Positions 1-64,000 of a stretch of DNA of 64,000 nt are shown piece after piece. The notes under the pieces were generated by a model. That model saw nothing but the letters and a program-made list of their open reading frames with translations. It searched no databases and was not told where the DNA came from. The stretch is from a virus. A program made the position numbers and the translations under genes. The stretch lies in IMG/VR virus record IMGVR_UViG_3300005613_000035, positions 1 to 64,000 of that record; one strand, given 5' to 3'. The number at the start of each line of letters is the position of its first letter. The first letter of the stretch is position 1.

Positions 1-1
1 A

Positions 2-697
2 AAACAAATGTTCAGACTCGATCCGAATGGAACCAAATATTGCCTTAAAATGGATGTAGAAAAATTTTATCCGTCTATCGATCACGTTATATTAAAACAA
101 ATTTTGGCCAAAAAAATTAAAGATCCAGACGTTTTGTGGTTGTTAGGAAAAATAATAGACTCTACTGATAGCGGTGTTCCTATTGGCAATTATTTAAGCC
201 AATATTTTGGCAATATCTATTTAAACAGTATGGATCATTGGATTAAAGAAAGTTTAAGGTGTCAATATTATATTCGATATTGTGATGATATGGTAATACT
301 GGCAGCAAATAAAAGTAAATTGCATGAAATTCGCAAAAAGATCGAAATTTATTTGATCAATAAATTAAATTTGACACTAAAATCTGATTGGCAAGTATTT
401 CCTGTGGGTATTCGTGGGATTGATTTTTTGGGATATAGGTTTTTCCCTGGATTTACATTGCTTAGAAAATCAACGGCGTTACAATTTAAGCGTAAAATGG
501 TGCGTCTAAAAACCCATTGGCAATATATGGAACCCATTAGCATTGTGAGCACGGTAATGAGTTATTATGGATGGATGAAGCATGCCAATTGCCTTAATTT
601 GTGGCATAGACATATTGATGAAAAGATCAAAAAGATTTTAGCACATGCGTGTGAAAAAGGTGGTTTTAATAATCCATTAGAAAAGAAACCTATATGA
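2..697 (+). CDS. Reverse transcriptase of diversity-generating-retroelement type (5' end cut by window edge)
   Basis: This copies an RNA template into cDNA; in a DGR the cDNA, mutated at template adenines, overwrites the 3' end of a target gene. The frame is open to the window edge; residues below count from the internal ATG at 8. Seen: motif A 'LKMDVEKFYPSID' (catalytic Asp about residue 16), 'VPIGNYLSQYFGN' (58-70), the catalytic box 'YCDD' (91-94) and 'FLGYRFF' (140-146). The IGxxxSQ form replaces the QGxxxSP of group II intron enzymes and is a known hallmark of DGR reverse transcriptases. No maturase or endonuclease domain follows. The fingers region is outside the window. The stop overlaps the next start by 4 bp. 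A related non-DGR phage RT is the main alternative. Confidence 0.85.
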   Translation, partial: KQMFRLDPNGTKYCLKMDVEKFYPSIDHVILKQILAKKIKDPDVLWLLGKIIDSTDSGVPIGNYLSQYFGNIYLNSMDHWIKESLRCQYYIRYCDDMVILAANKSKLHEIRKKIEIYLINKLNLTLKSDWQVFPVGIRGIDFLGYRFFPGFTLLRKSTALQFKRKMVRLKTHWQYMEPISIVSTVMSYYGWMKHANCLNLWHRHIDEKIKKILAHACEKGGFNNPLEKKPI

Positions 698-1014
698 CAA
701 TAGCATTAGCAGAAAAGCGAAAAAAATGTTTCTCGGACTTTGTTGCTGAACCTGCTGTATTGGATGGTGACAAGATTAAACTTGACTCTATTTTAAATCA
801 GGAGGTTGAAATTGTAGGATATCGTATTGGTGATACCCGTTATTCTAAAAACAAATCTGGAAAATATTTAACTTTGCAAATCAAAATAGGTTCAGAAGTT
901 AATATCGTATTTACTGGATCTGATGTATTAATAAAACAGATAGAAAAATATAAAGATGAAATTCCATTTTATACGACTATCAAAAAGATTAATAGATATT
1001 ATGCTTTAACATAG
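694..1014 (+). CDS. Small RT-partner protein, possibly OB-fold nucleic-acid binding
   Basis: 106 residues, start overlapping the RT stop in ATGA, so probably translationally coupled. No family is recognised with certainty. The N-terminal 20 residues are basic. From about residue 30 the chain looks all-beta ('LNQEVEIVGYRIGDTRYSK', 'KYLTLQIKIGSEVNIVFTG', 'IPFYTTIKKINRYY'), with a Ser/Lys-rich loop between strands, as in small single-strand-binding OB folds. DGRs usually encode an accessory protein (Avd or HRDC type) beside the RT; this resembles neither, so it may be a different accessory factor that binds template RNA or cDNA. That role is inferred from position and composition only. Confidence 0.7.
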   Translation: MTIALAEKRKKCFSDFVAEPAVLDGDKIKLDSILNQEVEIVGYRIGDTRYSKNKSGKYLTLQIKIGSEVNIVFTGSDVLIKQIEKYKDEIPFYTTIKKINRYYALT

Positions 1015-1025
1015 GAGGCCTAAAC

Positions 1026-1517
1026 ATGAAAAATAAACAAATAATAGTTATATTATCGTTAGTGTTAGCAGCATTGTGTTTAATGTTTTATGCCCATATT
1101 GCCTTTGCAAAAACAGCGGAATCTAAGACATCTCCTCCAACTCTTCAGCAGATTGCACCAGGAACATATTACTACAATTACAATATTGAAGAGATAGAAA
1201 AAACACCGGAGGGTGGTAAGCCTGAAACGTGGTATCAGTATAGCTATGTTATCATTGAGGGCAAGCCGTCCAAGAAGAAAGTTCTTGATGCTATCGCTGA
1301 AGCTGAGTCCAGCACAACCACGGAAGTAGTGGAGGGCATTGCTGCAGAACGAACTACAGCTCAAGAAAAATTAGCTGAAATATCAGCTATGAATTACACA
1401 CAAATTGATTCTTATATTGAGAATGTTTTCGGGAGTCTCAACACTGCTCAAAAGGCGAGTTTGAAGGAGCTGTATAAATCTGTGCTGGCGCTGATTAAGC
1501 AATTGGATTTAGAGTAA
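1026..1517 (+). CDS. Secreted protein of unknown function
   Basis: 163 residues beginning with a signal peptide: basic MKNKQ, a hydrophobic core (about 6-25) and a likely cut after 'HIAFA'. The start follows a strong Shine-Dalgarno AGGAGG at 1014-1019. The mature part has a Thr/Pro/Tyr-rich segment ('PGTYYYNYNIEEIEKTPEGG', then a 'YSYVIIEGKPSKKKVLDAI' stretch) followed by helical sequence with coiled-coil character to the C-terminus. The middle recalls the short tail-fibre-associated domains phages place after fibre genes, but I do not recognise a family. It follows the DGR genes with an 11-bp gap and probably shares their transcript. Confidence 0.75.
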   Translation: MKNKQIIVILSLVLAALCLMFYAHIAFAKTAESKTSPPTLQQIAPGTYYYNYNIEEIEKTPEGGKPETWYQYSYVIIEGKPSKKKVLDAIAEAESSTTTEVVEGIAAERTTAQEKLAEISAMNYTQIDSYIENVFGSLNTAQKASLKELYKSVLALIKQLDLE

Positions 1518-1532
1518 AAAACAAGGCAAATT

Positions 1533-1640
1533 ATGGAAATAACACCTGATTATGAGACGTTGGGTCATGAAATATCGTGTCTGTTAAGAGATAGAGATCG
1601 TGAAATTCAAACACTATACTATGAGGAAACCCTCAAATGA
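1533..1640 (+). CDS. Possible 35-residue protein
   Basis: A short acidic open frame (starts MEITPDYETLGHEI), 15 bp after the previous stop, with only a weak Shine-Dalgarno (AAGG at 1522-1525). Its stop overlaps the ATG at 1637 that opens a nine-codon frame, which looks like the broken start of the fibronectin-like remnant that follows. No homology is recognised. It could be a real small gene or part of the same decayed locus. Confidence 0.35.
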   Translation: MEITPDYETLGHEISCLLRDRDREIQTLYYEETLK

Positions 1641-1649
1641 AAAAACTAA

Positions 1650-1862
1650 ATACTTTGCCGGGCTGATGACGGGACGTGCTGTGAATGGATTTCCGGCGAT
1701 TTGAAGGACGGGAATCATGAGTGGTATCTAACTGCATTTGATGATTATAGTAATGAGTCAATACCATCAGAAACGGTTTCTATTGTTATAGATAACGTAG
1801 CACCAAACCAACCAGAAAATATAAATATTACACTAAATATTAATATAACTATAAAGAATTAA
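1650..1862 (+). pseudogene. Remnant of a fibronectin-type-III-like tail protein (3' end only)
   Basis: Between a stop at 1647-1649 and the stop at 1860 there is a 70-codon frame with no good start. Its translation reads as the last strand pairs of an FN3-like domain: 'HEWYLTAFDDYSNESIPSE', then 'TVSIVIDNVAP', then a short Asn/Ile tail. Such domains are common at the ends of phage tail proteins. An upstream ATG (1637) gives nine codons in another frame before a stop, so the 5' part appears deleted or frameshifted. The HNH gene follows directly, and a second fragment with a similar ending (IDNTAP) lies on its far side at 2340-2459. Confidence 0.6.
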
Positions 1863-1878
1863 GAATTTAAATAATAAA

Positions 1879-2367
1879 ATGGGAAGAACAAGAAGAACAT
1901 GGAGTGAAGTAATTGAAACTATATTGAGTAGAATCGTAGTAGAACCTGAATCCAACTGTTGGGTTTGGCAAGGTGCAAAACGTAATGGTGGTTATGGTAA
2001 CATAAAACATAGAGGGAAGTCCATTGCTACACATAGAACAATTTGGGAATATTATAATGGTCCTATACCTGATGGCATTCATGTGTTACATAAATGTGAT
2101 AATCCACCTTGTTGCAATCCTGACCACCTGTTCCTTGGTACTCATACTGATAATGTTAGAGATATGGATAATAAAGGAAGGCGTAGGACAGTATGTACTT
2201 ATGGGGAACAACATTACAAAACATCATTAACTCTTAAAGAAGCAATGGCTATTAAAAAAGATTCAAGATTCCAAAGATTAATTGCAAAAGATTATAGAAT
2301 TAGTGAGAGTACAGTAAGTCATATTAAAAATGGGTACACATGGAAACAACTAAGTTGTGTTTCTTAA
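1879..2367 (+). CDS. HNH homing-type endonuclease (HNH_3) with C-terminal helix-turn-helix
   Basis: 162 residues. HNH enzymes of this kind nick or cut DNA at a recognition site, often spreading their own gene. Seen: 'CWVWQGAKRNGGYG' near residue 28, the HNH core 'GIHVLHKCDNPPCCNPDHL' (about 73-91) followed by 'FLGTHTDNVRDMDNKGR', which is the typical HNH_3 layout with paired Cys and His. The C-terminus 'LIAKDYRISESTVSHIKNG' looks like a helix-turn-helix. No clear Shine-Dalgarno precedes the ATG. It is a free-standing gene between two remnants of a tail-like gene, which suggests it arrived as a mobile unit and split or replaced part of that locus. Confidence 0.9.
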   Translation: MGRTRRTWSEVIETILSRIVVEPESNCWVWQGAKRNGGYGNIKHRGKSIATHRTIWEYYNGPIPDGIHVLHKCDNPPCCNPDHLFLGTHTDNVRDMDNKGRRRTVCTYGEQHYKTSLTLKEAMAIKKDSRFQRLIAKDYRISESTVSHIKNGYTWKQLSCVS

Positions 2368-2459
2368 ACAATGGAAATATGATCGACAACACGGCCCCGG
2401 GTATGGTGATTGAATTGAGATTTAAGGGGACCCTTGACATTAATGTGAATTACAAATAA
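2340..2459 (+). pseudogene. 39-codon fragment, C-terminal end of an FN3-like tail protein
   Basis: The frame starts at an ATG inside the last codons of the HNH gene and runs to TAA at 2457. After about a dozen codons shared with the HNH 3' end in another frame it reads NMIDNTAPGMVIELRFKG and ends 'GTLDINVNYK'. This matches the ending of the upstream remnant (IDNVAP ... TLNINITIKN) in pattern. I read it as the far-side scar of the gene into which the HNH gene was inserted, or a second decayed copy. It could still be translated as a small peptide. Confidence 0.45.
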
Positions 2460-2494
2460 GATAAGATTAGCATTATTTTAGAAGGAGTGATTTA

Positions 2495-2827
2495 ATGGAT
2501 TGTCCAGATCCAGAATGCAGACTTGATTTGATTGAGCGGATTAACGGAAAAGTATCTAAGATGGTGCTTATTTCAGTAATGAGTGCAGTGCTTGCATTTG
2601 GCGGGGGATTTATTCTCTATGCAATGGCAGCTAATAAAAGTCAAACGAATAGTGTTGTAGAAAACAAGAGAGATATCACTATAATTCAAACTGATTTAAA
2701 GCATATCACAAAGGCACAAAACGAAATCAAGGCAACTGTTAAACGTATTGAAGAAAACCAGGTCACAAAAGAAATGATGCATGATATCATACAGGGGATG
2801 AGGGAAGGATCACAACATGGTAATTGA
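2495..2827 (+). CDS. Small membrane protein with coiled coil (holin/spanin-like, unassigned)
   Basis: 110 residues. A short polar N-terminus with two Cys ('MDCPDPECRLDLIERING'), one transmembrane segment at about 23-46 ('MVLISVMSAVLAFGGGFILY'), then a long helical coiled coil to the C-terminus ('VVENKRDITIIQTDLKHIT', 'IKATVKRIEENQV'). Shine-Dalgarno AAGGAG lies at 2482-2487. The layout resembles phage accessory-holin (XhlA-like) or inner-membrane spanin subunits, but the order (membrane helix first) fits neither perfectly. It overlaps the next gene by 11 bp. Confidence 0.75.
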   Translation: MDCPDPECRLDLIERINGKVSKMVLISVMSAVLAFGGGFILYAMAANKSQTNSVVENKRDITIIQTDLKHITKAQNEIKATVKRIEENQVTKEMMHDIIQGMREGSQHGN

Positions 2828-4193
2828 TGTAAATCCATTAATGATTAGTGCAAATGATTATTCAGGGACAGACAATGAAAGAATACAGAAGGCTATCAAT
2901 GATGCAGAGTCAATTGGTGGTACTGGGGATTCTGGTCTGATAGGCGGGAAAGTTCTAATACCTGCTGGTAAATGGTATGTTGAAAACTTACAAATAAAAG
3001 AGAGTATCATGTTAGAAGGGGAAGGTGATGGTACTATCTTGTATGGTATGGATAAGAATAAAAGTATTATTTCCATACATTCGGGTGGTGCTCATTATCC
3101 AACAGGAAAGACAACCATACAAAATATGGTATTAGCTTATCCTAACGGTGCAGAATATGGAGTTCCAACAATTTATGTTGCAGGATCTACAGACAAAACC
3201 CGACAATATAATGCCTTCTCAAAGTTTAATAATCTACAAATCCTAAACGCCAGTGTTGGTATACATTTTTATAGAGCAGCATTGTGGTCAGTAGAGGGTT
3301 GCAATTTTGGTGGGTTTTCAATGTATGGCATACACGTTGAAAATTACGCAAACTCTGATAATGGTGATCAAAGTATTTATGGATGTTGCAGATTTCACGG
3401 CAATCTTGGCTCTCTGGCGAGTGTGTTTTACGAATCTGGTGGAGGTCTTAAAATAATTGGGAATAAGTTTTATGGTAATGCAAAGAATAGCCTATGGTTA
3501 CATGGAGAAGAGAGGGCCGATGAAGGTGATAAAGGTAGTGGGGGACTTAATTCTTGGCTAGTAACTGGAAACAGTTTTGAAGGAACGCCTGAAACCGAGC
3601 ATAGTATTTTAATACAAAAGGTTGATTCTGTTATAAATGTTGGTACGATTACAGGGAATGAAATTCAGCATGGAATTTGTATTGACGGAAATCATCCTTC
3701 AGATGTTAGAAACATCCTTATATCAAGTAACAATATGGCAAGCTCCTCAAACAACAGAGTGCCCAAGTCAGCTATAGATATAAGGGGAGCAATGAGAATA
3801 ACTATAAGTTCAAACCACTTTGCACCTTCTGGATCAATAGATACAGGAATTACTATTGATAAAGCCAGCTCAAAAGAAATATCAGTTCTTTCAAATGCTT
3901 TCTTTGGATTTGCGGAAGATAAGAAAGTTGTGGGTTCAGTTGAACCTGTTTGGTGCAAGGGTGACATACTGATTGAAGGCATTTATAAAGCGAAAGGGCA
4001 GGCACCTGGATTCTGGTTAGAGGAAATTGGGGGTTCAGGCGCTTATTTTGTATTGAATCAGGATTGGTTTCAGGTACAACGACGAGCTTTAGGGTTCGGT
4101 GCTTACGAGACTTCACCTATTTTTATTAATATTAAAGCTCCAAGTGCTTCATTACATATTGGGGAGACGGGTCATATCGTAGAGGAGGAATAG
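2817..4193 (+). CDS. Right-handed beta-helix (pectate-lyase-like) tail spike or depolymerase
   Basis: 458 residues. The N-terminus 'NERIQKAINDAESIGG', then 'GGKVLIPAGKWYVENLQIK', is the classic opening of phage Pectate_lyase_3 proteins, where a short helix caps a parallel beta-helix. Irregular repeats rich in Asn, Gly and Ile/Val follow through about residue 370 (for example 'IGNKFYGNAKNSLWL', 'SNNMASSSNN'), then a compact C-terminal domain. Such proteins bind or degrade host polysaccharide as trimeric spikes. No signal peptide is present. The gene overlaps its upstream neighbour, and small membrane proteins follow it. Catalytic residues cannot be assigned from sequence alone. Confidence 0.85.
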   Translation: MVIDVNPLMISANDYSGTDNERIQKAINDAESIGGTGDSGLIGGKVLIPAGKWYVENLQIKESIMLEGEGDGTILYGMDKNKSIISIHSGGAHYPTGKTTIQNMVLAYPNGAEYGVPTIYVAGSTDKTRQYNAFSKFNNLQILNASVGIHFYRAALWSVEGCNFGGFSMYGIHVENYANSDNGDQSIYGCCRFHGNLGSLASVFYESGGGLKIIGNKFYGNAKNSLWLHGEERADEGDKGSGGLNSWLVTGNSFEGTPETEHSILIQKVDSVINVGTITGNEIQHGICIDGNHPSDVRNILISSNNMASSSNNRVPKSAIDIRGAMRITISSNHFAPSGSIDTGITIDKASSKEISVLSNAFFGFAEDKKVVGSVEPVWCKGDILIEGIYKAKGQAPGFWLEEIGGSGAYFVLNQDWFQVQRRALGFGAYETSPIFINIKAPSASLHIGETGHIVEEE

Positions 4194-4194
4194 T

Positions 4195-4362
4195 ATGGAC
4201 TGGAAAAATACAATTGACGAAATGGTCCTGGGGTTAGCGATGATGGTTATTTCTTTAGCCGCTATTGTAGTTCTTGGCAAAGAAAGCGTGCCTATTGTAA
4301 CACCAGCAATAACTGCATATGGTATGTATTTAACAAATCGAAAAAAACCAAATGGGGAATAA
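4195..4362 (+). CDS. 55-residue membrane protein, candidate holin
   Basis: Preceded by a strong Shine-Dalgarno (AGAGGAGG at 4181-4188, inside the end of the spike gene). It reads 'MDWKNTIDEMVLGLAMMVIS' and has a hydrophobic stretch at about 10-27, a GKESVP turn, a second hydrophobic stretch at about 33-46 and a basic tail 'TNRKKPNGE'. Two membrane segments and a charged end are typical of class II holins. It sits among other small membrane and secreted genes. The holin role is inferred from topology and place. Confidence 0.7.
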   Translation: MDWKNTIDEMVLGLAMMVISLAAIVVLGKESVPIVTPAITAYGMYLTNRKKPNGE

Positions 4363-4375
4363 AGGAGATAGTAAA

Positions 4376-4891
4376 ATGAAAAAATTATTTTCATTAGTGT
4401 TAGTTATGTTTTTTGTAGCTTGTGGTGGCTCTGGAGTTAGTATTTTAGATGATAAAATAAAAGTTTGTGATAATATTCCAGAGGGTAGTTATTCTGTAAT
4501 ATGTGACATTTCCGATGAAATAGGTAGGAGTCCTGAAGATGCTGCCAAGATTTTAAGAATGTCAAATATTGCCGGGTTAGCATCCAATGTTTATACTGCA
4601 CAGCAAGCATTAGATTTTATTAAAGGAATTAAAGGTGACTTACAGGAAGCACAGGGGCTTGAAGGTGGCTTGCTATACTCTGTTATGATTGAATATGTGA
4701 ATGAAAAATATAGTAAATTACCAGATAAAGTAAAACTTTCAATAGCTTTGGCAAGAGAATTTATAGATTTCGACATCAATCTTGTTCCTACTATAAATCT
4801 ACCATTGTCAGATTATGATTTTGAAATGCTTTACATGCATCTTGACGATCAGATTGCTATTGTATCACCGTTTTTGTTATTGATACTATAA
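4376..4891 (+). CDS. Lipoprotein of unknown function
   Basis: 171 residues from the ATG at 4376, chosen over an in-frame ATG at 4352 because AAAGGAGATAG lies just upstream and the shorter form begins with a proper signal sequence: 'MKKLFSLVLVMFFVACGG', with the lipobox VAC putting the lipidated Cys near residue 16. The mature protein is mostly helical with no recognised domain. In a phage lysis neighbourhood, a lipoprotein could be an outer-membrane spanin partner, but it is longer than usual for that; superinfection exclusion is another common role for phage lipoproteins. Confidence 0.8.
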   Translation: MKKLFSLVLVMFFVACGGSGVSILDDKIKVCDNIPEGSYSVICDISDEIGRSPEDAAKILRMSNIAGLASNVYTAQQALDFIKGIKGDLQEAQGLEGGLLYSVMIEYVNEKYSKLPDKVKLSIALAREFIDFDINLVPTINLPLSDYDFEMLYMHLDDQIAIVSPFLLLIL

Positions 4892-4905
4892 AAGGAAGGT
4901 GAACA

Positions 4906-5211
4906 ATGAAGAGACTAATTTTAATAACTACTATCCTGCTTTTTCTTAGTTCATTTGTGTATGCTGAAAATTCATACAAAGTTATAACTGATACGGATAC
5001 TGTGGATGATATTAGTAATGTTGAGGTTGAAGTAACTACAACTACAGAAAAAAAGATGGTTCAAACGCTTTCTGATATTGATAGGCAGATAGCTAAACAA
5101 CAGGAAAGAATTCTGAAATTACAGAAAACCCTTGAGTACTATGAAGAATTGCGGTTAGATATTGAAGCTGAAGCTAAAAAGGTTAAGTTAAAAGCTAAAA
5201 ACCAGGAGTGA
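4906..5211 (+). CDS. Secreted or membrane-anchored coiled-coil protein (spanin-like candidate)
   Basis: 101 residues. N-terminal signal or anchor 'MKRLILITTILLFLSSFVYA', a Thr/Val-rich linker ('VEVEVTTTTEKKM'), then a heptad-patterned helix ('LSDIDRQIAKQQERILKLQK', followed by 'TLEYYEELRLDIEAEAKK') with a Lys-rich end. Shine-Dalgarno AAGGAAGG is at 4891-4898. If the N-terminus stays in the membrane this has the shape of an i-spanin, with the preceding lipoprotein as possible partner. No family is recognised. Confidence 0.75.
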   Translation: MKRLILITTILLFLSSFVYAENSYKVITDTDTVDDISNVEVEVTTTTEKKMVQTLSDIDRQIAKQQERILKLQKTLEYYEELRLDIEAEAKKVKLKAKNQE

Positions 5212-5229
5212 TGCTAAAGGAAAAAATTC

Positions 5230-6723
5230 ATGATAGATAGTGTTAAAGAAAAGCTAAAAGGCAAGAAAGTAGCTATTTCAGGACATTGGGGAGAGCTTGG
5301 TTGGTTCTTACAATATTACCAACCTCATATGAGGTTTTCAAAGTTTAATAAGTATAAGGATTACGAATTTGTAATTGTTACGGATATGAATAAGCATCCT
5401 TTTATTGAAGACTTTGTAAGTTTTACAATAGGGATGCCGGATTGGTTTTATGATTTAGGACTTGATAGAGATTGTAATGAAGCGGTATTGCCAAATTCAG
5501 AACCTGGATCTTTAACACCTCCTAATGTGTATAGCAGTTTAATTCTTTTTATGAAAGAACTTTGTTCAGAATGTGAAGAATATGAAATGTTGATGCCGTT
5601 AAGAGGGTGTAGCTTCTTAAATAACTTTCAGGGAAAAACGTATTGCAAATATAATAAGGTTAAAGGTATTAGGTCTGACAGACCAATAATTGTTGTTATG
5701 CCTCGTAAGAGGGTGAGAGCACCAAATAGGAACGTACCTGAATTTATTTGGTATGAACTTGTAGAAAAACTTAAAGAAACCTTTTTAGTTATAATTGCTG
5801 GATCTCCTTCTGGAGCATGCCTTCAAAACTACGAGTCTGAAAATGTAGTAAATATTATAAATGTAAAGGACAATATTGAATTAACACTTAAGTACTTAAA
5901 ATCAGCAGTTTGTTCTGTATCGAGTCAGAGTGGTGGTACACATATTAGTTTACTTGCTGTCTGTCCTACATATATTATAGGGCATGAAAAGGATAGGCAC
6001 ACAGTTGAACTTAACAGATTTAATACACCAACTTCGTTTAGGCATGTTCTTGATTATAGAGCTATAGATGCTGATACTATAGTATTAGATTTGCAACAGT
6101 TTATTACAGCTCTTATGCATGAAGGTTGGGTACGAGATGAAATAAACAGACCTTCCTTAAGAACGTTAAGGGATAATAAAGATTTAGTGGGTGTTGAAAT
6201 AGGGGTAGATGCTGGACTTAATTCTTTAAACATGCTTGAAAGCTTGGATATAAAGAAGCTGTACTTGATAGATCCCTATGTATTATACAGAAATTTACTT
6301 AATATTGGTTGTAATGTTTCTGAAGAGCAATGTGTGAAGTTAGAAAAGGAAGCTCATGAACGTTTAAAAGGGTATGAGGATAAAATAGTTTGGGTTAGAG
6401 ATTTATCTGAGAATGCATATGATAAGTTGCCTGACGAACTTGACTTTGTGTATATAGACGGGAACCATAGATACGAGTATGTAAAAAGGGATTTAAAGCT
6501 ATACTATCCAAAAGTAAAGTGTGGTGGTTTAATAGGATGCCACGATTATGATTATCCAGAAACTAAGAAAGGTATTGATGAGTTCTTTGAAGGTTTAAAT
6601 TTAAAAGTTAATTGTATGCGTTGTTCTGATAATCATGATAGAATAGATGCTTGGGTTGTAAAGCCTACATCGTTTGATGAAATTATTATGGATGATGTTG
6701 TAAAACTTAAAGAGTTAATTTAA
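5230..6723 (+). CDS. Fusion of a GT9-like glycosyltransferase and a class I methyltransferase
   Basis: 497 residues, two domains. Residues about 1-300 look like a GT-B glycosyltransferase of the heptosyltransferase (GT9) type, with 'PIIVVMPRKRVRAPNR' before the second half and 'SVSSQSGGTHISLLAVCPTY' as donor-site-like sequence. Residues 319-497 form a Methyltransf_24-type S-adenosylmethionine domain: motif I 'VGVEIGVDAG', 'LYLIDP' (344-349), 'FVYIDGNHRYEYV' (406-418) and 'GCHDYD' (436-441). The C-terminal domain closely resembles the separate protein at 14401-14940. One polypeptide could thus add and methylate a sugar. The acceptor is unknown. First gene of the glycan block. Confidence 0.85.
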   Translation: MIDSVKEKLKGKKVAISGHWGELGWFLQYYQPHMRFSKFNKYKDYEFVIVTDMNKHPFIEDFVSFTIGMPDWFYDLGLDRDCNEAVLPNSEPGSLTPPNVYSSLILFMKELCSECEEYEMLMPLRGCSFLNNFQGKTYCKYNKVKGIRSDRPIIVVMPRKRVRAPNRNVPEFIWYELVEKLKETFLVIIAGSPSGACLQNYESENVVNIINVKDNIELTLKYLKSAVCSVSSQSGGTHISLLAVCPTYIIGHEKDRHTVELNRFNTPTSFRHVLDYRAIDADTIVLDLQQFITALMHEGWVRDEINRPSLRTLRDNKDLVGVEIGVDAGLNSLNMLESLDIKKLYLIDPYVLYRNLLNIGCNVSEEQCVKLEKEAHERLKGYEDKIVWVRDLSENAYDKLPDELDFVYIDGNHRYEYVKRDLKLYYPKVKCGGLIGCHDYDYPETKKGIDEFFEGLNLKVNCMRCSDNHDRIDAWVVKPTSFDEIIMDDVVKLKELI

Positions 6724-6788
6724 TGGTTTATGTTCCTTACTGCCAATTAAATGAGAGAATTATCTAAAAGATATTTTGGGGAATTATA

Positions 6789-7388
6789 ATGATACTTCAT
6801 CCAGATTTTACATTTGTACATTTACAAAAAACTGGTGGTAGTTTTGTAGAGGACTTTTTACTAAATAATATTGTAGGCTGTAAGCAAGTTCTGCCGAGAC
6901 ATGTACCTGCAAGAGCTGCTCCTAAAGATATATTTAAGTTTGGTTGTGTTAGAAATCCTTTTGATTGGTATGTTTCTTTGTGGGCATCACATAAGGATGA
7001 GCCAGCCTTTTTTGAAGAAATTATGGATATGGATTTTAAGAAGTTTATGTATAAAACGTTTAATAAAAAATCTGGTATACTACATGATGTGGATTTTGAT
7101 GTATTAACTAATTTAAATATAGGTATGTATACTTATAGATACATGAGGAGTTTTTATTCTTTAGATGGTACATTTTTGTTGAATGCTGTTATAGATATGC
7201 CTTTTATTAAAGAAGGTTTGACAAGAGTTCTTGACTTAAATGAACAACAAATTAATAATTTGAATAGTAAAGCTAAAGTAAATACGTCAGATCATGATGA
7301 TTACAGAACTTATTATGATGACGAATTAATTAAGTTAGTTGAGGAGCGGGATATGTCTATCCTGGATCATTATAATTATGAATTTTAA
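6789..7388 (+). CDS. Sulfotransferase (PAPS-dependent family), copy 1
   Basis: 199 residues. Family members move sulfate from PAPS to sugar or other hydroxyls. Seen: the 5'-phosphosulfate loop 'FVHLQKTGGSFVE' (9-21) and the 3'-phosphate box 'VRNPFDWYVSLW' (54-65), both in the expected order. It closely resembles the protein at 8433-9140, including the ends ('HYNYEF' here, 'HNNYEF' there). The next gene starts inside that last codon run, at an ATG in another frame. It is shorter than many sulfotransferases but keeps both binding motifs. The acceptor is unknown; the surrounding glycosyltransferases suggest a glycan. Confidence 0.85.
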   Translation: MILHPDFTFVHLQKTGGSFVEDFLLNNIVGCKQVLPRHVPARAAPKDIFKFGCVRNPFDWYVSLWASHKDEPAFFEEIMDMDFKKFMYKTFNKKSGILHDVDFDVLTNLNIGMYTYRYMRSFYSLDGTFLLNAVIDMPFIKEGLTRVLDLNEQQINNLNSKAKVNTSDHDDYRTYYDDELIKLVEERDMSILDHYNYEF

Positions 7389-8436
7389 AACAGACTGTAA
7401 GTTCTTTAAAGGCAATGTTCCGTGTATTCCAAATAAAAAGTATGATGTGCAATGTGATAATTGTATATATTATGCTCCAGTTGCATATAGAATTCTTATT
7501 ATTAAATTAGCAGCTATAGGTGATGTTATTAGAACAACACCAGTTTTAACAAGGCTTAGAAAATTATATCCAAATGCCTTAATATATTGGTTAACATCAA
7601 CACCTGATATATTACCAGATGAAGTTGATTATAAATTGGAATATTCTTATGAGAATATTCAAGTACTTAAGTCTATACAATTTGATTTATTACTTAATCT
7701 TGATAAATCTGGAGAAGCTTGTTCTGCTACTTATCAGATACCTTCATATAGTAAGCGTGGCTTTACATTGTTAGATGGTAAACCATATCCAATTAATAAA
7801 GCTGCTGAACATAAATATATAACTGGTATATTTGATAGTGTTAGTAAAGCAAACACTAAAAGTTATGTAGAAGAGATATTTGAAATATGTGAAATTGGGG
7901 AGTTTAATAATGAAGAGTATATATTAGACGTTGATACTAAAAATTGTATTGTATTACCATCCAAAAGTTTGGCTAAAGTTATTGGATTAAATACTGGCTG
8001 TAGTGATAGATGGAAATCAAGACTTTGGGATCTTGAAAATTGGGTAGAGTTGGCTGAGAAACTCATAGATAGAAAATATGAAGTTGTGCTGTTAGGTGGA
8101 GAAAATGAAAATATAAATAATAAGTATATTGCTAAAAAAAGTGGCGCAAAATATTTTGGCACGTTTCCAATTAAGGATTTCATTAGTATTGTTAATTTTT
8201 GTGATCTTGTAGTTTCACAAGTTACTTTAGTGGCACATATAGCAATTGCATTAAAGAAAAAATTAGTACTAATGAATAACATTTTTAATAAGCATGAGTT
8301 TTATTTGTATGGACGTGGTAAAATTATAGAACCTGATATTAACTGTAATTGTTTTTATTCTCCTGTATGTAAAAATGACTGTATGAAGTACATAACTGTG
8401 GCTACGGTATTACAAACTATAGGTGAATTGATGTGA
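7378..8436 (+). CDS. GT9-like glycosyltransferase (heptosyltransferase family)
   Basis: 352 residues from the ATG at 7378, which overlaps the sulfotransferase stop; an upstream in-frame ATG at 7339 is deeper in that gene and less likely. The N-terminus carries a Cys cluster ('DCKFFKGNVPC', 'VQCDNCIYY') that may bind metal. Then comes the GT9 signature 'ILIIKLAAIGDVIRTTPVL' (about 39-57), the typical opening of ADP-heptose:LPS transferases and relatives. 'LNTGCSDRWKSRLWDLENWV' and 'VVSQVTLVAHIAIALKK' follow as donor-domain motifs. It probably extends a surface glycan. The ends interlock with sulfotransferase genes on both sides. Confidence 0.88.
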   Translation: MNFKTDCKFFKGNVPCIPNKKYDVQCDNCIYYAPVAYRILIIKLAAIGDVIRTTPVLTRLRKLYPNALIYWLTSTPDILPDEVDYKLEYSYENIQVLKSIQFDLLLNLDKSGEACSATYQIPSYSKRGFTLLDGKPYPINKAAEHKYITGIFDSVSKANTKSYVEEIFEICEIGEFNNEEYILDVDTKNCIVLPSKSLAKVIGLNTGCSDRWKSRLWDLENWVELAEKLIDRKYEVVLLGGENENINNKYIAKKSGAKYFGTFPIKDFISIVNFCDLVVSQVTLVAHIAIALKKKLVLMNNIFNKHEFYLYGRGKIIEPDINCNCFYSPVCKNDCMKYITVATVLQTIGELM

Positions 8437-9140
8437 TATTTCATCCTGATTTTTTGTTTGGTCATTTGGAGAAAACTGGTGGTACATTTATAGAGAAATA
8501 TTTAACTACTAATATTCCTAAAGCTAAACATAAAAGAAAAGTAAATAGGCATGATTCATTCTATAATTGTATGCCAGATACAGATGTTTTGAAGTTTGGG
8601 TATATTAGAAATCCATATGATTGGTATGTGTCGTTTTGGGCATTCACACAGAAGCACAGAGTTTATAAATTTTTACTAAATAACTACAGTGGTAATAATG
8701 TAAATATGTTTATAGAAGATTTGTTTAAATCTGACAAAGCAATATGCTACAATACAGATACTGTATTAAAAAGTTCTACTGATATTTTAAGACCTTTTGA
8801 TTTATATGTTTCTAATAAGTTAGACATAGGGCTTCTTACCTATAGATATTTATACATATATTATCATCCTGATGTATTTAAGGATATACAGAACTATAAA
8901 AAGTATAAGATAGTAGATAAAGTATTACAGTTTGAGAATTTGCTGGAAGAATTTGTTACATTTTTTAAAGAGAACCTGTTTGAATTAGATGAAGATAAAA
9001 TATATAAATTGTATAGTATGAAAAAAATTAGAGTTACCAAGCACGATCATTATTCTAAATATTACACTAAAAAAACTATTGATTTAATACAACACAAAGA
9101 TAGAATAATTTTTAAGGAACACAATAATTATGAATTTTGA
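8433..9140 (+). CDS. Sulfotransferase (PAPS-dependent family), copy 2
   Basis: 235 residues, GTG start at 8433 overlapping the previous stop (GTGA). The 5'-phosphosulfate loop 'HLEKTGGTFIEKYL' (11-24) and the 3'-phosphate box 'IRNPYDWYVSFW' (58-69) are intact. It is a paralogue of 6789-7388: same opening (M-I-[LF]-H-P-D-F), same motif order and nearly the same C-terminus. The longer middle (about 70-140) separates the two in likely acceptor choice. The next gene starts inside the last codons, the same junction design as after copy 1. Confidence 0.85.
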   Translation: MIFHPDFLFGHLEKTGGTFIEKYLTTNIPKAKHKRKVNRHDSFYNCMPDTDVLKFGYIRNPYDWYVSFWAFTQKHRVYKFLLNNYSGNNVNMFIEDLFKSDKAICYNTDTVLKSSTDILRPFDLYVSNKLDIGLLTYRYLYIYYHPDVFKDIQNYKKYKIVDKVLQFENLLEEFVTFFKENLFELDEDKIYKLYSMKKIRVTKHDHYSKYYTKKTIDLIQHKDRIIFKEHNNYEF

Positions 9141-10140
9141 TTCAAGGATTTACAGTTATTACCATGAAATTAAAGAGTTAAATAAAGGTAGGTTTCCGTA
9201 CCCAAGATTTTTAGCCTTATACCCAACTAATACATGCCAGTTTAATTGTATGTTTTGCGATTATAAAGCACTTAATTCTCGTAAGGCAAGACATTTAAAG
9301 GTTGATGAATGGAAATACATATTAGATACTTTTAAGAATAACGGTGGAGAAGGTGTTGGGCTATCTGGTGGTGGTGAACCATTAATGTTGGAATCTATAA
9401 CAGAGCTGTTATTCTATATAAAGAAATTAGGATTAAGTGTTAATTTAATAACTAACGGGTTGAATATAGATAAAAAAAGAAAGCCTAAATTGTATGATGC
9501 TTTAATGGAAACATGCTCTTTTATTAGAGTTTCATTTGAAGCAGGATCTCCAGAAGTATTTAATAAAATCAAGGGTAAGAATTACTTCAATAGAATAATA
9601 GGTAATGTTACAGAGTTTATAAAGGATAAACCAAAAGATTTACAGGTGTCATATAAATATACGATACCTTCATCTTACAGTATAGAAGATATAGAAAATG
9701 CTATATGTATAGCTGATGATGTTGGATTCTATTCTATTCAGTTTAAAGCTGTATGCAATGCTGAAAATAAGTTAACCGAACCTGATAAAAAAGCGTTAAA
9801 GGAGTATATAAGTACTATATCTGCAAATACTACAAACGTGATATGTGACTTAAATACTTATGTTAAAGAAGATGATGGCTGTCTTATATCAGCTATTCAA
9901 ACTTTAATAGATTGTAATGGTGATGTGTACATATGTTGTTATTATACCCATAGAATTAAAGAGCATAGAATAGGGAACGTGTTTGAAACTAAGTTTGAGG
10001 ATATTTGGGGTACATGGAAGCATATAAAGAAAATAGTTGAAGTAGATTGCTCAAAGTGTAATTTGTATGATTGTAGATATATACGGTATGCACATATCAT
10101 GGAAGAAAAAATTAATAACAACTATTTTAGTTTTATTTGA
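9130..10140 (+). CDS. Radical SAM enzyme with SPASM-like C-terminus
   Basis: 336 residues. The cluster motif Cys36-x3-Cys40-x2-Cys43 ('TNTCQFNCMFCDYK') binds the 4Fe-4S cluster that cleaves S-adenosylmethionine. 'VGLSGGGEPLM' is the expected GGE motif. The C-terminal part has further Cys ('LIDCNGDVYICCYY', then 'VDCSKCNLYDCRY') in SPASM/twitch style, which bind auxiliary clusters or substrates. Such enzymes act on peptides, sugars or alcohol groups; here, among glycan genes, a sugar-modifying or dehydrogenase role is plausible but not shown. The ATG lies inside the sulfotransferase 3' end. Confidence 0.88.
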   Translation: MNFDSRIYSYYHEIKELNKGRFPYPRFLALYPTNTCQFNCMFCDYKALNSRKARHLKVDEWKYILDTFKNNGGEGVGLSGGGEPLMLESITELLFYIKKLGLSVNLITNGLNIDKKRKPKLYDALMETCSFIRVSFEAGSPEVFNKIKGKNYFNRIIGNVTEFIKDKPKDLQVSYKYTIPSSYSIEDIENAICIADDVGFYSIQFKAVCNAENKLTEPDKKALKEYISTISANTTNVICDLNTYVKEDDGCLISAIQTLIDCNGDVYICCYYTHRIKEHRIGNVFETKFEDIWGTWKHIKKIVEVDCSKCNLYDCRYIRYAHIMEEKINNNYFSFI

Positions 10141-10152
10141 GGATAAATACAT

Positions 10153-10929
10153 ATGAGAGTTGCATTATGTCTTAGTGGACAAGCCAGAAGTATAGACAAA
10201 TGTTGGCCTACATTTTTAAAGCATATAGTAAATAAAACTGATTGTGATATATTTATGTCTTTTGCAAATGATAGTTCTGCCGGTGCTTTATTTGAAACTA
10301 AAGATTTAAAGTATACTGAGTTAGAATTAATAAAAGATCCAAGTTTAGAGTATTTGTATAGTGTAGCAAGGGGTGATACAACATATATTAAGCATCTTGG
10401 AGTTATGGGAAAAGAATGCACTAACTTAGCTATATTAAGACAGTTATATTTTGTAAATAGGTGTAATAATTTAAAAATAGGCTATGAAAAAAAGAATGGG
10501 TTTGTTTATGATTGGGTTATAAGAAGCAGAGCTGACGTGTTGTTGGGAAGTGACATTCTTGATTTAAGTAAACTATCTAATGAGAATATATATACACCAG
10601 ATACTAATACGCATAAGGGATTAAATGATTTCTTTGCATATGGATCATCAAAAAACATGGATATATACTCAAATAGAATAAATGAAATTAAAGAGATTGA
10701 TTCTCCTCCGTTTCCTTTTTGGAACCCACATGTAGAGTTGGCATATATTTTACACGTTAAGAATAATATTAAAGTAGCACTTCTTCCAATGGATATAAGA
10801 CGAGAAAGGGATTGGAGAGGTAAATATGATAGTAAAATATATGAATATTATGGAAAATATAGTGAGGGTTTAGTAGAAAGAAAGAAAGAAAAAATAGGAA
10901 GAGAAGAAAAAAACAATGAAAGAGTGTAG
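10153..10929 (+). CDS. Putative glycosyltransferase with RSRAD motif
   Basis: 258 residues. It opens 'MRVALCLSGQARSIDKCWPT', the start seen in a group of phage, viral and bacterial sugar transferases, and has 'DWVIRSRADVLL' near 120-130, where the acidic pair is in the position of a metal-binding DxD. No membrane segment. The C-terminus is very Lys/Glu-rich. It overlaps the following methyltransferase by 14 bp. Donor and acceptor are unknown. Confidence 0.75.
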   Translation: MRVALCLSGQARSIDKCWPTFLKHIVNKTDCDIFMSFANDSSAGALFETKDLKYTELELIKDPSLEYLYSVARGDTTYIKHLGVMGKECTNLAILRQLYFVNRCNNLKIGYEKKNGFVYDWVIRSRADVLLGSDILDLSKLSNENIYTPDTNTHKGLNDFFAYGSSKNMDIYSNRINEIKEIDSPPFPFWNPHVELAYILHVKNNIKVALLPMDIRRERDWRGKYDSKIYEYYGKYSEGLVERKKEKIGREEKNNERV

Positions 10930-11644
10930 TAAATCAATTCAAAGAAGATTACACAACCCAAACTTTTCAAGGGTATACTTTAAAGGTATTGGGATAGATA
11001 TAGGTGGTGGATCAGATCCACTATCTTTTTATGAATATCTATTTCCACTAATAAAAAGTATTAGGGTGTATGATAAAGAAGACGGGGATGCTCAAGTTAT
11101 GAGTGGTGTACAAAGTAACTATTATGATTTTGTACATAGTAGTCATTGTTTAGAGCATTTAGAAGATCCGGTTGAGGGTATTTCAAATTGGTTTAGAATA
11201 CTTAAACCAGATGGGTATTTAATTATTACAATACCAGATGAAGATTTGTATGAGCAGGGTGTGTTCCCAAGTACTTTTAACGCAGATCATAAATGGACAT
11301 TCACTATTTTCAAAGGGTTTTCTTGGAGTACTAAATCTATAAATATTATAGATATTATAAAAGAGTTAGGTACAGAAGCATCAGTTGAGAAGATTGAATT
11401 ATTAAACACTACATATAGACATGGTATTCCAAGGTATGACCAAACACGCCTACCTACTACAGAGTGTGGTATTGAAATAATTATAAGAAAGAGAACACAA
11501 GATGAAATATTTAACAAAAAAAGGGAGTATCCTCAACCTAACATAGATGACCTAAAATATTTTAATCAGTATATTGATGACAACAAGGTACTTAAAGAAT
11601 CTAATAAAATACTACAACCATTTAACAACTACTTGGAAATATAA
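10916..11644 (+). CDS. Class I SAM-dependent methyltransferase (Methyltransf_11 type)
   Basis: 242 residues. Motif I is 'GIDIGGGSDPLSF', followed by 'YDFVHSSHCLEHLEDP' and 'FRILKPDGYLIITIPDED', the usual post-motif sequence of Methyltransf_11 proteins. The C-terminal third is less typical. It is likely to methylate a sugar or another small acceptor in the same pathway as its neighbours. The start overlaps the upstream glycosyltransferase by 14 bp, and the next gene starts 1 bp after the stop. Confidence 0.85.
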   Translation: MKECSKSIQRRLHNPNFSRVYFKGIGIDIGGGSDPLSFYEYLFPLIKSIRVYDKEDGDAQVMSGVQSNYYDFVHSSHCLEHLEDPVEGISNWFRILKPDGYLIITIPDEDLYEQGVFPSTFNADHKWTFTIFKGFSWSTKSINIIDIIKELGTEASVEKIELLNTTYRHGIPRYDQTRLPTTECGIEIIIRKRTQDEIFNKKREYPQPNIDDLKYFNQYIDDNKVLKESNKILQPFNNYLEI

Positions 11645-11645
11645 T

Positions 11646-12560
11646 ATGAATAAAACTGTAATAATAGTTGGAGTGCTTTTAGATAAATCATCTACTAATG
11701 TGTCAATGGCTAAAGCGTTTATGAAGTTGGGGTTCAAGATTTTACCTATCAATTATAGGTCCATAATTCAGAAGCATGGACATCAGCTCTTTGAAAATTT
11801 GTTGATTGAAACAGTTAAGAAACATACACCAGTCTTAACAATCTTTTGCAAGTGTAATGGTGTTAATCCTGAAATAGTTAAGGAGTGTACTAAGTTTAGC
11901 ACTACTTGGCTTTGGAATCCAGATCCATATCAAACTATAGAACAATGTCCTGAAGTTATAGAGCATATGAAGAATTGTAAATTCTGTTCAAGTACTGGTG
12001 GTGGAACTCATGAAAGGTTTGTAAGAAAGTATGGATTAACTAATAGTTATCATATATTTTGTGGGTTAGATTATGATTTATATAAACCTGTAGAGTCTGT
12101 ACCTGAGTATGAAGCTGATATATCATTTATTGGTAATTCAACACCTGAACGAGACTACTTTAAGAAAGTACTGGAAGCTAAGTATAAAACTAAGTTCTAT
12201 GGTAGTGGATATATAAAATCAGTATATGAGGAAGAGTTTTCTAAGGTTTGTAGTAGTTCAACCTTTATGCTTTCATTAAATACATACAATGATATTCCAG
12301 ATTATTTTAGCAATCGCTTGTTACGGTATATGAATTCAGGTACTTGCGTTCTACATTATGATCCTACTAACACGCTTTACAAATACTTTAAGCATGGTGA
12401 AGAAATATTATTCTTTAGAAGTACCGAAGAATTGTTAGACTTAATAAATAATACTACTTTAGCAAAAGCTGGTAAAATTGCATTATATGGAAGAGAGAAG
12501 GTGTTACGGAATTACACTTGGGAACACACAATTCAAAATATGCTAAATATTGCTGTATAA
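11646..12560 (+). CDS. CgeB-like glycosyltransferase (Glyco_trans_1_2 type)
   Basis: 304 residues from the ATG at 11646, chosen because it follows the methyltransferase stop; an in-frame ATG at 11574 would overlap that gene by 71 bp. The C-terminal half is characteristic: 'CGLDYDLYKPV', 'ADISFIGNSTPERDYF', then 'FSNRLLRYMNSGTCVLHYD' and 'KHGEEILFFRSTEEL', the donor-binding part of CgeB/DUF3880-type GT-B enzymes. It belongs to the glycan block and ends 17 bp before the next gene. Confidence 0.85.
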   Translation: MNKTVIIVGVLLDKSSTNVSMAKAFMKLGFKILPINYRSIIQKHGHQLFENLLIETVKKHTPVLTIFCKCNGVNPEIVKECTKFSTTWLWNPDPYQTIEQCPEVIEHMKNCKFCSSTGGGTHERFVRKYGLTNSYHIFCGLDYDLYKPVESVPEYEADISFIGNSTPERDYFKKVLEAKYKTKFYGSGYIKSVYEEEFSKVCSSSTFMLSLNTYNDIPDYFSNRLLRYMNSGTCVLHYDPTNTLYKYFKHGEEILFFRSTEELLDLINNTTLAKAGKIALYGREKVLRNYTWEHTIQNMLNIAV

Positions 12561-12577
12561 CTTAAAGGAAATACAAT

Positions 12578-12868
12578 ATGAATATACCAAGTAAAATAAA
12601 GCTTAGTGGTCATGAAATACAAGTTGATTTTGCAACTACTAAAAGTATGGAAAATATAGGGAGTTTTAATAATTATCATAACTTAATTCGTTTAGAAAAA
12701 GAGGAGGAAACACCTGAAGATAATGTTGCTGAATGTTTTTTACATGAGATTATTGAAGCTATAAAATTTAAGAATAATCTTGTTATAGATCATGTACATT
12801 TATCTGTTTTATCCGAATGTTTATTTCAAGTTTTGAGGGATAATAAACTTTCATTTCACGAGGCTTAA
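12578..12868 (+). CDS. Small conserved phage protein with HExxE-like motif
   Basis: 96 residues. 'AECFLHEIIEAIKF' (about 51-64) resembles the HExxH/HExxE zinc site of small ImmA/IrrE-like or phage metallopeptidase-fold proteins, but only His and Glu are evident and no second ligand region is clear. Short proteins of this type ('PSKIKLSGHEIQV' at the start) are widespread in phages and have no settled role. It lies between a glycosyltransferase and a methyltransferase and is not an obvious glycan enzyme. Confidence 0.75.
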   Translation: MNIPSKIKLSGHEIQVDFATTKSMENIGSFNNYHNLIRLEKEEETPEDNVAECFLHEIIEAIKFKNNLVIDHVHLSVLSECLFQVLRDNKLSFHEA

Positions 12869-12876
12869 CTATATAT

Positions 12877-13707
12877 ATGAAAGAACACATTAGTCATGAT
12901 TTTTCAAAAATGGGTGGGTTTATCTTAAATATTGTTCTTGATACTGGTGTTTTGAAATATAGAGGTATTGGTGGAATAAAGATATTAAAAAAGTTTTTCT
13001 ATAGCTTTTTTAGAGGTCTTGGCTACTTTATTACTATTGATGAAGGAGCTATGGATTTAGATATTGCAGACAAAAAGTATTATGCTCCAACATTTATGCC
13101 TTGGATTAAGGATGGATATGGTGATTTTGGTTCTTATTCTAAATGTATTAAAAATCATACTGTAGTTTCACCAGACAGACAATACACTTTATTTACTCTT
13201 GCAAAACAGGCTATTCATATTGATGGTGATTGGGTAGAATGCGGAGTGTATAAAGGTGGCACAGCGATACTTCTTGCTAAAATAATGAAGGGTGCTACAT
13301 TGCATTTGTTTGACACATTTTCTGGAATGCCTGCTACTAATTCTGATATAGATATTATGCAGGAAGGTACTTTTTCTGATTGTTCTTTTGATGAAGTTAA
13401 GAAAGTAATTAGTGAAGTTTGTACTAATGTTAAATATTATAAAGGGGTTATTCCAAACACATTCAATGATTGTGATATAGATAAAATAGCAATAGCTCAT
13501 GTGGACGTAGATTTGTTTGAGTCGGCAATAGATTGTTGTAAATTCATTTATCCAAGATTATCTGCTGGAGGATTTATTGTGTTTGACGATTATGGTTTTG
13601 CAGATTGTCCTGGTGTAAAAAAAGCTGTTGATGAATTCTTTGAGGATAAGCCCGAAGTTCCATTAGTTCTTCAGACAGGTCAAGCAATTATAGTAAAGGT
13701 AGTTTAA
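12877..13707 (+). CDS. TylF/macrocin-O-methyltransferase-family protein
   Basis: 276 residues. The TylF pattern is clear: 'GDWVECGVYKGGTAILLAKI' (motif I), 'LHLFDTFSGMP', 'IAIAHVDVDLFESAIDCC' (acidic metal/SAM region) and 'GGFIVFDDYG...CPGVKKAVDEFF'. Known relatives methylate hydroxyls of deoxysugars in glycosides. An N-terminal extension of about 80 residues precedes the domain. The stop overlaps the start of the FkbM-type gene by one base (TAATG). It is likely to methylate the glycan built by the adjacent transferases. Confidence 0.88.
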   Translation: MKEHISHDFSKMGGFILNIVLDTGVLKYRGIGGIKILKKFFYSFFRGLGYFITIDEGAMDLDIADKKYYAPTFMPWIKDGYGDFGSYSKCIKNHTVVSPDRQYTLFTLAKQAIHIDGDWVECGVYKGGTAILLAKIMKGATLHLFDTFSGMPATNSDIDIMQEGTFSDCSFDEVKKVISEVCTNVKYYKGVIPNTFNDCDIDKIAIAHVDVDLFESAIDCCKFIYPRLSAGGFIVFDDYGFADCPGVKKAVDEFFEDKPEVPLVLQTGQAIIVKVV

Positions 13708-14384
13708 TGATAGATTTGAATTATGAGTTGTATAAAGAAAGTAATGATTTTATAGAAAGTAAAGTATCTAAAGAATACTGTAAAAACAACACGTATAAAA
13801 ATAAGGTTACATATTTTGCATCCTATATTAAACCTGGTATGACTGTAATAGATGCTGGTGCTTGTGTTGGAGTTTTTACTGTATTGTTTGATAAGTTAGT
13901 ATTACCTAACGGTAGAGTGTATGCATTTGAGCCTGATATTAGTAACTATATAAATCTGGTTAAAAATGTGGGAGATAGCACTACCTCATTTACAAATTCT
14001 GCACTGTCTAATTATCATGGTACTGGTTTTCTTTGTAAATTTAAGGATTATATAGGTTGGCATTATTTAACTGAATCGTCTAAGGAAGATAATGTGTATG
14101 TTACATATATAGATAAGTTTTGTAAGGATAATGGGGTATCTAAAGTTGACCTGATGAAAATAGATGTTGAGGGTGCAGACTTGAAAGTATTACAAGGTGC
14201 TGAAGAAACCATACATAGGAATAAAAACATAAGTATAATTATTGAAATTCATAATGGTGGTAGATTTTTAGAGCAAAAGAATGATGTATTGGAATTCCTT
14301 AGAAATAGGGGATTTACGTTGTATGACTTAAACGATAACTTTAATACTGAAGGTAAGATGTTTGAAGTACTCGCAACAAGATAA
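13707..14384 (+). CDS. FkbM-family methyltransferase
   Basis: 225 residues. 'GMTVIDAGACVGVFTVLFD' (motif I), 'GRVYAFEPDISNYINLVKNV' and 'VDLMKIDVEGADLKVLQGAE' are the defining FkbM motifs. Family members methylate hydroxyl groups, including on sugars and lipopolysaccharide. Complete, normal length. Directly coupled to the TylF-like gene upstream. Confidence 0.9.
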   Translation: MIDLNYELYKESNDFIESKVSKEYCKNNTYKNKVTYFASYIKPGMTVIDAGACVGVFTVLFDKLVLPNGRVYAFEPDISNYINLVKNVGDSTTSFTNSALSNYHGTGFLCKFKDYIGWHYLTESSKEDNVYVTYIDKFCKDNGVSKVDLMKIDVEGADLKVLQGAEETIHRNKNISIIIEIHNGGRFLEQKNDVLEFLRNRGFTLYDLNDNFNTEGKMFEVLATR

Positions 14385-14400
14385 TTGAAAGAGAGGTTGT

Positions 14401-14940
14401 ATGCAAAATGATAAGAATTTATGGAATTTTCGTCCAGCTTGGATGCAGTTGGTGTCAAGAAATAATGTAGTTGGATTAGAAGTAGGGGTTGCAAAAGGTA
14501 TAAACGCATATAATATGTTACGATTTTTAGATATTAAAAAGCTATACTTATTAGATCCTTATCTACCACAATCTGAAGTAGCAGATAGCGATGGTGAAAG
14601 ACCTTATGGTGAAGGCAATTATAGACAAGATAAATACAAAGCCGAAAGTTTGTTGAAACCATTTGAGGATAAGATAGAATGGATATTTGAAACGACTGAA
14701 GATGGTATTGGGAAAATATCAGATGAGAGTTTAAGTTTCGTATATATAGATGGATGCCATAAATATGATAGTGTAAAAAAGGATATTAACTTATGTATTC
14801 CAAAGGTTATATTTGGTGGAGTTCTTGGGGGCCATGATTGGAGTTCTTCTCATCCTGGGGTTGTTAATGCTGTTCTTGAAAAGTTTGGTAGGGATAAGAT
14901 TTTCTCATTACATCAAGACTGGTGGATAATTAAAGAATAG
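14401..14940 (+). CDS. Class I methyltransferase (Methyltransf_24 type), stand-alone paralogue
   Basis: 179 residues. 'VGLEVGVAKGINAYNMLRF', 'KKLYLLDPYLPQ', 'LSFVYIDGCHKYDSVKKDI' and 'GGVLGGHDWSS' line up with the C-terminal domain of the fusion at 5230-6723, motif by motif. So the block has this domain both fused and free. The likely role is O-methylation of a sugar. Shine-Dalgarno-like GAGAGG lies at 14391-14396. Confidence 0.85.
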   Translation: MQNDKNLWNFRPAWMQLVSRNNVVGLEVGVAKGINAYNMLRFLDIKKLYLLDPYLPQSEVADSDGERPYGEGNYRQDKYKAESLLKPFEDKIEWIFETTEDGIGKISDESLSFVYIDGCHKYDSVKKDINLCIPKVIFGGVLGGHDWSSSHPGVVNAVLEKFGRDKIFSLHQDWWIIKE

Positions 14941-14944
14941 AAAA

Positions 14945-15979
14945 ATGGAAAATTATAATAAAGATACCGCATTAAAATATATAAAATCTGTGCTGGATTC
15001 TGGCAGTCTTAGTGGAAATGGCATATATACTAAGAAATGTCACAAATGGTTTGAAAAGAATCTTAATTGTAATAAAGCTTTTTTAACAAATTCTTGCACT
15101 TCAGCTATTGAATTAGCAGCTATATTGATGGACTTACAGCCAGATGATGAAATTATAATGCCTTCATTTTCATTTGTATCAGTTGCAAATGCGTTCCTTG
15201 TACATAAATGTAAGATAGTTTTTGTAGATATTAAAGCAAGCACGTTGTGTATTGACGAGAATGAGTTTAAGAAAGCAATAACTAAGAAAACAAAAGCTGT
15301 AGTTCTGGTACATTATGCTGGAGTATCTTGTGATATAGATAAGATTGTTAAGATAGCAAAGAAGAATAATATTATTGTAATAGAAGATGCAGCTCAAGGA
15401 TTTTTAGCTAAGTATAAAGATAGATACTTAGGAACTATTGGTGATTTTGGTGCAATAAGTTTTCATGATACAAAGAATATTACTTGTGGTGAAGGTGGAG
15501 TTCTGCTTGTAAATAATAAGAATTACATAGCCAGAGCAGACATTGTTTGGGAAAAGGGGACTAACAGACAAGAATTCTTACGTGGTGAGATTGATAAGTA
15601 TTCATGGGTTGATATTGGATTATCATTTCCTCCAAGTGAGATTACAGCGGCATTTTTGTACAGTTCCTTACAGATAGCTAAAAAACTAACTAAGAAAAGG
15701 TTAACGCGATGGAATGCGTTATATAAAAAGTATGATAAATTAGGTATGGGTATGATGCCATTTATTCCGAAATACTCAATACATAATGGTCATATATTTT
15801 ATATAATAGCTCCAAGAACTGAAAGGGATACTGTTATTTCTTTGTTAAGAGAGTTATATGTGAATGCTAAGTTTCATTTTGTTCCATTGCATTCATCTAA
15901 GTTTGGAAGAACTATATGTGATTATGATCTTCCTGTAACAGATTTAATAAGTGAGAGTTTAGTTAGAATTCCTTTGTAA
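14945..15979 (+). CDS. PLP-dependent nucleotide-sugar aminotransferase (DegT/DnrJ/EryC1, WecE-like)
   Basis: 344 residues. This family transfers an amino group to a keto sugar such as TDP-4-keto-6-deoxyglucose. Seen: 'LTNSCTSAIELAA' (phosphate site), 'IVIEDAAQGF' (Asp148, pyridine nitrogen), 'ISFHDTKNITCGEGG' with the Schiff-base Lys177, and 'KYSWVDIGLSFPPSEITAAF'. The order and spacing fit WecE/RffA. It is shorter than usual (family about 375): it stops right after 'SESLVRIPL', where relatives continue with a C-terminal helix. No dehydratase or thymidylyltransferase is in the window, so its substrate would be host-made. Confidence 0.88.
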   Translation: MENYNKDTALKYIKSVLDSGSLSGNGIYTKKCHKWFEKNLNCNKAFLTNSCTSAIELAAILMDLQPDDEIIMPSFSFVSVANAFLVHKCKIVFVDIKASTLCIDENEFKKAITKKTKAVVLVHYAGVSCDIDKIVKIAKKNNIIVIEDAAQGFLAKYKDRYLGTIGDFGAISFHDTKNITCGEGGVLLVNNKNYIARADIVWEKGTNRQEFLRGEIDKYSWVDIGLSFPPSEITAAFLYSSLQIAKKLTKKRLTRWNALYKKYDKLGMGMMPFIPKYSIHNGHIFYIIAPRTERDTVISLLRELYVNAKFHFVPLHSSKFGRTICDYDLPVTDLISESLVRIPL

Positions 15980-16011
15980 ACAACGTTTATCATTCTAAAT
16001 AGAAAATAAGT

Positions 16012-16677
16012 ATGGATAGTTTAAAAGATTGTGAGGAGATTCTTGTGTTAGGGGATTCTCATGCTATAGTATTCCTTAATGAAAAGTTTAAAACTACCTT
16101 TAATAACTTTGTTTTCAATGTATGCAAAGTTGGAGGAGCTACTTTATCAGGTATGAAAAATCCTAACACAATTACTCAAGCTATGCCAATTTTTTTAAGG
16201 TGTATCAAAATGTCTAAAGCTATGCAAGTCATTACTCTTATAGGTGAAGTAGATACAGGGTTCTTAATTTGGCATAGTGCTAATAAATATAATATATCAA
16301 TTTCAGAAGCATTAGATAAAGTAGTACAGAATTATATAGAGTTTCTAACTATGCTATCAAATAATTTTAAGGTTATTTGTATTAGTACACCACTTCCTGT
16401 AATAACGGATGGTGCCTATAAGGGTAAGGTTGCAAACGCTCGTAAAACTGTTAAAGCTACTCAAAAACAAAGAATAGAACTAACATTTACACTTAATAAA
16501 ACTATCAAAGAATTCTGTAAAAAAGAACAAATTGTGTTTGTAGATTTAGACATTAAATCATTGGGTAATGATGGATTAATTAAACCAGATTTGTTAAATG
16601 AAGACCCTTGTGATCATCACTATAATTCTGATGTGTATGCAGATTTAATTATTGAAGAATTAAAAAACATTTTATAG
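16012..16677 (+). CDS. SGNH/GDSL-type hydrolase-like protein
   Basis: 221 residues. 'EEILVLGDSHAIVF' near the N-terminus is a block I motif with the nucleophile Ser, 'TLIGEVDTGF' is in the place of later blocks, and 'DPCDHHYNSDVYADLIIEEL' near the end holds the Asp-x-x-His pair (block V). Such proteins add or remove acyl groups on surface glycans. The fold assignment is reasonable; activity is inferred from motifs only. Confidence 0.75.
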   Translation: MDSLKDCEEILVLGDSHAIVFLNEKFKTTFNNFVFNVCKVGGATLSGMKNPNTITQAMPIFLRCIKMSKAMQVITLIGEVDTGFLIWHSANKYNISISEALDKVVQNYIEFLTMLSNNFKVICISTPLPVITDGAYKGKVANARKTVKATQKQRIELTFTLNKTIKEFCKKEQIVFVDLDIKSLGNDGLIKPDLLNEDPCDHHYNSDVYADLIIEELKNIL

Positions 16678-16689
16678 AAAGGGGAGCTA

Positions 16690-17388
16690 TTGGAAAATAG
16701 ATTAGTTGTTACAAGAGCTGATGAGAATATATCAGAGATGACAAGTATTACTCATGAATACTTGAGGAAGTATGCTGATATCTGTAAGGCAGACTTTAAG
16801 GTGCTTGATAGCAATACCTGGCCACACTATCACTATAGGATATTAGAGTTGTACAAGTTGTTTGAAACGTATGATAGAATCTTGTGCTTAGATTCAGATA
16901 TTTTAATACTTAAAACATGTCCTAATATCTTTAAGCTTGTACCAGAAGATTGCATAGGTACTATATATGAAGATAAAGGTAGTAGGCTTGAAGATAGAAG
17001 AAATAGAATAGAGAAAATACAGAAAGAACGTGGTAATGTTGGATGGTATGAGAATTACATTAATACTGGAGTTATAATATTTTCTAAAATACATAGGGAG
17101 TTATTCAATCTTAACAAAGATGAATTATGGATGTCATTAGGATTTGATGATGTGGAATTAGGATTTCAAATTCATAGATTAGGCTATAATGTATATGAGC
17201 TTCCTTGTGAATGGAATTTTATGTCAATGCATAATGAAGGATGGAATCAGAATTCCTCAAGGTTTGATGCATTTATTATACATTATGCAGGGATGGGAAA
17301 TTTCTATGGAAGGCATATAAATAAAAGTAGGTTTGATTTTATAAAGGAAGACTATTTAGTTCTAAAAAAATATGATTTGCTAATATAA
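16690..17388 (+). CDS. GT8-like glycosyltransferase
   Basis: 232 residues, TTG start at 16690 with AAAGGGGAG just upstream. 'YDRILCLDSDILIL' holds the DxD metal site (Asp68, Asp70), and 'YINTGVIIFSK' and 'GFDDVELGFQIHRLGYNVY' follow, with a HYAGMG near the end as in GT8 (LgtC/glycogenin) enzymes that use HxGxx to bind the donor phosphate. A retaining transferase using a UDP-sugar is likely. Confidence 0.82.
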   Translation: MENRLVVTRADENISEMTSITHEYLRKYADICKADFKVLDSNTWPHYHYRILELYKLFETYDRILCLDSDILILKTCPNIFKLVPEDCIGTIYEDKGSRLEDRRNRIEKIQKERGNVGWYENYINTGVIIFSKIHRELFNLNKDELWMSLGFDDVELGFQIHRLGYNVYELPCEWNFMSMHNEGWNQNSSRFDAFIIHYAGMGNFYGRHINKSRFDFIKEDYLVLKKYDLLI

Positions 17389-17400
17389 GGAATTAAAATA

Positions 17401-18057
17401 ATGATCAATTTAAATGTGGAGGGAACTTGTGGGGATGCATTTACTGTATGCTTAAAACTGTGGGCTATTGATAATGAAGAGATAAAAATTTTCCATAAGA
17501 CTGTACACACACAGTTTTATCCTCAGATTAGGGATATATATGGCCTGAAGAAAAATATAGAGGTAGCGTTTGTAGATAATTTTAATGATAGAGAAGAGTA
17601 CCTTGAACTTTCAGGTGTGCCTTATAAAAATAACCCAGACTCTATGGTTTGGTTCCCTGATTTAAAGTTACCGTATGTTTCAATTTTGGATTACCCATAT
17701 ATAGTGATTTGTCCTCATGCTGGTAGAGAGGATGCTATGGCTCGATCAGTACCTATTAAAACAATAGAGTACATGATAGAAGAAGTATCCCCTATTAAAT
17801 GTATTCTGCTGGGTACAAATAGTACGTATAAAGGTATAAAGAATTGTGAGAATTTAATTGGTGAAACTAATGTTATTGAGGCAATGTCTATAATAAGTGA
17901 TTGTAATGGATTCTGTGGTCCTGAAGGGCTTCTTTGTTTTGTTGCATTAAGCCAGCTAATTCCAAGTGTAATATTTTGGGTTAGATGGCAACCTATAGAA
18001 GCAAGAGTTATAGGGACTCCCTGGCAAGAGCATATTATAGATTTGATAAAAATATAA
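17401..18057 (+). CDS. Short GT9-like glycosyltransferase
   Basis: 218 residues. 'LNVEGTCGDAFTVCLKLWAI' resembles the glycine-rich start of GT9 enzymes, and 'YIVICPHAGREDAMARSVP', 'IKCILLGTNSTYKGIKNCEN' and 'SDCNGFCGPEGLLCFVALSQ' match the donor-domain sequence of the family. At about two thirds of usual GT9 length it lacks part of the N-terminal domain, so it may be reduced or have shed the acceptor half. It is the third GT9-like unit of the block. Confidence 0.7.
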   Translation: MINLNVEGTCGDAFTVCLKLWAIDNEEIKIFHKTVHTQFYPQIRDIYGLKKNIEVAFVDNFNDREEYLELSGVPYKNNPDSMVWFPDLKLPYVSILDYPYIVICPHAGREDAMARSVPIKTIEYMIEEVSPIKCILLGTNSTYKGIKNCENLIGETNVIEAMSIISDCNGFCGPEGLLCFVALSQLIPSVIFWVRWQPIEARVIGTPWQEHIIDLIKI

Positions 18058-18070
18058 TGGGAGAGGATAC

Positions 18071-18742
18071 ATGAAAGTATTTCCGATGGGAACTGTAGCT
18101 GCTGGTGTGAATTATGGTACGATTGATGGAGTACAATGTCCATTTTTTGAGCCTAACTCTAAAGCTTTCAGTCATCCTATTCATTATAGTTTGCAAACTT
18201 TATTTCAGAATCAATCTATACTTACAAGAAAAATAGCTGAGCCAAGTTTATCTATTACATATGAATATACTAACATATATTTTCATGAGTTTTTACAAAT
18301 AAAAGAATGTGTGGCAGACGTAGAGGAAGCTGTTGATACGATATATGTAGTGGATTTATCAGCAGGTACTTTACCAGATTCCATGCCTTCTTGGGTACCT
18401 CATATTGGTTGGACCGGATTATATTCTTCTGTTGCAAATATGAAGGCTAACTATATGTTTCTTAATAATAGTACACAATGGAAAATAGGTGTAGTAAATA
18501 GTATTGTTACAAACACATCTATTCAATTAACTGTTACGGATAATTATGGAGATATGACAGAGGCACAAGCGGCAGTAGTAACAGGTAATGCAAGGACGCA
18601 TATTTATCCTATGTATGAATGCTATATAGTTCCAAACTCATTACAGAACTTTTCTGTTACAGGATATTGGAGTAATAAAGATTCAATGCGTGGCCCAATG
18701 TGGAGTGGTTCTATAAGTTTTACATCTAAATATAGAATATAA
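18071..18742 (+). CDS. Putative virion protein of unknown function
   Basis: 223 residues, no signal peptide, no membrane helix, rich in aromatic residues and beta-strand sequence ('FPMGTVAAGVNYGTIDGVQ', 'LSITYEYTNIYFHEF', 'MWSGSISFTSKY'). This composition suits a structural protein. It lies in the glycan block, before a sulfotransferase and the head-tail connector gene, so it may be a capsid-associated or tail accessory protein. Shine-Dalgarno GGGAGAGGA is at 18059-18067. No family is recognised. Confidence 0.7.
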   Translation: MKVFPMGTVAAGVNYGTIDGVQCPFFEPNSKAFSHPIHYSLQTLFQNQSILTRKIAEPSLSITYEYTNIYFHEFLQIKECVADVEEAVDTIYVVDLSAGTLPDSMPSWVPHIGWTGLYSSVANMKANYMFLNNSTQWKIGVVNSIVTNTSIQLTVTDNYGDMTEAQAAVVTGNARTHIYPMYECYIVPNSLQNFSVTGYWSNKDSMRGPMWSGSISFTSKYRI

Positions 18743-18753
18743 TAGGTGATAGT

Positions 18754-19443
18754 ATGACAATAGCTATAGTATGTAGCGGTGGTAGATCTGGTACTAATTT
18801 AGCTCTTGAATCTTTAAGAGGAAATCCTTATTTTAAAGTATCAAATGTTATAGAAGATAAGTACGTATTTGTTAGAGAGGAAGAGTTAATAGATAGATAT
18901 TTAACAAAGACAGATGTTGTCTACTGTCCTACATACAAGCATTTTAAACAGTTTATGATTAAAAATAGTAATGCCAATATTATATGGACTGTTAGACATC
19001 CATACGATTGGTGTTTAAGTAAATTGTATAGAGGAAGACCAACAGAAAAAAGTCTTTGGAAATACTCTGCTGATGCTACAATACGTGGTTGCTTAATGGA
19101 TATGAGTTGGATGTATTCTCTTTTAAAAGAGTTGGAGAAAGATTATCCATTAAGAATTATTAGAGTTAGAATGGAAGACCTAATTTTAAATATTGAAACT
19201 GAAACCAAAAGAATTTGTAGACGCCTTTGCATTCTTTGGGATAAAGAAATGATGTATCCATATAAAAGAATGAGAAATAAGGATAAGAAAAAAAGGTATG
19301 GAAATAAGTTAGACACGTCTCAAATAGGGTTATATAAAAATGTAGCTACTGTGTATGATGGATATTTTATGGATAAAATGGAAGCTATAGATTTAATATT
19401 TTCTAAAGTACAACCACTTATAAGAGAATTTAACTATGAGTAG
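18754..19443 (+). CDS. Sulfotransferase-like P-loop protein, third and divergent copy
   Basis: 229 residues. 'IVCSGGRSGTNLALESLRG' (4-22) is a sulfotransferase P-loop of the SGRSGT class, and 'IIWTVRHPYDWCLSKLYRG' (about 75-93) is the 3'-phosphate site (R-x-P-x-x-W, then Ser). 'IIRVRMEDL' follows, as in Sulfotransfer_1/3 proteins. It differs from the two upstream copies, whose loop reads KTGG[ST]F, so it was acquired separately or diverged long ago. The next start overlaps the end of this gene. Confidence 0.82.
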   Translation: MTIAIVCSGGRSGTNLALESLRGNPYFKVSNVIEDKYVFVREEELIDRYLTKTDVVYCPTYKHFKQFMIKNSNANIIWTVRHPYDWCLSKLYRGRPTEKSLWKYSADATIRGCLMDMSWMYSLLKELEKDYPLRIIRVRMEDLILNIETETKRICRRLCILWDKEMMYPYKRMRNKDKKKRYGNKLDTSQIGLYKNVATVYDGYFMDKMEAIDLIFSKVQPLIREFNYE

Positions 19444-19978
19444 AAAACTAATTGTATCGTTAGATACATATTCTTGGGTCAGGTTTGTTGCTGGTACAAT
19501 TATTAGAGATCATATAAATGATTATGAAGTAATAATTGTGCATGAAGATTTAAGACCTATTTTATGGATGAGAAATTTATGTGTGCCGGCTATAATAGAA
19601 CAAAGGCGACATGACTTATATCAAGTAGGAACTACATTAAATATTAAAAAAATAAGTAATTTTAAGTATACATATGGTAATGTCCCAATAAAAAAACTTA
19701 TAACAGAGTTACATTTATATATTATTTTAAATTCCATTAGTGAAGTGTATATTCAAAGTCATGATATTTTAAATATAATATTTAAGGAACTGCAACTTAA
19801 ATATAATTTTAAGCTGTTTATATTTGGTAGTAATACAGATGATGTAATAAAGAAAACAATTCTTACGCAAGATGAGTATAAAGAAAAAATAGAGTTAAGA
19901 AAATTATTGGTAGGAATTCATACAAAAGAAGATAGAGATGTATATACCACTATAGAACGATTTACAGGGGGGAGTTAA
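19436..19978 (+). CDS. Hypothetical protein in glycan block
   Basis: 180 residues, overlapping the sulfotransferase by 8 bp and abutting the connector gene. It reads as alternating beta-alpha ('KLIVSLDTYSWVRFVAGTII', 'YEVIIVHEDLRPILW', 'VYIQSHDILNIIFKELQ', 'KLFIFGSNTDDV'). Spacing vaguely recalls deacetylase-like (PIG-L) folds, but the diagnostic His/Asp motif is missing. No function is assigned. Confidence 0.6.
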   Translation: MSRKLIVSLDTYSWVRFVAGTIIRDHINDYEVIIVHEDLRPILWMRNLCVPAIIEQRRHDLYQVGTTLNIKKISNFKYTYGNVPIKKLITELHLYIILNSISEVYIQSHDILNIIFKELQLKYNFKLFIFGSNTDDVIKKTILTQDEYKEKIELRKLLVGIHTKEDRDVYTTIERFTGGS

Positions 19979-21007
19979 TTGGAATTTACACATTTAAACT
20001 CGTATTTTAGTATGTTCACTGATGAGGATCTAAAAAAAGAGTATAGTTTTACAAGTGATTTAGATACAGGGGATGCACTTGCTACACCATGCTCCGTAAC
20101 TATTCTAAATTCTAATGGTGTGGATAAATCTGCAACTATGATTGCAAGTGTTACTGTTAATTCTCCTACTATATCCTTTATTGTACAAGATCCTCCAGTA
20201 GCAGACACATATGAAATTAAGATAGCATGTCCTACTGATAATGCCAGAACTCATGTTAAAAAAGTAGTTTGTGATGTGTATAATTCTACAGACTTAGTAA
20301 CCTATATAGCAGGACCTACGTCTAATAGCTATGTTACACTTAAAGAAAGCAATGATTATGTTCGTGAAGTGCGGGGGCATATATCTACTTGGGACACACT
20401 TAGCAATGCCGGTAAAAAATATTTACTTATAGAAGCAGCAAGGGATATAGATAAATTCAATTTTATTGGTAAGAAATACTATGACAACCAAGCATTGGAA
20501 TTTCCACGTGATGATCATGATAATATTACTGGAAATTGTGCTACACCTATAACTCTTTCAAGTTTTAAAAATACTTCTTTTACATCAGATACTTATGGTG
20601 CTTATCGTAGTAATACAGATTATTGGGAGTATGGTACAGTGCATATGACTGCTGCAACGGCTCTTGGGGATATTAGAAATATATCTAATAGTAATATTAC
20701 TACAGACGTAATTACCACTACGGAAGATTTTTCTGCTACTCCTACAGAGAACACAACTTTTATAGCTTTTGATCCACTTGATACTAAGCTGAAGAATGCT
20801 CAAGTAATTCAAGCACTCCATATTTTAGATACAGATGGTGGAGGTGCATTGCAGAAGTACCGAAGTGCTGGTGCAAAGAGTGTTCAAATAGGGGATGTTG
20901 AAGTAGCTTTTTCTGGTACCAGTACAATGTCAAGAGGTGTCTCGTCTAAAGCAAAACAGTTATTAAGTCAATTTATAGAACGCTATCGTCGTGTTCAAAG
21001 AGCTTAA
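19979..21007 (+). CDS. Head-tail connector protein (DnaT-like/gp6-type), with N-terminal extension
   Basis: 342 residues, TTG start at 19979 preceded by GGGGGGAG. The middle is diagnostic: 'SNSYVTLKESNDYVREVRGH', 'KKYLLIEAARDIDKFNFIGK' and 'DNQALEFPRDDHDNITG' match the phage protein annotated as putative DnaT-like (PF20557-type), which sits after the capsid gene and completes the head. The first 110 residues form a separate beta-rich domain. In other long-tailed phages it is followed by closure, neck and terminator proteins, as here. Confidence 0.8.
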   Translation: MEFTHLNSYFSMFTDEDLKKEYSFTSDLDTGDALATPCSVTILNSNGVDKSATMIASVTVNSPTISFIVQDPPVADTYEIKIACPTDNARTHVKKVVCDVYNSTDLVTYIAGPTSNSYVTLKESNDYVREVRGHISTWDTLSNAGKKYLLIEAARDIDKFNFIGKKYYDNQALEFPRDDHDNITGNCATPITLSSFKNTSFTSDTYGAYRSNTDYWEYGTVHMTAATALGDIRNISNSNITTDVITTTEDFSATPTENTTFIAFDPLDTKLKNAQVIQALHILDTDGGGALQKYRSAGAKSVQIGDVEVAFSGTSTMSRGVSSKAKQLLSQFIERYRRVQRA

Positions 21008-21018
21008 GGAATTATTAA

Positions 21019-21189
21019 ATGAAAATAAATCTTGATACTAAAATTTATGATGAGGTTGACATTAAGAAAATGAAGAGGAATTTAAGGGACGCATTTAAAG
21101 AAAAAGATAGTGATGTTAAGGTACATACACCAATATCTCCAAGTAAAAAAAGAATAAGTAGGAAGAGGAGGGCGTTATGTCATCATTAG
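21019..21189 (+). CDS. Small basic protein, 56 residues
   Basis: Starts 'MKINLDTKIYDEVDIKKMKR' and ends in a Lys/Arg-rich tail ('SPSKKRISRKRRALCHH'). Shine-Dalgarno AAGGAA is at 21006-21011, and it overlaps the next gene by 13 bp. It lies exactly where small capsid- or connector-associated proteins occur. Function unknown; it may be a nucleic-acid-binding or assembly factor. Confidence 0.6.
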   Translation: MKINLDTKIYDEVDIKKMKRNLRDAFKEKDSDVKVHTPISPSKKRISRKRRALCHH

Positions 21190-21494
21190 TAGCTGGACTT
21201 TTAAACCAGACTATTGACACTATCTATAGTACAAGTAGTAGTGGGTATGGGGATAAGACTGAAACTATTTTGTACACAAATATTCCATGCAGATGGCAAG
21301 AAATTTCTGTATTAAATGTTGATGCTGCTGGTGAGAAGATAGACTATGAAGTTAAAATATGGTTGCTTCCAGATATAACTATAAATAAAAATTTCAGAGT
21401 ATTGAAAGGCTCTAAGAAATATATAGTTGAGGACGTTTCCTATAAATATGATCTTGATGGTAATGCAGACCATATAGAATGTTATTTAAAGTAG
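21177..21494 (+). CDS. Head closure / head-tail joining protein
   Basis: 105 residues, small and beta-rich: 'TETILYTNIPCRWQEISVLN', 'KIDYEVKIWLLPDI', 'FRVLKGSKKYIVEDVSYKYD'. The pattern of a short strand-rich protein with a central 'IPCRWQE' and a final VxxVSxxxD strand is that of the gp16/SPP1-type head-tail adaptors. Its place between connector and HK97 gp10-like genes supports this. Shine-Dalgarno AGGAGGG overlaps the preceding small gene. Confidence 0.72.
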   Translation: MSSLVAGLLNQTIDTIYSTSSSGYGDKTETILYTNIPCRWQEISVLNVDAAGEKIDYEVKIWLLPDITINKNFRVLKGSKKYIVEDVSYKYDLDGNADHIECYLK

Positions 21495-21503
21495 GTTATA
21501 TAA

Positions 21504-22241
21504 TTGTTAAAACTTGATATAAAATCTAAATATCTATCGGATAAAATAACACCTTCAATATACCAAGACTCAGGTCCTCCTACGTTATTGAAAGGTAAGG
21601 GCGGTGTTTTTGCTACTAGAATTGAGCAAGCAGGTCTACCTGAAACACAAGAGGTGCTTGGTAAATTTGGGAAAGCAATAAGCATATATGCAGCAAGAGC
21701 TATATCCCTTGTTACAATTGATTTATTAGCTAATGCACAACCGAGAGTACCTGTTGATACCGGTGAGCTACGTGAGAGCGGTGTAGCTACTTTAAAAATG
21801 GGTAGAGGTGGTAAAACATATATAGGTATTGGTCATGCAGATGGAACAATAGAAGCAAGATTAGGCAATGTTACTAAAAGTAAGCTTAAGAATGTTAGAA
21901 CTTTACGAGCAGAAGTATCATATAGAAGATTGAATGAAGAAGGTGCTGATATTGCGTTATGGGCACATGAAGATTTATTACCCTATTCGTCTTCCCAACA
22001 TCCAAGAGCGAGAACTTTAGGTACTGGTCCTAAGTATTTAGAAATACCTTGGATAGAAAAAGCTGCTGAATATATCAGGTTTATAAATGATGAAGTTGCA
22101 GGATTAACAATGAAACATAATATTGCACTTATATCTAAGATGCAGCAGACAAGGACAGGTAAATATAAAGTGAATTATGTAGATTTAAATATAGATAAAA
22201 TTCAGGTAGAAGGATACTATCCTCCTGGTTGGAAACATTAA
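21504..22241 (+). CDS. Neck / head-tail component (HK97 gp10-like)
   Basis: 245 residues, TTG start at 21504. 'LANAQPRVPVDTGELRESG' (about 75-93) is the hallmark motif of HK97 gp10-like neck proteins (V-P-V-D-T-G-x-L-R). 'GTIEARLGNVTKSKLKN' and 'GADIALWAHEDLLPY' follow; the insertion makes the protein longer than the usual 120-150 residues. In the family this protein sits at the head-tail joint. Confidence 0.8.
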   Translation: MLKLDIKSKYLSDKITPSIYQDSGPPTLLKGKGGVFATRIEQAGLPETQEVLGKFGKAISIYAARAISLVTIDLLANAQPRVPVDTGELRESGVATLKMGRGGKTYIGIGHADGTIEARLGNVTKSKLKNVRTLRAEVSYRRLNEEGADIALWAHEDLLPYSSSQHPRARTLGTGPKYLEIPWIEKAAEYIRFINDEVAGLTMKHNIALISKMQQTRTGKYKVNYVDLNIDKIQVEGYYPPGWKH

Positions 22242-22259
22242 TGAATAGGCGGTAACATA

Positions 22260-22670
22260 ATGGCTAACACGATATGTAATAATGTTGCATCATATTTAAC
22301 TGATCTTGGAGCTACTCATGCTGTATGTTCAGCATTAGGAGATACTTTAACATTTGCAGAGAATTTATTTATAGGTATAAGTCCTGCTACTGATATAGAT
22401 ACTATAGCTATATTACCTTATGGTGGGTCACCACCTAATATGGATAATATACGACAGGAAGCATCTATACAAATTAGAACAAAAACGGATTCGAGGTATC
22501 GCGGGTTAGGTTTACAACAAGAAATTATAAATTTTTTACACACAAAGGAGATAGTTGGGGTAGGAAAAATATTTGCTAAACAAAGTGTTCCAATATTGTT
22601 TGATGTTCTTGAATCTGGAGAGCACACTGTGATGGTCTCAAATTTTGATATAAAATATATAAAAGTGTAG
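22260..22670 (+). CDS. Tail terminator / tail completion protein
   Basis: 136 residues. 'GIAPATDIDT'-like sequence (here 'FIGISPATDIDTIAILPYGG'), 'IRQEASIQIRTKTDSRYRGL' and 'SGEHTVMVSNFDIKYI' match the phage minor capsid/tail terminator family (PF12691-type) that caps the tail tube. Position between neck and tail tube genes is canonical, apart from the glycosyltransferase that follows. Normal length. Confidence 0.78.
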   Translation: MANTICNNVASYLTDLGATHAVCSALGDTLTFAENLFIGISPATDIDTIAILPYGGSPPNMDNIRQEASIQIRTKTDSRYRGLGLQQEIINFLHTKEIVGVGKIFAKQSVPILFDVLESGEHTVMVSNFDIKYIKV

Positions 22671-22698
22671 AAAGTAAATAAAAAGAGGATTAATATTT

Positions 22699-23886
22699 AT
22701 GAAAGACTATAATGCATTAATTACAAAAGATGGTAAGCCAATAAAAATTCTAATAGCAAGTAAGCATCAGTGTATCAGATGTATTAGAATTGCTGAAGCG
22801 TTAAAATCAGTGGGATATGAGGTTGATGCCCTAACGAATAAGATATCCTACGGTACAGAGATATTTGATAAGGTGTATTATTGGGGAACAGAACAACAGT
22901 TTAAGAATCAAATATATAGTCTAAAAGGCAAACACCAGATTTTAGAATGGGAAAATGAACCGGACACTCCTGTAAGCTGGGCTGCTGAAATGGCAGATAG
23001 AGATAAAACAAAAATCATATATAATGTACATGATGCTGACACAATTCGCCGTGGTTTATCACCTCTTGACGAACGACGAGCGTATATCAATTCTGACGCT
23101 GTAATTTATGTTAGCAAACCAATACAAAAGATTTGTACAGAGTTGCATGAAATAAAAAAACCTACAATAGTATTATACAATTACGGTACAAAGAGTATGC
23201 TGGAAAATACAAAAGTAGATTGGGATACAGTACAAAATAGACCACAAACATTAGTGTATGAAGGTGGAATAAATCCAATAGGGAATACACCAGACATCCA
23301 GCAGATGAACGTAATTTTTAAATATAGAAATTTATTTCCAATATTCCAACAATTAATACAACAAGGCAATGAGGTGCATGCATACGCTGGGAATAGTGAT
23401 GCATACGAAACTGGGCAATATACGGGTGTTGTTCTTCACCCGCCTACAAAGTTTGACCAGTTGTTAAAAGAACTTACAAAGTTTAAATATAATTTACTTG
23501 TATTTAATAATGAAGATGGAAAGCAAGATCAGGTGAATTATACCACGCCAAACAAACTTTGGGATGCGTTGATTGCTGGAGTGCCATCAATTGCATGCTG
23601 GTGTAAAGAAACCGAAAAGTACGTTAAAAAGCACGATATTGGTTGGTGCTTCACGAGCATCAAGAGTATAGGCAACTGCTCTGGGATAGATCCTGAGTAC
23701 ATGGAAAAACTGGAGAATGTACGCAGGAAAAGGGAGGAATTAATATTTGAAAATCAGGTTTGTCTGCTTGAAAACTTGTACGCTGAAATATTAGGCGTTG
23801 AGAAGAAAGATATTCCTCTGAAGTTGCAAAAACAATTAAGGTTTGAATATGGAGATGAAGCGATAGATAAATCCATAAGACCTTAA
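22699..23886 (+). CDS. GT4-like glycosyltransferase placed between tail terminator and tail tube genes
   Basis: 395 residues. A GT-B fold enzyme: 'PIKILIASKHQCIRCIRIAE' at the N-terminus, 'IIYNVHDADTIRR' and 'SDAVIYVSKPIQKICTELHE' mid-protein, 'TLVYEGGINPIG' and 'KLWDALIAGVPSIACWCKET' in the donor half. This lies in the middle of the tail operon, 29 bp after the terminator gene and 32 bp before the tube gene, so it should be made together with virion proteins. It may glycosylate the tail tube or another particle protein, as inferred from position. Confidence 0.85.
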   Translation: MKDYNALITKDGKPIKILIASKHQCIRCIRIAEALKSVGYEVDALTNKISYGTEIFDKVYYWGTEQQFKNQIYSLKGKHQILEWENEPDTPVSWAAEMADRDKTKIIYNVHDADTIRRGLSPLDERRAYINSDAVIYVSKPIQKICTELHEIKKPTIVLYNYGTKSMLENTKVDWDTVQNRPQTLVYEGGINPIGNTPDIQQMNVIFKYRNLFPIFQQLIQQGNEVHAYAGNSDAYETGQYTGVVLHPPTKFDQLLKELTKFKYNLLVFNNEDGKQDQVNYTTPNKLWDALIAGVPSIACWCKETEKYVKKHDIGWCFTSIKSIGNCSGIDPEYMEKLENVRRKREELIFENQVCLLENLYAEILGVEKKDIPLKLQKQLRFEYGDEAIDKSIRP

Positions 23887-23917
23887 TTTGTATTAGATAG
23901 ATAGGTGGTGAAAAACT

Positions 23918-24499
23918 ATGAGTAGCAAAGGAACAATAGATAGTGATAACTATACCATCGGGGGTGGCATGCTGTACTATAATGCCACAATTGGTGCCCA
24001 AGAATGTTTAGCAACTACAACTTTTTGGACTGCACACAATAACCTCGGTAACGTAGTGTCTGCTGAAATCTCACCCGATCTTTCCTATGTTGAACACTGG
24101 AAATCTAAGAACGGGAAGAGGGTAAAAGATAAAGAGGTGGTAAATACCGCCGCTATTAATATTACGTTTACCTTTGATGAGATGAATCAGGATAACCTTA
24201 GACGCTTTCTGTTTGGTACTAACTCCTCAGCATCTAAATTCACTGTGTTGGATAACACTTTGGAGGAAGGTTGTGGGCAGTTGGTGCTGGAAACAGCAGT
24301 AGGCCAGAACATGATATATAGGTTTCCAAAATGTTCACTAAGACCTGATGGAGCGTTAACCTTAAATCCTGAGTCTTGGCATGAGGGTTCATTCACCATA
24401 AATGTGGTTGAATACATTTCTGGGGATCATACTAATGCCACACTTAATGCAACCTGGTTAACCATGCCTTTTGGTGAGGTTGACACGGCTGAATTTTAG
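23918..24499 (+). CDS. Major tail (tube) protein
   Basis: 193 residues. Long-tailed phage tube proteins have this size and a beta-rich body: 'YTIGGGMLYYNATIGAQE', 'LGNVVSAEISPDLSYVEHW', 'KDKEVVNTAAINITFTFDEM', 'MIYRFPKCSLRPDGALTLN' and 'EGSFTINVVEYIS'. It precedes the tail chaperone and tape measure genes, as expected. Shine-Dalgarno AGGTGG. Its codon use looks somewhat less A+T-rich than its neighbours, which fits high expression. Confidence 0.82.
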   Translation: MSSKGTIDSDNYTIGGGMLYYNATIGAQECLATTTFWTAHNNLGNVVSAEISPDLSYVEHWKSKNGKRVKDKEVVNTAAINITFTFDEMNQDNLRRFLFGTNSSASKFTVLDNTLEEGCGQLVLETAVGQNMIYRFPKCSLRPDGALTLNPESWHEGSFTINVVEYISGDHTNATLNATWLTMPFGEVDTAEF

Positions 24500-24501
24500 T
24501 G

Positions 24502-24530
24502 TTGACTCTTTGTAAGTAGTGTGTTATACT
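24502..24530 (+). promoter_or_regulatory. Sigma-70-type promoter for the endonuclease gene
   Basis: TTGACT at 24502-24507, a 17-bp spacer, and TATACT at 24525-24530, five of six matches in each box. It starts 3 bp after the tail tube stop and directs transcription of the following endonuclease. A private promoter in the middle of a late operon is typical of free-standing mobile genes. Confidence 0.75.
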
Positions 24531-24535
24531 GTAAT

Positions 24536-24565
24536 AATATGGGGGGAAATTATTCCTCCCATATT
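24536..24565 (+). promoter_or_regulatory. Hairpin in the leader of the endonuclease gene
   Basis: An 11-bp stem with a single mismatch (AATATGGGGGG at 24536-24546 against CCTCCCATATT at 24555-24565) and an 8-base loop. It lies between the promoter and the Shine-Dalgarno (AGGAG at 24570-24574), ending about 16 bp before the ATG. It could insulate read-through from the tail operon, restrain translation, or bind a repressor as DNA. Which one is unknown. Confidence 0.6.
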
Positions 24566-24581
24566 ATACAGGAGATTAAAT

Positions 24582-26774
24582 ATGAAGCATACAATTGAGT
24601 TCATCAGGTCAGAATTTGAGAAGGAAGGGTATCAGCTTTTATCTACAGAATATATAGGAGCACATGATAAGTTAGATTGTATTTGTCCGGTAGGGCATAA
24701 GATTAAGATAACTTGGCACTCGTTTAGAAAGGGGCACAGATGTCCTGAATGTTTTGGTACTAAGAGGTACGATATAGATTTTGTTAGGCAAGAGTTTGAA
24801 AAAGAAGGATACAAGCTTTTAACGAAAGGGTATAAAAACAACAAGCAAAAGATTGAATACATTTGTTCTAATGGTCATAGGAACGAAACTACATTTCATG
24901 CTTGGTTATTAGGAACAAGATGTCCTGACTGTTATAATTTAGTTAGGGGAGAAAGTCAAAAGTTTGATATTGAATATATACGAGATGCTTTTAAGAAGGA
25001 AGGATATCAGTTATTAACTAAAAAGTATATTGGGTGCAAACAGAAGCTCAATTATATTTGTCCTAATGGCCATAGAAATTCAATGATTTGGGGTAGCTTT
25101 CAACAAGGTCATAGATGTCCTGATTGCTATAATAATACTCGTAAGGGTTTTACAAAAATGGTTACAGAAAGTATTCGAGAAGAATTTAATAAAGAAGGAT
25201 ATACCTTATTAACTAAAGAATACAGGAATACAAAACAGAAATTAAGATATATTTGTCCAAATGGCCATGAAAGAACTATTACATATGATAGTTGGCGAGC
25301 AGGATCAAGATGTAAGCTATGTGTAAATAAAAATGTAAGACATACCATTGAATATGTTAGAGCTGGATTTGAAGAAGCCGGCTATATATTGTTAACTAAA
25401 GAGTATAAGAACTGCTCACAAAAGTTGGAGTATATATGTACTGAAGGTCATACTAATAGTATGTCTTGGAATGCTTGGAGAAAAGGAGCGAGATGTCCTG
25501 ACTGTTATAATTTAGTCCGGCAATATGCAGGAAGACTTACAATAGACTTTGTAAAACAAGAATTTGAGAATGAGGGATACACACTTTTATCTACAGAATA
25601 TAGTGGAGCGCATGATAAATTAAAGGTTTTGTGTCCTGAAGGTCATGAGATAGAACTAAGATATTATTCTTTTAAACAGGGTAATAGATGCCCAATATGT
25701 TTTAATGAAGTTAGAGGAGCATCTCAAAGATTAAATATTGACTTTATAAAACAGGAGTTTAATAAAGATGGCTATCAGCTATTAACAAAGGTATATAAAA
25801 ATAATACAACAAAGTTAAAGTATATTTGTCCTAAAGGACATTATGGAAATATAACTTGGAATGCTTGGAAGAGTGGCTGTAGATGTAATAAATGTTGTAT
25901 TGTTCATTCAAAAGCTGAGAATGAAATATTTGAGTTTGTTAAAGCATATTTTCCAGATGCAATACAGGGCGATAGAACAATAATAAGTCCATTTGAACTT
26001 GATATAGTAATATCTTCAAAGCTGTACGCCATAGAATATTGTGGTTTATTTTGGCATTCTGAGTCTCAGCGTAAAGACAAGAGGTATCATCTGAACAAGT
26101 TAGAATTATGTAATAATAAGGGTTATAATTTAATTACAATTTTTGAGGATGAATGGCTACACAAAAGAAATATAGTAGAGAGTAGGCTTAAAGCTATATT
26201 AGATGTACAGGATGCTGTACGAATATATGCACGAAAATGTACAATAAAAGAAGTTAGTGCTACTGTTAAGAACGAGTTTTTAAATAAATACCATATACAA
26301 GGTGCTGACAGCTCAAGCATAAAACTTGGTGCATATTATAACAATGAGTTAGTATCCATAATGACATTCAGTAAGCCATCATTATCTAAGGGATATAAAA
26401 ACTATGTTGAAGGTACGTATGAGCTAAGCAGGTTTTGTTCTCATCCAGAATATACAGTATTAGGTATTGCGGGTAAGTTGTTAAAATATTTTACCAGAAA
26501 CTATAACTATACAGAAATATACAGTTACAGTGATAGGAGATGGTCTATAGGTAATCTGTATAACAAGTTAGGGTTTACATTTATACATAGTACAAGTCCA
26601 AATTATTGGTATGTTGTGGGAGATACAAGAAAGCACAGGTTTTTATTCAGGAAATCTGAGCTTTATAAAAAGTTAGAAGTGTTTGATCCAGAATTATCAG
26701 AGTCACAAAATATGGCTAATGCTGGCATCAACAGAATATTTGATTGTGGTAATCATAAATGGAGTTATACATAA
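24582..26774 (+). CDS. Homing-type endonuclease with seven tandem zinc-binding repeats and a Vsr/EDxHD-like nuclease domain
   Basis: 730 residues from the ATG at 24582 (Shine-Dalgarno AGGAG; an upstream in-frame ATG at 24519 lies in the promoter). Seven repeats of 59-66 residues fill 1-442 (start points 1, 63, 128, 194, 254, 319, 384). The consensus is an amphipathic helix 'DFxxxEFxKEGYxLLTKxYK', a 'KLxYICPxGH' strand, then a 'W-x-[SA]-[FW]' turn and 'G-x-RCPDCY'; C-x3-H plus C-x2-C would bind one zinc each. A nuclease domain follows: Glu446, 'FELDIVI' (Asp474), 'AIEYCGLFWHSE' (His492), 'IFEDEW' (520-525). A third domain (about 545-690: 'KLGAYYNNELVSIMTFSKP', 'SYSDRRWSIGNLY') occurs in phage Hef-like endonucleases. 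The array is a probable DNA-reading module. Confidence 0.88.
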   Translation: MKHTIEFIRSEFEKEGYQLLSTEYIGAHDKLDCICPVGHKIKITWHSFRKGHRCPECFGTKRYDIDFVRQEFEKEGYKLLTKGYKNNKQKIEYICSNGHRNETTFHAWLLGTRCPDCYNLVRGESQKFDIEYIRDAFKKEGYQLLTKKYIGCKQKLNYICPNGHRNSMIWGSFQQGHRCPDCYNNTRKGFTKMVTESIREEFNKEGYTLLTKEYRNTKQKLRYICPNGHERTITYDSWRAGSRCKLCVNKNVRHTIEYVRAGFEEAGYILLTKEYKNCSQKLEYICTEGHTNSMSWNAWRKGARCPDCYNLVRQYAGRLTIDFVKQEFENEGYTLLSTEYSGAHDKLKVLCPEGHEIELRYYSFKQGNRCPICFNEVRGASQRLNIDFIKQEFNKDGYQLLTKVYKNNTTKLKYICPKGHYGNITWNAWKSGCRCNKCCIVHSKAENEIFEFVKAYFPDAIQGDRTIISPFELDIVISSKLYAIEYCGLFWHSESQRKDKRYHLNKLELCNNKGYNLITIFEDEWLHKRNIVESRLKAILDVQDAVRIYARKCTIKEVSATVKNEFLNKYHIQGADSSSIKLGAYYNNELVSIMTFSKPSLSKGYKNYVEGTYELSRFCSHPEYTVLGIAGKLLKYFTRNYNYTEIYSYSDRRWSIGNLYNKLGFTFIHSTSPNYWYVVGDTRKHRFLFRKSELYKKLEVFDPELSESQNMANAGINRIFDCGNHKWSYT

Positions 26775-26775
26775 T

Positions 26776-27138
26776 ATGAAACTTAGAATTATGAAGACTG
26801 ATGGGTTTGAGGATGCTGTAATTTATGAAGCTGCCTGTGCATGCGGGGATAAAAGTCATAATTTAACACTTTGGTTTGAAAAAGACAAAGCTTATTCTAA
26901 CATGATCTTCTTAACTGTTTATCAAGATTTAAAATGGTCATCTGATTGGCAGATTGGTGTTATTTTTAGAATATGGAGGAGAATAAAAGCTGCGTTAAGA
27001 ATTTTATTTATAGGTTATGTTGAGGTTGATAGTGAATTTATATTTGAAGGAAAAGAGCAGATTGATGATTTCATAGCTGCATTGCAGGAAGGTAAAAAAG
27101 AAATAGGGGGGAGTAAGTATGGAGAAAGTGGCGTGTAA
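26776..27138 (+). CDS. Hypothetical protein, 120 residues
   Basis: The ATG at 26776 follows the endonuclease stop directly; an in-frame ATG at 26683 would overlap it by 92 bp. 'YEAACACGDKSHNLTLWFEK' contains a Cys-x-Cys pair, and the C-terminal half alternates beta strands and a basic helix ('RIWRRIKAALRILFIGYVEV'). No family is recognised. It overlaps the next small gene by 20 bp. Confidence 0.65.
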   Translation: MKLRIMKTDGFEDAVIYEAACACGDKSHNLTLWFEKDKAYSNMIFLTVYQDLKWSSDWQIGVIFRIWRRIKAALRILFIGYVEVDSEFIFEGKEQIDDFIAALQEGKKEIGGSKYGESGV

Positions 27139-27310
27139 GAATTGTAAATGTATGGGTATTCCAGGTACAAAGTGTAGGTGTTGTAGTAATAAAATACCCG
27201 ATTTAGCGGTTGAAGAGAATACGTATTTAAAAGAGGAAGAAATAGTAGAGGAAGAAATAGTAGAGGAAGAAGTGTTGGAAGAAGAGAAAGATAACATATA
27301 TTTCAAATAA
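27119..27310 (+). CDS. Cys-rich zinc-knuckle protein with acidic tail
   Basis: 63 residues in two parts. The first has six Cys in 'CKNCKCMGIPGTKCRCC' (residues 6-22), a likely zinc knuckle. The second is nearly all Glu with short hydrophobics ('EEEIVEEEIVEEEVLEEEKD'), a threefold near-repeat of a short acidic unit. Shine-Dalgarno GGGGGGAG. It lies before the tail chaperone genes; acidic tails can shield sticky tail proteins during assembly, but that is speculation. Confidence 0.6.
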   Translation: MEKVACKNCKCMGIPGTKCRCCSNKIPDLAVEENTYLKEEEIVEEEIVEEEVLEEEKDNIYFK

Positions 27311-27324
27311 AAGGAATTAGACAC

Positions 27325-27750
27325 ATGACAGATAAAAAGAAAAATAAGAAAAGTGAGGAAGAGGTTTTATTCCCAGAAGCTAAATTTGGTGGATTTGAAG
27401 TTAAGCCTTGGTCATTCGGGATACTGTTTGAAATTTCTGGTTTGTTAGATGAGGTTTTAGAAAAAGTAGAAGAGAAGGGTTTGTTTGATATGTTTAATAG
27501 TGATACTATATCTTATCTATCAATGGTTAAAGTATTCACTATAGCTAGCCCGCAAATATTGAAAATCATATCAATAACTCTTAATGAAGATGAAGAGAAG
27601 ATTAAAGAACTTAGTATGGAAGATGGAATTAATATTGCTATTGAAATCACACGGCAGAATTGGACCATCTTAAAAAACGTATTGACCCCAGTGTTCCTGG
27701 GGGTTCAAGAAAAAATAGGGGAACTACCAAACGAAGAAAAACCCAGCTAA
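27325..27750 (+). CDS. Tail assembly chaperone, short product (gpG-like)
   Basis: 141 residues: 'FGGFEVKPWSFGILFEISGL' and a mostly helical body. Long-tailed phages encode two overlapping chaperones before the tape measure gene, linked by a -1 ribosomal frameshift; here the slippery heptamer AAAAAAC is at 27672-27678, in the correct phase (TTA AAA AAC), with a stem-loop just downstream. The frame 0 product ends at 27750. It binds the tape measure protein while the tube forms. Confidence 0.82.
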   Translation: MTDKKKNKKSEEEVLFPEAKFGGFEVKPWSFGILFEISGLLDEVLEKVEEKGLFDMFNSDTISYLSMVKVFTIASPQILKIISITLNEDEEKIKELSMEDGINIAIEITRQNWTILKNVLTPVFLGVQEKIGELPNEEKPS

Positions 27751-28097
27751 CTCTTGCTAATATATTTACAACGCTTTTACAAAATAATATTGGTGAGTCC
27801 CTCCAAGATTTAAAATACAATTTTACAATAGACCAGATATACCTGTTTTATGAAAAGTGTAAACAGACGGAGTTGGATAATAATAGAATGCAGGCTATTA
27901 TTCAATCAAGAGTACGCTATTGTTTTTCACCATCTTATAACAAGACAGAACCAAGAAAGAAGTCTAGAGACTGGAAAAAGTTTATGGATAGCTTAGATTG
28001 GGATAAAATAAGTAAGAAGCATGAGAAACCAGATCCAAAAGTATTGAAGTCTGTATTTATGGGGTTTGGTATACCAGTCAAGAAAAAGGGTGTGTAA
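27660..28097 (+). CDS. Tail assembly chaperone, frameshift extension (T part of gpGT)
   Basis: This frame is -1 relative to the preceding gene and overlaps it by 91 bp. It has an internal ATG at 27660, but the likely product is the fusion made by slippage at AAAAAAC (27672-27678), after which reading continues from 27679 as R-I-D-P-S-V-P-G-G and on to 28097. The T part is basic and helical ('LQDLKYNFTIDQIYLFYEKC', 'KPDPKVLKSVFMGFGIPVKK'). In lambda the extended form recruits tail tube subunits to the tape measure complex. Confidence 0.78.
   Translation: MDHLKKRIDPSVPGGSRKNRGTTKRRKTQLTLANIFTTLLQNNIGESLQDLKYNFTIDQIYLFYEKCKQTELDNNRMQAIIQSRVRYCFSPSYNKTEPRKKSRDWKKFMDSLDWDKISKKHEKPDPKVLKSVFMGFGIPVKKKGV
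27672..27708 (+). promoter_or_regulatory. Programmed -1 ribosomal frameshift signal
   Basis: The slippery site is A AAA AAC (27672-27678) in the frame of the gpG-like gene. After a 3-base spacer a hairpin begins: TTGACCCCAG (27682-27691), loop TGTTC, then CTGGGG (27697-27702) and TCAA (27705-27708) with a two-base bulge. Site, phase, stem and a conserved place before the tape measure gene all agree. Confidence 0.85.
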
Positions 28098-28103
28098 TAG
28101 TAT

Positions 28104-31100
28104 ATGACAACTAATGTTGGTGGCGTATCTATAGGTATCTTTGCGGATGTCCGTAGTCTTAGAGATGGTGTTAAGACTTCCATTGCTGAGCTTGATAGTT
28201 TTAGGAAGAGACTAAACAAGATTAGGCTAGCTGGTGCTATAACAGGAGATCCATTCTCAGCTACTAAAAAGTATATGAAGGAAGCTACGGCTGGGTTGAA
28301 TAGGGTATTTTCTAAATGGTCTGATAATGTATCCGCTACTGAAAATAAAATGAGTAGGATAGCTAAAGCATCTGCGAGAAATGCTGAAAGTGTTATCAAA
28401 GACTTTGGTAAAATTACTACTCATATTGAAGCTTCTGGCAACAAGCTTGAAGCTTGGGTTGACATATTAAAGAAAGTACAGCAAGGCTCCCCCAATATGG
28501 CTAAATTGGTGGAGAAAGATACTGGTATACTAAGTAAAACAGGCAGCCCTTTAATGGGGGCTGCTTGGCAAAAAAAGTTAAAAGCAGACCCTGAAGCTCA
28601 AAAATCATTTCAAGAATTTATAAATAGCTTTAAAGGTTTTACTAGAACTGCGGATGCAATTGTATCAGATTTTGAGAAGAAGATGCAGCATAAAACTGGT
28701 GTAACTTATGCACAGTTTAAAGCATTCTTAGCTAATATGAGTGCTGAAATAACTTCTTCCCCTCTCATAGCAGAATTAGAAGCTATGACTGGAAAAATAG
28801 CAAAAAGTTTTAAGGTAGATGCTGCTTTTAGAACTGCACAAAGAATGATTACTGCGTCAGATCCTAAAATAGTAGAAGAAGAAAGAATTGGTAGGCTTCA
28901 GGATTTAAGAGAAAAAGAATTAAAGTTAAGTGCTGAGATAAAAGCTGGTATTAAAGTAAGAGAGAATAAGTTAGCTCTTGTTAGAAACTTATTGGAAAAG
29001 GAAAAAGAAGGTGGCGTAATAAGCGAGGGGCAGCGTGCCTTTTTAAGAGAGCAAGCTGCTGCTGAAAGAGCACTTATAAACCAGAAAGAATTAAGGATAG
29101 AGCAACACAAGAAAGAAACTGCTGAGGTTAATAAGTTAAGTAAAGCCTTGGAGTATACCGCTGCCAGGGAAGCTCGAAGAAAAGGTGTTAGTGTTAGTGG
29201 TGAAGCGCTTCCACCTAAAGAGATGATAACAGGAGAGCCTAATAGAATACTGCAAGAAAGAGTAAAGTTAATTCTTGCTTCAAGACTTGAGATAGGTAAA
29301 GCAAAAGAAGCAATAAGCCAGAACTTCCAAATAGAAAAAAACAGATTAGTTGTTATACAAGCATTAAATAGATTAAAAAAAGCTGGTGTAGAAATATCAA
29401 AAGGGGAGATACTGGCTCAAGAATTAGCGAGCAAGCAAGCTAAGTATAAGGAAGAAATAGCTGATGCTTCAAATATTATTAAGGCTCGTGAACGTCAGGT
29501 AGCTACTTTAAATAAACTTACAGTAGCTGAAACCAAACTTAGAACCGAGATAAAAGCTGGTATTAAAGTAAGAGAGAATAAGTTAGCTCTTGTTAGAAAT
29601 TTACAAACCAGAGAAAAAGAGGGTGGAAGATTAAACGAAGAGCAGGCCGACTTCTTGAAAAGTCAGGCTGCTACTGAAAGAGCACTTATAAACCAGAAAG
29701 AATTAAGGATAGAGCAACACAAGAAAGAAGTTGCAGCACTTAAAAAAGTAAGAGTTGAGTTAGAGCTTACAGATGCTATTAAAGGTAAGCAGGCAGGATT
29801 TAAAGCAAGAGGTATTACACCTACAAGACAACTTTCAACTGAGGATACTACAAGTGTTTATAAGAAAAGTGCAGATTTAATAAAGTCTGCTAATCAAGAA
29901 ATAGCTAAAGCATATAAGTTAATAGAAAAGAACTTTAATGTTGAGAAGAACAGACTTGTCATCATACGTAAGTTGAATGAATTAAAGGGGTATGGTGTAA
30001 GAATATCAAAAGCTGAATTGCAGGCACAAACAAAATTATATAACAAAGATACCTACACAAGAGAATTAAAGGATGCAGGAGATTTAAATAAAGCCCGTGA
30101 AAGACAAGTAGCTACATCAGAAAAGCTTGTTATAGCTGAAGCTAAGCTAAGAGCTGAAAGAAAAGTTGGTATTGGTGTTCAAGAGTTTAGGAATAACCTT
30201 GCAAAAATTTATCAGCAGCGGCAGGCGAACGGTGAAGTACTGTTAAATAAAGAAGTAGCAGCTTTAAATAAATACAATAAGTCCCTTAAACGAGGAGGAT
30301 TTTTATCTAAAGATTGGTTTAAGCAAAGGGCAGGATGGTTTATTCAGCTACGAGCGTTCTGGGGAATTTATAGAGCGGCATCAGAAGCATTCACGGCTGT
30401 TAAGAAGTTTGAAGAAGAGCTTAAGAATTTACAAGCTGTAACAAAATCTACAAGTGCTCAGCTAGCAAACATGAAGGATATTTCAATTGCTCTTGGTAAA
30501 ACAATGTCAGTTGAGCTTACAACTATAGCTAGTGGTATGGTTAAGTTAGGACAAGCAGGTTTAGATGTTGTTGAAACCTCAAGTGCTATAAAGGATGTAA
30601 CTACACTAGCTGTTGCTACTATGACAGATATGACTACAGCAAGTGATTTAGTAACAACAGCTATGAAAGCTTGGGGCGAAGAAACTGATGATACAGCTCT
30701 TGTAGTAGATATACTTGCAAATACTGTAAACAGATCAAAAGTTACAATTGATGGATTATCTACAGCACTTCAGTATGTAACTGGTGTTGCACCACAGGTT
30801 GGTATGTCGTTCAAGGAAACTTCTGGTGTAATTGGTATACTTGCTAATCAAGGTATAAAATTAAGTAAAGTAGGTACAGGATTAAGATCGTTATTAGGGG
30901 AATTGCTAAGACCATCTAAAAGATTCACGTCAGAATTACACAAGGTAGGTCTTACCTTGAGTGATATAGATGTTAAAACTAGAGGATTTACTTCTGTACT
31001 CGAAGATTTACAGGCTAGTGGATTTGATGCAACCAGTGCATTTAAAGGTTTGGATCGTAGAGCTGCGTCTGCTATTTCAGCTCTTATTTCACAAGCTGGA

Positions 31101-34100
31101 AGTGTAAGAGAGTTTTCTGAATCTTTATCTGACGCTGGTTCTGCAGCTACTATGGCGTCAACTCAAATGGAATCCTTGAATAGTAAGATAACTATTACAA
31201 AAAATAAAATAAATATTCTTGCATCACAGATATACGATTTTGCTACACCTCTTATGAAGTTGGGTACTGATGTATTAGGGGGAGTTGTTACAGGTCTTAC
31301 AGAAATGGATTCTAAGATTGTACATGTTATAAGTACATTAACTACTGGTGGTATTATACTATTAATTTCTGGTTTAACATATTGGTTATACTCATCAATT
31401 AAAGCATTCTACATATTTTCAGTAGGAGTAGGTAACGCTACAACTGTACTTGGCTTTTTTGCAATAGGATTAACAAAAGTAAGAGAAGTACTTGCATTCT
31501 TAGTTACAGGTCCTGGTGCTATTATAGGTATATCAGTTGCTCTTCTTGTTACATTAGTAGCACATATTGCAAAGTCAACTTATGCGTTAAGTGACTTAGC
31601 TAAGAAAGCAGTAGAAAGTAGAAATAAATTTTACAAACTTAATGCTGAGTATGAAAACTTTAAGGATCTAACTGAAAAGTATACTAAAGCAGTAAAGGAG
31701 CACAATTATGAGCAAGCAAGAAAAATTGCTGCTATGGATAAAGAACTTAATAGTATACATTTACTTGGATTAGAAGAAGACGAACAGATAAAGAGAATTA
31801 AAAAGATAACAGAATTAAAGAAAGAATTATCTGAACAGCAGCTAAGATCTGCACGTGAAAACGAAGCTGCAATGGCAAATTTAACAGCAAGCCAGGCTTT
31901 ACAAGATGTTACAGGAATAACACCATCAGCGGAATCTACGGACGTATACGGTGTAAGTGGAACTCCAGCACGTTCTTTAGATGAGAGAAGAGCTGATGCA
32001 GATAAGAAATTACAGAGAGTATTTGCTACTATGCGAAACTCTGCTGATGTTATTATAAGTAAGAATAAAGATGTTAGTGTAAGTGTTAAAGATATTATAC
32101 TTCAGTTAAAGATAGCAGGATATTCTTATGATACTATAAAAGAAGCTGCTATTGTGGCAGGAAGTGCTGAAAGAAATAGGTTTATTGAGTTTGAAGACTA
32201 TTTAAAAGAACAGCTTAAGATACAAGAGGTGCTTAATACAAAAGCTAGAGAGTGGAAAAAGATTGCGGAAGAAGTAGATAAGATAGATAAAGCAGGCGGT
32301 GTTAAAAAAGGTCAGGATTTAACGTATATTTTAGATTTAATGGTAGACGCTAATGTAGAACTACAAAACTTTAAGAAAAATTATAGTGGTCTTTTTAAGA
32401 AACTAAAAAAAGGATTTAAAGACGATCCCCAAACTGCTCTCAAATTTTCTAAAGCAGTAACGGAAACTTTAGGTAAAACTACTATGGAGACTGTTACTGA
32501 AATAAAAGAAATGTTTAAAAAATCTAAGATTTTGGAACCATTTCTTGGGGATATGGAAAAAGCTAAGGCATCTTTAGTAACACTTGTTAGAGCGTTTAGA
32601 CTTAATAGTCTTCAAGAAGCTTTAGGGGGATTTTTAGATGCCAAATCAGTAGATGATATGAATGTAAAGATAGCTCAGTTTGCTGAAAAAGTAGAGTTAA
32701 TAGGTAAAAAGAGAATAGGTGTAGAGAGTGAAATAACAGCAATACTTAAAGAAGCAGCCGGATTATTAAAAGGATATGGATTAACATCTAAACAAATAAT
32801 TGAAATTGAAAAGTTAAGAGCTGAAGCTATTAGAAAAACACGTATAGAATATAGCAAAACATTAGATATAGAAAACAGAGGACTCCAAGCTAGTATTGAC
32901 AAATTTAGAGGTGTTAATGAATTTGAAAGAAAAAGGACAGAGCTTAGAGCTAAATTTTTAGAGGATGAAATGAAAGCTCAAGATGCTATTGGCGTTCTTG
33001 AGGAAAAGAAGAGCAGAACACCACAGGAAGAGGATAATTTAAAAAGAGCAAAAGATAACATAAATCTTCTTAGACTTAATAATTCCTTAGCAGAAGAAAG
33101 AATAACAATTGAGGAAGAAATATATAGAATACGTGATAAAACTGAAGCTAAGCTGATAGAAAATACTAAAAAGCGTATTCAACTTGAAATAGATGAGCCT
33201 ACTAATAAGCTTGCTATGATAGAACTTGAGAAGGAAGCTATAGATTTAAAGCTTAAGGAATCCTATTTAATACAAGACCTTGAAATTACAGGTAAAGAAC
33301 AGTATGATCTTCAGAAAGATATAAATAAACTTGAGGCTGATAAATTAAAGATACGTGAAAAGCAGAAACGTGCAGCAAGTATTATGTATGACATAACTGG
33401 TAGAATGAAAGACCAGATGCAGAACTTTCATGACATTATGACAGAGGTTGGTGTAATGTTTGCTACTGGTATGGCATCAGGTCTTGGTAGTACAATGTCT
33501 GACTTTGCTGGTGGATTTCAAGAGCAGCAACAAGAGGTTAAAAATCTTAAGGGTGAGTTAGCAGATTTAGATAATGAATACCAGGACGCTCTATCTGATG
33601 GAAACATGGAGAGAGCACAGGAAATAGCGGATGAAATGGCTAGACTCCGTAAAAATATTGATGATCTTGAAGATCCAATACATAATTTAAAGGAAGCGTT
33701 TAAGGATTTCTTTAAAAGTTTGATTGATGATATACGAGCTGCTTTAAGTCAATGGATTGCTATGCAAGCTGTTATGGGTATTGTTAACTCAGTTGCTGGT
33801 GCTTGGCAAAATCCAGGTTATACAGGGGGTAATTTTTCGCCGTACGTGGCAGCACATGGTGGCGTTTTACCAAGAATAGATGCGTTTCAGAGCTTTAGCT
33901 CTGGTGGACTTACAGGGAACCCAACCCTTGCATTGTTAGGTGATAACAAAAGTGGTAGAGAACTGGTAATTCCTGAAGAGAATATTCAAAAGGATAGCGT
34001 TCATGGTTATACTCGTGCTACTGATAATAAACAACCAATTAATGTAATTAATGTTTTAACGAAAGATGATATTGTTGGTGTTATGAGTGGGGCATCAGGA

Positions 34101-34175
34101 GAGCGAGTAATTTTAAATACTATAGGTAAGGATCTTAGGTCTAATGGTCCAATATCAAAAAGATTAAGAGTGTAG
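28104..34175 (+). CDS. Tail tape measure protein
   Basis: 2023 residues, the longest gene here; the tape measure sets tail length (about 0.15 nm per residue in known phages, so roughly 300 nm if that rule holds). The N-terminal 750 residues are coiled coil with a 204-residue unit present twice and a weaker third copy. A TP901/PhageMin_tail-type domain follows (about 770-1000: 'LKNLQAVTKSTSAQLANM', 'SGMVKLGQAGLDVVETSS', 'GVIGILANQGIKLSKVGTGL'), then hydrophobic segments around 1070-1155, more coiled coil, and a Gly-rich C-terminus ('AHGGVLPRIDAFQSFSSGGL', 'ALLGDNKSGRELVIPEENI') typical of the processed tail end. Confidence 0.95.
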   Translation: MTTNVGGVSIGIFADVRSLRDGVKTSIAELDSFRKRLNKIRLAGAITGDPFSATKKYMKEATAGLNRVFSKWSDNVSATENKMSRIAKASARNAESVIKDFGKITTHIEASGNKLEAWVDILKKVQQGSPNMAKLVEKDTGILSKTGSPLMGAAWQKKLKADPEAQKSFQEFINSFKGFTRTADAIVSDFEKKMQHKTGVTYAQFKAFLANMSAEITSSPLIAELEAMTGKIAKSFKVDAAFRTAQRMITASDPKIVEEERIGRLQDLREKELKLSAEIKAGIKVRENKLALVRNLLEKEKEGGVISEGQRAFLREQAAAERALINQKELRIEQHKKETAEVNKLSKALEYTAAREARRKGVSVSGEALPPKEMITGEPNRILQERVKLILASRLEIGKAKEAISQNFQIEKNRLVVIQALNRLKKAGVEISKGEILAQELASKQAKYKEEIADASNIIKARERQVATLNKLTVAETKLRTEIKAGIKVRENKLALVRNLQTREKEGGRLNEEQADFLKSQAATERALINQKELRIEQHKKEVAALKKVRVELELTDAIKGKQAGFKARGITPTRQLSTEDTTSVYKKSADLIKSANQEIAKAYKLIEKNFNVEKNRLVIIRKLNELKGYGVRISKAELQAQTKLYNKDTYTRELKDAGDLNKARERQVATSEKLVIAEAKLRAERKVGIGVQEFRNNLAKIYQQRQANGEVLLNKEVAALNKYNKSLKRGGFLSKDWFKQRAGWFIQLRAFWGIYRAASEAFTAVKKFEEELKNLQAVTKSTSAQLANMKDISIALGKTMSVELTTIASGMVKLGQAGLDVVETSSAIKDVTTLAVATMTDMTTASDLVTTAMKAWGEETDDTALVVDILANTVNRSKVTIDGLSTALQYVTGVAPQVGMSFKETSGVIGILANQGIKLSKVGTGLRSLLGELLRPSKRFTSELHKVGLTLSDIDVKTRGFTSVLEDLQASGFDATSAFKGLDRRAASAISALISQAGSVREFSESLSDAGSAATMASTQMESLNSKITITKNKINILASQIYDFATPLMKLGTDVLGGVVTGLTEMDSKIVHVISTLTTGGIILLISGLTYWLYSSIKAFYIFSVGVGNATTVLGFFAIGLTKVREVLAFLVTGPGAIIGISVALLVTLVAHIAKSTYALSDLAKKAVESRNKFYKLNAEYENFKDLTEKYTKAVKEHNYEQARKIAAMDKELNSIHLLGLEEDEQIKRIKKITELKKELSEQQLRSARENEAAMANLTASQALQDVTGITPSAESTDVYGVSGTPARSLDERRADADKKLQRVFATMRNSADVIISKNKDVSVSVKDIILQLKIAGYSYDTIKEAAIVAGSAERNRFIEFEDYLKEQLKIQEVLNTKAREWKKIAEEVDKIDKAGGVKKGQDLTYILDLMVDANVELQNFKKNYSGLFKKLKKGFKDDPQTALKFSKAVTETLGKTTMETVTEIKEMFKKSKILEPFLGDMEKAKASLVTLVRAFRLNSLQEALGGFLDAKSVDDMNVKIAQFAEKVELIGKKRIGVESEITAILKEAAGLLKGYGLTSKQIIEIEKLRAEAIRKTRIEYSKTLDIENRGLQASIDKFRGVNEFERKRTELRAKFLEDEMKAQDAIGVLEEKKSRTPQEEDNLKRAKDNINLLRLNNSLAEERITIEEEIYRIRDKTEAKLIENTKKRIQLEIDEPTNKLAMIELEKEAIDLKLKESYLIQDLEITGKEQYDLQKDINKLEADKLKIREKQKRAASIMYDITGRMKDQMQNFHDIMTEVGVMFATGMASGLGSTMSDFAGGFQEQQQEVKNLKGELADLDNEYQDALSDGNMERAQEIADEMARLRKNIDDLEDPIHNLKEAFKDFFKSLIDDIRAALSQWIAMQAVMGIVNSVAGAWQNPGYTGGNFSPYVAAHGGVLPRIDAFQSFSSGGLTGNPTLALLGDNKSGRELVIPEENIQKDSVHGYTRATDNKQPINVINVLTKDDIVGVMSGASGERVILNTIGKDLRSNGPISKRLRV
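28935..30185 (+). repeat. 612-bp in-frame tandem duplication inside the tape measure gene
   Basis: The stretch starting GAGATAAAAGCTGGTATT occurs at 28935 and again at 29547, exactly 612 bp (204 codons) apart, with long identical runs in both copies. A second anchor, GAAAGAGCACTTATAAACC, recurs at the same spacing. A third, diverged copy begins near 30156 (609 bp further). Because the offsets are whole codons the frame is preserved, so the repeats lengthen the coiled coil and thus the tail. Confidence 0.85.
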
Positions 34176-34184
34176 GAGAATAGT

Positions 34185-34889
34185 ATGACTCAAGATATAA
34201 CTGCAACATTTTTAAAAGAAGCTGTAAAGAGAGATGGTATATCTATTGCAGATATGTACGTATTAAATGCATCTATATCTCCAGGTTGGGACCCTATATA
34301 TTTTATATCTTACAACCAGAATATAATGGGTTGGGAAATGAATGCGACTGGTGATTTAGTAAATTCTGCAACTTTATATACCGGATTACCTATAACTCGT
34401 GATGCTATTAAAGGAGGAACTTCAGGAGAAGTACCAGAGCTTACAATATCTGTACCTAATGTTGACAGAACCATAGAGAGTTATATACAAAACTATGATA
34501 ACTTAAGGGGTCGTGATTTTTATATACTAACTGGATTTACAAAGCATTTACCTTCAGGAGCTTCAGCAGGACATATAGGTTCAGTTCCTGATAGATTTGC
34601 AATGATGAAGGAAAAGCTATTTATTGATAGCACTACCTCTAATGCTGAAGTAGTTTCGTTCTCGTGTAAACCAAAGTTTTTAATAAAGAATAAAGTTCTC
34701 CCTGGACGAACATTTTCAAGAGAGTGCCAGTGGGTGTATGCTTCAGCAGAATGTGGTATTACAAACGCAACTCTACTCGCTTCCTACCCATCTTGTAACA
34801 AATCATTAGATAATTGTATTATAAGAAAAAATAAAAGTAGGTTCGGCGGATTTCCTGGAATTCCAAATAAGGCAATCATTGTAATATGA
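34185..34889 (+). CDS. Tail-tip protein, lambda gpL-like
   Basis: 234 residues. The end carries the gpL-type Cys motif: 'SRECQWVYASAECGI', then 'YPSCNKSLDNCIIRKN' and 'RFGGFPGIP', four Cys in the spacing known to hold an iron-sulfur cluster in the lambda protein. The beta-rich body has 'ELTISVPNVDRTIESYIQNY'. It follows the tape measure gene and overlaps the NlpC/P60 gene by 4 bp, the same order as lambda L-K. Here no separate gpM-like gene is seen before it. Confidence 0.85.
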   Translation: MTQDITATFLKEAVKRDGISIADMYVLNASISPGWDPIYFISYNQNIMGWEMNATGDLVNSATLYTGLPITRDAIKGGTSGEVPELTISVPNVDRTIESYIQNYDNLRGRDFYILTGFTKHLPSGASAGHIGSVPDRFAMMKEKLFIDSTTSNAEVVSFSCKPKFLIKNKVLPGRTFSRECQWVYASAECGITNATLLASYPSCNKSLDNCIIRKNKSRFGGFPGIPNKAIIVI

Positions 34890-35284
34890 CCTTTTCAAAA
34901 TATATTAATATACCATATAAGCATAAAGGAGATACTTTCAAGAGCTGTGATTGTTTAGGTCTTGTAAAGTTAATTTTAAGAGAAGAAAGTAATATATTCT
35001 TGCCTGAATTTTGGTATGTAGAATGCTGGAAAGATGGGGATAACTATTTTACGGATAATATAGGAAGCGTAAGCACTAAAAAAGTTAAGCCTCCATATAA
35101 AAAATTAGATGGTCTCCTGTTTTATGACGAAAAGAGAAAGTATGTAAAGCATATAGGTTTATACATTGGTAATAGCAGATTTATACATACATATAGAAAG
35201 AATTCTTCAAGAGTTGATAAGTTAGGTGGATATTGGTCATCAAGATTGTATGAAGCTGTACGATATACAGGAAAAAGGGGATAA
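34886..35284 (+). CDS. NlpC/P60-family tail-tip peptidase (lambda gpK-like)
   Basis: 132 residues. 'IPYKHKGDTFKSCDCLGLVK' carries the catalytic Cys (Cys-x-Gly-Leu motif), and 'KHIGLYIGNSRFIHTYRK' the catalytic His region. These enzymes cut peptidoglycan peptides during DNA entry. In lambda gpK an extra JAB/MPN domain precedes this one; it is absent here. The ATG overlaps the gpL-like stop. Confidence 0.85.
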   Translation: MTFSKYINIPYKHKGDTFKSCDCLGLVKLILREESNIFLPEFWYVECWKDGDNYFTDNIGSVSTKKVKPPYKKLDGLLFYDEKRKYVKHIGLYIGNSRFIHTYRKNSSRVDKLGGYWSSRLYEAVRYTGKRG

Positions 35285-35290
35285 ACTATA

Positions 35291-38200
35291 ATGGCGTATG
35301 TATCATTTAGAAATGCATTAGACGAAACATCAGAATTCATACAGATAGATAAAAAATATTTATTAGATGCTGCATATGAATATGCCCGCATTTCTGATGA
35401 TAGTATAAATACTTTTATTTTAAATAAAAGAGTAGTACTCTTTCTAAATGATGAAGTTGTACCAATAAATTCCTGGAATTCCAGAAAAGTATATGATGAT
35501 GACTATATTATAATAGTACCAGAACTTGAAGGTGGTAGCTTGGGTGGGTTTCTGCAAATAGTTGCTGGTGTTGTTATTGGTGTGACAACAGGACGTTGGG
35601 ACATTGCTGCCGCTATGATTCTTAGTGGGGCATTAGGAGTAGTATCTAATCTATTGTTCCAACCAGATTTACCAACAAGTCAAGTAGGTGGGAGTAGATC
35701 AACACAAACATACAATTGGTCTGGTATAAAAACTATAGCTAGATCTGACACCCCAATTCCTGTTGTTTATGGGACACATGCTGTAGGTGGAAATGTATTA
35801 TCTTTATACACAGATGTAACACATGATGTGTCATATCTTAATATGTTAATTGCACTATGTGAAGGTGAAATAGAAGGTATTTGTCAAGAGTTTGATCATA
35901 CTGAAATATGCACAACATCTGATAAAACAGGTTTTAAGGTTAAAGTATTACAGGAAGATGAAGTTTCTGGTGTGAACACTGCGGCTAAAGTTATAACTCC
36001 TGCTGATTGTACAGGATTAACAAAAGCTGCCGGTACATTAACTATAGAATTAAAATGCAGTGATCCAACAGCTTTTGAAAGTAAAGTATTAAGAGCAGCA
36101 GAAGTTTCGAGTACTCAATGGCCATCTACAACTTTTACACCTGTGGATTGCACCGGACTAACAAAAGCTAACGGAAAGTTTACTATAGAGCTTAAATGTA
36201 GCAGCCCTGATGCTCTTACATGCTTTACAGCAATAGAGGTTACAAGTTCTGGATCTTATTCTTCCGAAATGTGGTATCACGAATTAACTGAGGAAGATAT
36301 AGAGCTTGTGAGTTCTACATATAGGGTATTTAGCTGGTCTATGGATGATTGGGTAACTAAAGGTGGAGAACTTGATGTTACTGAGATAGATTATATAAGA
36401 TGGTATACATCTGACTTACTTGATAACTGTCTGCTATCTTGGAGAAATGCAAGGGTATCTTGGGCAGATTATGAAGCTTTTACATCTCCTACCTATATTG
36501 AACTTACAAGCTCTGGAGCGCCAGATACTGAAGAATGGTATTATGAGTTAACTTCAACTGATCTTGCTATGCTAAGCTCATCTTATACTACATTCAGTAT
36601 TTCAATGGAAGACTGGGTTACACAAGGTGGAGAACTTGATGTTACTGAGATAGATTATGTAAGGTGGTACACTGCTGACGCATTAGGTTTAACATTATAT
36701 TGGAGGAATGCAAAGGTATCTTGGACAGATGTTGATGACCCTTACGTTTCTCCAGCAATATATATAGACGATCAACCATTACGCTTTTATGATGAACTTG
36801 AATGGTGGTATAGAAAGGGAGTTAATTTACCAGATAGTACTAAGAGTGATTATGATCCGAGTTACCAGAATAGAATTCCTAATTTTGACAGCATTAAAGT
36901 CCAATATGATGATGGTAGAACTGTACCAGCAGCTCCTCGTCATATTGAATATATAACTACAAAGCCTGTTGACATGCTTATTCTTCATTTCTACACACCA
37001 CAATTATATGATGCAAGTGGTGGAAGCTTTAAAGATAAAGAAATAAGATTTAAAATATCCTATTCAACAGATGGAGAAACCTATTCAGATGCAAGTCCTC
37101 TTATAAAAAATACGTATGAACCTTTATTAACTGCTGTTGATGACTGGAATACAGTATACTGCACTTGTGATAATTATATAAACAGCCAATACAAATATAC
37201 ACCATCAGACTCGTACACTATAAAAGTACTAAATAATAATTCTAACACAGACGACTTTGGATTAAAACATTTTGATATTTTTATAAATGTTATGAATTCT
37301 AATGGGGACATACTTATAAATAATCAAAGGATAGTAAATACTTTATGGATGTATAAAGGTATTGATTTTACATACTTTCCTGTTTTTGAATATGAGATTG
37401 GTCTTCATTTTGATGTTCCTGTTGGTGCAGAATATATAGTATCTTCAGAAATAGCCCAAGAAATAGGAACAGAAGTAAGTATAGAAGGTAAAACAAAAAC
37501 TGGGTTATGGAGATCTATATACCTAGATTTCACTACGTTTGGTCTACCTGGTAGAGAGGTATACTACATAAAGATGTATAGAACTGATGGTGGTGCTTCT
37601 ACTGAACTTACTATTGCTAACGATCTTGAGCTAAATTCAGTAGTTGAGACTGTATATGGGGAATATATTTATCCAAATACTGCTTTATTAGGTTTAAGAA
37701 TTAAAGCAACTGAGCAAATATCTGGATCTCCACCTAATGTAGTAACTATATTGAAGGGTACAAAGATAGAAGTGCCTGATCTATCAGAGGACGATGACTT
37801 TATAGATTGTTATTGGGATGATGTACAGGAAAGATGGGAGTGTGAAGGTAGCGAAAGAACTTGGGATGAAGTTACTACAACAACAGAATATTGTAATAAT
37901 GCAATACTTTGTGTGCGGGATTTATTATTATCCTCAAGATATGGATTAGGAGATTACTATACAGCATCAGATTTTGATACTCCAGAAATTATTACTGCAA
38001 TAAAAGAATGCCACAAGTACTTTGATCCTTTTGATGCAGAAGAATATTTAAGTTGGTGGAGTACGGGGACTGATAATGACTGGCTTACTTGGTGGGGTAT
38101 TAGTGACAGCACTCCTGAACCTTTAAGAAGTGGTGTATCGTATGATGCATCTGCTAGAACTGTAACTGTAGATTATACTAATTGCGGTAGTTTTGTAATG

Positions 38201-40741
38201 TGGTTTACTTCTGCAATAACATTAAAGACAGGACAAACGTATGATTTCAAGTTAACATTATCAAGTACAACTAATGCTGTAAACTTTAGAATAATTGGTA
38301 GGCGTGAAACAGATAAGGTTTGGATTTCGTCTGTAACAGAATATTCTAAAACAAATGGTACACACACTCTGACTTTTTTATGTCCTGTCGGTGACTTTTA
38401 TGCATTAGGTTTAATAATAACTCCAAGCTATCACTGTATTCATGATTATACAATAGATGAAATATCTTTAACCAGAACATCTAAAGAGCACTATCATACT
38501 TGGAATGGAGTTGTAGAAAGCGGGCAATCGGCATTAACAGTATTATTAGAAATGTGCGAGTCGTTCAGGTGTTGGCCTATCTGGTATTCTGAAAAACTAA
38601 ACTTTGTAATAGATAGAGATACAACACCTATTCAAACAGTATCTATAGGAGATACTAAGGATTTCACACAGTCATTTACACCATTATCTGAAATACCTTA
38701 TATGGCTACTGCTCAATTTACAGATGAGAGTAGGCAATATGAATTAAGATCTATAATTTCCAGGTCTCCAATTACAGATTTAATTAAGGTAACTGAAAAA
38801 ACTGTTGGTCTAAAAGGTATAACTTCTATGGCTAAAGCTCAAAGAGAGCTAATATTTAAGCATAATAAAGCTACCAATTGTACTCGTAATATTTCATTTA
38901 AGTGCGGTCTAAATTTAATACATGGAGCACCTGGAGATATTATAAATGTTCAGAACGACTTACCACAATGGGGTTATGGTGGAAACATAATTGGGTACAC
39001 TTCTACACAGATTGTAATAGACTCCTCCTATACATTTACTAACACAGCTACTACAACTATAGAATACCAGGATTTAAGAAGTTCCCCATGTACAGCTACT
39101 ATAGTTAATCCTGGTTTTGGTGTTAGTACGCAAGTTTTGTCTATAGTAACATTAACAGGCAGTCCTTGTGATATGGCTTCTTTTTCTATAAACACTTCTG
39201 GCTATGAGTCTAGATCGTTTAGAATGGTACAAATAAATAGAACTGATGTAAACGAAGTTGAAATACAGGGACTAGAACATATACCAGCTATGTACGAAGA
39301 AGCAACTTTAACAAAATTCACATACCCCCCATATCCAGTACCTATAGATCCATATTCTATACCTAAAGCTCCTACAAGAATAAGTGTAGTTCAAGCAGGG
39401 TCAAGTACTGGATTTATAGTATCAGCTAAGCCAGACCCGTCTGATGTGCATGTGAAAGACATAGTTGTACAGATATGTGTTGAATTTATAGAAGGCCCTA
39501 TTCCCGGACCTCCTTGTAAATTTGAGACTATTGGAATTATACCTGTTGGTACAGATAGTATTACATATATGAATCCAGCATTAAAATTTAATGTATATTA
39601 CCCTTTCAGATTATTTTGTAGAACAGCATATAAGAGTGGCCCATATGCAGGAGCTAATGGAATGCTGACACAAAATTCATCAATTCCTGATTTATTTCCA
39701 CCTACTGGATTATGTATAAAAGGCGGTGCACCTAGTTCAAATACATTTTATGGCAAGGATGTAACTATAATTTGGAATTCTGTTTCATATAGAGGAGTTT
39801 CGGCGGAAGTACAGGGGTATAAAGTTGAAGTGTATTACATGGACAGCTTTATGGAAACAATATCACAAGATTGGGAAACAGGTGCTATAACTATAATAAC
39901 TAATTTTGGTAGTGGATTTTCTGGGATTGATCCTACCAGATTACTAAGAACATCTATTGTAAGTACTGAAGAATATACTTACACTTATGAGATGAATAAG
40001 AGTGACACTGGTGATACTGCTATAGATACTATTGTATTCGTTTTAAGAACCATACTTACTAACAATATGGAATCTGAAAATTATAGTTTTATAGTTGTAC
40101 GAAATGGAAATCCAGATCCTGTAACAGGATTGACAGCTACTGCCGGTATAAATTTAGTCAGAGCTTCTTGGAATCCAAACTCTGAGTCAGACTTAGCTAA
40201 CTATTATTGTGAAACTAAAGCGGGTCAGGGAAGTTGGTCTGGAAGCTATACAACAGATGTTTCATATACGAGGTATTTAACTAGTACAGAAATAGATAAC
40301 AATGTAGCTACTATATTTTTTAAGGTAACTCCCTTTGATGTATATGGTAACAATGCAGCAATTTCAGAAACGTATGCTGAAGTTTTGGATAACTCTTCTA
40401 CAGCTAAAAAGACTTTAGTTAGACATGGAGATAATATGTTATCCTCATACGAATTTGTAGCTACAGATCTAAATAAAATACATGTATTTATAAACGCACC
40501 GTTATGTGATTTAACTTTACCTATAGGTACTGTAAATGATGCTGGGGCATGGATTCAAATAAGAAAAAAGGGTGGTGGAGGTCTTGATATAAAGAGATCA
40601 GGTGCTAACACTATTCTAAATGATGTAGCTACTCATGTTACAAATACAGCAACGGATATTTGGTCTTATATTGATTTAGTTATGGAGAATGCAACAGTTT
40701 GGGGTGCTCAAGGTATGCTTGGTAAATGGGATGCTACATAG
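35291..40741 (+). CDS. Tail-tip attachment protein, lambda gpJ-like
   Basis: 1816 residues. After a beta-grasp-like start, 'GFLQIVAGVVIGVTTGRWD' is a hydrophobic segment, then 'ARSDTPIPVVYGTHAVGGNV' and 'LNMLIALCEGEIEGI' give the gpJ/TipJ signature. Residues about 215-500 hold two internal duplications: 'DCTGLTKA' and 'TIELKCS' appear twice, and 'GGELDVTEIDYIRWYT' appears twice about 100 residues apart. Residues about 1070-1330 resemble phage-tail_3 hub domains, and FN3-like domains end the protein ('DPVTGLTATAGINLVRASWN'). It forms the hub at the tail tip and may contact the receptor. Confidence 0.9.
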   Translation: MAYVSFRNALDETSEFIQIDKKYLLDAAYEYARISDDSINTFILNKRVVLFLNDEVVPINSWNSRKVYDDDYIIIVPELEGGSLGGFLQIVAGVVIGVTTGRWDIAAAMILSGALGVVSNLLFQPDLPTSQVGGSRSTQTYNWSGIKTIARSDTPIPVVYGTHAVGGNVLSLYTDVTHDVSYLNMLIALCEGEIEGICQEFDHTEICTTSDKTGFKVKVLQEDEVSGVNTAAKVITPADCTGLTKAAGTLTIELKCSDPTAFESKVLRAAEVSSTQWPSTTFTPVDCTGLTKANGKFTIELKCSSPDALTCFTAIEVTSSGSYSSEMWYHELTEEDIELVSSTYRVFSWSMDDWVTKGGELDVTEIDYIRWYTSDLLDNCLLSWRNARVSWADYEAFTSPTYIELTSSGAPDTEEWYYELTSTDLAMLSSSYTTFSISMEDWVTQGGELDVTEIDYVRWYTADALGLTLYWRNAKVSWTDVDDPYVSPAIYIDDQPLRFYDELEWWYRKGVNLPDSTKSDYDPSYQNRIPNFDSIKVQYDDGRTVPAAPRHIEYITTKPVDMLILHFYTPQLYDASGGSFKDKEIRFKISYSTDGETYSDASPLIKNTYEPLLTAVDDWNTVYCTCDNYINSQYKYTPSDSYTIKVLNNNSNTDDFGLKHFDIFINVMNSNGDILINNQRIVNTLWMYKGIDFTYFPVFEYEIGLHFDVPVGAEYIVSSEIAQEIGTEVSIEGKTKTGLWRSIYLDFTTFGLPGREVYYIKMYRTDGGASTELTIANDLELNSVVETVYGEYIYPNTALLGLRIKATEQISGSPPNVVTILKGTKIEVPDLSEDDDFIDCYWDDVQERWECEGSERTWDEVTTTTEYCNNAILCVRDLLLSSRYGLGDYYTASDFDTPEIITAIKECHKYFDPFDAEEYLSWWSTGTDNDWLTWWGISDSTPEPLRSGVSYDASARTVTVDYTNCGSFVMWFTSAITLKTGQTYDFKLTLSSTTNAVNFRIIGRRETDKVWISSVTEYSKTNGTHTLTFLCPVGDFYALGLIITPSYHCIHDYTIDEISLTRTSKEHYHTWNGVVESGQSALTVLLEMCESFRCWPIWYSEKLNFVIDRDTTPIQTVSIGDTKDFTQSFTPLSEIPYMATAQFTDESRQYELRSIISRSPITDLIKVTEKTVGLKGITSMAKAQRELIFKHNKATNCTRNISFKCGLNLIHGAPGDIINVQNDLPQWGYGGNIIGYTSTQIVIDSSYTFTNTATTTIEYQDLRSSPCTATIVNPGFGVSTQVLSIVTLTGSPCDMASFSINTSGYESRSFRMVQINRTDVNEVEIQGLEHIPAMYEEATLTKFTYPPYPVPIDPYSIPKAPTRISVVQAGSSTGFIVSAKPDPSDVHVKDIVVQICVEFIEGPIPGPPCKFETIGIIPVGTDSITYMNPALKFNVYYPFRLFCRTAYKSGPYAGANGMLTQNSSIPDLFPPTGLCIKGGAPSSNTFYGKDVTIIWNSVSYRGVSAEVQGYKVEVYYMDSFMETISQDWETGAITIITNFGSGFSGIDPTRLLRTSIVSTEEYTYTYEMNKSDTGDTAIDTIVFVLRTILTNNMESENYSFIVVRNGNPDPVTGLTATAGINLVRASWNPNSESDLANYYCETKAGQGSWSGSYTTDVSYTRYLTSTEIDNNVATIFFKVTPFDVYGNNAAISETYAEVLDNSSTAKKTLVRHGDNMLSSYEFVATDLNKIHVFINAPLCDLTLPIGTVNDAGAWIQIRKKGGGGLDIKRSGANTILNDVATHVTNTATDIWSYIDLVMENATVWGAQGMLGKWDAT

Positions 40742-40752
40742 GAGGCTATAAT

Positions 40753-43434
40753 ATGTTTAAGAGATATACAATATTTATAATGTTGCTTGTATTTGGGTGC
40801 GTGACTACAGCGTATGGTCTTAATTTAGAAGTTGGAAAGACTTCATTCTTTAGACTTAAAGAAGACTCTTATGCTGGAAACTTTGATATACATGAAATAG
40901 ATGGGCTTTATGGTATTACAGATTCAACTTATATTGATATGGGAACAGGTAATGCAATATCAATAGGAACACCTGGAGATATAAATTTTGAATCAACTGC
41001 TGATGGCTTCAATTTTAATATGGATAATGATGCCGGGGATGATTTCATTATTGATATTACAAATTTTAAGCTTGTAGTTGAAGGGGATTCAGGTGAGGTA
41101 GGTATAGGATTAGAGGAACCAGCTTCATTACTTCATATTTATGCTGGAGAAAGTAATACATTAGCACATGATAATACCATTGTACAAATAGAAAACGATG
41201 ACCATTGCTATATTTCGATGTTAATACCAAATGATGGGGATAAATGGGCTGGAGTTATTGTAGGTGATGAAGATGATAATGATAGTGGTGGCTTCATATA
41301 TAATACTACAGATGATTTATTAGACTTTTATGCTGGCGGTACTAAAATAGTTGAAGTAACAGCTACTGATTTGACTATAAATGGTGAAGCTAAATTAGAT
41401 GCTTATACTAGTATGGGGTCTGATAATGCATCCCTTGCTACTAAGTACTATGTGGATAATAATAGTGGTTCCGGTGATTCATGGGGGGATGCTGTAGATT
41501 CCGACATCCTGCCAACCGGAAATGACAATACTTATGACCTTGGGAGCGAAGCAGCTTCGTTTGCGGATGTTTGGTGGGATGGTACAGGGCACGGAGCGTT
41601 GACAGGCAATGTAACGGGCAATTGTTCAGGCTCTTCGGGATCATGTACCGGCAATGCAGCTACCGTAACCAACGGGGTTTATACCACTGACAATTTAGGG
41701 GCTTTAGCTTCTACAACATCTGCTCAATTAGCCGGGGTCTTGTCAGATGAGACAGGAGCTGAACTAGTTGTTTTCTCCAGCGAGCCAATATTTAAGAATG
41801 TCGCGGAGGCTGCCTCATCTATTTACATCATAGGGAACGGATCAACCAAGGATGCTTATGTTGTATTAGTTGACACCGATGGCAATGGTTGGGAGTTTCA
41901 AAATGATGATTCAGAAGATGAGCTTGTATTGCTAAACGCAGCTTCTGAAGTAGGGACTCAAAGGTTTACTTTTACCAAGGACGGAAATTTGATTTTCGGT
42001 GGGGCTACACCAGACGAACATGAATTAACTTTTGTCATTACCGATCCAACGGATACAAGAACAGTAACATTTGATGATAATAATGTCAATTTTAGTGACA
42101 CAACTGAAGATTATGTTTTGACTTACAATGCTTCTACCAGGACATGGGCAGGGGAGGCTTCATCGGGTGGAGGTAGTATGAACGATCTTGTTGACGACCT
42201 AACCCCTCAGCTTGGTGGCGACTTAGATCTTAATGGACACGGCATAACTTATTCCGGTGATGTTGACATTGAATCAACCGGGGCCGGGGTAAACATAAAT
42301 TTACACTCTGATGCGGGGGACGACTTTGCTGTTGACACATCTAAGTTTCTTGTGAGCGGTGACACTGGATATATAGGTGCTGGAACGGCTGACCCTGAAT
42401 ATGCTATTCATTATAAAGGTGGTGAATTTGATGATCCACTCTTAATGCTTGAAACTACTAAAGAAAATGGACAATGTTCTATGGCGTTTAAAAATGATGC
42501 TCAAACATGGGTTATTAAAATGAAGTCGTCAGACCAATTAGCATTTTATGACGCTACCAATTCAAAAACTCCATTAGAAATTACGCCATCTACTCAATTA
42601 GCCGAATTTGGCGGTAACGTCGGCATAGGTGTAACCCCCGAAGAACTCCTTCATGTAAAAGACACGAGCGCAAACTCTGACCCCGCCATACAGCTTGAAA
42701 ACGATGCTGCAAAGTTTAAATGGACAGTTTACGGGTCTGATTCTGACCAACTTAAATTGCAATGGTGGCAAGGATCATACTGGTCTGATATATACGAAGC
42801 AACAGATAATCAAATTGAAGTGGGAGAAGTAGCACTATACAATCAAACTTCAGCTCCAACAATGTTTTTTAATGCTCATTATGATCCAGTCTCAGCAAGA
42901 AATGAGTTTATAACAACAGATTCAGCATTTGGCACATGGCATGATCAAACAAACGATAAATATGTTATTGGGTATGCTTCAGGATCAGCAGGTGCTCTTA
43001 TAACTCCTACAAACGGATTTGAATTAGACACATCAGGTAATGTAACTATTCCTAGTTCTTTAAGTGCTGGTCTTACAAATTATATAACAAGTACTTTAAA
43101 TGACACTGTAACAGCTCATGTTATGTTAAGTAAAGAGTTAAGAAATACTATAATTTCAAATTACGGATCAACAACTGATAATCACTATAATTTTATGGCT
43201 CGTGAAGCAGGTTGGAATGTCACTTTTATTAAAGAGAACGACTCATATGATATGTATTTAGAACCAAATGGTAGTGAAAACTGGTGGTTTAGAACTAATG
43301 GTTTAACATATGAACAAGTTGGTGCTGGCGTAAGTATTAAAAATATAACTTCGGGAAGATCTGAAATTTTTGTGTATTCTACTACAACAGGTGTTTATTG
43401 TAGCGGTGATGCAAATTGGGAGATTGGCTCATAA
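40753..43434 (+). CDS. Large secreted or virion fibre protein with 'GIG...LLH' repeats
   Basis: 893 residues from the ATG at 40753 (Shine-Dalgarno AGGAGGC at 40740-40746; an in-frame ATG at 40726 is inside the gpJ-like gene). The N-terminus 'MFKRYTIFIMLLVFGCVTTA' is a signal sequence, possibly with a lipobox (VFGC), which is odd for a virion protein. The body has 'VGIGLEEPASLLHIYAG', 'IGAGTADPEYAIHYKGG' and 'VGIGVTPEELLHVKD', repeats found in tail fibres before intramolecular chaperones, though no chaperone domain is seen. 'GNVTGNCSGSSGSCTGNAA' is a common phage fibre linker. From about 41460 to 42730 the DNA is visibly richer in G+C than the flanks. Confidence 0.82.
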   Translation: MFKRYTIFIMLLVFGCVTTAYGLNLEVGKTSFFRLKEDSYAGNFDIHEIDGLYGITDSTYIDMGTGNAISIGTPGDINFESTADGFNFNMDNDAGDDFIIDITNFKLVVEGDSGEVGIGLEEPASLLHIYAGESNTLAHDNTIVQIENDDHCYISMLIPNDGDKWAGVIVGDEDDNDSGGFIYNTTDDLLDFYAGGTKIVEVTATDLTINGEAKLDAYTSMGSDNASLATKYYVDNNSGSGDSWGDAVDSDILPTGNDNTYDLGSEAASFADVWWDGTGHGALTGNVTGNCSGSSGSCTGNAATVTNGVYTTDNLGALASTTSAQLAGVLSDETGAELVVFSSEPIFKNVAEAASSIYIIGNGSTKDAYVVLVDTDGNGWEFQNDDSEDELVLLNAASEVGTQRFTFTKDGNLIFGGATPDEHELTFVITDPTDTRTVTFDDNNVNFSDTTEDYVLTYNASTRTWAGEASSGGGSMNDLVDDLTPQLGGDLDLNGHGITYSGDVDIESTGAGVNINLHSDAGDDFAVDTSKFLVSGDTGYIGAGTADPEYAIHYKGGEFDDPLLMLETTKENGQCSMAFKNDAQTWVIKMKSSDQLAFYDATNSKTPLEITPSTQLAEFGGNVGIGVTPEELLHVKDTSANSDPAIQLENDAAKFKWTVYGSDSDQLKLQWWQGSYWSDIYEATDNQIEVGEVALYNQTSAPTMFFNAHYDPVSARNEFITTDSAFGTWHDQTNDKYVIGYASGSAGALITPTNGFELDTSGNVTIPSSLSAGLTNYITSTLNDTVTAHVMLSKELRNTIISNYGSTTDNHYNFMAREAGWNVTFIKENDSYDMYLEPNGSENWWFRTNGLTYEQVGAGVSIKNITSGRSEIFVYSTTTGVYCSGDANWEIGS

Positions 43435-46394
43435 TGAAAAATATATTTAAAAATACAATATGCATACTAATATATTGTCTACTACTTGTCTTTTTTAATT
43501 CTACAGCTAATGCAGGATTTAACTTCTACAATTCTGGGCTAAGTATTCCATACTTAGATATTCCAGATGGAAAAGATACTGTTGGAGGAACTACATATTG
43601 GAAAGCAGAGTTTACAAGTAGTAGTTTTATTAATGCTGCTGGAGAAGAATACGTTTATTTTGTGAATAACGTTGAACCAAAATCCAATGTATATCTAAAT
43701 ATTAGGGAAACAGATAGTTCTTGGAGATATACTGATAGTCTTTTAGTAGTGCCTTCTACTTCTTTACCTGCATACGGCGGTGCTTCTGGTGGTTACTGTT
43801 CATTAGGAGATGTCTTATATAGCAGTTCAGCTATATTTAAAGCACCAACTGGAACGTATTATAAATATGTAATGTACTTAATACACCAACCTATGTGTTG
43901 TATTCCAGGATCAATGGGCGGATTATTTGCTTCATTTTCTAATAATGGTATAGATTGGGTAACTGATCCTGCAACAAGCGCATTTTGGGAAGTAACATAT
44001 ACCGGCTGTCCTACTGTTACTTGTTTTTCTAGTCATAACATTATAGAAGTTGAGGGTATTGGTGCTGTTACTGATGGGTCAGTAATAAAAATAGTTTATA
44101 TTACAGGAGAAGTAGCAGAATATGCTGATAGCGAACATGAAACTATGGCATATATTTTAACAAGCACTGTTGCATCCCCAACATCCTTTACTCGATCAGC
44201 AACTCAAGTATCGGAAAAAGGGATATATGCACCGAATCATCCAGATATTAATTTTGATTATAAATACTTTATTAACATGGGTATGGCATATGATGATGTA
44301 AATGATTATTTTTATATAGGAAGAGCTATGCCCTATGGTGCAGATCCCTTTGGTGGTTCAGGGTATCCAACTACTTGTCAACCTAGTTGTCTAACAGGCA
44401 CTTCAACATATCCTACTAGAATTCAAATTTATAGAATGGGTTCTATAACTTCAGTATCAAATATAGACACTATTCTTACAGGGGCATGGGAACCTATTGT
44501 TGATATTGGTAATAAAGGCGGGTATAAATCTGGTGTAGGATGCTCTCAACTTGAACTCCAAACAGGTCAAAAAAACGTTAATTTAGATTTAGAAACTATA
44601 AATTTTCTTAGAGATGGATATGGAAATTTACATTCAAAAGGTGAAGTTAAGGTAGCAACAGCTCATTCTGGCTATAACATGACAGGTACTGATTGTTCAG
44701 TAGACGATGTAGAATATTTTGGATTTGTTGTTAGCGCTAGAGAAAGTGCTGGGGATTTTATTGAAGATGTTTATGATTATTGTAACTTTGTTGATGTTGG
44801 GTCAGCAAGTACTGATCCTACTACTAGAGCTAATAATGATGTAATTTTAATTGCTAAAGCTGCTAGTTACGGGTTAAAAACAGTACTTCATCTTGAAACA
44901 TTATTATTTAATTATACTCTTAATCCAGATGGTACAGTATATTCAGTAAGTAGGAGAGCAGATTATACAACTCGATGGGCTACTTATGCCTCCATTATAG
45001 CGCCTTATATAGATAACATTTTAATGTTTATGGTTAGTGATGAACCATATAATACTGGTTGTCACACAGCTACTGTTCCAGTATCTGAAGCAACTATGAA
45101 AACATGGTTAGAGTCTATGCCTACTTTAATTAAAGCAACTTTTTCAGATGCAAAACTAGGACAAGTTTATGCGTATCCTTCTATGCTAACTGGGTATAGT
45201 ACAAATCCAGCAACTTCTAGAAATACAAGTTTTGAAATTCCTGATGGATATGATTACGTTGGATTTATTATGCTATATCCATCCTTTAGAGCAAGCGGTT
45301 ATTATTCAGCTACTAAACATGCTGGTTTTGAAGCAGATTATCATACCATAGGTTCATATTTTTTAGATGAGGTATCATATTATCATAAATTAATTGTTGT
45401 TCCTGGGTCTTTTTATTACAATAGTACACCAGTACCACAATCTGAATTAGTAGAAGATGGGGAGTTCTTTGTTGAACTTGCAGAAAATGATGATACAATT
45501 AAAGTTGTTGCACCCTTTCTTTATGCAACTTATGATGGTAAAACTGGAGTTGAAAATCTATCTACAGTTAGAACTTATTGGCAAACTGCTGGTCCTGAAT
45601 TATTACATAAAAAAGACACTTTTCATGAAGGAGTTTATAGATTTAAACTAAGTGATTGTGACTATAATTCAGGTATAGATTTCACACAGTATTCTAGTTG
45701 TATGGGTGCTTGGTATATGGTAAGTAATTATTCTCCAAGTTATCCTGCGTATGAGCCAGACCAATCAGGTGAAGGTGGTATACTATATAATACAAGTACT
45801 ATTTCAAATTCTTCTACTGTTCCTTACAATTATTCAGGAACTAGTAGACTATGGAATGCTACAGAATGCTTATGGCACGAAGATGGTAAAAGCACTGATA
45901 TTTCAGGATCAACTATGTCATTTTTTGCTTGGATTAAATTCACATCTGACCCAAGTGATCAAGCAACTGTTGTTGCTAAATGGTCAACTTTAGCAGGTCA
46001 ATGGCAATATTCTTTCATGCATTATCATGCTGCAAATGCAATGGTAGCTTTCATATCGAATGATGGATCAAGTGTTACATATGCTCAAGGAGCTACAGAT
46101 CTTGCAGATGATACTGACTGGCATCATGTTGGATTTGTAGTTGATGGTTCTAACATAACTGTATATGTTGATGGTTGGGTAGATTCCAACGGTGCGTTAA
46201 ATCCAAAAGCATATTCTGGCGGTATATTTAATGGTAACGATAATTTTACAATAGGTTGTGCCAGTGATCAAAGTAGGGAACCGTTTCCTGGATATATAGA
46301 TGATGTAATTATATTTGATACTGCACTAACTCCTACTGAAGTGTACGAATTATACTATAGAGGAACTTCAGGTAACAAAGGTGGAGATGATTAA
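43434..46394 (+). CDS. Secreted multi-domain carbohydrate-active protein: propeller-like, TIM-barrel-like and LamG-like domains
   Basis: 986 residues from the ATG at 43434, overlapping the previous stop (TAATG). Signal peptide 'MKNIFKNTICILIYCLLLVF' with a cut after NSTANA. Domain 1 (about 20-420) has blade-like repeats recalling GH43/sialidase propellers. Domain 2 (about 430-770) alternates strands and helices as in a TIM barrel, with 'DNILMFMVSDEPYNTGC' and 'VVPGSFYYN'; the Asp-Glu in 'SDEPY' is a candidate catalytic pair. Domain 3 (about 830-980) is a LamG/concanavalin-like jelly roll ('SFFAWIKFT', 'DWHHVGFVVDGSNITVYVDG', 'GYIDDVIIFDTALT'). Domain 2 is duplicated in the gene at 46780. Confidence 0.82.
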   Translation: MKNIFKNTICILIYCLLLVFFNSTANAGFNFYNSGLSIPYLDIPDGKDTVGGTTYWKAEFTSSSFINAAGEEYVYFVNNVEPKSNVYLNIRETDSSWRYTDSLLVVPSTSLPAYGGASGGYCSLGDVLYSSSAIFKAPTGTYYKYVMYLIHQPMCCIPGSMGGLFASFSNNGIDWVTDPATSAFWEVTYTGCPTVTCFSSHNIIEVEGIGAVTDGSVIKIVYITGEVAEYADSEHETMAYILTSTVASPTSFTRSATQVSEKGIYAPNHPDINFDYKYFINMGMAYDDVNDYFYIGRAMPYGADPFGGSGYPTTCQPSCLTGTSTYPTRIQIYRMGSITSVSNIDTILTGAWEPIVDIGNKGGYKSGVGCSQLELQTGQKNVNLDLETINFLRDGYGNLHSKGEVKVATAHSGYNMTGTDCSVDDVEYFGFVVSARESAGDFIEDVYDYCNFVDVGSASTDPTTRANNDVILIAKAASYGLKTVLHLETLLFNYTLNPDGTVYSVSRRADYTTRWATYASIIAPYIDNILMFMVSDEPYNTGCHTATVPVSEATMKTWLESMPTLIKATFSDAKLGQVYAYPSMLTGYSTNPATSRNTSFEIPDGYDYVGFIMLYPSFRASGYYSATKHAGFEADYHTIGSYFLDEVSYYHKLIVVPGSFYYNSTPVPQSELVEDGEFFVELAENDDTIKVVAPFLYATYDGKTGVENLSTVRTYWQTAGPELLHKKDTFHEGVYRFKLSDCDYNSGIDFTQYSSCMGAWYMVSNYSPSYPAYEPDQSGEGGILYNTSTISNSSTVPYNYSGTSRLWNATECLWHEDGKSTDISGSTMSFFAWIKFTSDPSDQATVVAKWSTLAGQWQYSFMHYHAANAMVAFISNDGSSVTYAQGATDLADDTDWHHVGFVVDGSNITVYVDGWVDSNGALNPKAYSGGIFNGNDNFTIGCASDQSREPFPGYIDDVIIFDTALTPTEVYELYYRGTSGNKGGDD

Positions 46395-46397
46395 AGA

Positions 46398-46757
46398 GTG
46401 ATACATATAAAAGATAGTTTAGTATTAGTGTCGCTTTTTCAAGTTAAGTATGACACAACTCTAGTTAATATTTTGACAGAATTGGATATTAAATATCCAG
46501 ATCACGTAGTTATTACTTGTGGCTATAGAAAGGGGGATAAAGGTGTTCATGGTAGTATTCCATGTAGAGGTGTAGATATTAGATCCTGGGTTTTCAAAAA
46601 CCCAGTTTCTGTGTGTAACTATATTAACTCAAATTGGGAGTATGACTTCAACCGTCCTGAAAAATTTGTAGCTCTATTACATACTGCAGGATCAGGTACA
46701 CACATCCACCTACAAACTCATCCAAATACAAGGCGTAGGCTTCAATGGGCTATTTAA
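46398..46757 (+). CDS. Peptidase M15-like protein, candidate endolysin or tail peptidase
   Basis: 119 residues, GTG start at 46398. 'VVITCGYRKGDKGVHGSIPC' followed by 'RGVDIRSW' supplies the His and Asp zinc ligands of M15/VanY-like enzymes (H-x6-x-D spacing), and 'GSGTHIHLQTHPNT' gives the terminal His. Such enzymes cut peptide cross-links in peptidoglycan. It lacks a signal peptide and a wall-binding domain. It sits between two secreted carbohydrate-active genes. Confidence 0.75.
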   Translation: MIHIKDSLVLVSLFQVKYDTTLVNILTELDIKYPDHVVITCGYRKGDKGVHGSIPCRGVDIRSWVFKNPVSVCNYINSNWEYDFNRPEKFVALLHTAGSGTHIHLQTHPNTRRRLQWAI

Positions 46758-46779
46758 AGTAGTTTAAGGAGATAATACA

Positions 46780-47832
46780 ATGAAAAGAATTATAGTAGTA
46801 CTAAGTGTTTTTGTAATGTCAGCTAGTTGTTATGCTTTAAATTGGGATTATACAGAAAATAAAACGAAGTTCTGTAGTCACGGTACAAACATTAAACATT
46901 TTGGATTCATTAAAAGCGGAAGACCTCCAGTTTCTATAGAAAATGTATCTAGGTATACTGATTGGGTAGATGTTGGTGATAATAGTATTACAGATCCTGT
47001 TGAAAGAGCACAGTCTGATCTTAATACAATTATTGAAGCTTCAAGTTATAATTTAAAATCTGTAGTGCAGGTGGATGAAATCTTCTTTGAGTACCTTTTT
47101 AATGGAGATACTTTTGAAGGTGTTGTGTTACGCAGTAATTATATTGATAGATGGCTTGTGTACTCAGATATTATTGCACCAAATATAGATGATATACTCA
47201 TGTTTCTTACGTTAGATGAACCATATTGGGCAGGGTGTGGGGCAGCAGGAAGTCCAGTACAGGAAACAACTATGAAGGAATGGCTTGAAAGTGTTGCAGC
47301 ATGTATAAAAACTACATTTCCAACTGTTAAGTTAGGACAAGTGTATGCTTATGTATCTATGCTAGAAAATTATTCGTCAAATCCAACATCTCCTAAAAGT
47401 GAAACATTCTCTATACCAGAAGGATATGACTATGTTGGATTTGATATGTTTTATAGTTCATTTAGAGCTAATGGCTATTATGAAGTAGAAAAATATGCTG
47501 GATTTATATCTGATTTTACAACATTATATACTTATTTTAAGAATGTAGTTAGTGGAGCACACAAGTTAATAATCATACCCGGATCTTTTTACCATGATTT
47601 TTTTGAAGTATCAGAAGCAGAGCTACTTCAGGATGCATATTTCTTTATGGATCTGGCAAGAAATGATCCACAAATTGAAGTACTTGCACCATTCTTATAT
47701 AAAACTTGTTATAACATGGTAGGTATTGAAGATTTATACTTTGTAGATACTTATTGGAAACATATTGGAAAGCAGATTTTACATTGCATTCCAAGTCCTA
47801 TATATATGATACTAATGTACTTATCCGATTAA
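46780..47832 (+). CDS. Secreted TIM-barrel-like protein, paralogue of domain 2 of the preceding large gene
   Basis: 350 residues with a signal peptide ('MKRIIVVLSVFVMSASCYA'). From about residue 40 it follows the 43434-46394 protein motif by motif: 'WVDVGDNSITDPVERAQSD', 'IDDILMFLTLDEPYWAGC', 'TVKLGQVYAYVSMLENYSSN', 'IPEGYDYVGFDMFYSSFRA', 'IIIPGSFYHDF' and 'APFLYKT'. Both keep the D-E-P-Y motif. It is probably a glycan-binding or glycan-cleaving enzyme. Shine-Dalgarno AAGGAG. Confidence 0.8.
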   Translation: MKRIIVVLSVFVMSASCYALNWDYTENKTKFCSHGTNIKHFGFIKSGRPPVSIENVSRYTDWVDVGDNSITDPVERAQSDLNTIIEASSYNLKSVVQVDEIFFEYLFNGDTFEGVVLRSNYIDRWLVYSDIIAPNIDDILMFLTLDEPYWAGCGAAGSPVQETTMKEWLESVAACIKTTFPTVKLGQVYAYVSMLENYSSNPTSPKSETFSIPEGYDYVGFDMFYSSFRANGYYEVEKYAGFISDFTTLYTYFKNVVSGAHKLIIIPGSFYHDFFEVSEAELLQDAYFFMDLARNDPQIEVLAPFLYKTCYNMVGIEDLYFVDTYWKHIGKQILHCIPSPIYMILMYLSD

Positions 47833-47866
47833 TGACAAACAAAATAAATAGCTGGAGGAATATATA

Positions 47867-48610
47867 ATGATTTATTCAACAGGGTCTATAACTATTAAGA
47901 TAGGATCAGCATCTGTAAAAGGTGATACAGGTACTGAAGATTTCGTAACATACGCAGCAGCCGGTTATTTAATTAAACCTACTAATGAATCTACCTTTTA
48001 TGAAATAGGAGCTATCAATAGTGCTACAAGATTAACACTTACATCAAGGTATTCTAATTCTTTGTATAGAACTGCAAGAAGTGAGAATGTTGCTACTATG
48101 ACAGCTACACAATTAAGTAGTGGCACGCTAGATTACAATCCTGTATTACAAAACTATGTTACTATAAACGCTTCTGTCGAGAAATTTTCAGATAATGGTG
48201 CTGGAATACTTGTTGGAAACGCATCAGGAACTGGTACTGTTGATTATGATACAGGCGTGTGGACTATTACTTTAGGTACTACGTTAGCTACTGAAATTGT
48301 AGTATCCGCCTCATATTTATCAGGGGATACTAGAACTGCTGTTGGCTACCAAATAGTCACAGATTACACACCAAATAATAACTTTCCTGAAATGGCTTTG
48401 AGTGACGCTAACCTTCCTCATATTTATACTAAAGGTGTTAGACTTATTGATAATTTAATAAATGAGGATAGAGTAAGAATTGCTGAAGTTACTGCAACAC
48501 CTACAGAAGAATTAGGGTATGGTAAACTATTTGTAAAAGATAATAAATTATACTATCAGGCGTACTCCGCAAATGCTACTATTTATTCTATTGATATGAC
48601 AGCTATTTAG
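47867..48610 (+). CDS. Putative virion protein, beta-rich
   Basis: 247 residues, no signal peptide, Shine-Dalgarno GGAGG. Strand-rich sequence with Thr/Ser/Ala repeats ('GSITIKIGSASVKGDTGTED', 'LTLTSRYSNSLYRTARSENV', 'GTVDYDTGVWTITLGTTL') as in phage fibre and decoration proteins. It is the last gene of the + strand operon and is followed by a terminator. Confidence 0.7.
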   Translation: MIYSTGSITIKIGSASVKGDTGTEDFVTYAAAGYLIKPTNESTFYEIGAINSATRLTLTSRYSNSLYRTARSENVATMTATQLSSGTLDYNPVLQNYVTINASVEKFSDNGAGILVGNASGTGTVDYDTGVWTITLGTTLATEIVVSASYLSGDTRTAVGYQIVTDYTPNNNFPEMALSDANLPHIYTKGVRLIDNLINEDRVRIAEVTATPTEELGYGKLFVKDNKLYYQAYSANATIYSIDMTAI

Positions 48611-48613
48611 ATG

Positions 48614-48648
48614 ATCTGAGTAGCTCCTAATAGAGCTACTCAGATTTT
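48614..48648 (+). terminator. Rho-independent terminator between convergent operons
   Basis: A perfect 13-bp stem: ATCTGAGTAGCTC (48614-48626), loop CTAATA, GAGCTACTCAGAT (48633-48645), then TTT. It starts 3 bp after the stop at 48610. The T run is short (four with the last stem base) and favours the + direction; the - strand side has no T run. Position at the junction of the + and - operons fits. Confidence 0.85.
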
Positions 48649-48656
48649 GGTGTGTG

Positions 48657-48947
48657 CTATTCTGTGTTAAATTTTCTATATAATAATGGATTAGTGTCAA
48701 CAAATAAATACGGAAATTTTTTCCTCGCTTCTTCATATAAATATTTGATAATAATGCAACCTTCTTTTGTAGGCTTAAATTCTGGGTGCGTAATGTATAT
48801 TATAAACCCGCGAAGCTCCAATACATTATAAGCACCCATAACATTACAATTATTAAAACGTATCATATTACTAATTTTTATATCTTTAAACTTTGTGTTT
48901 TCATCTACAATAAATTCGTAGGGTATTACTATACCTATCATCCTCAT
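48657..48947 (-). CDS. Hypothetical protein, 96 residues
   Basis: Alternating strands and helices: 'IGIVIPYEFIVDENTKFKDI', 'LRGFIIYITHPEFKP', 'IIIKYLYEEARKKFPYLF'. It is the last gene of the - strand operon and its start is 3 bp past the stop of the small basic gene upstream. No family is recognised; length and order resemble many small early phage proteins. Confidence 0.7.
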   Translation of the reverse strand: MRMIGIVIPYEFIVDENTKFKDIKISNMIRFNNCNVMGAYNVLELRGFIIYITHPEFKPTKEGCIIIKYLYEEARKKFPYLFVDTNPLLYRKFNTE

Positions 48948-48950
48948 TTT

Positions 48951-49124
48951 TCATATCCTCTTTTTTTCTGTTTCCATTTTCCATTCTTCAAACCCTTCTC
49001 TAATTATCCTCATTTCTTTATGCCTATCTCTATCATACTCCTTCCTGTTTTTCATTACTTTAGTATTTGATGCTTTAGGTATTCGGATTGGTATTTTATT
49101 CCTAATATTTCTACTCTTGCCCAT
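48951..49124 (-). CDS. Small basic protein, 57 residues
   Basis: Reads 'MGKSRNIRNKIPIRIPKASN' and continues Lys/Arg/Glu-rich to 'METEKKRI'. A strong Shine-Dalgarno (AAGGAGAG, plus strand complement at 49129-49136) precedes the ATG. The charged helical composition suggests nucleic-acid binding or a short regulatory protein. Not recognised. Confidence 0.65.
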   Translation of the reverse strand: MGKSRNIRNKIPIRIPKASNTKVMKNRKEYDRDRHKEMRIIREGFEEWKMETEKKRI

Positions 49125-49182
49125 CCTACTCTCCTTATATTGTTTATTATTTTCATTTGAATGCGGCTATCACCTTTACCTC

Positions 49183-49217
49183 ACACATAAATTTAATCTG
49201 TAAATAATTTTATCTTT
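49183..49217 (-). repeat. 35-bp copy of the 3' end of the HD-domain gene
   Basis: 49183-49217 matches 49834-49868 with two mismatches, 651 bp apart. In the HD gene this codes K-D-K-I-I-Y-R-L-N-L-C-V; here the same peptide can be read but ends at once in a stop and has no start. It lies 15 bp from the structured element at 49232-49401, so the two may have arrived or been copied together. Confidence 0.8.
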
Positions 49218-49231
49218 TCTCAAACTGGTTT

Positions 49232-49401
49232 GTTATGCCCCTCACCACGACTTATCAGCTTAGTACAAAACAGAATTTGCGTAGCCTCTGCCCTACGCTC
49301 GTACCCATGCAAGAGGGCGATAATCCTCCTGTTCGGAATGAAATCTTGCATATACAAATCATTCCGTTACCTCGGCATTGCGTGTTTCTTAGGGGCATAA
49401 C
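49232..49401. ncRNA. Candidate structured RNA (or hairpin-rich mobile element) closed by an 11-bp inverted repeat
   Basis: 170 bp, richer in G+C than its surroundings and with no convincing gene. The ends are a perfect inverted repeat, GTTATGCCCCT (49232-49242) and AGGGGCATAAC (49391-49401). Inside are GCGTAG/CTACGC (49279-49284, 49293-49298), CAAGAGG/CCTCCTG with one mismatch (49310-49316, 49325-49331) and CGGAATGA/TCATTCCG (49334-49341, 49359-49366). The loop of the last hairpin holds TCTTGCAT (49344-49351), complementary over 8 bp to ATGCAAGA (49307-49314), a possible pseudoknot or switch. No known class is recognised. Strand cannot be set from palindromes; flanking genes are on the - strand. 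Confidence 0.5.
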
Positions 49402-49425
49402 TATTCACCAAATACCTTTTCTATA

Positions 49426-49728
49426 TTAGTTTTCAGGTCCAGGATTGAAAGCTACATCTTCGCATGTTCCATACGTTCCTAAAAATAATGTGCCGTAATC
49501 AATCTCTAAAAGAAGACCTGCTGATATAAGATAAGATAAAAATTGATATTCCCTAAAAGCATATGCTCTCTTTTGGTCTTGATGTTTTTCTAAATACTTA
49601 GATAGTTTTTTCATTGGATAAAAATCTTGCAATGCAACAAAAAAACCGATTACGGTATAATCTGAGTATTCCCCTTTTTCCACAGAAATTAATTTTCCTG
49701 CTTTGACCATTTTTTCTTTATTTACCAT
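49426..49728 (-). CDS. Hypothetical protein, 100 residues
   Basis: Helical with a hydrophobic centre: 'GEYSDYTVIGFFVALQDFYP', 'LSKYLEKHQDQKRAYAFREY', 'LSYLISAGLLLEIDYGTLFL'. It has features of a small winged-helix protein, but no confident match. Shine-Dalgarno-like AGAGGGG lies upstream. It ends 25 bp before the structured element. Confidence 0.65.
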   Translation of the reverse strand: MVNKEKMVKAGKLISVEKGEYSDYTVIGFFVALQDFYPMKKLSKYLEKHQDQKRAYAFREYQFLSYLISAGLLLEIDYGTLFLGTYGTCEDVAFNPGPEN

Positions 49729-49796
49729 TTAAAATACCCCTCTTTTTATGCTTTCCTGTATTTGGTTTACTTTGTTAGCCCATTTATTATTTTCCT

Positions 49797-50297
49797 TTAA
49801 TTGTTGAGACTATGACTTTCAAAACGTTTTTCTACACATAAGTTTAATCTATAAATAATTTTATCTTTGTTATATTCAACTTTTTGCTCTGGGTTTCTTC
49901 CCATCTTGTCAAAACGGGCTAACTGAACTAACTCTGATAACCAAGGATGCTCTACTAATGTTTTCACCTTTGAAAGTTTTCTCATATTGCCTAAAAGGTA
50001 ATACCAAATTCTCATATGATTCTCAATCAACCATAATGATTTCACACTGAGATAAGGTTTTAACATATTGACACCTATCTTTTCGTGCCCCAAACTATTT
50101 TCTATCTTACCAACATCATGCATCATAGCAGCAAGTATCAAATCAGTATCTATAGTTTCTCTAAAGGCACAATATAAAGTTTGAAGAGAATGGGTGAATA
50201 CGTCCCCTTCTGGGTGGTAATCTCCTTTTTGTTTGACTCCTTGGCATTGCTCAAGAATTGTAAATAAAGGGTTCATGAAATCATTAGTAAAAATCAC
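49797..50297 (-). CDS. HD-domain phosphohydrolase
   Basis: 166 residues. 'YHPEGDVFTHSLQTLYCAFR' and 'LILAAMMHDVGKIENSLGHE' give the metal-binding His...His-Asp of the HD fold, in the style of the HD domain of CCA-adding enzymes ('HPEGD...TH'). 'IENHMRIWYYLL' adds a later His. Likely to hydrolyse a phosphoester of a nucleotide or RNA. Its start overlaps the stop of the nucleotidyltransferase-like gene (ATGA), which suggests a two-part enzyme. Confidence 0.85.
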   Translation of the reverse strand: MIFTNDFMNPLFTILEQCQGVKQKGDYHPEGDVFTHSLQTLYCAFRETIDTDLILAAMMHDVGKIENSLGHEKIGVNMLKPYLSVKSLWLIENHMRIWYYLLGNMRKLSKVKTLVEHPWLSELVQLARFDKMGRNPEQKVEYNKDKIIYRLNLCVEKRFESHSLNN

Positions 50298-50605
50298 AAT
50301 ACATAATCCTCAATAGTTTTGATAACGAATTGATCCCAAAATCTTCTGTCAATTTTAGGTGGAAGTTTGCTGATTTTAGACAATTCTTCTACCTCACTCG
50401 TGTTCTTAGCAATACTACCTTTTTTAGTTTGAATATTGTGACTTTTTGGTACTCGATTTAAAAGTATTTGTTCTTTCGTTGGAAGAAAAATGCCTTTAAA
50501 ATCCTGATCTGAATTTTCATCATCAGTCCCATATAGATGTGACCCAAATCTCATATTGACTATTATATTTAATTTTCTTGTTTGTGTTAGATTGGTTATC
50601 TTCAT
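50294..50605 (-). CDS. Predicted nucleotidyltransferase, short form
   Basis: 103 residues. 'MRFGSHLYGTDDENSDQDFK' followed by 'GIFLP' is the G-S-x-x-x-G...S-D-x-D active site of phage/bacterial nucleotidyltransferases (GSHLYGT class). Relatives are usually more than 200 residues; here the domain ends soon after the active site and the C-terminal half ('RRFWDQFVIKTIEDYVL') does not match them. So it may be truncated or the rest supplied by the overlapping HD protein. Substrate unknown. Confidence 0.75.
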   Translation of the reverse strand: MKITNLTQTRKLNIIVNMRFGSHLYGTDDENSDQDFKGIFLPTKEQILLNRVPKSHNIQTKKGSIAKNTSEVEELSKISKLPPKIDRRFWDQFVIKTIEDYVL

Positions 50606-50637
50606 TTATCTACCTTTTAATATTTTTTGAGTTCATG

Positions 50638-50970
50638 TTATTTCCTTTTGATGCTTATTTCTGGAATAATGTTTACAGAAAATTTAACAGCTTTGCAAAA
50701 TAGAGGCCAAAAGACTTTTGCTGTAAAATTAATAATAATAAATTTAGCTAACCAAACTATTATGAAAATAGGCCAAAATAGGTAAACGGCTAAAACACTA
50801 AAAAATATATCAACGTAATCAAGAAATACATGCTTATTGCCTGTCAAAATAAATTCAAATGTTCTTGGAGCTACATGTTTTAAAACAATACTTCCCATAA
50901 CAACTGATAAAATTCCAAATGTTATCCAGAAAAATACAGATCCTAATACACCAAACATAAAACTAAACAT
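50638..50970 (-). CDS. Membrane protein, 110 residues
   Basis: Three or four hydrophobic segments: 'FMFGVLGSVFFWITFGILSV' (about 3-28), a second around 48-64 ('FLDYVDIFFSVLAVYLF'), and a third running on ('WPIFIIVWLAKFIIINF'), with a basic C-terminus. Inner-membrane location with the tail in the cytoplasm is likely. Function unknown. Shine-Dalgarno AAGGGGG. Confidence 0.7.
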   Translation of the reverse strand: MFSFMFGVLGSVFFWITFGILSVVMGSIVLKHVAPRTFEFILTGNKHVFLDYVDIFFSVLAVYLFWPIFIIVWLAKFIIINFTAKVFWPLFCKAVKFSVNIIPEISIKRK

Positions 50971-51058
50971 GATTTACCCCCTTTTCCTTTTGTTTTAGAT
51001 TCTTTATACTGTTAATAGTTCTTGTTGCTCAACTTTTATGGTACATAATGCTCGGCAT

Positions 51059-53902
51059 CTATATCTCACATGCTCCTCCAATACAAGCAAATTCTTGTGA
51101 CCCAGTTGTTGTGTCATTTTTTTCATACTCTATTAATTTATCAAAATCAATATTTATGTTTTTAGATAATTCTTCATAAGTTTCTTCGTCTATCTCTTCA
51201 AACGGAGCTAACTGATAAATTCCAGTATCATACGGTAAAAAGGATAAGCCACATACTATATTCCAATTTTTATAAATCCAAGATGCAACCTCTAACCATT
51301 CATCTTTTTTTACATAAATAGTGCAGCTAGGATTATGTTCACACCAGTATTCCTTTAACATTTTCCAGTATTCTAATTGTTGTAATGCAGTTACAGAGTC
51401 TTTCATTAATGATTCTTTTGGTGATTTCATATAAAAATCAAATACGAAAGTTGTCGCACTATCTATTGTCTCTCCTATTTCTGGGGCATATTTAATATTC
51501 TGATCTATCAGAAATTTTGATATTGGATCAAACGAATTTAATCTTATTCTTCTTATGTAATATGGGGCATATCTTGGATGTATTCCAGAAGAGCAACCTA
51601 CTAATTGTGAAACGGTTCCACTAGGCTTTACACATGTTATTGCTGCTGGCATTTTTATACCTAAGATTCCAGACCATCTTTTTGCAGTTTCTATAGCTTC
51701 CTCTTTCATTTCATACAACCACTTTTTAGAAGTTTTATTTACAGTATTAAGTATTGGATGATCAGCAAGTCCTGTTAAACTAACACCTAACAGTCTTTCA
51801 TCCTTACAGTTATCCTTATATCTTTTACTTATAAAATTAAAATCTGTTAAAGTTGATTGTATACAACCTAAGATTGTAGCATATTTGACTTTTTCTTTTA
51901 TATCTTCCTTTCCATCTTTTGGACGTAGTATAACTTCAGATAGATTACAAAATTGTTTAGGTCTTAATATTATTTCCCCGCAGTTATGTGCTATAACTCC
52001 ATTAACAACTCCCCAATGAGTTTTAGATTCTGAAAAATCAAAAACTTCCTCTTCTCTTAAATACTTTACTGCTCTAACAGTAATACTTTTTGATAAGATT
52101 GCTTTTCTTAGCTTTTCTTGCTTATATTTTTGTGCAAAGCTAATTAACTCTGAGAATTTTACAATGGATTCAAAATTACTAACATTTACATCATAACTCT
52201 GTTTGCTATTATAAACACCATTATGATGTTTTACATCATGTGATTTATTTGTTGTAATATAACTTTTTATTTCCCTATCATTTAATTCTTTAACAAGCTG
52301 ATTCGCTAAAACTTTACTAGTGGTTTTATAGGCAATTCTTCCAACACTTTCAATAACTGATCCATTAGCTGAAAACAAACCAGATAAAAAATCATCAGTA
52401 ATTTTTATATTGCTTGGCAACCTTTTATCTTCATAAGATAAAGGTTCTAATTTATATTCTAAAGCAATTTTTTTAGCTTCTCTATTGTAATTTCTGCCAT
52501 ATTCTATACCAAGTAGTTTTGCTACATCTAAATCATTTTTACCTATGTGAACTTCCATTCCTTTATGTATTTTAGAGTTTAATCTTTTTACACTACCATC
52601 CCCAAGAATAAATCCAGCATAAAAGTCGTTTCTGTTAAAGGTATTTTTAACATTAAAAAAAGGCATTAATCGCTTTCCCTTTAAATCTTTGGCTAAACAC
52701 GAAGAACCATCATTAAGTTTAAATTCGTGGTTTTCTGTACATTTAATGCTCTCCTTTTTTCCCGTGAAAACAATTTTGTACACGGGTTTTATACCAGTAC
52801 TCCAGATTCTTCCCTTTGAAATTTCACCCTTTTCATTTATTAAATTGACATTCTCTAACTTTGATAATTCATCAAATCTTTTATAACCAGTTTCAGTTAG
52901 TAATTGCATATCTTTAGTAAAACAAGGGTTGCTCCCAAATTTATGATCCGGGTCTCTTCTACCATTTTTAGCTACTGTATATTTTACTGCTGTCCTATTA
53001 AATATTCCCCTCTCCCCACATTTTGATTCTATAAGTTTCTTCCACTCATCTATAAACTTTATTATATCTGGTTTTATATTGTATACAGCAGAATTATTAG
53101 CTAATCTTCTTTGAGTATTATGCCTCCAAAATTCCCCTACTTTAGCTCTTGACATACTATCATCAGATAAATCAGATAGACTGACGCAAGCAGAGCGTCT
53201 GACCCCACCAGATACTATAGATGCAGCTATATGACATATTATATCATGACATTCAATAGGATATAGCTGTCTACCAACAGCTCCCATTACTATTTTTTTT
53301 GTATTCTCTAATAAAGAAATTAAAGGAGCTGGGCCACTAGCCCTACCCCCAAACGTTTTTAATATAGATCCTTCTAGTCTTAGCTTTGATACATCATACT
53401 TAAAATTTTTTCCTTTATATAAGTTTTTTAAGTATCTATTATAACCATCTGCCCATCCTTTTTTTGAATCTGAAAAGATAATAACATCATCACAATCTTC
53501 TATTTTGGTAGGAAGTTTTGGTAGCTTACATATTTCATCTTGTTCTACAGAAAATCCTACACCAGTTCCACACATTAGTATATATAGTATTTCTGAAAAT
53601 ACTTTGATGTTATCAACAGATACAAAGCAACAATTATAAGCTGCTATGTTGTCTTTATCTAAAGCTTTTCCTGCTGTCCAAAATGCTCTCATAGATGGTG
53701 CTATCTTAACATCCATAATAAATTCACAAGCTTTTTCAAATTCTTCTTTTGCTTTTTTATCTTTTATTCTTTTAATTAAAAAACTTTTATATCTCTCTAC
53801 AGATTCTTTCCAGTCCTCTCTTCTCAACACATTCTGAAGCCATCTTGCATAAAATATCTTATATATTAATTTTTGATACAACTTATTATTATCCACAAAC
53901 AC
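51059..53902 (-). CDS. nrdJ: Class II (adenosylcobalamin-dependent) ribonucleoside-triphosphate reductase, interrupted by an intein
   Basis: 947 residues coding a reductase of about 633 residues plus an intein of 314 (327-640). It reduces ribonucleotides to deoxyribonucleotides for phage DNA synthesis. Seen: 'APSMRAFWTAG' (68-78), 'MCGTGVGFSVE' (110-120), 'GGVRRSACVSLSD' (232-244), the active-site segment N-P-[intein]-C-G-E, 'CVKPSGTVSQLVGCSSGIHP', and a C-terminal Cys pair in 'FACIGGACEI' for thioredoxin-type reduction. No small subunit gene is present, as expected for class II. The intein must be spliced for activity, since the residue after it (Cys641) is the catalytic Cys of the NPC motif. 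A class I large subunit is less likely. Confidence 0.88.
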   Translation of the reverse strand: MFVDNNKLYQKLIYKIFYARWLQNVLRREDWKESVERYKSFLIKRIKDKKAKEEFEKACEFIMDVKIAPSMRAFWTAGKALDKDNIAAYNCCFVSVDNIKVFSEILYILMCGTGVGFSVEQDEICKLPKLPTKIEDCDDVIIFSDSKKGWADGYNRYLKNLYKGKNFKYDVSKLRLEGSILKTFGGRASGPAPLISLLENTKKIVMGAVGRQLYPIECHDIICHIAASIVSGGVRRSACVSLSDLSDDSMSRAKVGEFWRHNTQRRLANNSAVYNIKPDIIKFIDEWKKLIESKCGERGIFNRTAVKYTVAKNGRRDPDHKFGSNPCFTKDMQLLTETGYKRFDELSKLENVNLINEKGEISKGRIWSTGIKPVYKIVFTGKKESIKCTENHEFKLNDGSSCLAKDLKGKRLMPFFNVKNTFNRNDFYAGFILGDGSVKRLNSKIHKGMEVHIGKNDLDVAKLLGIEYGRNYNREAKKIALEYKLEPLSYEDKRLPSNIKITDDFLSGLFSANGSVIESVGRIAYKTTSKVLANQLVKELNDREIKSYITTNKSHDVKHHNGVYNSKQSYDVNVSNFESIVKFSELISFAQKYKQEKLRKAILSKSITVRAVKYLREEEVFDFSESKTHWGVVNGVIAHNCGEIILRPKQFCNLSEVILRPKDGKEDIKEKVKYATILGCIQSTLTDFNFISKRYKDNCKDERLLGVSLTGLADHPILNTVNKTSKKWLYEMKEEAIETAKRWSGILGIKMPAAITCVKPSGTVSQLVGCSSGIHPRYAPYYIRRIRLNSFDPISKFLIDQNIKYAPEIGETIDSATTFVFDFYMKSPKESLMKDSVTALQQLEYWKMLKEYWCEHNPSCTIYVKKDEWLEVASWIYKNWNIVCGLSFLPYDTGIYQLAPFEEIDEETYEELSKNINIDFDKLIEYEKNDTTTGSQEFACIGGACEI
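51983..52924 (-). mobile_element. Intein with LAGLIDADG homing endonuclease domain, in the reductase active site
   Basis: Residues 327-640 of the reductase. It starts with Cys ('CFTKDMQLLTETGYKRF', block A), has 'GKKESIKCTENHEFKL' (block B, Thr-x-x-His), two LAGLIDADG-like stretches ('FYAGFILGDGSVKRL' and 'FLSGLFSANGSVIES') and ends 'HWGVVNGVIAHN' before Cys641 (blocks F and G). The splice junctions are SNP/CFT and AHN/CGE. All splicing residues are present, so it is probably active. Insertion is exactly at the catalytic NPC motif, a known hot spot for inteins in ribonucleotide reductases. Confidence 0.92.
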
Positions 53903-53910
53903 GCCTCCTT

Positions 53911-54816
53911 TTAATAGCTATAACCATATCTTCTATACATAATAGCTCTGTACCAACTTGTCCACCAAGCTCTATCTTTCTGGGCACGTGCATTACAGCT
54001 ATAACATCCTGTTATCAAGTTTGATGGATGGCAATTTTTTTTGTCATTATCTATATGCATTATACATAATGGTAAATGGTAACTTGTTTTCCAGCAGTTA
54101 GGATTAAGACATTTGTGTCCGTCTCTTATTTTTATATCTTCTTTGTACTCCTTGTCTGTCCAAACTTCACAATAAGGTTCCCAAGACGCGCCATTTTTCC
54201 AATTTGGGTGGTCCTCTCCTATTTTAAAAACCCCTCCATTTTTCTCTAATGAACATAGTGGACATCTATGTTTTTGTTTAAAACTATCCCAGCACATCAT
54301 GAATTTATGCCCTTTGTCACATTCAAACTTTAATTTTTCTCCAGAATTTATATATTCTTTTGATAGTAATTTATATCCTATTTCTTCAGCATTCCTCTTT
54401 ATATGATCTATAGTTAATCTTATATTTCCAGCACATTTTGCACATCTCTGCCCTTGCTGGAAATGTCCCCAAGTCATAAGAAACTTATGCCCTTTATCAC
54501 ACTTGAATTTTAGTTTAGTTGAATTATTTGTGTATTTTTCTGATAAGCATACATAACCATCAGCAACTTCTCTTGTTTTCTGCTTTACATAGTCTATTGT
54601 CAATCTTTGAGAATTGCCTCGTGTTTTACTATAACATTTATAGCATCTTTCCCCCCTCTGAAAATTATTCCAGGTAACTTTATATTGGTGACCTTTCATA
54701 CACTCGACTTTTAACTTTGTACTAGAATTCTTATACTCTTTTGATAATAATTTATATCCTTCCTTTTCTATTTTATTTTTTATATAATCATATGTTAAAC
54801 GTTTAGTACAGCTCAT
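53911..54816 (-). CDS. HNH endonuclease with three tandem zinc-binding repeats
   Basis: 301 residues. Three repeats (about 1-71, 72-133, 134-190) of the same kind as in the endonuclease at 24582-26774: 'DYIKNKIEKEGYKLLSKEYK', 'KLKVECMKGHQYKVTW', 'GERCYKCY'. Then an HNH domain: 'HPNWKNGASWEPYCEVWTDK', 'RDGHKCLNPNCWKTSYHL', 'IMHIDNDKKNCHPSNLITGC', with 'CYSCNARAQKDRAWW' closing. The zinc ligands (C-x3-H and C-x2-C) are kept in every repeat. It sits 8 bp upstream of the reductase gene, whose intein also encodes a homing enzyme. A mobile gene, probably targeting a nearby site. Confidence 0.88.
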   Translation of the reverse strand: MSCTKRLTYDYIKNKIEKEGYKLLSKEYKNSSTKLKVECMKGHQYKVTWNNFQRGERCYKCYSKTRGNSQRLTIDYVKQKTREVADGYVCLSEKYTNNSTKLKFKCDKGHKFLMTWGHFQQGQRCAKCAGNIRLTIDHIKRNAEEIGYKLLSKEYINSGEKLKFECDKGHKFMMCWDSFKQKHRCPLCSLEKNGGVFKIGEDHPNWKNGASWEPYCEVWTDKEYKEDIKIRDGHKCLNPNCWKTSYHLPLCIMHIDNDKKNCHPSNLITGCYSCNARAQKDRAWWTSWYRAIMYRRYGYSY

Positions 54817-54831
54817 CTCATCCCACCTTTT

Positions 54832-55044
54832 TTAGAATTCAAGTTTCATAAGCATCTTAGCTGCTGTATATATAAAATAAGCTACGCTAAATATGCATGG
54901 TGCCCATATAATGTTTGTAATCTGATCGTCTAATAGTTTATAGAGCAAGTATCTTTTTGCAACTTTTTCTGCTTGTTCTGACGTAAGATTAATGTCAAAC
55001 GACTTAACAATTTTTGAAACTTCTTTTAATTTTTCAGCATTCAT
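54832..55044 (-). CDS. Small membrane protein, 70 residues
   Basis: A helical N-terminus ('EKLKEVSKIVKSFDINLTSE') and one or two membrane segments at the end ('IIWAPCIFSVAYFIYTAAKM'). Starts 3 bp before the stop of the upstream small gene. No family is recognised. Confidence 0.6.
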   Translation of the reverse strand: MNAEKLKEVSKIVKSFDINLTSEQAEKVAKRYLLYKLLDDQITNIIWAPCIFSVAYFIYTAAKMLMKLEF

Positions 55045-55047
55045 TTT

Positions 55048-55188
55048 TTACTCTCCTTTCTTAATTATAAGGCATGCAAGTGCTACAATAATACCAAGAA
55101 TTATTTCCATAATAAGAACAAACGGTAATAAGCATGCAATAATACCTGTAGAATAATCATTCTCATTGTTATGCGTTTTACCCTCCAT
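55048..55188 (-). CDS. Tiny membrane protein, 46 residues
   Basis: A polar N-terminus 'MEGKTHNNENDYSTG', a membrane segment of about 25 residues ('IIACLLPFVLIMEIILGIIV') and a Lys-rich end. A good Shine-Dalgarno (AAAGGAG) precedes the ATG by 8 bp. No function assigned. Confidence 0.6.
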   Translation of the reverse strand: MEGKTHNNENDYSTGIIACLLPFVLIMEIILGIIVALACLIIKKGE

Positions 55189-55210
55189 ATTGTGTCTCCT
55201 TTTAGTTTGA

Positions 55211-56206
55211 TTATTTTCTTATCCCTTTTAATAGTATTTCAATCGTCCAGGTTTTGTCCTCAAATTCAATATCAACCTTCTTGAATGTTTGATTTGATAC
55301 GGAACCCCCAATCGTTGCACCTGGCTCTGTTGATGTTGCTGAACAATTTACATTATTGTTGTCTATATTAGACACATCAATAGTAGTAGTAGCAAGATCA
55401 GAAAAGTCTAAAACGATATCATCATGATACCAAAAATATCCTTGGATACCAACAGGTTGAATATATTCCCGCTTTTTTTCAAGCCTAAACTCAACTTTTA
55501 TCAACCCATTTTCTGCACGGCCAGGATCATCAACTTCAGGGTTGTTAAGCGGTACAAACTTAAACCGTTTTCCTTCAGTTAGTGATTCTGTTATGAAACG
55601 CTCCAAGATAACTTCCGAGTTTGCATTGATTACTAAGTCACCAAATGATGAGATTGGTGAACCATCAATTGTGACTTTAGCTGCTGCTTTCCTATCGTTT
55701 TTGTTTTTCAGTATGATCTTATATTCAGAATCAAATGGTATCACAGCAACGCCATCAATTTCTTTGATGGGATTGCCATCAAGAATGACATTGCAAACAA
55801 ATTCCCCAACTTTCTCATACCTGGGCATGCTTCTTGCGTAAGAAATGCTACAAAAAAGAAAAATTATTGTGATGATACTTAGTGACTTTTTCATTTTTTT
55901 TATCTCCCTCCTGTTATTCCCTCTATTATTTACATAGAAATTTAGCAGAACGCCCTCTTTTGCATCCCATAATATTTCTTGTAATATTTGTTTTAATGTA
56001 CATGGTTTTTCCTTAGCAATAGACATAGCGTGTAAAATTATCTTTTCTTTAGTAATTGGATCTATAGAACTTTTGTTTTGTTGTCCAGCAAGAATCATAA
56101 TTTTGTTAATTAATTTCTCTAATTCTGCTTGTTCTCTTACCTGTCTCCTTAAAAACGGATAGTTGGACATAGCATGAAATTTTATTGCTTGCTCTAAAAA
56201 CTTCAC
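55211..56206 (-). CDS. Two-part protein: helical N-terminus then an internal signal peptide and beta-rich domain
   Basis: 331 residues in one frame. Residues 1-103 are helical ('FLEQAIKFHAMSNYPFLRRQ'). At residue 104 an in-frame Met opens a proper signal sequence ('MKKSLSIITIIFLFCSISYA'), preceded by a strong Shine-Dalgarno (CAGGAGGGAG). So a short secreted product of 228 residues may be made as well as, or instead of, the long one. The beta-rich part ('AVIPFDSEYKIILKNKNDRK', 'GSPISSFGDLVINANSEVIL', 'DDPGRAENGLIKVEFRLEKK') belongs to a type seen in other phage proteins without known role. It may have formed by loss of a stop between two genes. Confidence 0.7.
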   Translation of the reverse strand: MKFLEQAIKFHAMSNYPFLRRQVREQAELEKLINKIMILAGQQNKSSIDPITKEKIILHAMSIAKEKPCTLKQILQEILWDAKEGVLLNFYVNNRGNNRREIKKMKKSLSIITIIFLFCSISYARSMPRYEKVGEFVCNVILDGNPIKEIDGVAVIPFDSEYKIILKNKNDRKAAAKVTIDGSPISSFGDLVINANSEVILERFITESLTEGKRFKFVPLNNPEVDDPGRAENGLIKVEFRLEKKREYIQPVGIQGYFWYHDDIVLDFSDLATTTIDVSNIDNNNVNCSATSTEPGATIGGSVSNQTFKKVDIEFEDKTWTIEILLKGIRK

Positions 56207-56240
56207 TTTGTACTTCCTTTTTTAAAATAGGTTTTTATAT

Positions 56241-56612
56241 TTATGTTGAATGTTTTTTAATCCACTCTTTCATTTCTGGAACAACATAAAAACAGTTATT
56301 TTCAAGAAATCTTGCCATGTTTTTGCTTATATTGTTTTTTATTTTAAATGCAACTTCTCTTGCTCTTGGCCCAAAGTATCTATCACATTTTTTGCAAATA
56401 TATATTTCACCATCTGGATCAAATGGATAAATAAAATCAGGTTTTCTACCACAAAAATCACACATAGAGCCTTCAGCCCCCTTTTCTATACAATCATTAC
56501 ATTTTGTCCACGCTTTATGAATTTCTCTTAATTCATCAGTTATATCCTCCTTTTTATAAACAATTTTAAAACACCAATCACATATTATATTACCATCTTT
56601 TGTATACGACAT
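56241..56612 (-). CDS. Zinc-finger-rich protein, 123 residues
   Basis: Three Cys-x-x-Cys type units: 'IICDWCFKIVY', 'KCNDCIEKG', 'MCDFCGRKPDFIY' and 'YICKKCDRYF'. Two or more zinc ribbons are likely. The C-terminus is helical ('AREVAFKIKNNISKNMARF'). Role unknown; small zinc proteins of phages often bind host RNA polymerase or nucleic acids. Confidence 0.7.
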   Translation of the reverse strand: MSYTKDGNIICDWCFKIVYKKEDITDELREIHKAWTKCNDCIEKGAEGSMCDFCGRKPDFIYPFDPDGEIYICKKCDRYFGPRAREVAFKIKNNISKNMARFLENNCFYVVPEMKEWIKKHST

Positions 56613-56614
56613 AG

Positions 56615-57106
56615 TTACTCCTTTATATTTACATTACTGGCGTTATCCTCTACTTTTTTAGGAACATCCTTTATCTTTTTAGTATTGGTCTTCTCATCTA
56701 TTTTTTTAGGTGCATCAGCTTTCTTAGGTACTATAACATTAGCTTCAAAACTTTTATTAAGTTCATCAACAAGAGATCTCATAGCATATATAGTTAAGGG
56801 TATACCTCTTTGTATATCAAAGAAGTTTTGTAGGCTATTTAATACTTTGGTTTGAACTTCTGGTTTATATGCTCCTCCATCAGATTTTTCCAAGGTATTA
56901 TTTTTAAATATACCACCAATTTCATTAACAATAGCTCTCATAGCGTATGTAGTTAGCTTAACTTCATGCTGTTCTAACCAAAAGTTTTGAATACTAGTTA
57001 AAACTTGTTGTTTAATATCACCCTTATCCTCTGCATTTACTACTGATACAAACGAAAAACAAATACAAATTACTGCAATAATACTTACTCTCATAATAAT
57101 TTTCAT
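56615..57106 (-). CDS. Secreted protein with an internal two-fold repeat
   Basis: 163 residues with a signal peptide ('MKIIMRVSIIAVICICFSFV'). Two related helical units of about 40 residues: 'VLTSIQNFWLEQHEVKLTTY' then 'AMRAIVNEIGGIFKNN', and 'VLNSLQNFFDIQRGIPLTIY' then 'AMRSLVDELNKSFEAN', joined by a linker. A Lys-rich tail follows. A periplasmic role, for example blocking superinfection or an inhibitor, is possible but unsupported. Confidence 0.7.
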   Translation of the reverse strand: MKIIMRVSIIAVICICFSFVSVVNAEDKGDIKQQVLTSIQNFWLEQHEVKLTTYAMRAIVNEIGGIFKNNTLEKSDGGAYKPEVQTKVLNSLQNFFDIQRGIPLTIYAMRSLVDELNKSFEANVIVPKKADAPKKIDEKTNTKKIKDVPKKVEDNASNVNIKE

Positions 57107-57110
57107 AGTT

Positions 57111-57566
57111 TTAGATCTCCTCTTTAAAATTTTTAGTTTTTAGGTCTTTAAGGTTGTTATCCTCTTGTTTTAAAAAATCATCATACCAGATTCTATATGA
57201 ATCTTCTGGCCTATCATAAGTTGATGCCTCTATAAATTTGGCTACTTGCGAAAAAGATTTGAATCTATGAAGCACTCCGGGTTTAATTTGAAAAGAATCA
57301 CCAACATTTAAAAACATAGATTTTATTTTACAGTCTGAATCTACTTTCTCTAATAATAAAATTCCAGATATAACAAAAAAGGTCTCTGTTTTCTGCAAGT
57401 GGTAATGAAATTTTCCGCCTGAAGAAAATTTATTATTTGTACATACTAAAAGTTTACCACAATAGTTTGCCTCTCGATCATTCTCAAATACTATTTCATA
57501 CCCCCAGTCTTTCATAATCTTTTGTTGTTGCAATAGTACCTCCTTTTTATTAACAGTTGGAATCAT
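57111..57566 (-). CDS. Cupin-domain protein (phosphomannose-isomerase-like)
   Basis: 151 residues. A single cupin: 'GGKFHYHLQKTETFFVISGI' (His-x-His and Glu, metal ligands), 'VGDSFQIKPGVLHRF' (final His). The type is like the sugar-isomerase or epimerase cupins of glycan pathways. It sits on the - strand, far from the glycan block, with its start overlapping the end of the upstream membrane gene (ATGA). Substrate unknown. Confidence 0.82.
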   Translation of the reverse strand: MIPTVNKKEVLLQQQKIMKDWGYEIVFENDREANYCGKLLVCTNNKFSSGGKFHYHLQKTETFFVISGILLLEKVDSDCKIKSMFLNVGDSFQIKPGVLHRFKSFSQVAKFIEASTYDRPEDSYRIWYDDFLKQEDNNLKDLKTKNFKEEI

Positions 57567-57850
57567 TTACCATATTTGTGTTTCTCAAGTATTTTGATAG
57601 CAGAATTTAATTCTGACCTACCCCAAAAACAAGATACACCTGCGGCTTTTCTAAGTCTTTCAGATGCTAAGTAGTTAATAATAATGTCCTTGGCTATTTT
57701 TAAGACCCAAATGCTGATACATGACCAGCAAGTCCCAAAAATAATAGTTGGAAGATATTGTAAAATTATCCACCAAATACAAAGCTCTTTTGTGGATTCA
57801 CCAACCTGTTCTAACATTGTAATCATTTCTCTTACTATCTCTATGTCCAT
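57563..57850 (-). CDS. Membrane protein, 95 residues
   Basis: One long or two short hydrophobic segments in the middle ('CIWWIILQYLPTIIFGTCWS' and 'CISIWVLKIAKDIIINYL'), with a basic end ('LASERLRKAAG', 'AIKILEKHKYGK'). Shine-Dalgarno AAGGAG. No family is recognised. Confidence 0.65.
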   Translation of the reverse strand: MDIEIVREMITMLEQVGESTKELCIWWIILQYLPTIIFGTCWSCISIWVLKIAKDIIINYLASERLRKAAGVSCFWGRSELNSAIKILEKHKYGK

Positions 57851-57925
57851 AACAGTCTCCTTTTTATTAATAAATATAACGTTTTTAATTAGCCACCCAG
57901 CTTTTGGATACTACCTTTGATAGCC

Positions 57926-59041
57926 TCATACTATAAGTTTCTCCATGTGCTCTCTAATTTCACCCCAATTTCCCACTCTAAGAATACCAGAATTGGCTCT
58001 AACATGTTGGTTCCAGGGTTTATCAAATAAAAAGCAGGATGCTCTGGTATTCCTATACACATCTTCAACTATTGATCCTCTATCCTCCACCAAAAATTTA
58101 ATGTCATACTCGTTAATAACATCTGCTTTTGTTTTACCTTCTTCTCCATCACAAAAAGATAAGGAATAAAAAATTCCTAATTTGTTTAATAGCTTACAAG
58201 TTACATTTTTAAACCTTTCATCCCTCCCAGTAATAAAATGAATGCGAGTTCCTTTAGATGCTAACCATAGTATAGTTTCTACAGCGCCATCTATAAATTT
58301 AAGGTTATCACTATCTTCAATTACTAACTCTATTGCAGCCCTTTCAACCTCCTTGTCAATATGAAGACATTTATATATGTCATACCTTTTTATACGATGT
58401 ACAGAGAATACTTCATTATAAAACCTACCTATAAGGGATATTATGGAAGGTATTGTAGTAACAATACAATCGTCTATATCAATTCCAAAGCTAATATTTG
58501 ATTGATGTAGCTTGGTTTTAAATTCTACAGCACACTCCTTTAGATCTTCAATAGTTCCTATATTGTCTATTATAAAATCATAGTTGTAATCCTCAACGTT
58601 TTTGTCAGAATCATTATTAGGTATAGCTATGTTAGGCTTATGTATCAACAAAGTCTTACACACACTTTCAAATCTATAATTTACATGAGATACAAGTTTT
58701 TTTATTTCTTCGGGTTCTCTACAATGTATGAATATAAAAACCGAATTATAGTTAGTTACTACATACTCTGCCTGTAGAACATGCTCTATATATTCAAAAG
58801 TTGCCCAACAAGGCCCCTCATTATACTCAACCCATAATTTTTTAATGTCCGATAAAAATTTTCTATATTTGTCATTTTTTATTGGGCCAGGTACGAGTTC
58901 TCTAACTGCTTTCTTTACTTTGTTGATAGTAGAGAATTCATATACAACCTCATTATTAGAACATATGTTCTCGAATAGCTCTACAAATGTGTCTTTACCA
59001 GCATTAGCACTTCCGTTTATGATTATTACATAGCTTTTCAC
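57926..59041 (-). CDS. Fusion of a P-loop nucleoside/nucleotide kinase-like domain and a HAD 5'-nucleotidase-like domain
   Basis: 371 residues. N-terminal domain: Walker A 'INGSANAGKDTFVELF' (8-23), which resembles deoxynucleoside monophosphate kinases and similar P-loop enzymes. C-terminal domain from about residue 183: 'FGIDIDDCIVTT' (nucleophile and acid Asp), 'GTRIHFITGRDERFKNVT' (Thr motif II) and 'IKFLVEDRGSIVEDV' (motif IV), as in NT5C-type deoxyribonucleotidases. The same chain could thus add and remove phosphate, so it probably tunes a nucleotide pool rather than cycles futilely. Neighbours include a ribonucleotide reductase. Confidence 0.82.
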   Translation of the reverse strand: MKSYVIIINGSANAGKDTFVELFENICSNNEVVYEFSTINKVKKAVRELVPGPIKNDKYRKFLSDIKKLWVEYNEGPCWATFEYIEHVLQAEYVVTNYNSVFIFIHCREPEEIKKLVSHVNYRFESVCKTLLIHKPNIAIPNNDSDKNVEDYNYDFIIDNIGTIEDLKECAVEFKTKLHQSNISFGIDIDDCIVTTIPSIISLIGRFYNEVFSVHRIKRYDIYKCLHIDKEVERAAIELVIEDSDNLKFIDGAVETILWLASKGTRIHFITGRDERFKNVTCKLLNKLGIFYSLSFCDGEEGKTKADVINEYDIKFLVEDRGSIVEDVYRNTRASCFLFDKPWNQHVRANSGILRVGNWGEIREHMEKLIV

Positions 59042-59056
59042 TTAGTTATCCTCCTA

Positions 59057-59227
59057 TTATTCTTTCTCATCTATAACATCAAGTAATTCTTTAAATTCTT
59101 TTGTTATTATCAATCTAACATCATCAATATCTATACAACCATTGTTAAAATCAAACTGATATCTGATGAATTTAGATATCATTTTATTTATATGATTATA
59201 AATATTTATATTATGATCTATGTCCAT
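59057..59227 (-). CDS. Small acidic protein, 56 residues
   Basis: 'MDIDHNINIYNHINKMISKF' then 'CIDIDDVRLIITKEFKELLD'. The Shine-Dalgarno is weak (AGGAAA). It stops 15 bp before the kinase-HAD gene. Helical, no recognised domain. Accepted because it fills an otherwise empty gap in the operon with the right strand. Confidence 0.55.
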   Translation of the reverse strand: MDIDHNINIYNHINKMISKFIRYQFDFNNGCIDIDDVRLIITKEFKELLDVIDEKE

Positions 59228-59257
59228 AGAATTTCCTGTAGTATACTCTATTAAATA

Positions 59258-59641
59258 CTATTTGTCAAGTGCTTTTAATAGCCTTTTGTATATTTCTAAA
59301 AAGTTATCTAAATCCATTATTATTACAGGGTCAACATGATTCTTCTTGCAGATTAATGCCCAATATCTTCCTGCTTCCTGGTTCAATTTTGCTTGCTTTA
59401 TCCATGTTAATACTGACCATTTTTCCTGATTCTTGCATTCAATATCTAATAGAATTAATTGTTTAGCTTTACCATACAGCTTTATATCACGTCCTGCCTG
59501 CCCCATTTCTCGTGATTCTATCTCCTTATCTTTACCCCAAGAAATACCTGTAAGTTCTGATAATTTTTTACATACAAGTTTTTGAAGGTTACGCCCCTTT
59601 GCTTTCCTGCTTTTAATTGATATACTTTTCTTTTTAGCCAT
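59258..59641 (-). CDS. PD-(D/E)XK nuclease-like protein
   Basis: 127 residues. 'SRKAKGRNLQKLVCKKLSEL', 'EIESREMGQAGRDIKLYGKA' and 'ILLDIECKNQEKWSV' give the Glu, Asp and Glu-x-Lys residues of a resolvase-type or VRR-NUC-like nuclease. The basic N-terminus would bind DNA. Small phages use such proteins as Holliday junction resolvases. Function by fold only; the substrate is not shown. Confidence 0.8.
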   Translation of the reverse strand: MAKKKSISIKSRKAKGRNLQKLVCKKLSELTGISWGKDKEIESREMGQAGRDIKLYGKAKQLILLDIECKNQEKWSVLTWIKQAKLNQEAGRYWALICKKNHVDPVIIMDLDNFLEIYKRLLKALDK

Positions 59642-59660
59642 ACATTCCTCTTTAACTAAA

Positions 59661-60086
59661 TTATTTAAGCCTCCAATTTATTGGACTATCTGGAGTATAA
59701 AAGTTGAAGAGTTGGTGTTTATGGAATCCCCCACTTTTGAAAGGCGTACATAATAAGTCTTTCAAAATAGTTGATATTTCAGGAATCGTTTCTTTATATG
59801 TCTGCTTTCCTACCCTACTATCTGATAATAATAGCCATTCTTCTGGGTCTATGTCTGGTATATCCACAGCTTCAAGTTCGTGTTCCTCAATTCGGATAAG
59901 AGCAAGAGGGAACGCGTAAGTATAGCAGTTCCATTCTTCATCCCACATAGAATTTTCAATTGGACGAGGTGGAATATTCTGTGCCCAATCATGAAGAATC
60001 TTGACCATTTGGCAGCGCCGAAACTTTGGTTCTCGCATATTATCGTCCCTCACGGTTGCGTCTTTTATATTTTGGTCTTTTATCAT
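59661..60086 (-). CDS. Hypothetical protein, 141 residues
   Basis: A charged N-terminus ('MIKDQNIKDATVRDDNMREP') and a Trp/Pro-rich body ('DEEWNCYTYAFPLALIRIEE', 'PDIDPEEWLLLSDSR'). The G+C content is visibly above the surrounding phage genes. Starts 42 bp downstream of a TAACAT/ATGTTA hairpin. No family is recognised. First of the G+C-richer small genes toward the array. Confidence 0.6.
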   Translation of the reverse strand: MIKDQNIKDATVRDDNMREPKFRRCQMVKILHDWAQNIPPRPIENSMWDEEWNCYTYAFPLALIRIEEHELEAVDIPDIDPEEWLLLSDSRVGKQTYKETIPEISTILKDLLCTPFKSGGFHKHQLFNFYTPDSPINWRLK

Positions 60087-60151
60087 GTTTATGCTATTGC
60101 CTTTTAGATTTGTTATATAGATTTAACATTCCGATGTTATGATGGTAGTTC

Positions 60152-60337
60152 TCAATCTTTCCATAAAGCTAAATCCTGGATAATAAAATCAATTTGGTCG
60201 TCCTTACCACCTTTAATATGGACTTCATCCTCTTCTTGGTTTAATGGGACAATTTCCAAAAAAGCTCCATGCGTCATAAAAACGTTCTCGATATCTTTTT
60301 TTAAATCCTTTTCAAATTGATTTAATTTTTTTGCCAT
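60152..60337 (-). CDS. Hypothetical protein, 61 residues
   Basis: 'MAKKLNQFEKDLKKDIENVF' then strand-rich acid sequence ('EEDEVHIKGGKDDQIDFIIQ'). The Shine-Dalgarno TTAGGAGGC (minus strand, 60346-60354) also forms the right-hand box of the attC-like site 60351-60466. A TAACAT...ATGTTA hairpin follows its stop (60128-60143). Confidence 0.6.
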   Translation of the reverse strand: MAKKLNQFEKDLKKDIENVFMTHGAFLEIVPLNQEEDEVHIKGGKDDQIDFIIQDLALWKD

Positions 60338-60350
60338 ATTTCAACGCCTC

Positions 60351-60466
60351 CTAACGTTTTAAATAAGCGGGTCCACGGTTTTTTCACAGGGACCGAACCC
60401 TGACCGCCCAACCGTAAAACGTCTTGAGACCCGCTTGTGTTCCGCACAAATGCAGCGGCTTGTTAG
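60351..60466 (-). repeat. attC-like site A (integron recombination-site-like hairpin)
   Basis: On the - strand the 116-bp element begins CTAAC and ends GTTAG (complementary R''/R'-like boxes, plus strand 60462-60466 and 60351-60355). Nested stems lie inside: AAGCGGGTC with GACCCGCTT (9 bp, 60428-60436 and 60365-60373), ACGGTT with AACCGT, and CAGGG with CCCTG. The upstream gene's stop TAA is part of the TAAC box and the GTTAGGAGGC box is the next gene's Shine-Dalgarno, both as in integron cassettes. The outer bases deviate from the RYYYAAC/GTTRRRY consensus. Confidence 0.5.
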
Positions 60467-60663
60467 TCATTAAACATAAATAATGACCCTTCATCATCGT
60501 TCCTTGGATCATATTCTTTCCAGTCATTTCGCTTCTGACCTTCTATTGGAACCCTTTCCTTTAAGGGTATTGTATGATTTTTCCAATGTTTTATTTCTGG
60601 AGTGGATTCACGATATATTGCACTCCGAACGTGACAACATTTTACTACGCTTTCAAAATCCAT
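60463..60663 (-). CDS. Hypothetical protein, 66 residues
   Basis: 'MDFESVVKCCHVRSAIYRES' to 'NDDEGSLFMFND'; Lys/Asp/Arg-rich with no family seen. It is bounded by attC-like site A after its stop and the right half of site B before its start, and is richer in G+C than phage core genes. Shine-Dalgarno AGGAG. Confidence 0.6.
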   Translation of the reverse strand: MDFESVVKCCHVRSAIYRESTPEIKHWKNHTIPLKERVPIEGQKRNDWKEYDPRNDDEGSLFMFND

Positions 60664-60681
60664 AATTAATTTCTCCTATGA

Positions 60682-60701
60682 CTAACGTTTTAATCAGCGG
60701 T
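60682..60701 (-). repeat. attC-like site B, right half
   Basis: Plus strand CTAACGTTTTAATCAGCGG shares CTAACGTTTTAA with the same end of site A (60351-60362), followed in both by A-G-C-G-G. The upstream gene's stop (TGA, plus strand TCA 60694-60696) is inside it. No clear left half was found in the 140 bp beyond, where only a weak GGTTGAC (60729-60735) fits. Confidence 0.4.
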
Positions 60702-60993
60702 GCATCGCTATTGCCATACAACCCTCATGGTTGACCTCAGGGCCTTGACCACAGATTTTACACTGGCTTTCCGCATCTGGGGAATTCAAATATAATTTGG
60801 CAAATACCGGACACCATCGTTTCATAACCTCATACGTTTCCGGCGCAAATGTATTATCATCCTCACCATATAACCTTCCAACCAATATAAGTATATCAGA
60901 TTTCAATTCGCGCATTTTGTCCTGACAATCGAAAATATGATCATCCTTTTCGTCATGTGTCTTGCCAACAAAATTCCGATCTTCAAGTTCCAT
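60694..60993 (-). CDS. Hypothetical protein, 99 residues, with C-terminal Cys cluster
   Basis: 'KMRELKSDILILVGRLYGED' (helical) then 'SQCKICGQGPEVNHEGCMA', which may bind a zinc (C-x2-C...H...C). G+C clearly above the phage average. The reading frame ends inside attC-like half-site B, and it starts 11 bp after the GTTAG box of site C with TTAGGAGGC as its Shine-Dalgarno. Confidence 0.62.
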   Translation of the reverse strand: MELEDRNFVGKTHDEKDDHIFDCQDKMRELKSDILILVGRLYGEDDNTFAPETYEVMKRWCPVFAKLYLNSPDAESQCKICGQGPEVNHEGCMAIAMHR

Positions 60994-61003
60994 TCTAAGC
61001 CTC

Positions 61004-61038
61004 CTAACATGGAATTAACGGGCTTTAGTCCTTGTTAA
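61004..61038 (-). repeat. attC-like site C, short and imperfect
   Basis: On the - strand: TTAAC, an imperfect 8-bp stem (GGACTAAA against TTAATTCC), then GTTAG at the plus strand positions 61004-61008. It again overlaps the stop of the gene before it (TAA at 61025-61027) and supplies TTAGGAGGC for the next gene. Only 35 bp long, so far shorter than site A. Confidence 0.35.
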
Positions 61039-61381
61039 ATTCCAATTCGCAATCATTACAGTTCATATAGGTCATCTGGCATAGATCAGATGTCGAAGGT
61101 ATAGTTATTGACGACCCATAATCTCTGGGCTTCAATTCATATTGTCCTTGGTCAGGATCGGCGCGATACCCAAATTCTACCTCAGGTATCTGCAACTCGG
61201 TTACTGTTCCGGCGTCTATGTCCATGCAGTATAATTGTCCGGTGTACTCGTTTGATAACTCATTAAACTTCCAAAGCATAACAGTAGCGGCCTCCGGTGA
61301 ACCTACATGCTTCACAAGTGGTTGAAAGTCAATGTCTGATCCCCCTCCGTTTAAAAACATTAGTAGAATGAATATTTTCAC
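61025..61381 (-). CDS. Hypothetical protein, 118 residues, G+C-richer
   Basis: GTG start at 61381 with a strong Shine-Dalgarno AAGGAGG. 'IFILLMFLNGGGSDIDF' is a hydrophobic start too short for a clear signal; then beta-rich sequence ('LYCMDIDAGTVTELQIPEVE') and three Cys near the end ('LCQMTYMNCNDCELEF'). No family is recognised. Confidence 0.62.
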   Translation of the reverse strand: MKIFILLMFLNGGGSDIDFQPLVKHVGSPEAATVMLWKFNELSNEYTGQLYCMDIDAGTVTELQIPEVEFGYRADPDQGQYELKPRDYGSSITIPSTSDLCQMTYMNCNDCELEFNKD

Positions 61382-61459
61382 TTTTTACCTCCTTATTTTA
61401 TCCATTTTATAAACCAACCATAAATAACAGCTTGTCGTTCCATATAACATCTCTACCAC

Positions 61460-61900
61460 TCATCCCGAAGTATCTCGATATTCCAATGTACCTCCAGTTA
61501 TCGGTATTATCATCCTCTTCCAAAACTCTGCCCACCTTCCAGAATTAAACCAGACTTGTTCTACTCCTAACTTATTAGGCAATCCAAGAGTGAATGCACC
61601 CATACCATCAAATTCTTCTAAAAAGCTTTCCTTTGTAAATCTATTAAGTGGACAAAGAAAATTTAAGCAACTTTTTGCACGGTCACAAACTCCAGATTTT
61701 GGTGCTACATTTATAGTAACCACCATAAGCATATTCTTATAATCCTTTGGGGTTACGCCAAAAATTAATTCACTGTAACTACAAATTCCATAATAAAATT
61801 TGGAATATACGGTTTCAGGCTTGAATATGCACTGGCCATTAACCCATGTAACACTGGCAGAAATTGAATCTGGTAATATTATATTTTTTTCATGTGCCAT
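61460..61900 (-). CDS. Hypothetical protein, 146 residues
   Basis: Beta-rich with several Cys ('DRAKSCLNFLCPLNRFTKES') and hydrophobic strands ('YKNMLMVVTINVAPKSG'). It overlaps the small gene upstream by 11 bp. No domain is recognised; 78 bp of mostly empty sequence follow before the next gene. Confidence 0.62.
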   Translation of the reverse strand: MAHEKNIILPDSISASVTWVNGQCIFKPETVYSKFYYGICSYSELIFGVTPKDYKNMLMVVTINVAPKSGVCDRAKSCLNFLCPLNRFTKESFLEEFDGMGAFTLGLPNKLGVEQVWFNSGRWAEFWKRMIIPITGGTLEYRDTSG

Positions 61901-62036
61901 TTATAACTCCCTTTTTATCTTCTTTAATAACGATCTTCATACTACCTTTTATATACCAAAGTTTTATAGACAGTTCTGTATCTCCCTCTCCAAAAAATTT
62001 AATGTAATCTGATGATAAACACACAGTTTTATTCAT
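61890..62036 (-). CDS. Small protein, 48 residues
   Basis: 'MNKTVCLSSDYIKFFGEGDT' then 'KLWYIKGSMKIVIKEDKKG'. It starts 38 bp after the SbcC-like gene and overlaps the next gene by 11 bp in another frame. Its coding status rests on strand and fit in the operon. Confidence 0.5.
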   Translation of the reverse strand: MNKTVCLSSDYIKFFGEGDTELSIKLWYIKGSMKIVIKEDKKGVINGT

Positions 62037-62074
62037 TAGCAACTATCTGATCCTTTGTATTGAAACATATTGTT

Positions 62075-63967
62075 TTAATTCCTATTGGCTATCCTTGATA
62101 CACCATCTTCCATACTAACTTCTATAACATTTGAAAATGAGTCTGCTATACCTAAATCATGTGATATAACAAATATAGTATCTAACTCATTAGCTTTATT
62201 TTTTAGTAGCCGTATCACATCCTGTTTTCCATTTTCATCAAGGCTGAGTTCAAGAATTTCGTCAAGGAAGAGAAAGCTAAAACGACCTAATAAAGAATTG
62301 AAAGCAATCTTATCAGCAATTGCAACTCTTTGTCTTTGGCCTCCTGAAAATGACCAATAATCCGTTATTGTTTTATCAGGGCTGAATACTTTGTAGCTCA
62401 CCTTTTCTCTTACATCCCCAGATTTTGTTTGTGCTTGGGAATCTATACTTACACATAAGTTATCAGATATACTACTTAATATAGAATTGGTAGCTATTTC
62501 AACACTCTCTAAAAAAGTTTCAGCCCTCATATTTGGAATCCCAGATTTACCAAAAGCTATTTTAAAGAATTTGTAGTACTTCAAATCTTCATATAATTCT
62601 TTCAACTCTTTCTTCAAGACATCCAACTCTAATTTCTTACTATCTTTTGCTTTATGTTTATCATTTATTAACTTAATGTATGGATTTTCTTCGCTTTTTA
62701 TTTCTTTTATTCTATTCAAGCACTCCTGTATTTTTTCCTCCTTAACTTCAATTTTATATTCAATTTGTTTTATAGAGCTGACTACATTAGTTATTATATC
62801 TTGCTTGCTTTTAATACGTTTCTCTTCCTCCCTAATAGACTCTTTAAAATCCATATTACAATATTGAATTGCATCTATACTGTCCAGCTCGTGAGACAAC
62901 TCCTCACATGTATACCAGAGTTTGTCATATTCCCCCTCTGCTTTTTTCAGAATAGTATTATATTGCTGACATGTATCTCTACTGTTTTCTTCCAACTTAT
63001 CACAGAATACATGAAGCACAGGACATGTATAATTGCTTATAGTGTCTAAGTCTTCCTTTATTCTATCTATTTCAGATGATATTCTTGACATTTTAATCTT
63101 TATATCAGTTATTTCTTTATTATATTCTTTGTGTTTATCTGAATCATATGGCTTTATTAAACCTTGTAACTTAGCTATGTTATCATTAATACTATTAATA
63201 TCTTTTTTAGCTTGCTTTTTATTCGCAACAAGCTTATTTATAATATGTGTAAAATCTTCAGTCTCTATTTCTTTAATTTCTTTATTTATATTTTCAATCT
63301 TCAGCTTGTTATTTGCAATCCATTCTTTCTTATTATTCTCCAACTCTAATGTCTCATCTACAATATCTTTAATGAACTCTTTTATATATTCTATCTTTAT
63401 ATTAATGTCATGTATATTAGTATTAGTTTCTTCTATCTTATTCTTTGCTGCTGTATAGTATGTGTGATACTTATGTAAGTCTAATGCATCATATATAATT
63501 TTCTTGCGGTCACTTTCCTTAGCTTCGGGAAATGAAGGAGAACTCTGTGAAAAGATGGTGCTGATACCTAATATATCTTTGTTAATTCCAAAATATTTAT
63601 TTATATTCTTTTGAGTTTCCCGACGATCTGATTCTGTATGTGCTTCTTCATTATTATTTATAGAAAATATAGTTTTATTTCCATATGTCTTATGTTCCCG
63701 ATACTTTAATATTTTAATTTCATTATCACCATGTTGAAATACACAACCAAGCTCACAGTTTCCTTCTTTATTGAACGAAAATTCTCCCAGATCGTTTAAT
63801 TCGGATGTAGTGTCTGTAAGTAAGTATTCAATAGCGAGTCGAATGGTTGTCTTCCCAAACCCATTTTTGGCAGCTATAAGTACCAAACCCAAAGTATCTA
63901 TATCTTTTAGATGAAAGTCTTTGTAAGACCTGAAATTTTTGAACCACAACTCTTTTAGAACAAACAT
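62075..63967 (-). CDS. SbcC/Rad50-like ATPase (phage recombination nuclease subunit, gp46-like)
   Basis: 630 residues. Walker A 'IAAKNGFGKTTIRLAIEYLL' (32-51), a long coiled coil (about 165-520), the ABC signature 'WSFSGGQRQRVAIADKIAFN' and Walker B 'FSFLFLDEILELSLDENGKQ', then 'FVISHDLGIADSF' (His switch). Together with an SbcD/gp47 nuclease it would process DNA ends. Its hook is unusual: 'TCPVLHVFCDKLEENSR' has Cys-x6-Cys, not Cys-x2-Cys. The partner nuclease is not in the window; it may lie just beyond the right edge, upstream on the - strand. Confidence 0.9.
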   Translation of the reverse strand: MFVLKELWFKNFRSYKDFHLKDIDTLGLVLIAAKNGFGKTTIRLAIEYLLTDTTSELNDLGEFSFNKEGNCELGCVFQHGDNEIKILKYREHKTYGNKTIFSINNNEEAHTESDRRETQKNINKYFGINKDILGISTIFSQSSPSFPEAKESDRKKIIYDALDLHKYHTYYTAAKNKIEETNTNIHDINIKIEYIKEFIKDIVDETLELENNKKEWIANNKLKIENINKEIKEIETEDFTHIINKLVANKKQAKKDINSINDNIAKLQGLIKPYDSDKHKEYNKEITDIKIKMSRISSEIDRIKEDLDTISNYTCPVLHVFCDKLEENSRDTCQQYNTILKKAEGEYDKLWYTCEELSHELDSIDAIQYCNMDFKESIREEEKRIKSKQDIITNVVSSIKQIEYKIEVKEEKIQECLNRIKEIKSEENPYIKLINDKHKAKDSKKLELDVLKKELKELYEDLKYYKFFKIAFGKSGIPNMRAETFLESVEIATNSILSSISDNLCVSIDSQAQTKSGDVREKVSYKVFSPDKTITDYWSFSGGQRQRVAIADKIAFNSLLGRFSFLFLDEILELSLDENGKQDVIRLLKNKANELDTIFVISHDLGIADSFSNVIEVSMEDGVSRIANRN

Positions 63968-64000
63968 TATTTAATCCTTTCTCTTTAAAAAATTTACACC

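Follow-up and report, generated by a model that had tools for sequence, protein, structure and literature searches.

The feature studied here, bases 2 to 1014 at the start of the window (the whole 64,000-base stretch of virus DNA that was analysed), is probably the 3′ end of a phage diversity-generating retroelement (DGR), and the small partner protein encoded after its reverse transcriptase (RT) is probably an RT-bound, nucleic-acid-binding accessory factor of DGRs that have no Avd. In the proposed mechanism the full element would have the order found in the closest relative, locus L003, that is, target gene with variable repeat (VR), template repeat (TR), RT and partner. The template RNA would be copied by the RT into adenine-mutated cDNA, and this cDNA would replace the VR of a tail-type protein, a step read solely from the TR/VR differences of relatives. 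The partner, whose gene overlaps that of the RT, would bind the RT and hold the template RNA or the nascent cDNA, and would do the job for which BPP-1-type elements use Avd; in BPP-1 the structured template RNA recruits the RT-Avd complex and Avd is required, according to passages of PMC12875486. An RT subunit of this kind is proposed because no Avd is present, the two genes overlap, natural fusions occur and the predicted fold is of a single-strand-binding type. The linkage, the C-terminal fusion, the predicted fold and the absence of Avd were observed; binding to RT and nucleic acid and a need for the partner in retrohoming are inferred.

The RT gene is on the plus strand at bases 2 to 697, an open frame of 231 residues which has no start codon and runs off base 1. 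Base 1 of the window is also base 1 of the 81,188-base virus record, hence the contig end truncates the RT and only its C-terminal 231 residues are present; alignment to L003, its nearest relative, covers residues 150–379 of 381 at 76% identity, so that about 149 N-terminal residues are missing. The protein matches RVT_1 (E 7.8e-12) and the phage RT family phrog_1423 (E 1.7e-78), which goes beyond chance, as does the close match of the partner to that of L003. The first-pass annotation had called a DGR-type RT from two motifs and had described a 4-base overlap with a 106-residue frame. Both motifs were located on the plus strand, IGNYLSQ at 182–202, where all three group II intron RTs of our outgroup carry QGG..SP, and the catalytic YCDD at 278–289. 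The partner gene (694–1014, plus strand, 106 residues) shares the bases ATGA at 694–697 with the RT gene, its ATG overlapping the RT stop.

The RT type was further checked by phylogeny. The tree has 98 rows including three group II intron RTs as outgroup; near-identical RTs were removed before it was built (255 to 98 rows) and RTs shorter than 290 residues were dropped before the counts, the window's RT excepted. The 95 non-outgroup rows share one side of a branch with support 100/100, the window's RT pairs with L003 (100/96), and it falls inside a 72-row clade (100/99). The tree, phrog_1423 and IGNYLSQ place the window's RT among the DGR RTs, as had been claimed from the motifs, and away from the RTs of group II introns. 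In agreement with this, of 110 loci whose RTs are related, L003 among them, 100 have adenine-biased TR/VR pairs (bias was called at a threshold of 70% of mismatches at A, and some of the 110 loci are contigs present twice). The lineage can be read firmly as one of DGRs, and for this virus we infer the same.

In L003 a 124-base TR stands directly before the RT, the VR closes a long tail-type ORF, all 24 TR/VR mismatches are at template adenines, and the orthologous RT-partner pair comes after the repeats. For the window it had been noticed that no template or variable repeat is visible, and a repeat search of the window and of the whole 81,188-base record agreed: no adenine-biased pair was found near the RT or anywhere in the record. 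The longer record starts at the same base 1 as the window, and the placing of target and template upstream of position 1 by the first-pass annotation stands as an observation in L003 and as an expectation for this virus. A circular contig with the missing RT half at its other end was ruled out, since the record has no end repeats closing a circle and its ends do not overlap. The single biased repeat match in the record is a 59-base inverted one with 75% of its 16 mismatches at T; it joins two coding regions which resemble each other and lie far from the RT. Its source is a pair of proteins with the same repeated Cys/His-rich module, encoded at 24519–26774 (plus strand) and 53911–54816 (minus strand). 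TR and target are thus absent from the window and from the rest of the record. Three other loci (L009, L010 and L011) have a second adenine-biased repeat pair about 2–3 kb before the first.

Along its full length the partner shares 81% identity with that of L003. Comparison with L003 gave dN of 0.15 for the RT and 0.11 for the partner, with dS saturated in both cases, and thus both genes look to be under purifying selection. A conserved N-terminal motif, F-S-D-F, lies at 730–741 and the best conserved stretch of the family, F-T-G-S, at 910–921, both on the plus strand. The window's partner has a pI of 9.1 and 51 members range from 5.1 to 9.5 with a median of 8.6, so the basic charge is not universal. 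Searches against Pfam, NCBIfam and PADLOC families and a sequence search of the PDB gave no match to the partner, and only phrog_19665, a family of unknown function, matched the partner family (8 of 15 members, best E 1.1e-5).

The first-pass annotation had described an OB-like protein unlike Avd or HRDC and had proposed structure prediction as a check. The AlphaFold2 model of the partner (47 rows, pLDDT 86.7) has the order strand-strand-strand-helix-strand-strand, which is that of the five-strand OB barrel (b1-b2-b3-a-b4-b5), so membership in the OB-fold is predicted. No PDB structure matched the model in Foldseek at E <= 0.001. When solved structures were re-ranked, OB-fold domains came on top, with the OB domain of RuvBL2 at Z 7.1 (68 residues, 2.8 Å), a bacterial SSB at Z 6.3 (68 residues, 2.2 Å) and domains of HIN, RPA, POT1 and Teb1 also among the matches; all of these Z values are below 8 and may mean a common arrangement only. 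In a library of viral models, the top two matches (E 2.5e-7 and 1.1e-5) carry the annotation RT or intron-encoded protein, an independent sign that such a domain is joined to RTs elsewhere. Avd is a helical bundle. Save for short helices, the predicted structure of the partner is all-beta, and its profile comparison with Avd gave P 0.78, so a divergent Avd is ruled out; HRDC in Pfam matched none of 47 members at E up to 0.1, and the partner belongs to neither family.

Partner and Avd were not found together. Among 208 distinct RTs, 102 have the partner, 59 have Avd, none has both and 47 have neither, eight of these last loci having less than 700 bases after the RT. The bAvd family PF22296 matched nothing in the window's record and nothing in 49 whole records bearing the partner, with both controls positive; likewise the partner was found in none of the 47 records of partner-less loci by a query that matched six of six known carriers. 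This exclusion represents few evolutionary events, as Avd follows RT ancestry and its label needs only 2–3 changes on the tree. Well supported branches carry at least 6–7 changes in partner presence, which are most simply explained as losses, and therefore some close relatives do without a recognisable partner. The 72-row clade holds 41 rows with partner, 28 with neither, 3 unassigned and none with Avd. Since 47 of the 208 distinct RTs, many of them in this clade, have neither protein, either the partner is not strictly needed there or something unseen replaces it. The wider proposition is that a large RT clade of Avd-less DGRs in phages, prophages and archaeal viruses uses a dedicated OB-fold subunit, repeatedly fused to the RT, and that mutagenic retrohoming has at least two unrelated ways of handling template RNA or cDNA, Avd being just one; we hold the chances for and against this to be evenly balanced.

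RT and partner domain follow each other in one protein in eight loci (L016, L020, L022, L192 and L289–L292, the last four from whole genomes). At the junctions the RT end runs into the partner's own F-x-D start, the N-terminal motif being retained, and the partner is at the C-terminus of the RT. Three fused rows in the RT tree need two changes, so the fusion probably arose at least twice. In the model of the L192 fusion the RT part is good, most of the OB part has pLDDT below 50 and the docking is unreliable. These fusions bear on the chief rival explanation, by which the partner is a dedicated SSB that acts after cDNA synthesis, coats and protects the mutated cDNA and aids its annealing to the VR. 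The predicted shape, related to SSB, RPA, POT1 and Teb1, would suit such a role, and passages of PMC12875486 on BPP-1 point to lagging-strand single-stranded DNA as the cDNA entry site; however, fusion to the RT in eight loci favours a role during synthesis or directly coupled to it, and we consider the post-synthesis role unlikely, while giving it more weight than any other rival.

The linkage of partner to RT was surveyed in 146 partner loci, obtained by profile searches of loci selected by RT or partner searches; apart from the 208 distinct RT sequences, all locus counts include some contigs fetched repeatedly. The partner accompanies a DGR-type RT in 141 of the 146, being downstream on the same strand in 134, upstream in 3 and inside the RT protein in 4. 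Overlap with the RT gene is seen for 87 of the downstream partners; another 4 are within 50 bases of it and 43 at 51–600 bases, and the commonest spacing is −4 (31 loci); ORF starts were taken as the first possible start codons, so these spacings are approximate. Starting from the RT, 19 of the 31 loci from the two initial searches had the partner, as did 42 of 77 in the RT scan; this last figure overstates the frequency of the partner among all DGRs because the seeds of the RT and partner scans were relatives of the window. Starting from the partner alone, an RT was present in 71 of 76 newly numbered loci. Members of the first two sets supplied the profile behind these three counts. In four RT-less loci (L150, L157, L186 and L191) the partner lies within 200 bases of a contig end; in the fifth, L179, the partner gene is at 3908–4336 and no RT was found in the 35.5-kb record, so that this partner is perhaps a remnant of a lost DGR. 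The whole-genome test covered 393 bacterial genomes of the order of G101 at E <= 1e-5; the partner was found in 11 of them with 12 matches, and all 12 are located at a DGR-type RT (8 beside it, 4 inside it). A scan of species genomes gave six partner loci, whose titles name Bacteroidota groups, with an RT in every one. Among named phage records, the window's partner matched only ANMV-1 virus and vir525 (host Methanosarcinales), in both cases directly after the RT. A general phage single-strand binding protein living apart from DGRs was rejected on the 71 of 76 and 12 of 12 counts, with L179 as the one true exception.

The same survey bears on the explanation that takes the partner for a passenger, some phage gene with another function which came to lie in the DGR operon by chance. 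Its absence from many close relatives (28 of the 72 clade rows) and the RT-less contig L179 speak for this; against it, searches with the partner only return to an RT almost always, whole genomes included, RT-partner fusions occur, and gene order varies while the partner always stays by the RT. We regard a passenger as improbable. Still less probable is a regulator, for example a repressor of translation or transcription of the RT or the template RNA which takes no part in the reaction itself: the overlap of the genes in 87 of 134 loci would allow coupled translation and OB-folds bind RNA in regulation too, but the partner is also found fused to the RT C-terminus. That the RT is a group II intron or defence RT and not a DGR RT is hardly credible. 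On its side are weaker matches to group II, DRT and retron models and the lack of TR/VR in the 81,188-base record; against it speak the phrog_1423 match, a TIGR04416 score that reaches only 75 of the 300 bits needed, IGNYLSQ, the tree with its group II outgroup (which rules out a group II intron RT) and the TR/VR pairs of relatives.

The gene that follows the partner (1026–1517, plus strand, 163 residues, unknown function) has a similar counterpart after RT and partner in L003. Small genes like it turn up again and again in DGR loci, whether the partner is there or not, one of them after the RT in L004 and others between RT and partner in L008, L044 and L042; of four wider gaps between RT and partner read by eye, three hold a somewhat similar small ORF. 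Its order relative to the partner varies and the partner is always by the RT. The product of this recurring gene is possibly a tail-protein chaperone. Further along the window, an HNH endonuclease gene (1879–2367, HNH_3 E 1.3e-17) is inserted just after the DGR end. By eye, many methyltransferase-, sulfotransferase-, glycosyltransferase-, radical-SAM- and aminotransferase-like ORFs follow one another over 5230–19443 of this phage genome, and an ORF of 947 residues at 51059–53902 on the minus strand resembles ribonucleotide reductase and has an intein-like insert.

If the proposal is true, an OB-fold partner conserved in many Avd-less elements and sometimes joined to the RT would explain how part of the Avd-less DGRs work, a compact one- or two-piece mutagenesis enzyme would be on offer, and the role of an accessory subunit could be tested by comparing two unrelated accessories. 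An Avd-like domain is beside only 62% of DGR RTs in complete genomes according to passages of PMC8934634, and about a quarter of DGRs are said in parts of PMC7290462 to lack any known accessory homologue. The suggestion of the first-pass annotation that the partner is a new DGR accessory factor is supported by linkage, gene fusion and Avd absence; the partner is a candidate for such a factor, and an earlier description is possible. No description of an OB-fold DGR accessory was found in the literature searched, whose scope did not take in Wu et al. 2018, the 2024 survey of Carrasco-Villanueva et al. and Handa et al. 2025. A passage of PMC10053308 relates that one DGR-associated protein outside the Pfam and CDD families was suggested by Wu et al., and this unnamed accessory might be the same as the partner.

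Among known systems, the crAssphage LMMB DGR is described in parts of PMC7290462 as lacking avd, with the order target-TR-RT. Its RT is in the same 72-row clade as the window's RT and has no recognisable separate partner. This RT (431 residues) has a C-terminal extension co-linear with the partner whose similarity is not significant. A divergent OB domain in crAssphage RTs is only a lead: the co-linear alignment has P 0.0078, with 1 of 20 shuffles scoring higher, and the fold of the partner matched the RT of crAssphage cr7_1 at E 8.8e-3. The RTs of cr6_1, cr52_1, cr56_1 and cr60_1 have no such extension, and a scan for crAss-type RTs gave no match. The annotated RT frame of cr7_1 (L266, 3896–4855) has three in-frame TAG before its TAA end, and it too has a C-terminal extension co-linear with the partner but without significant similarity. 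Elsewhere, L091, L092 and L094 carry a DGR-type RT, and five in-frame TGA in the L091 record suggest a TGA-recoding virus.

The Treponema denticola DGRs have, according to portions of PMC4891356, an HRDC accessory gene which overlaps the RT gene and is not Avd, like the window's partner; it stands between TR and RT, whereas the window's partner stands after the RT and has no HRDC match. Caudoviricetes sp. vir525, a Methanosarcinales virus, has an RT and then a partner homologue with their ends overlapping and TR/VR before both, and the homologue is annotated only as hypothetical protein. In the DGR of ANMV-1 virus, a partner homologue (45.7% identical) is directly after the RT and the TR/VR are adenine-biased, as in the window's lineage, while its RT is distant (37% identity), lies outside the 72-row clade on a long, weakly placed branch, and bAvd is absent from the record. 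The ANMV-1 figure legend in Paul et al. 2015 (PMC4372165) labels an ORF Avd, and in passages of the same paper Avd-type ORFs of nanoarchaeal DGRs are marked by size and pI. The BPP-1 DGR (brt, avd, TR, mtd) shares with the window's lineage a DGR RT, and, as seen in the relatives, adenine-mutated TR/VR and a tail protein target; there Avd precedes the TR and a partner homologue is lacking, whereas the window's lineage, free of bAvd, has the OB partner after the RT.
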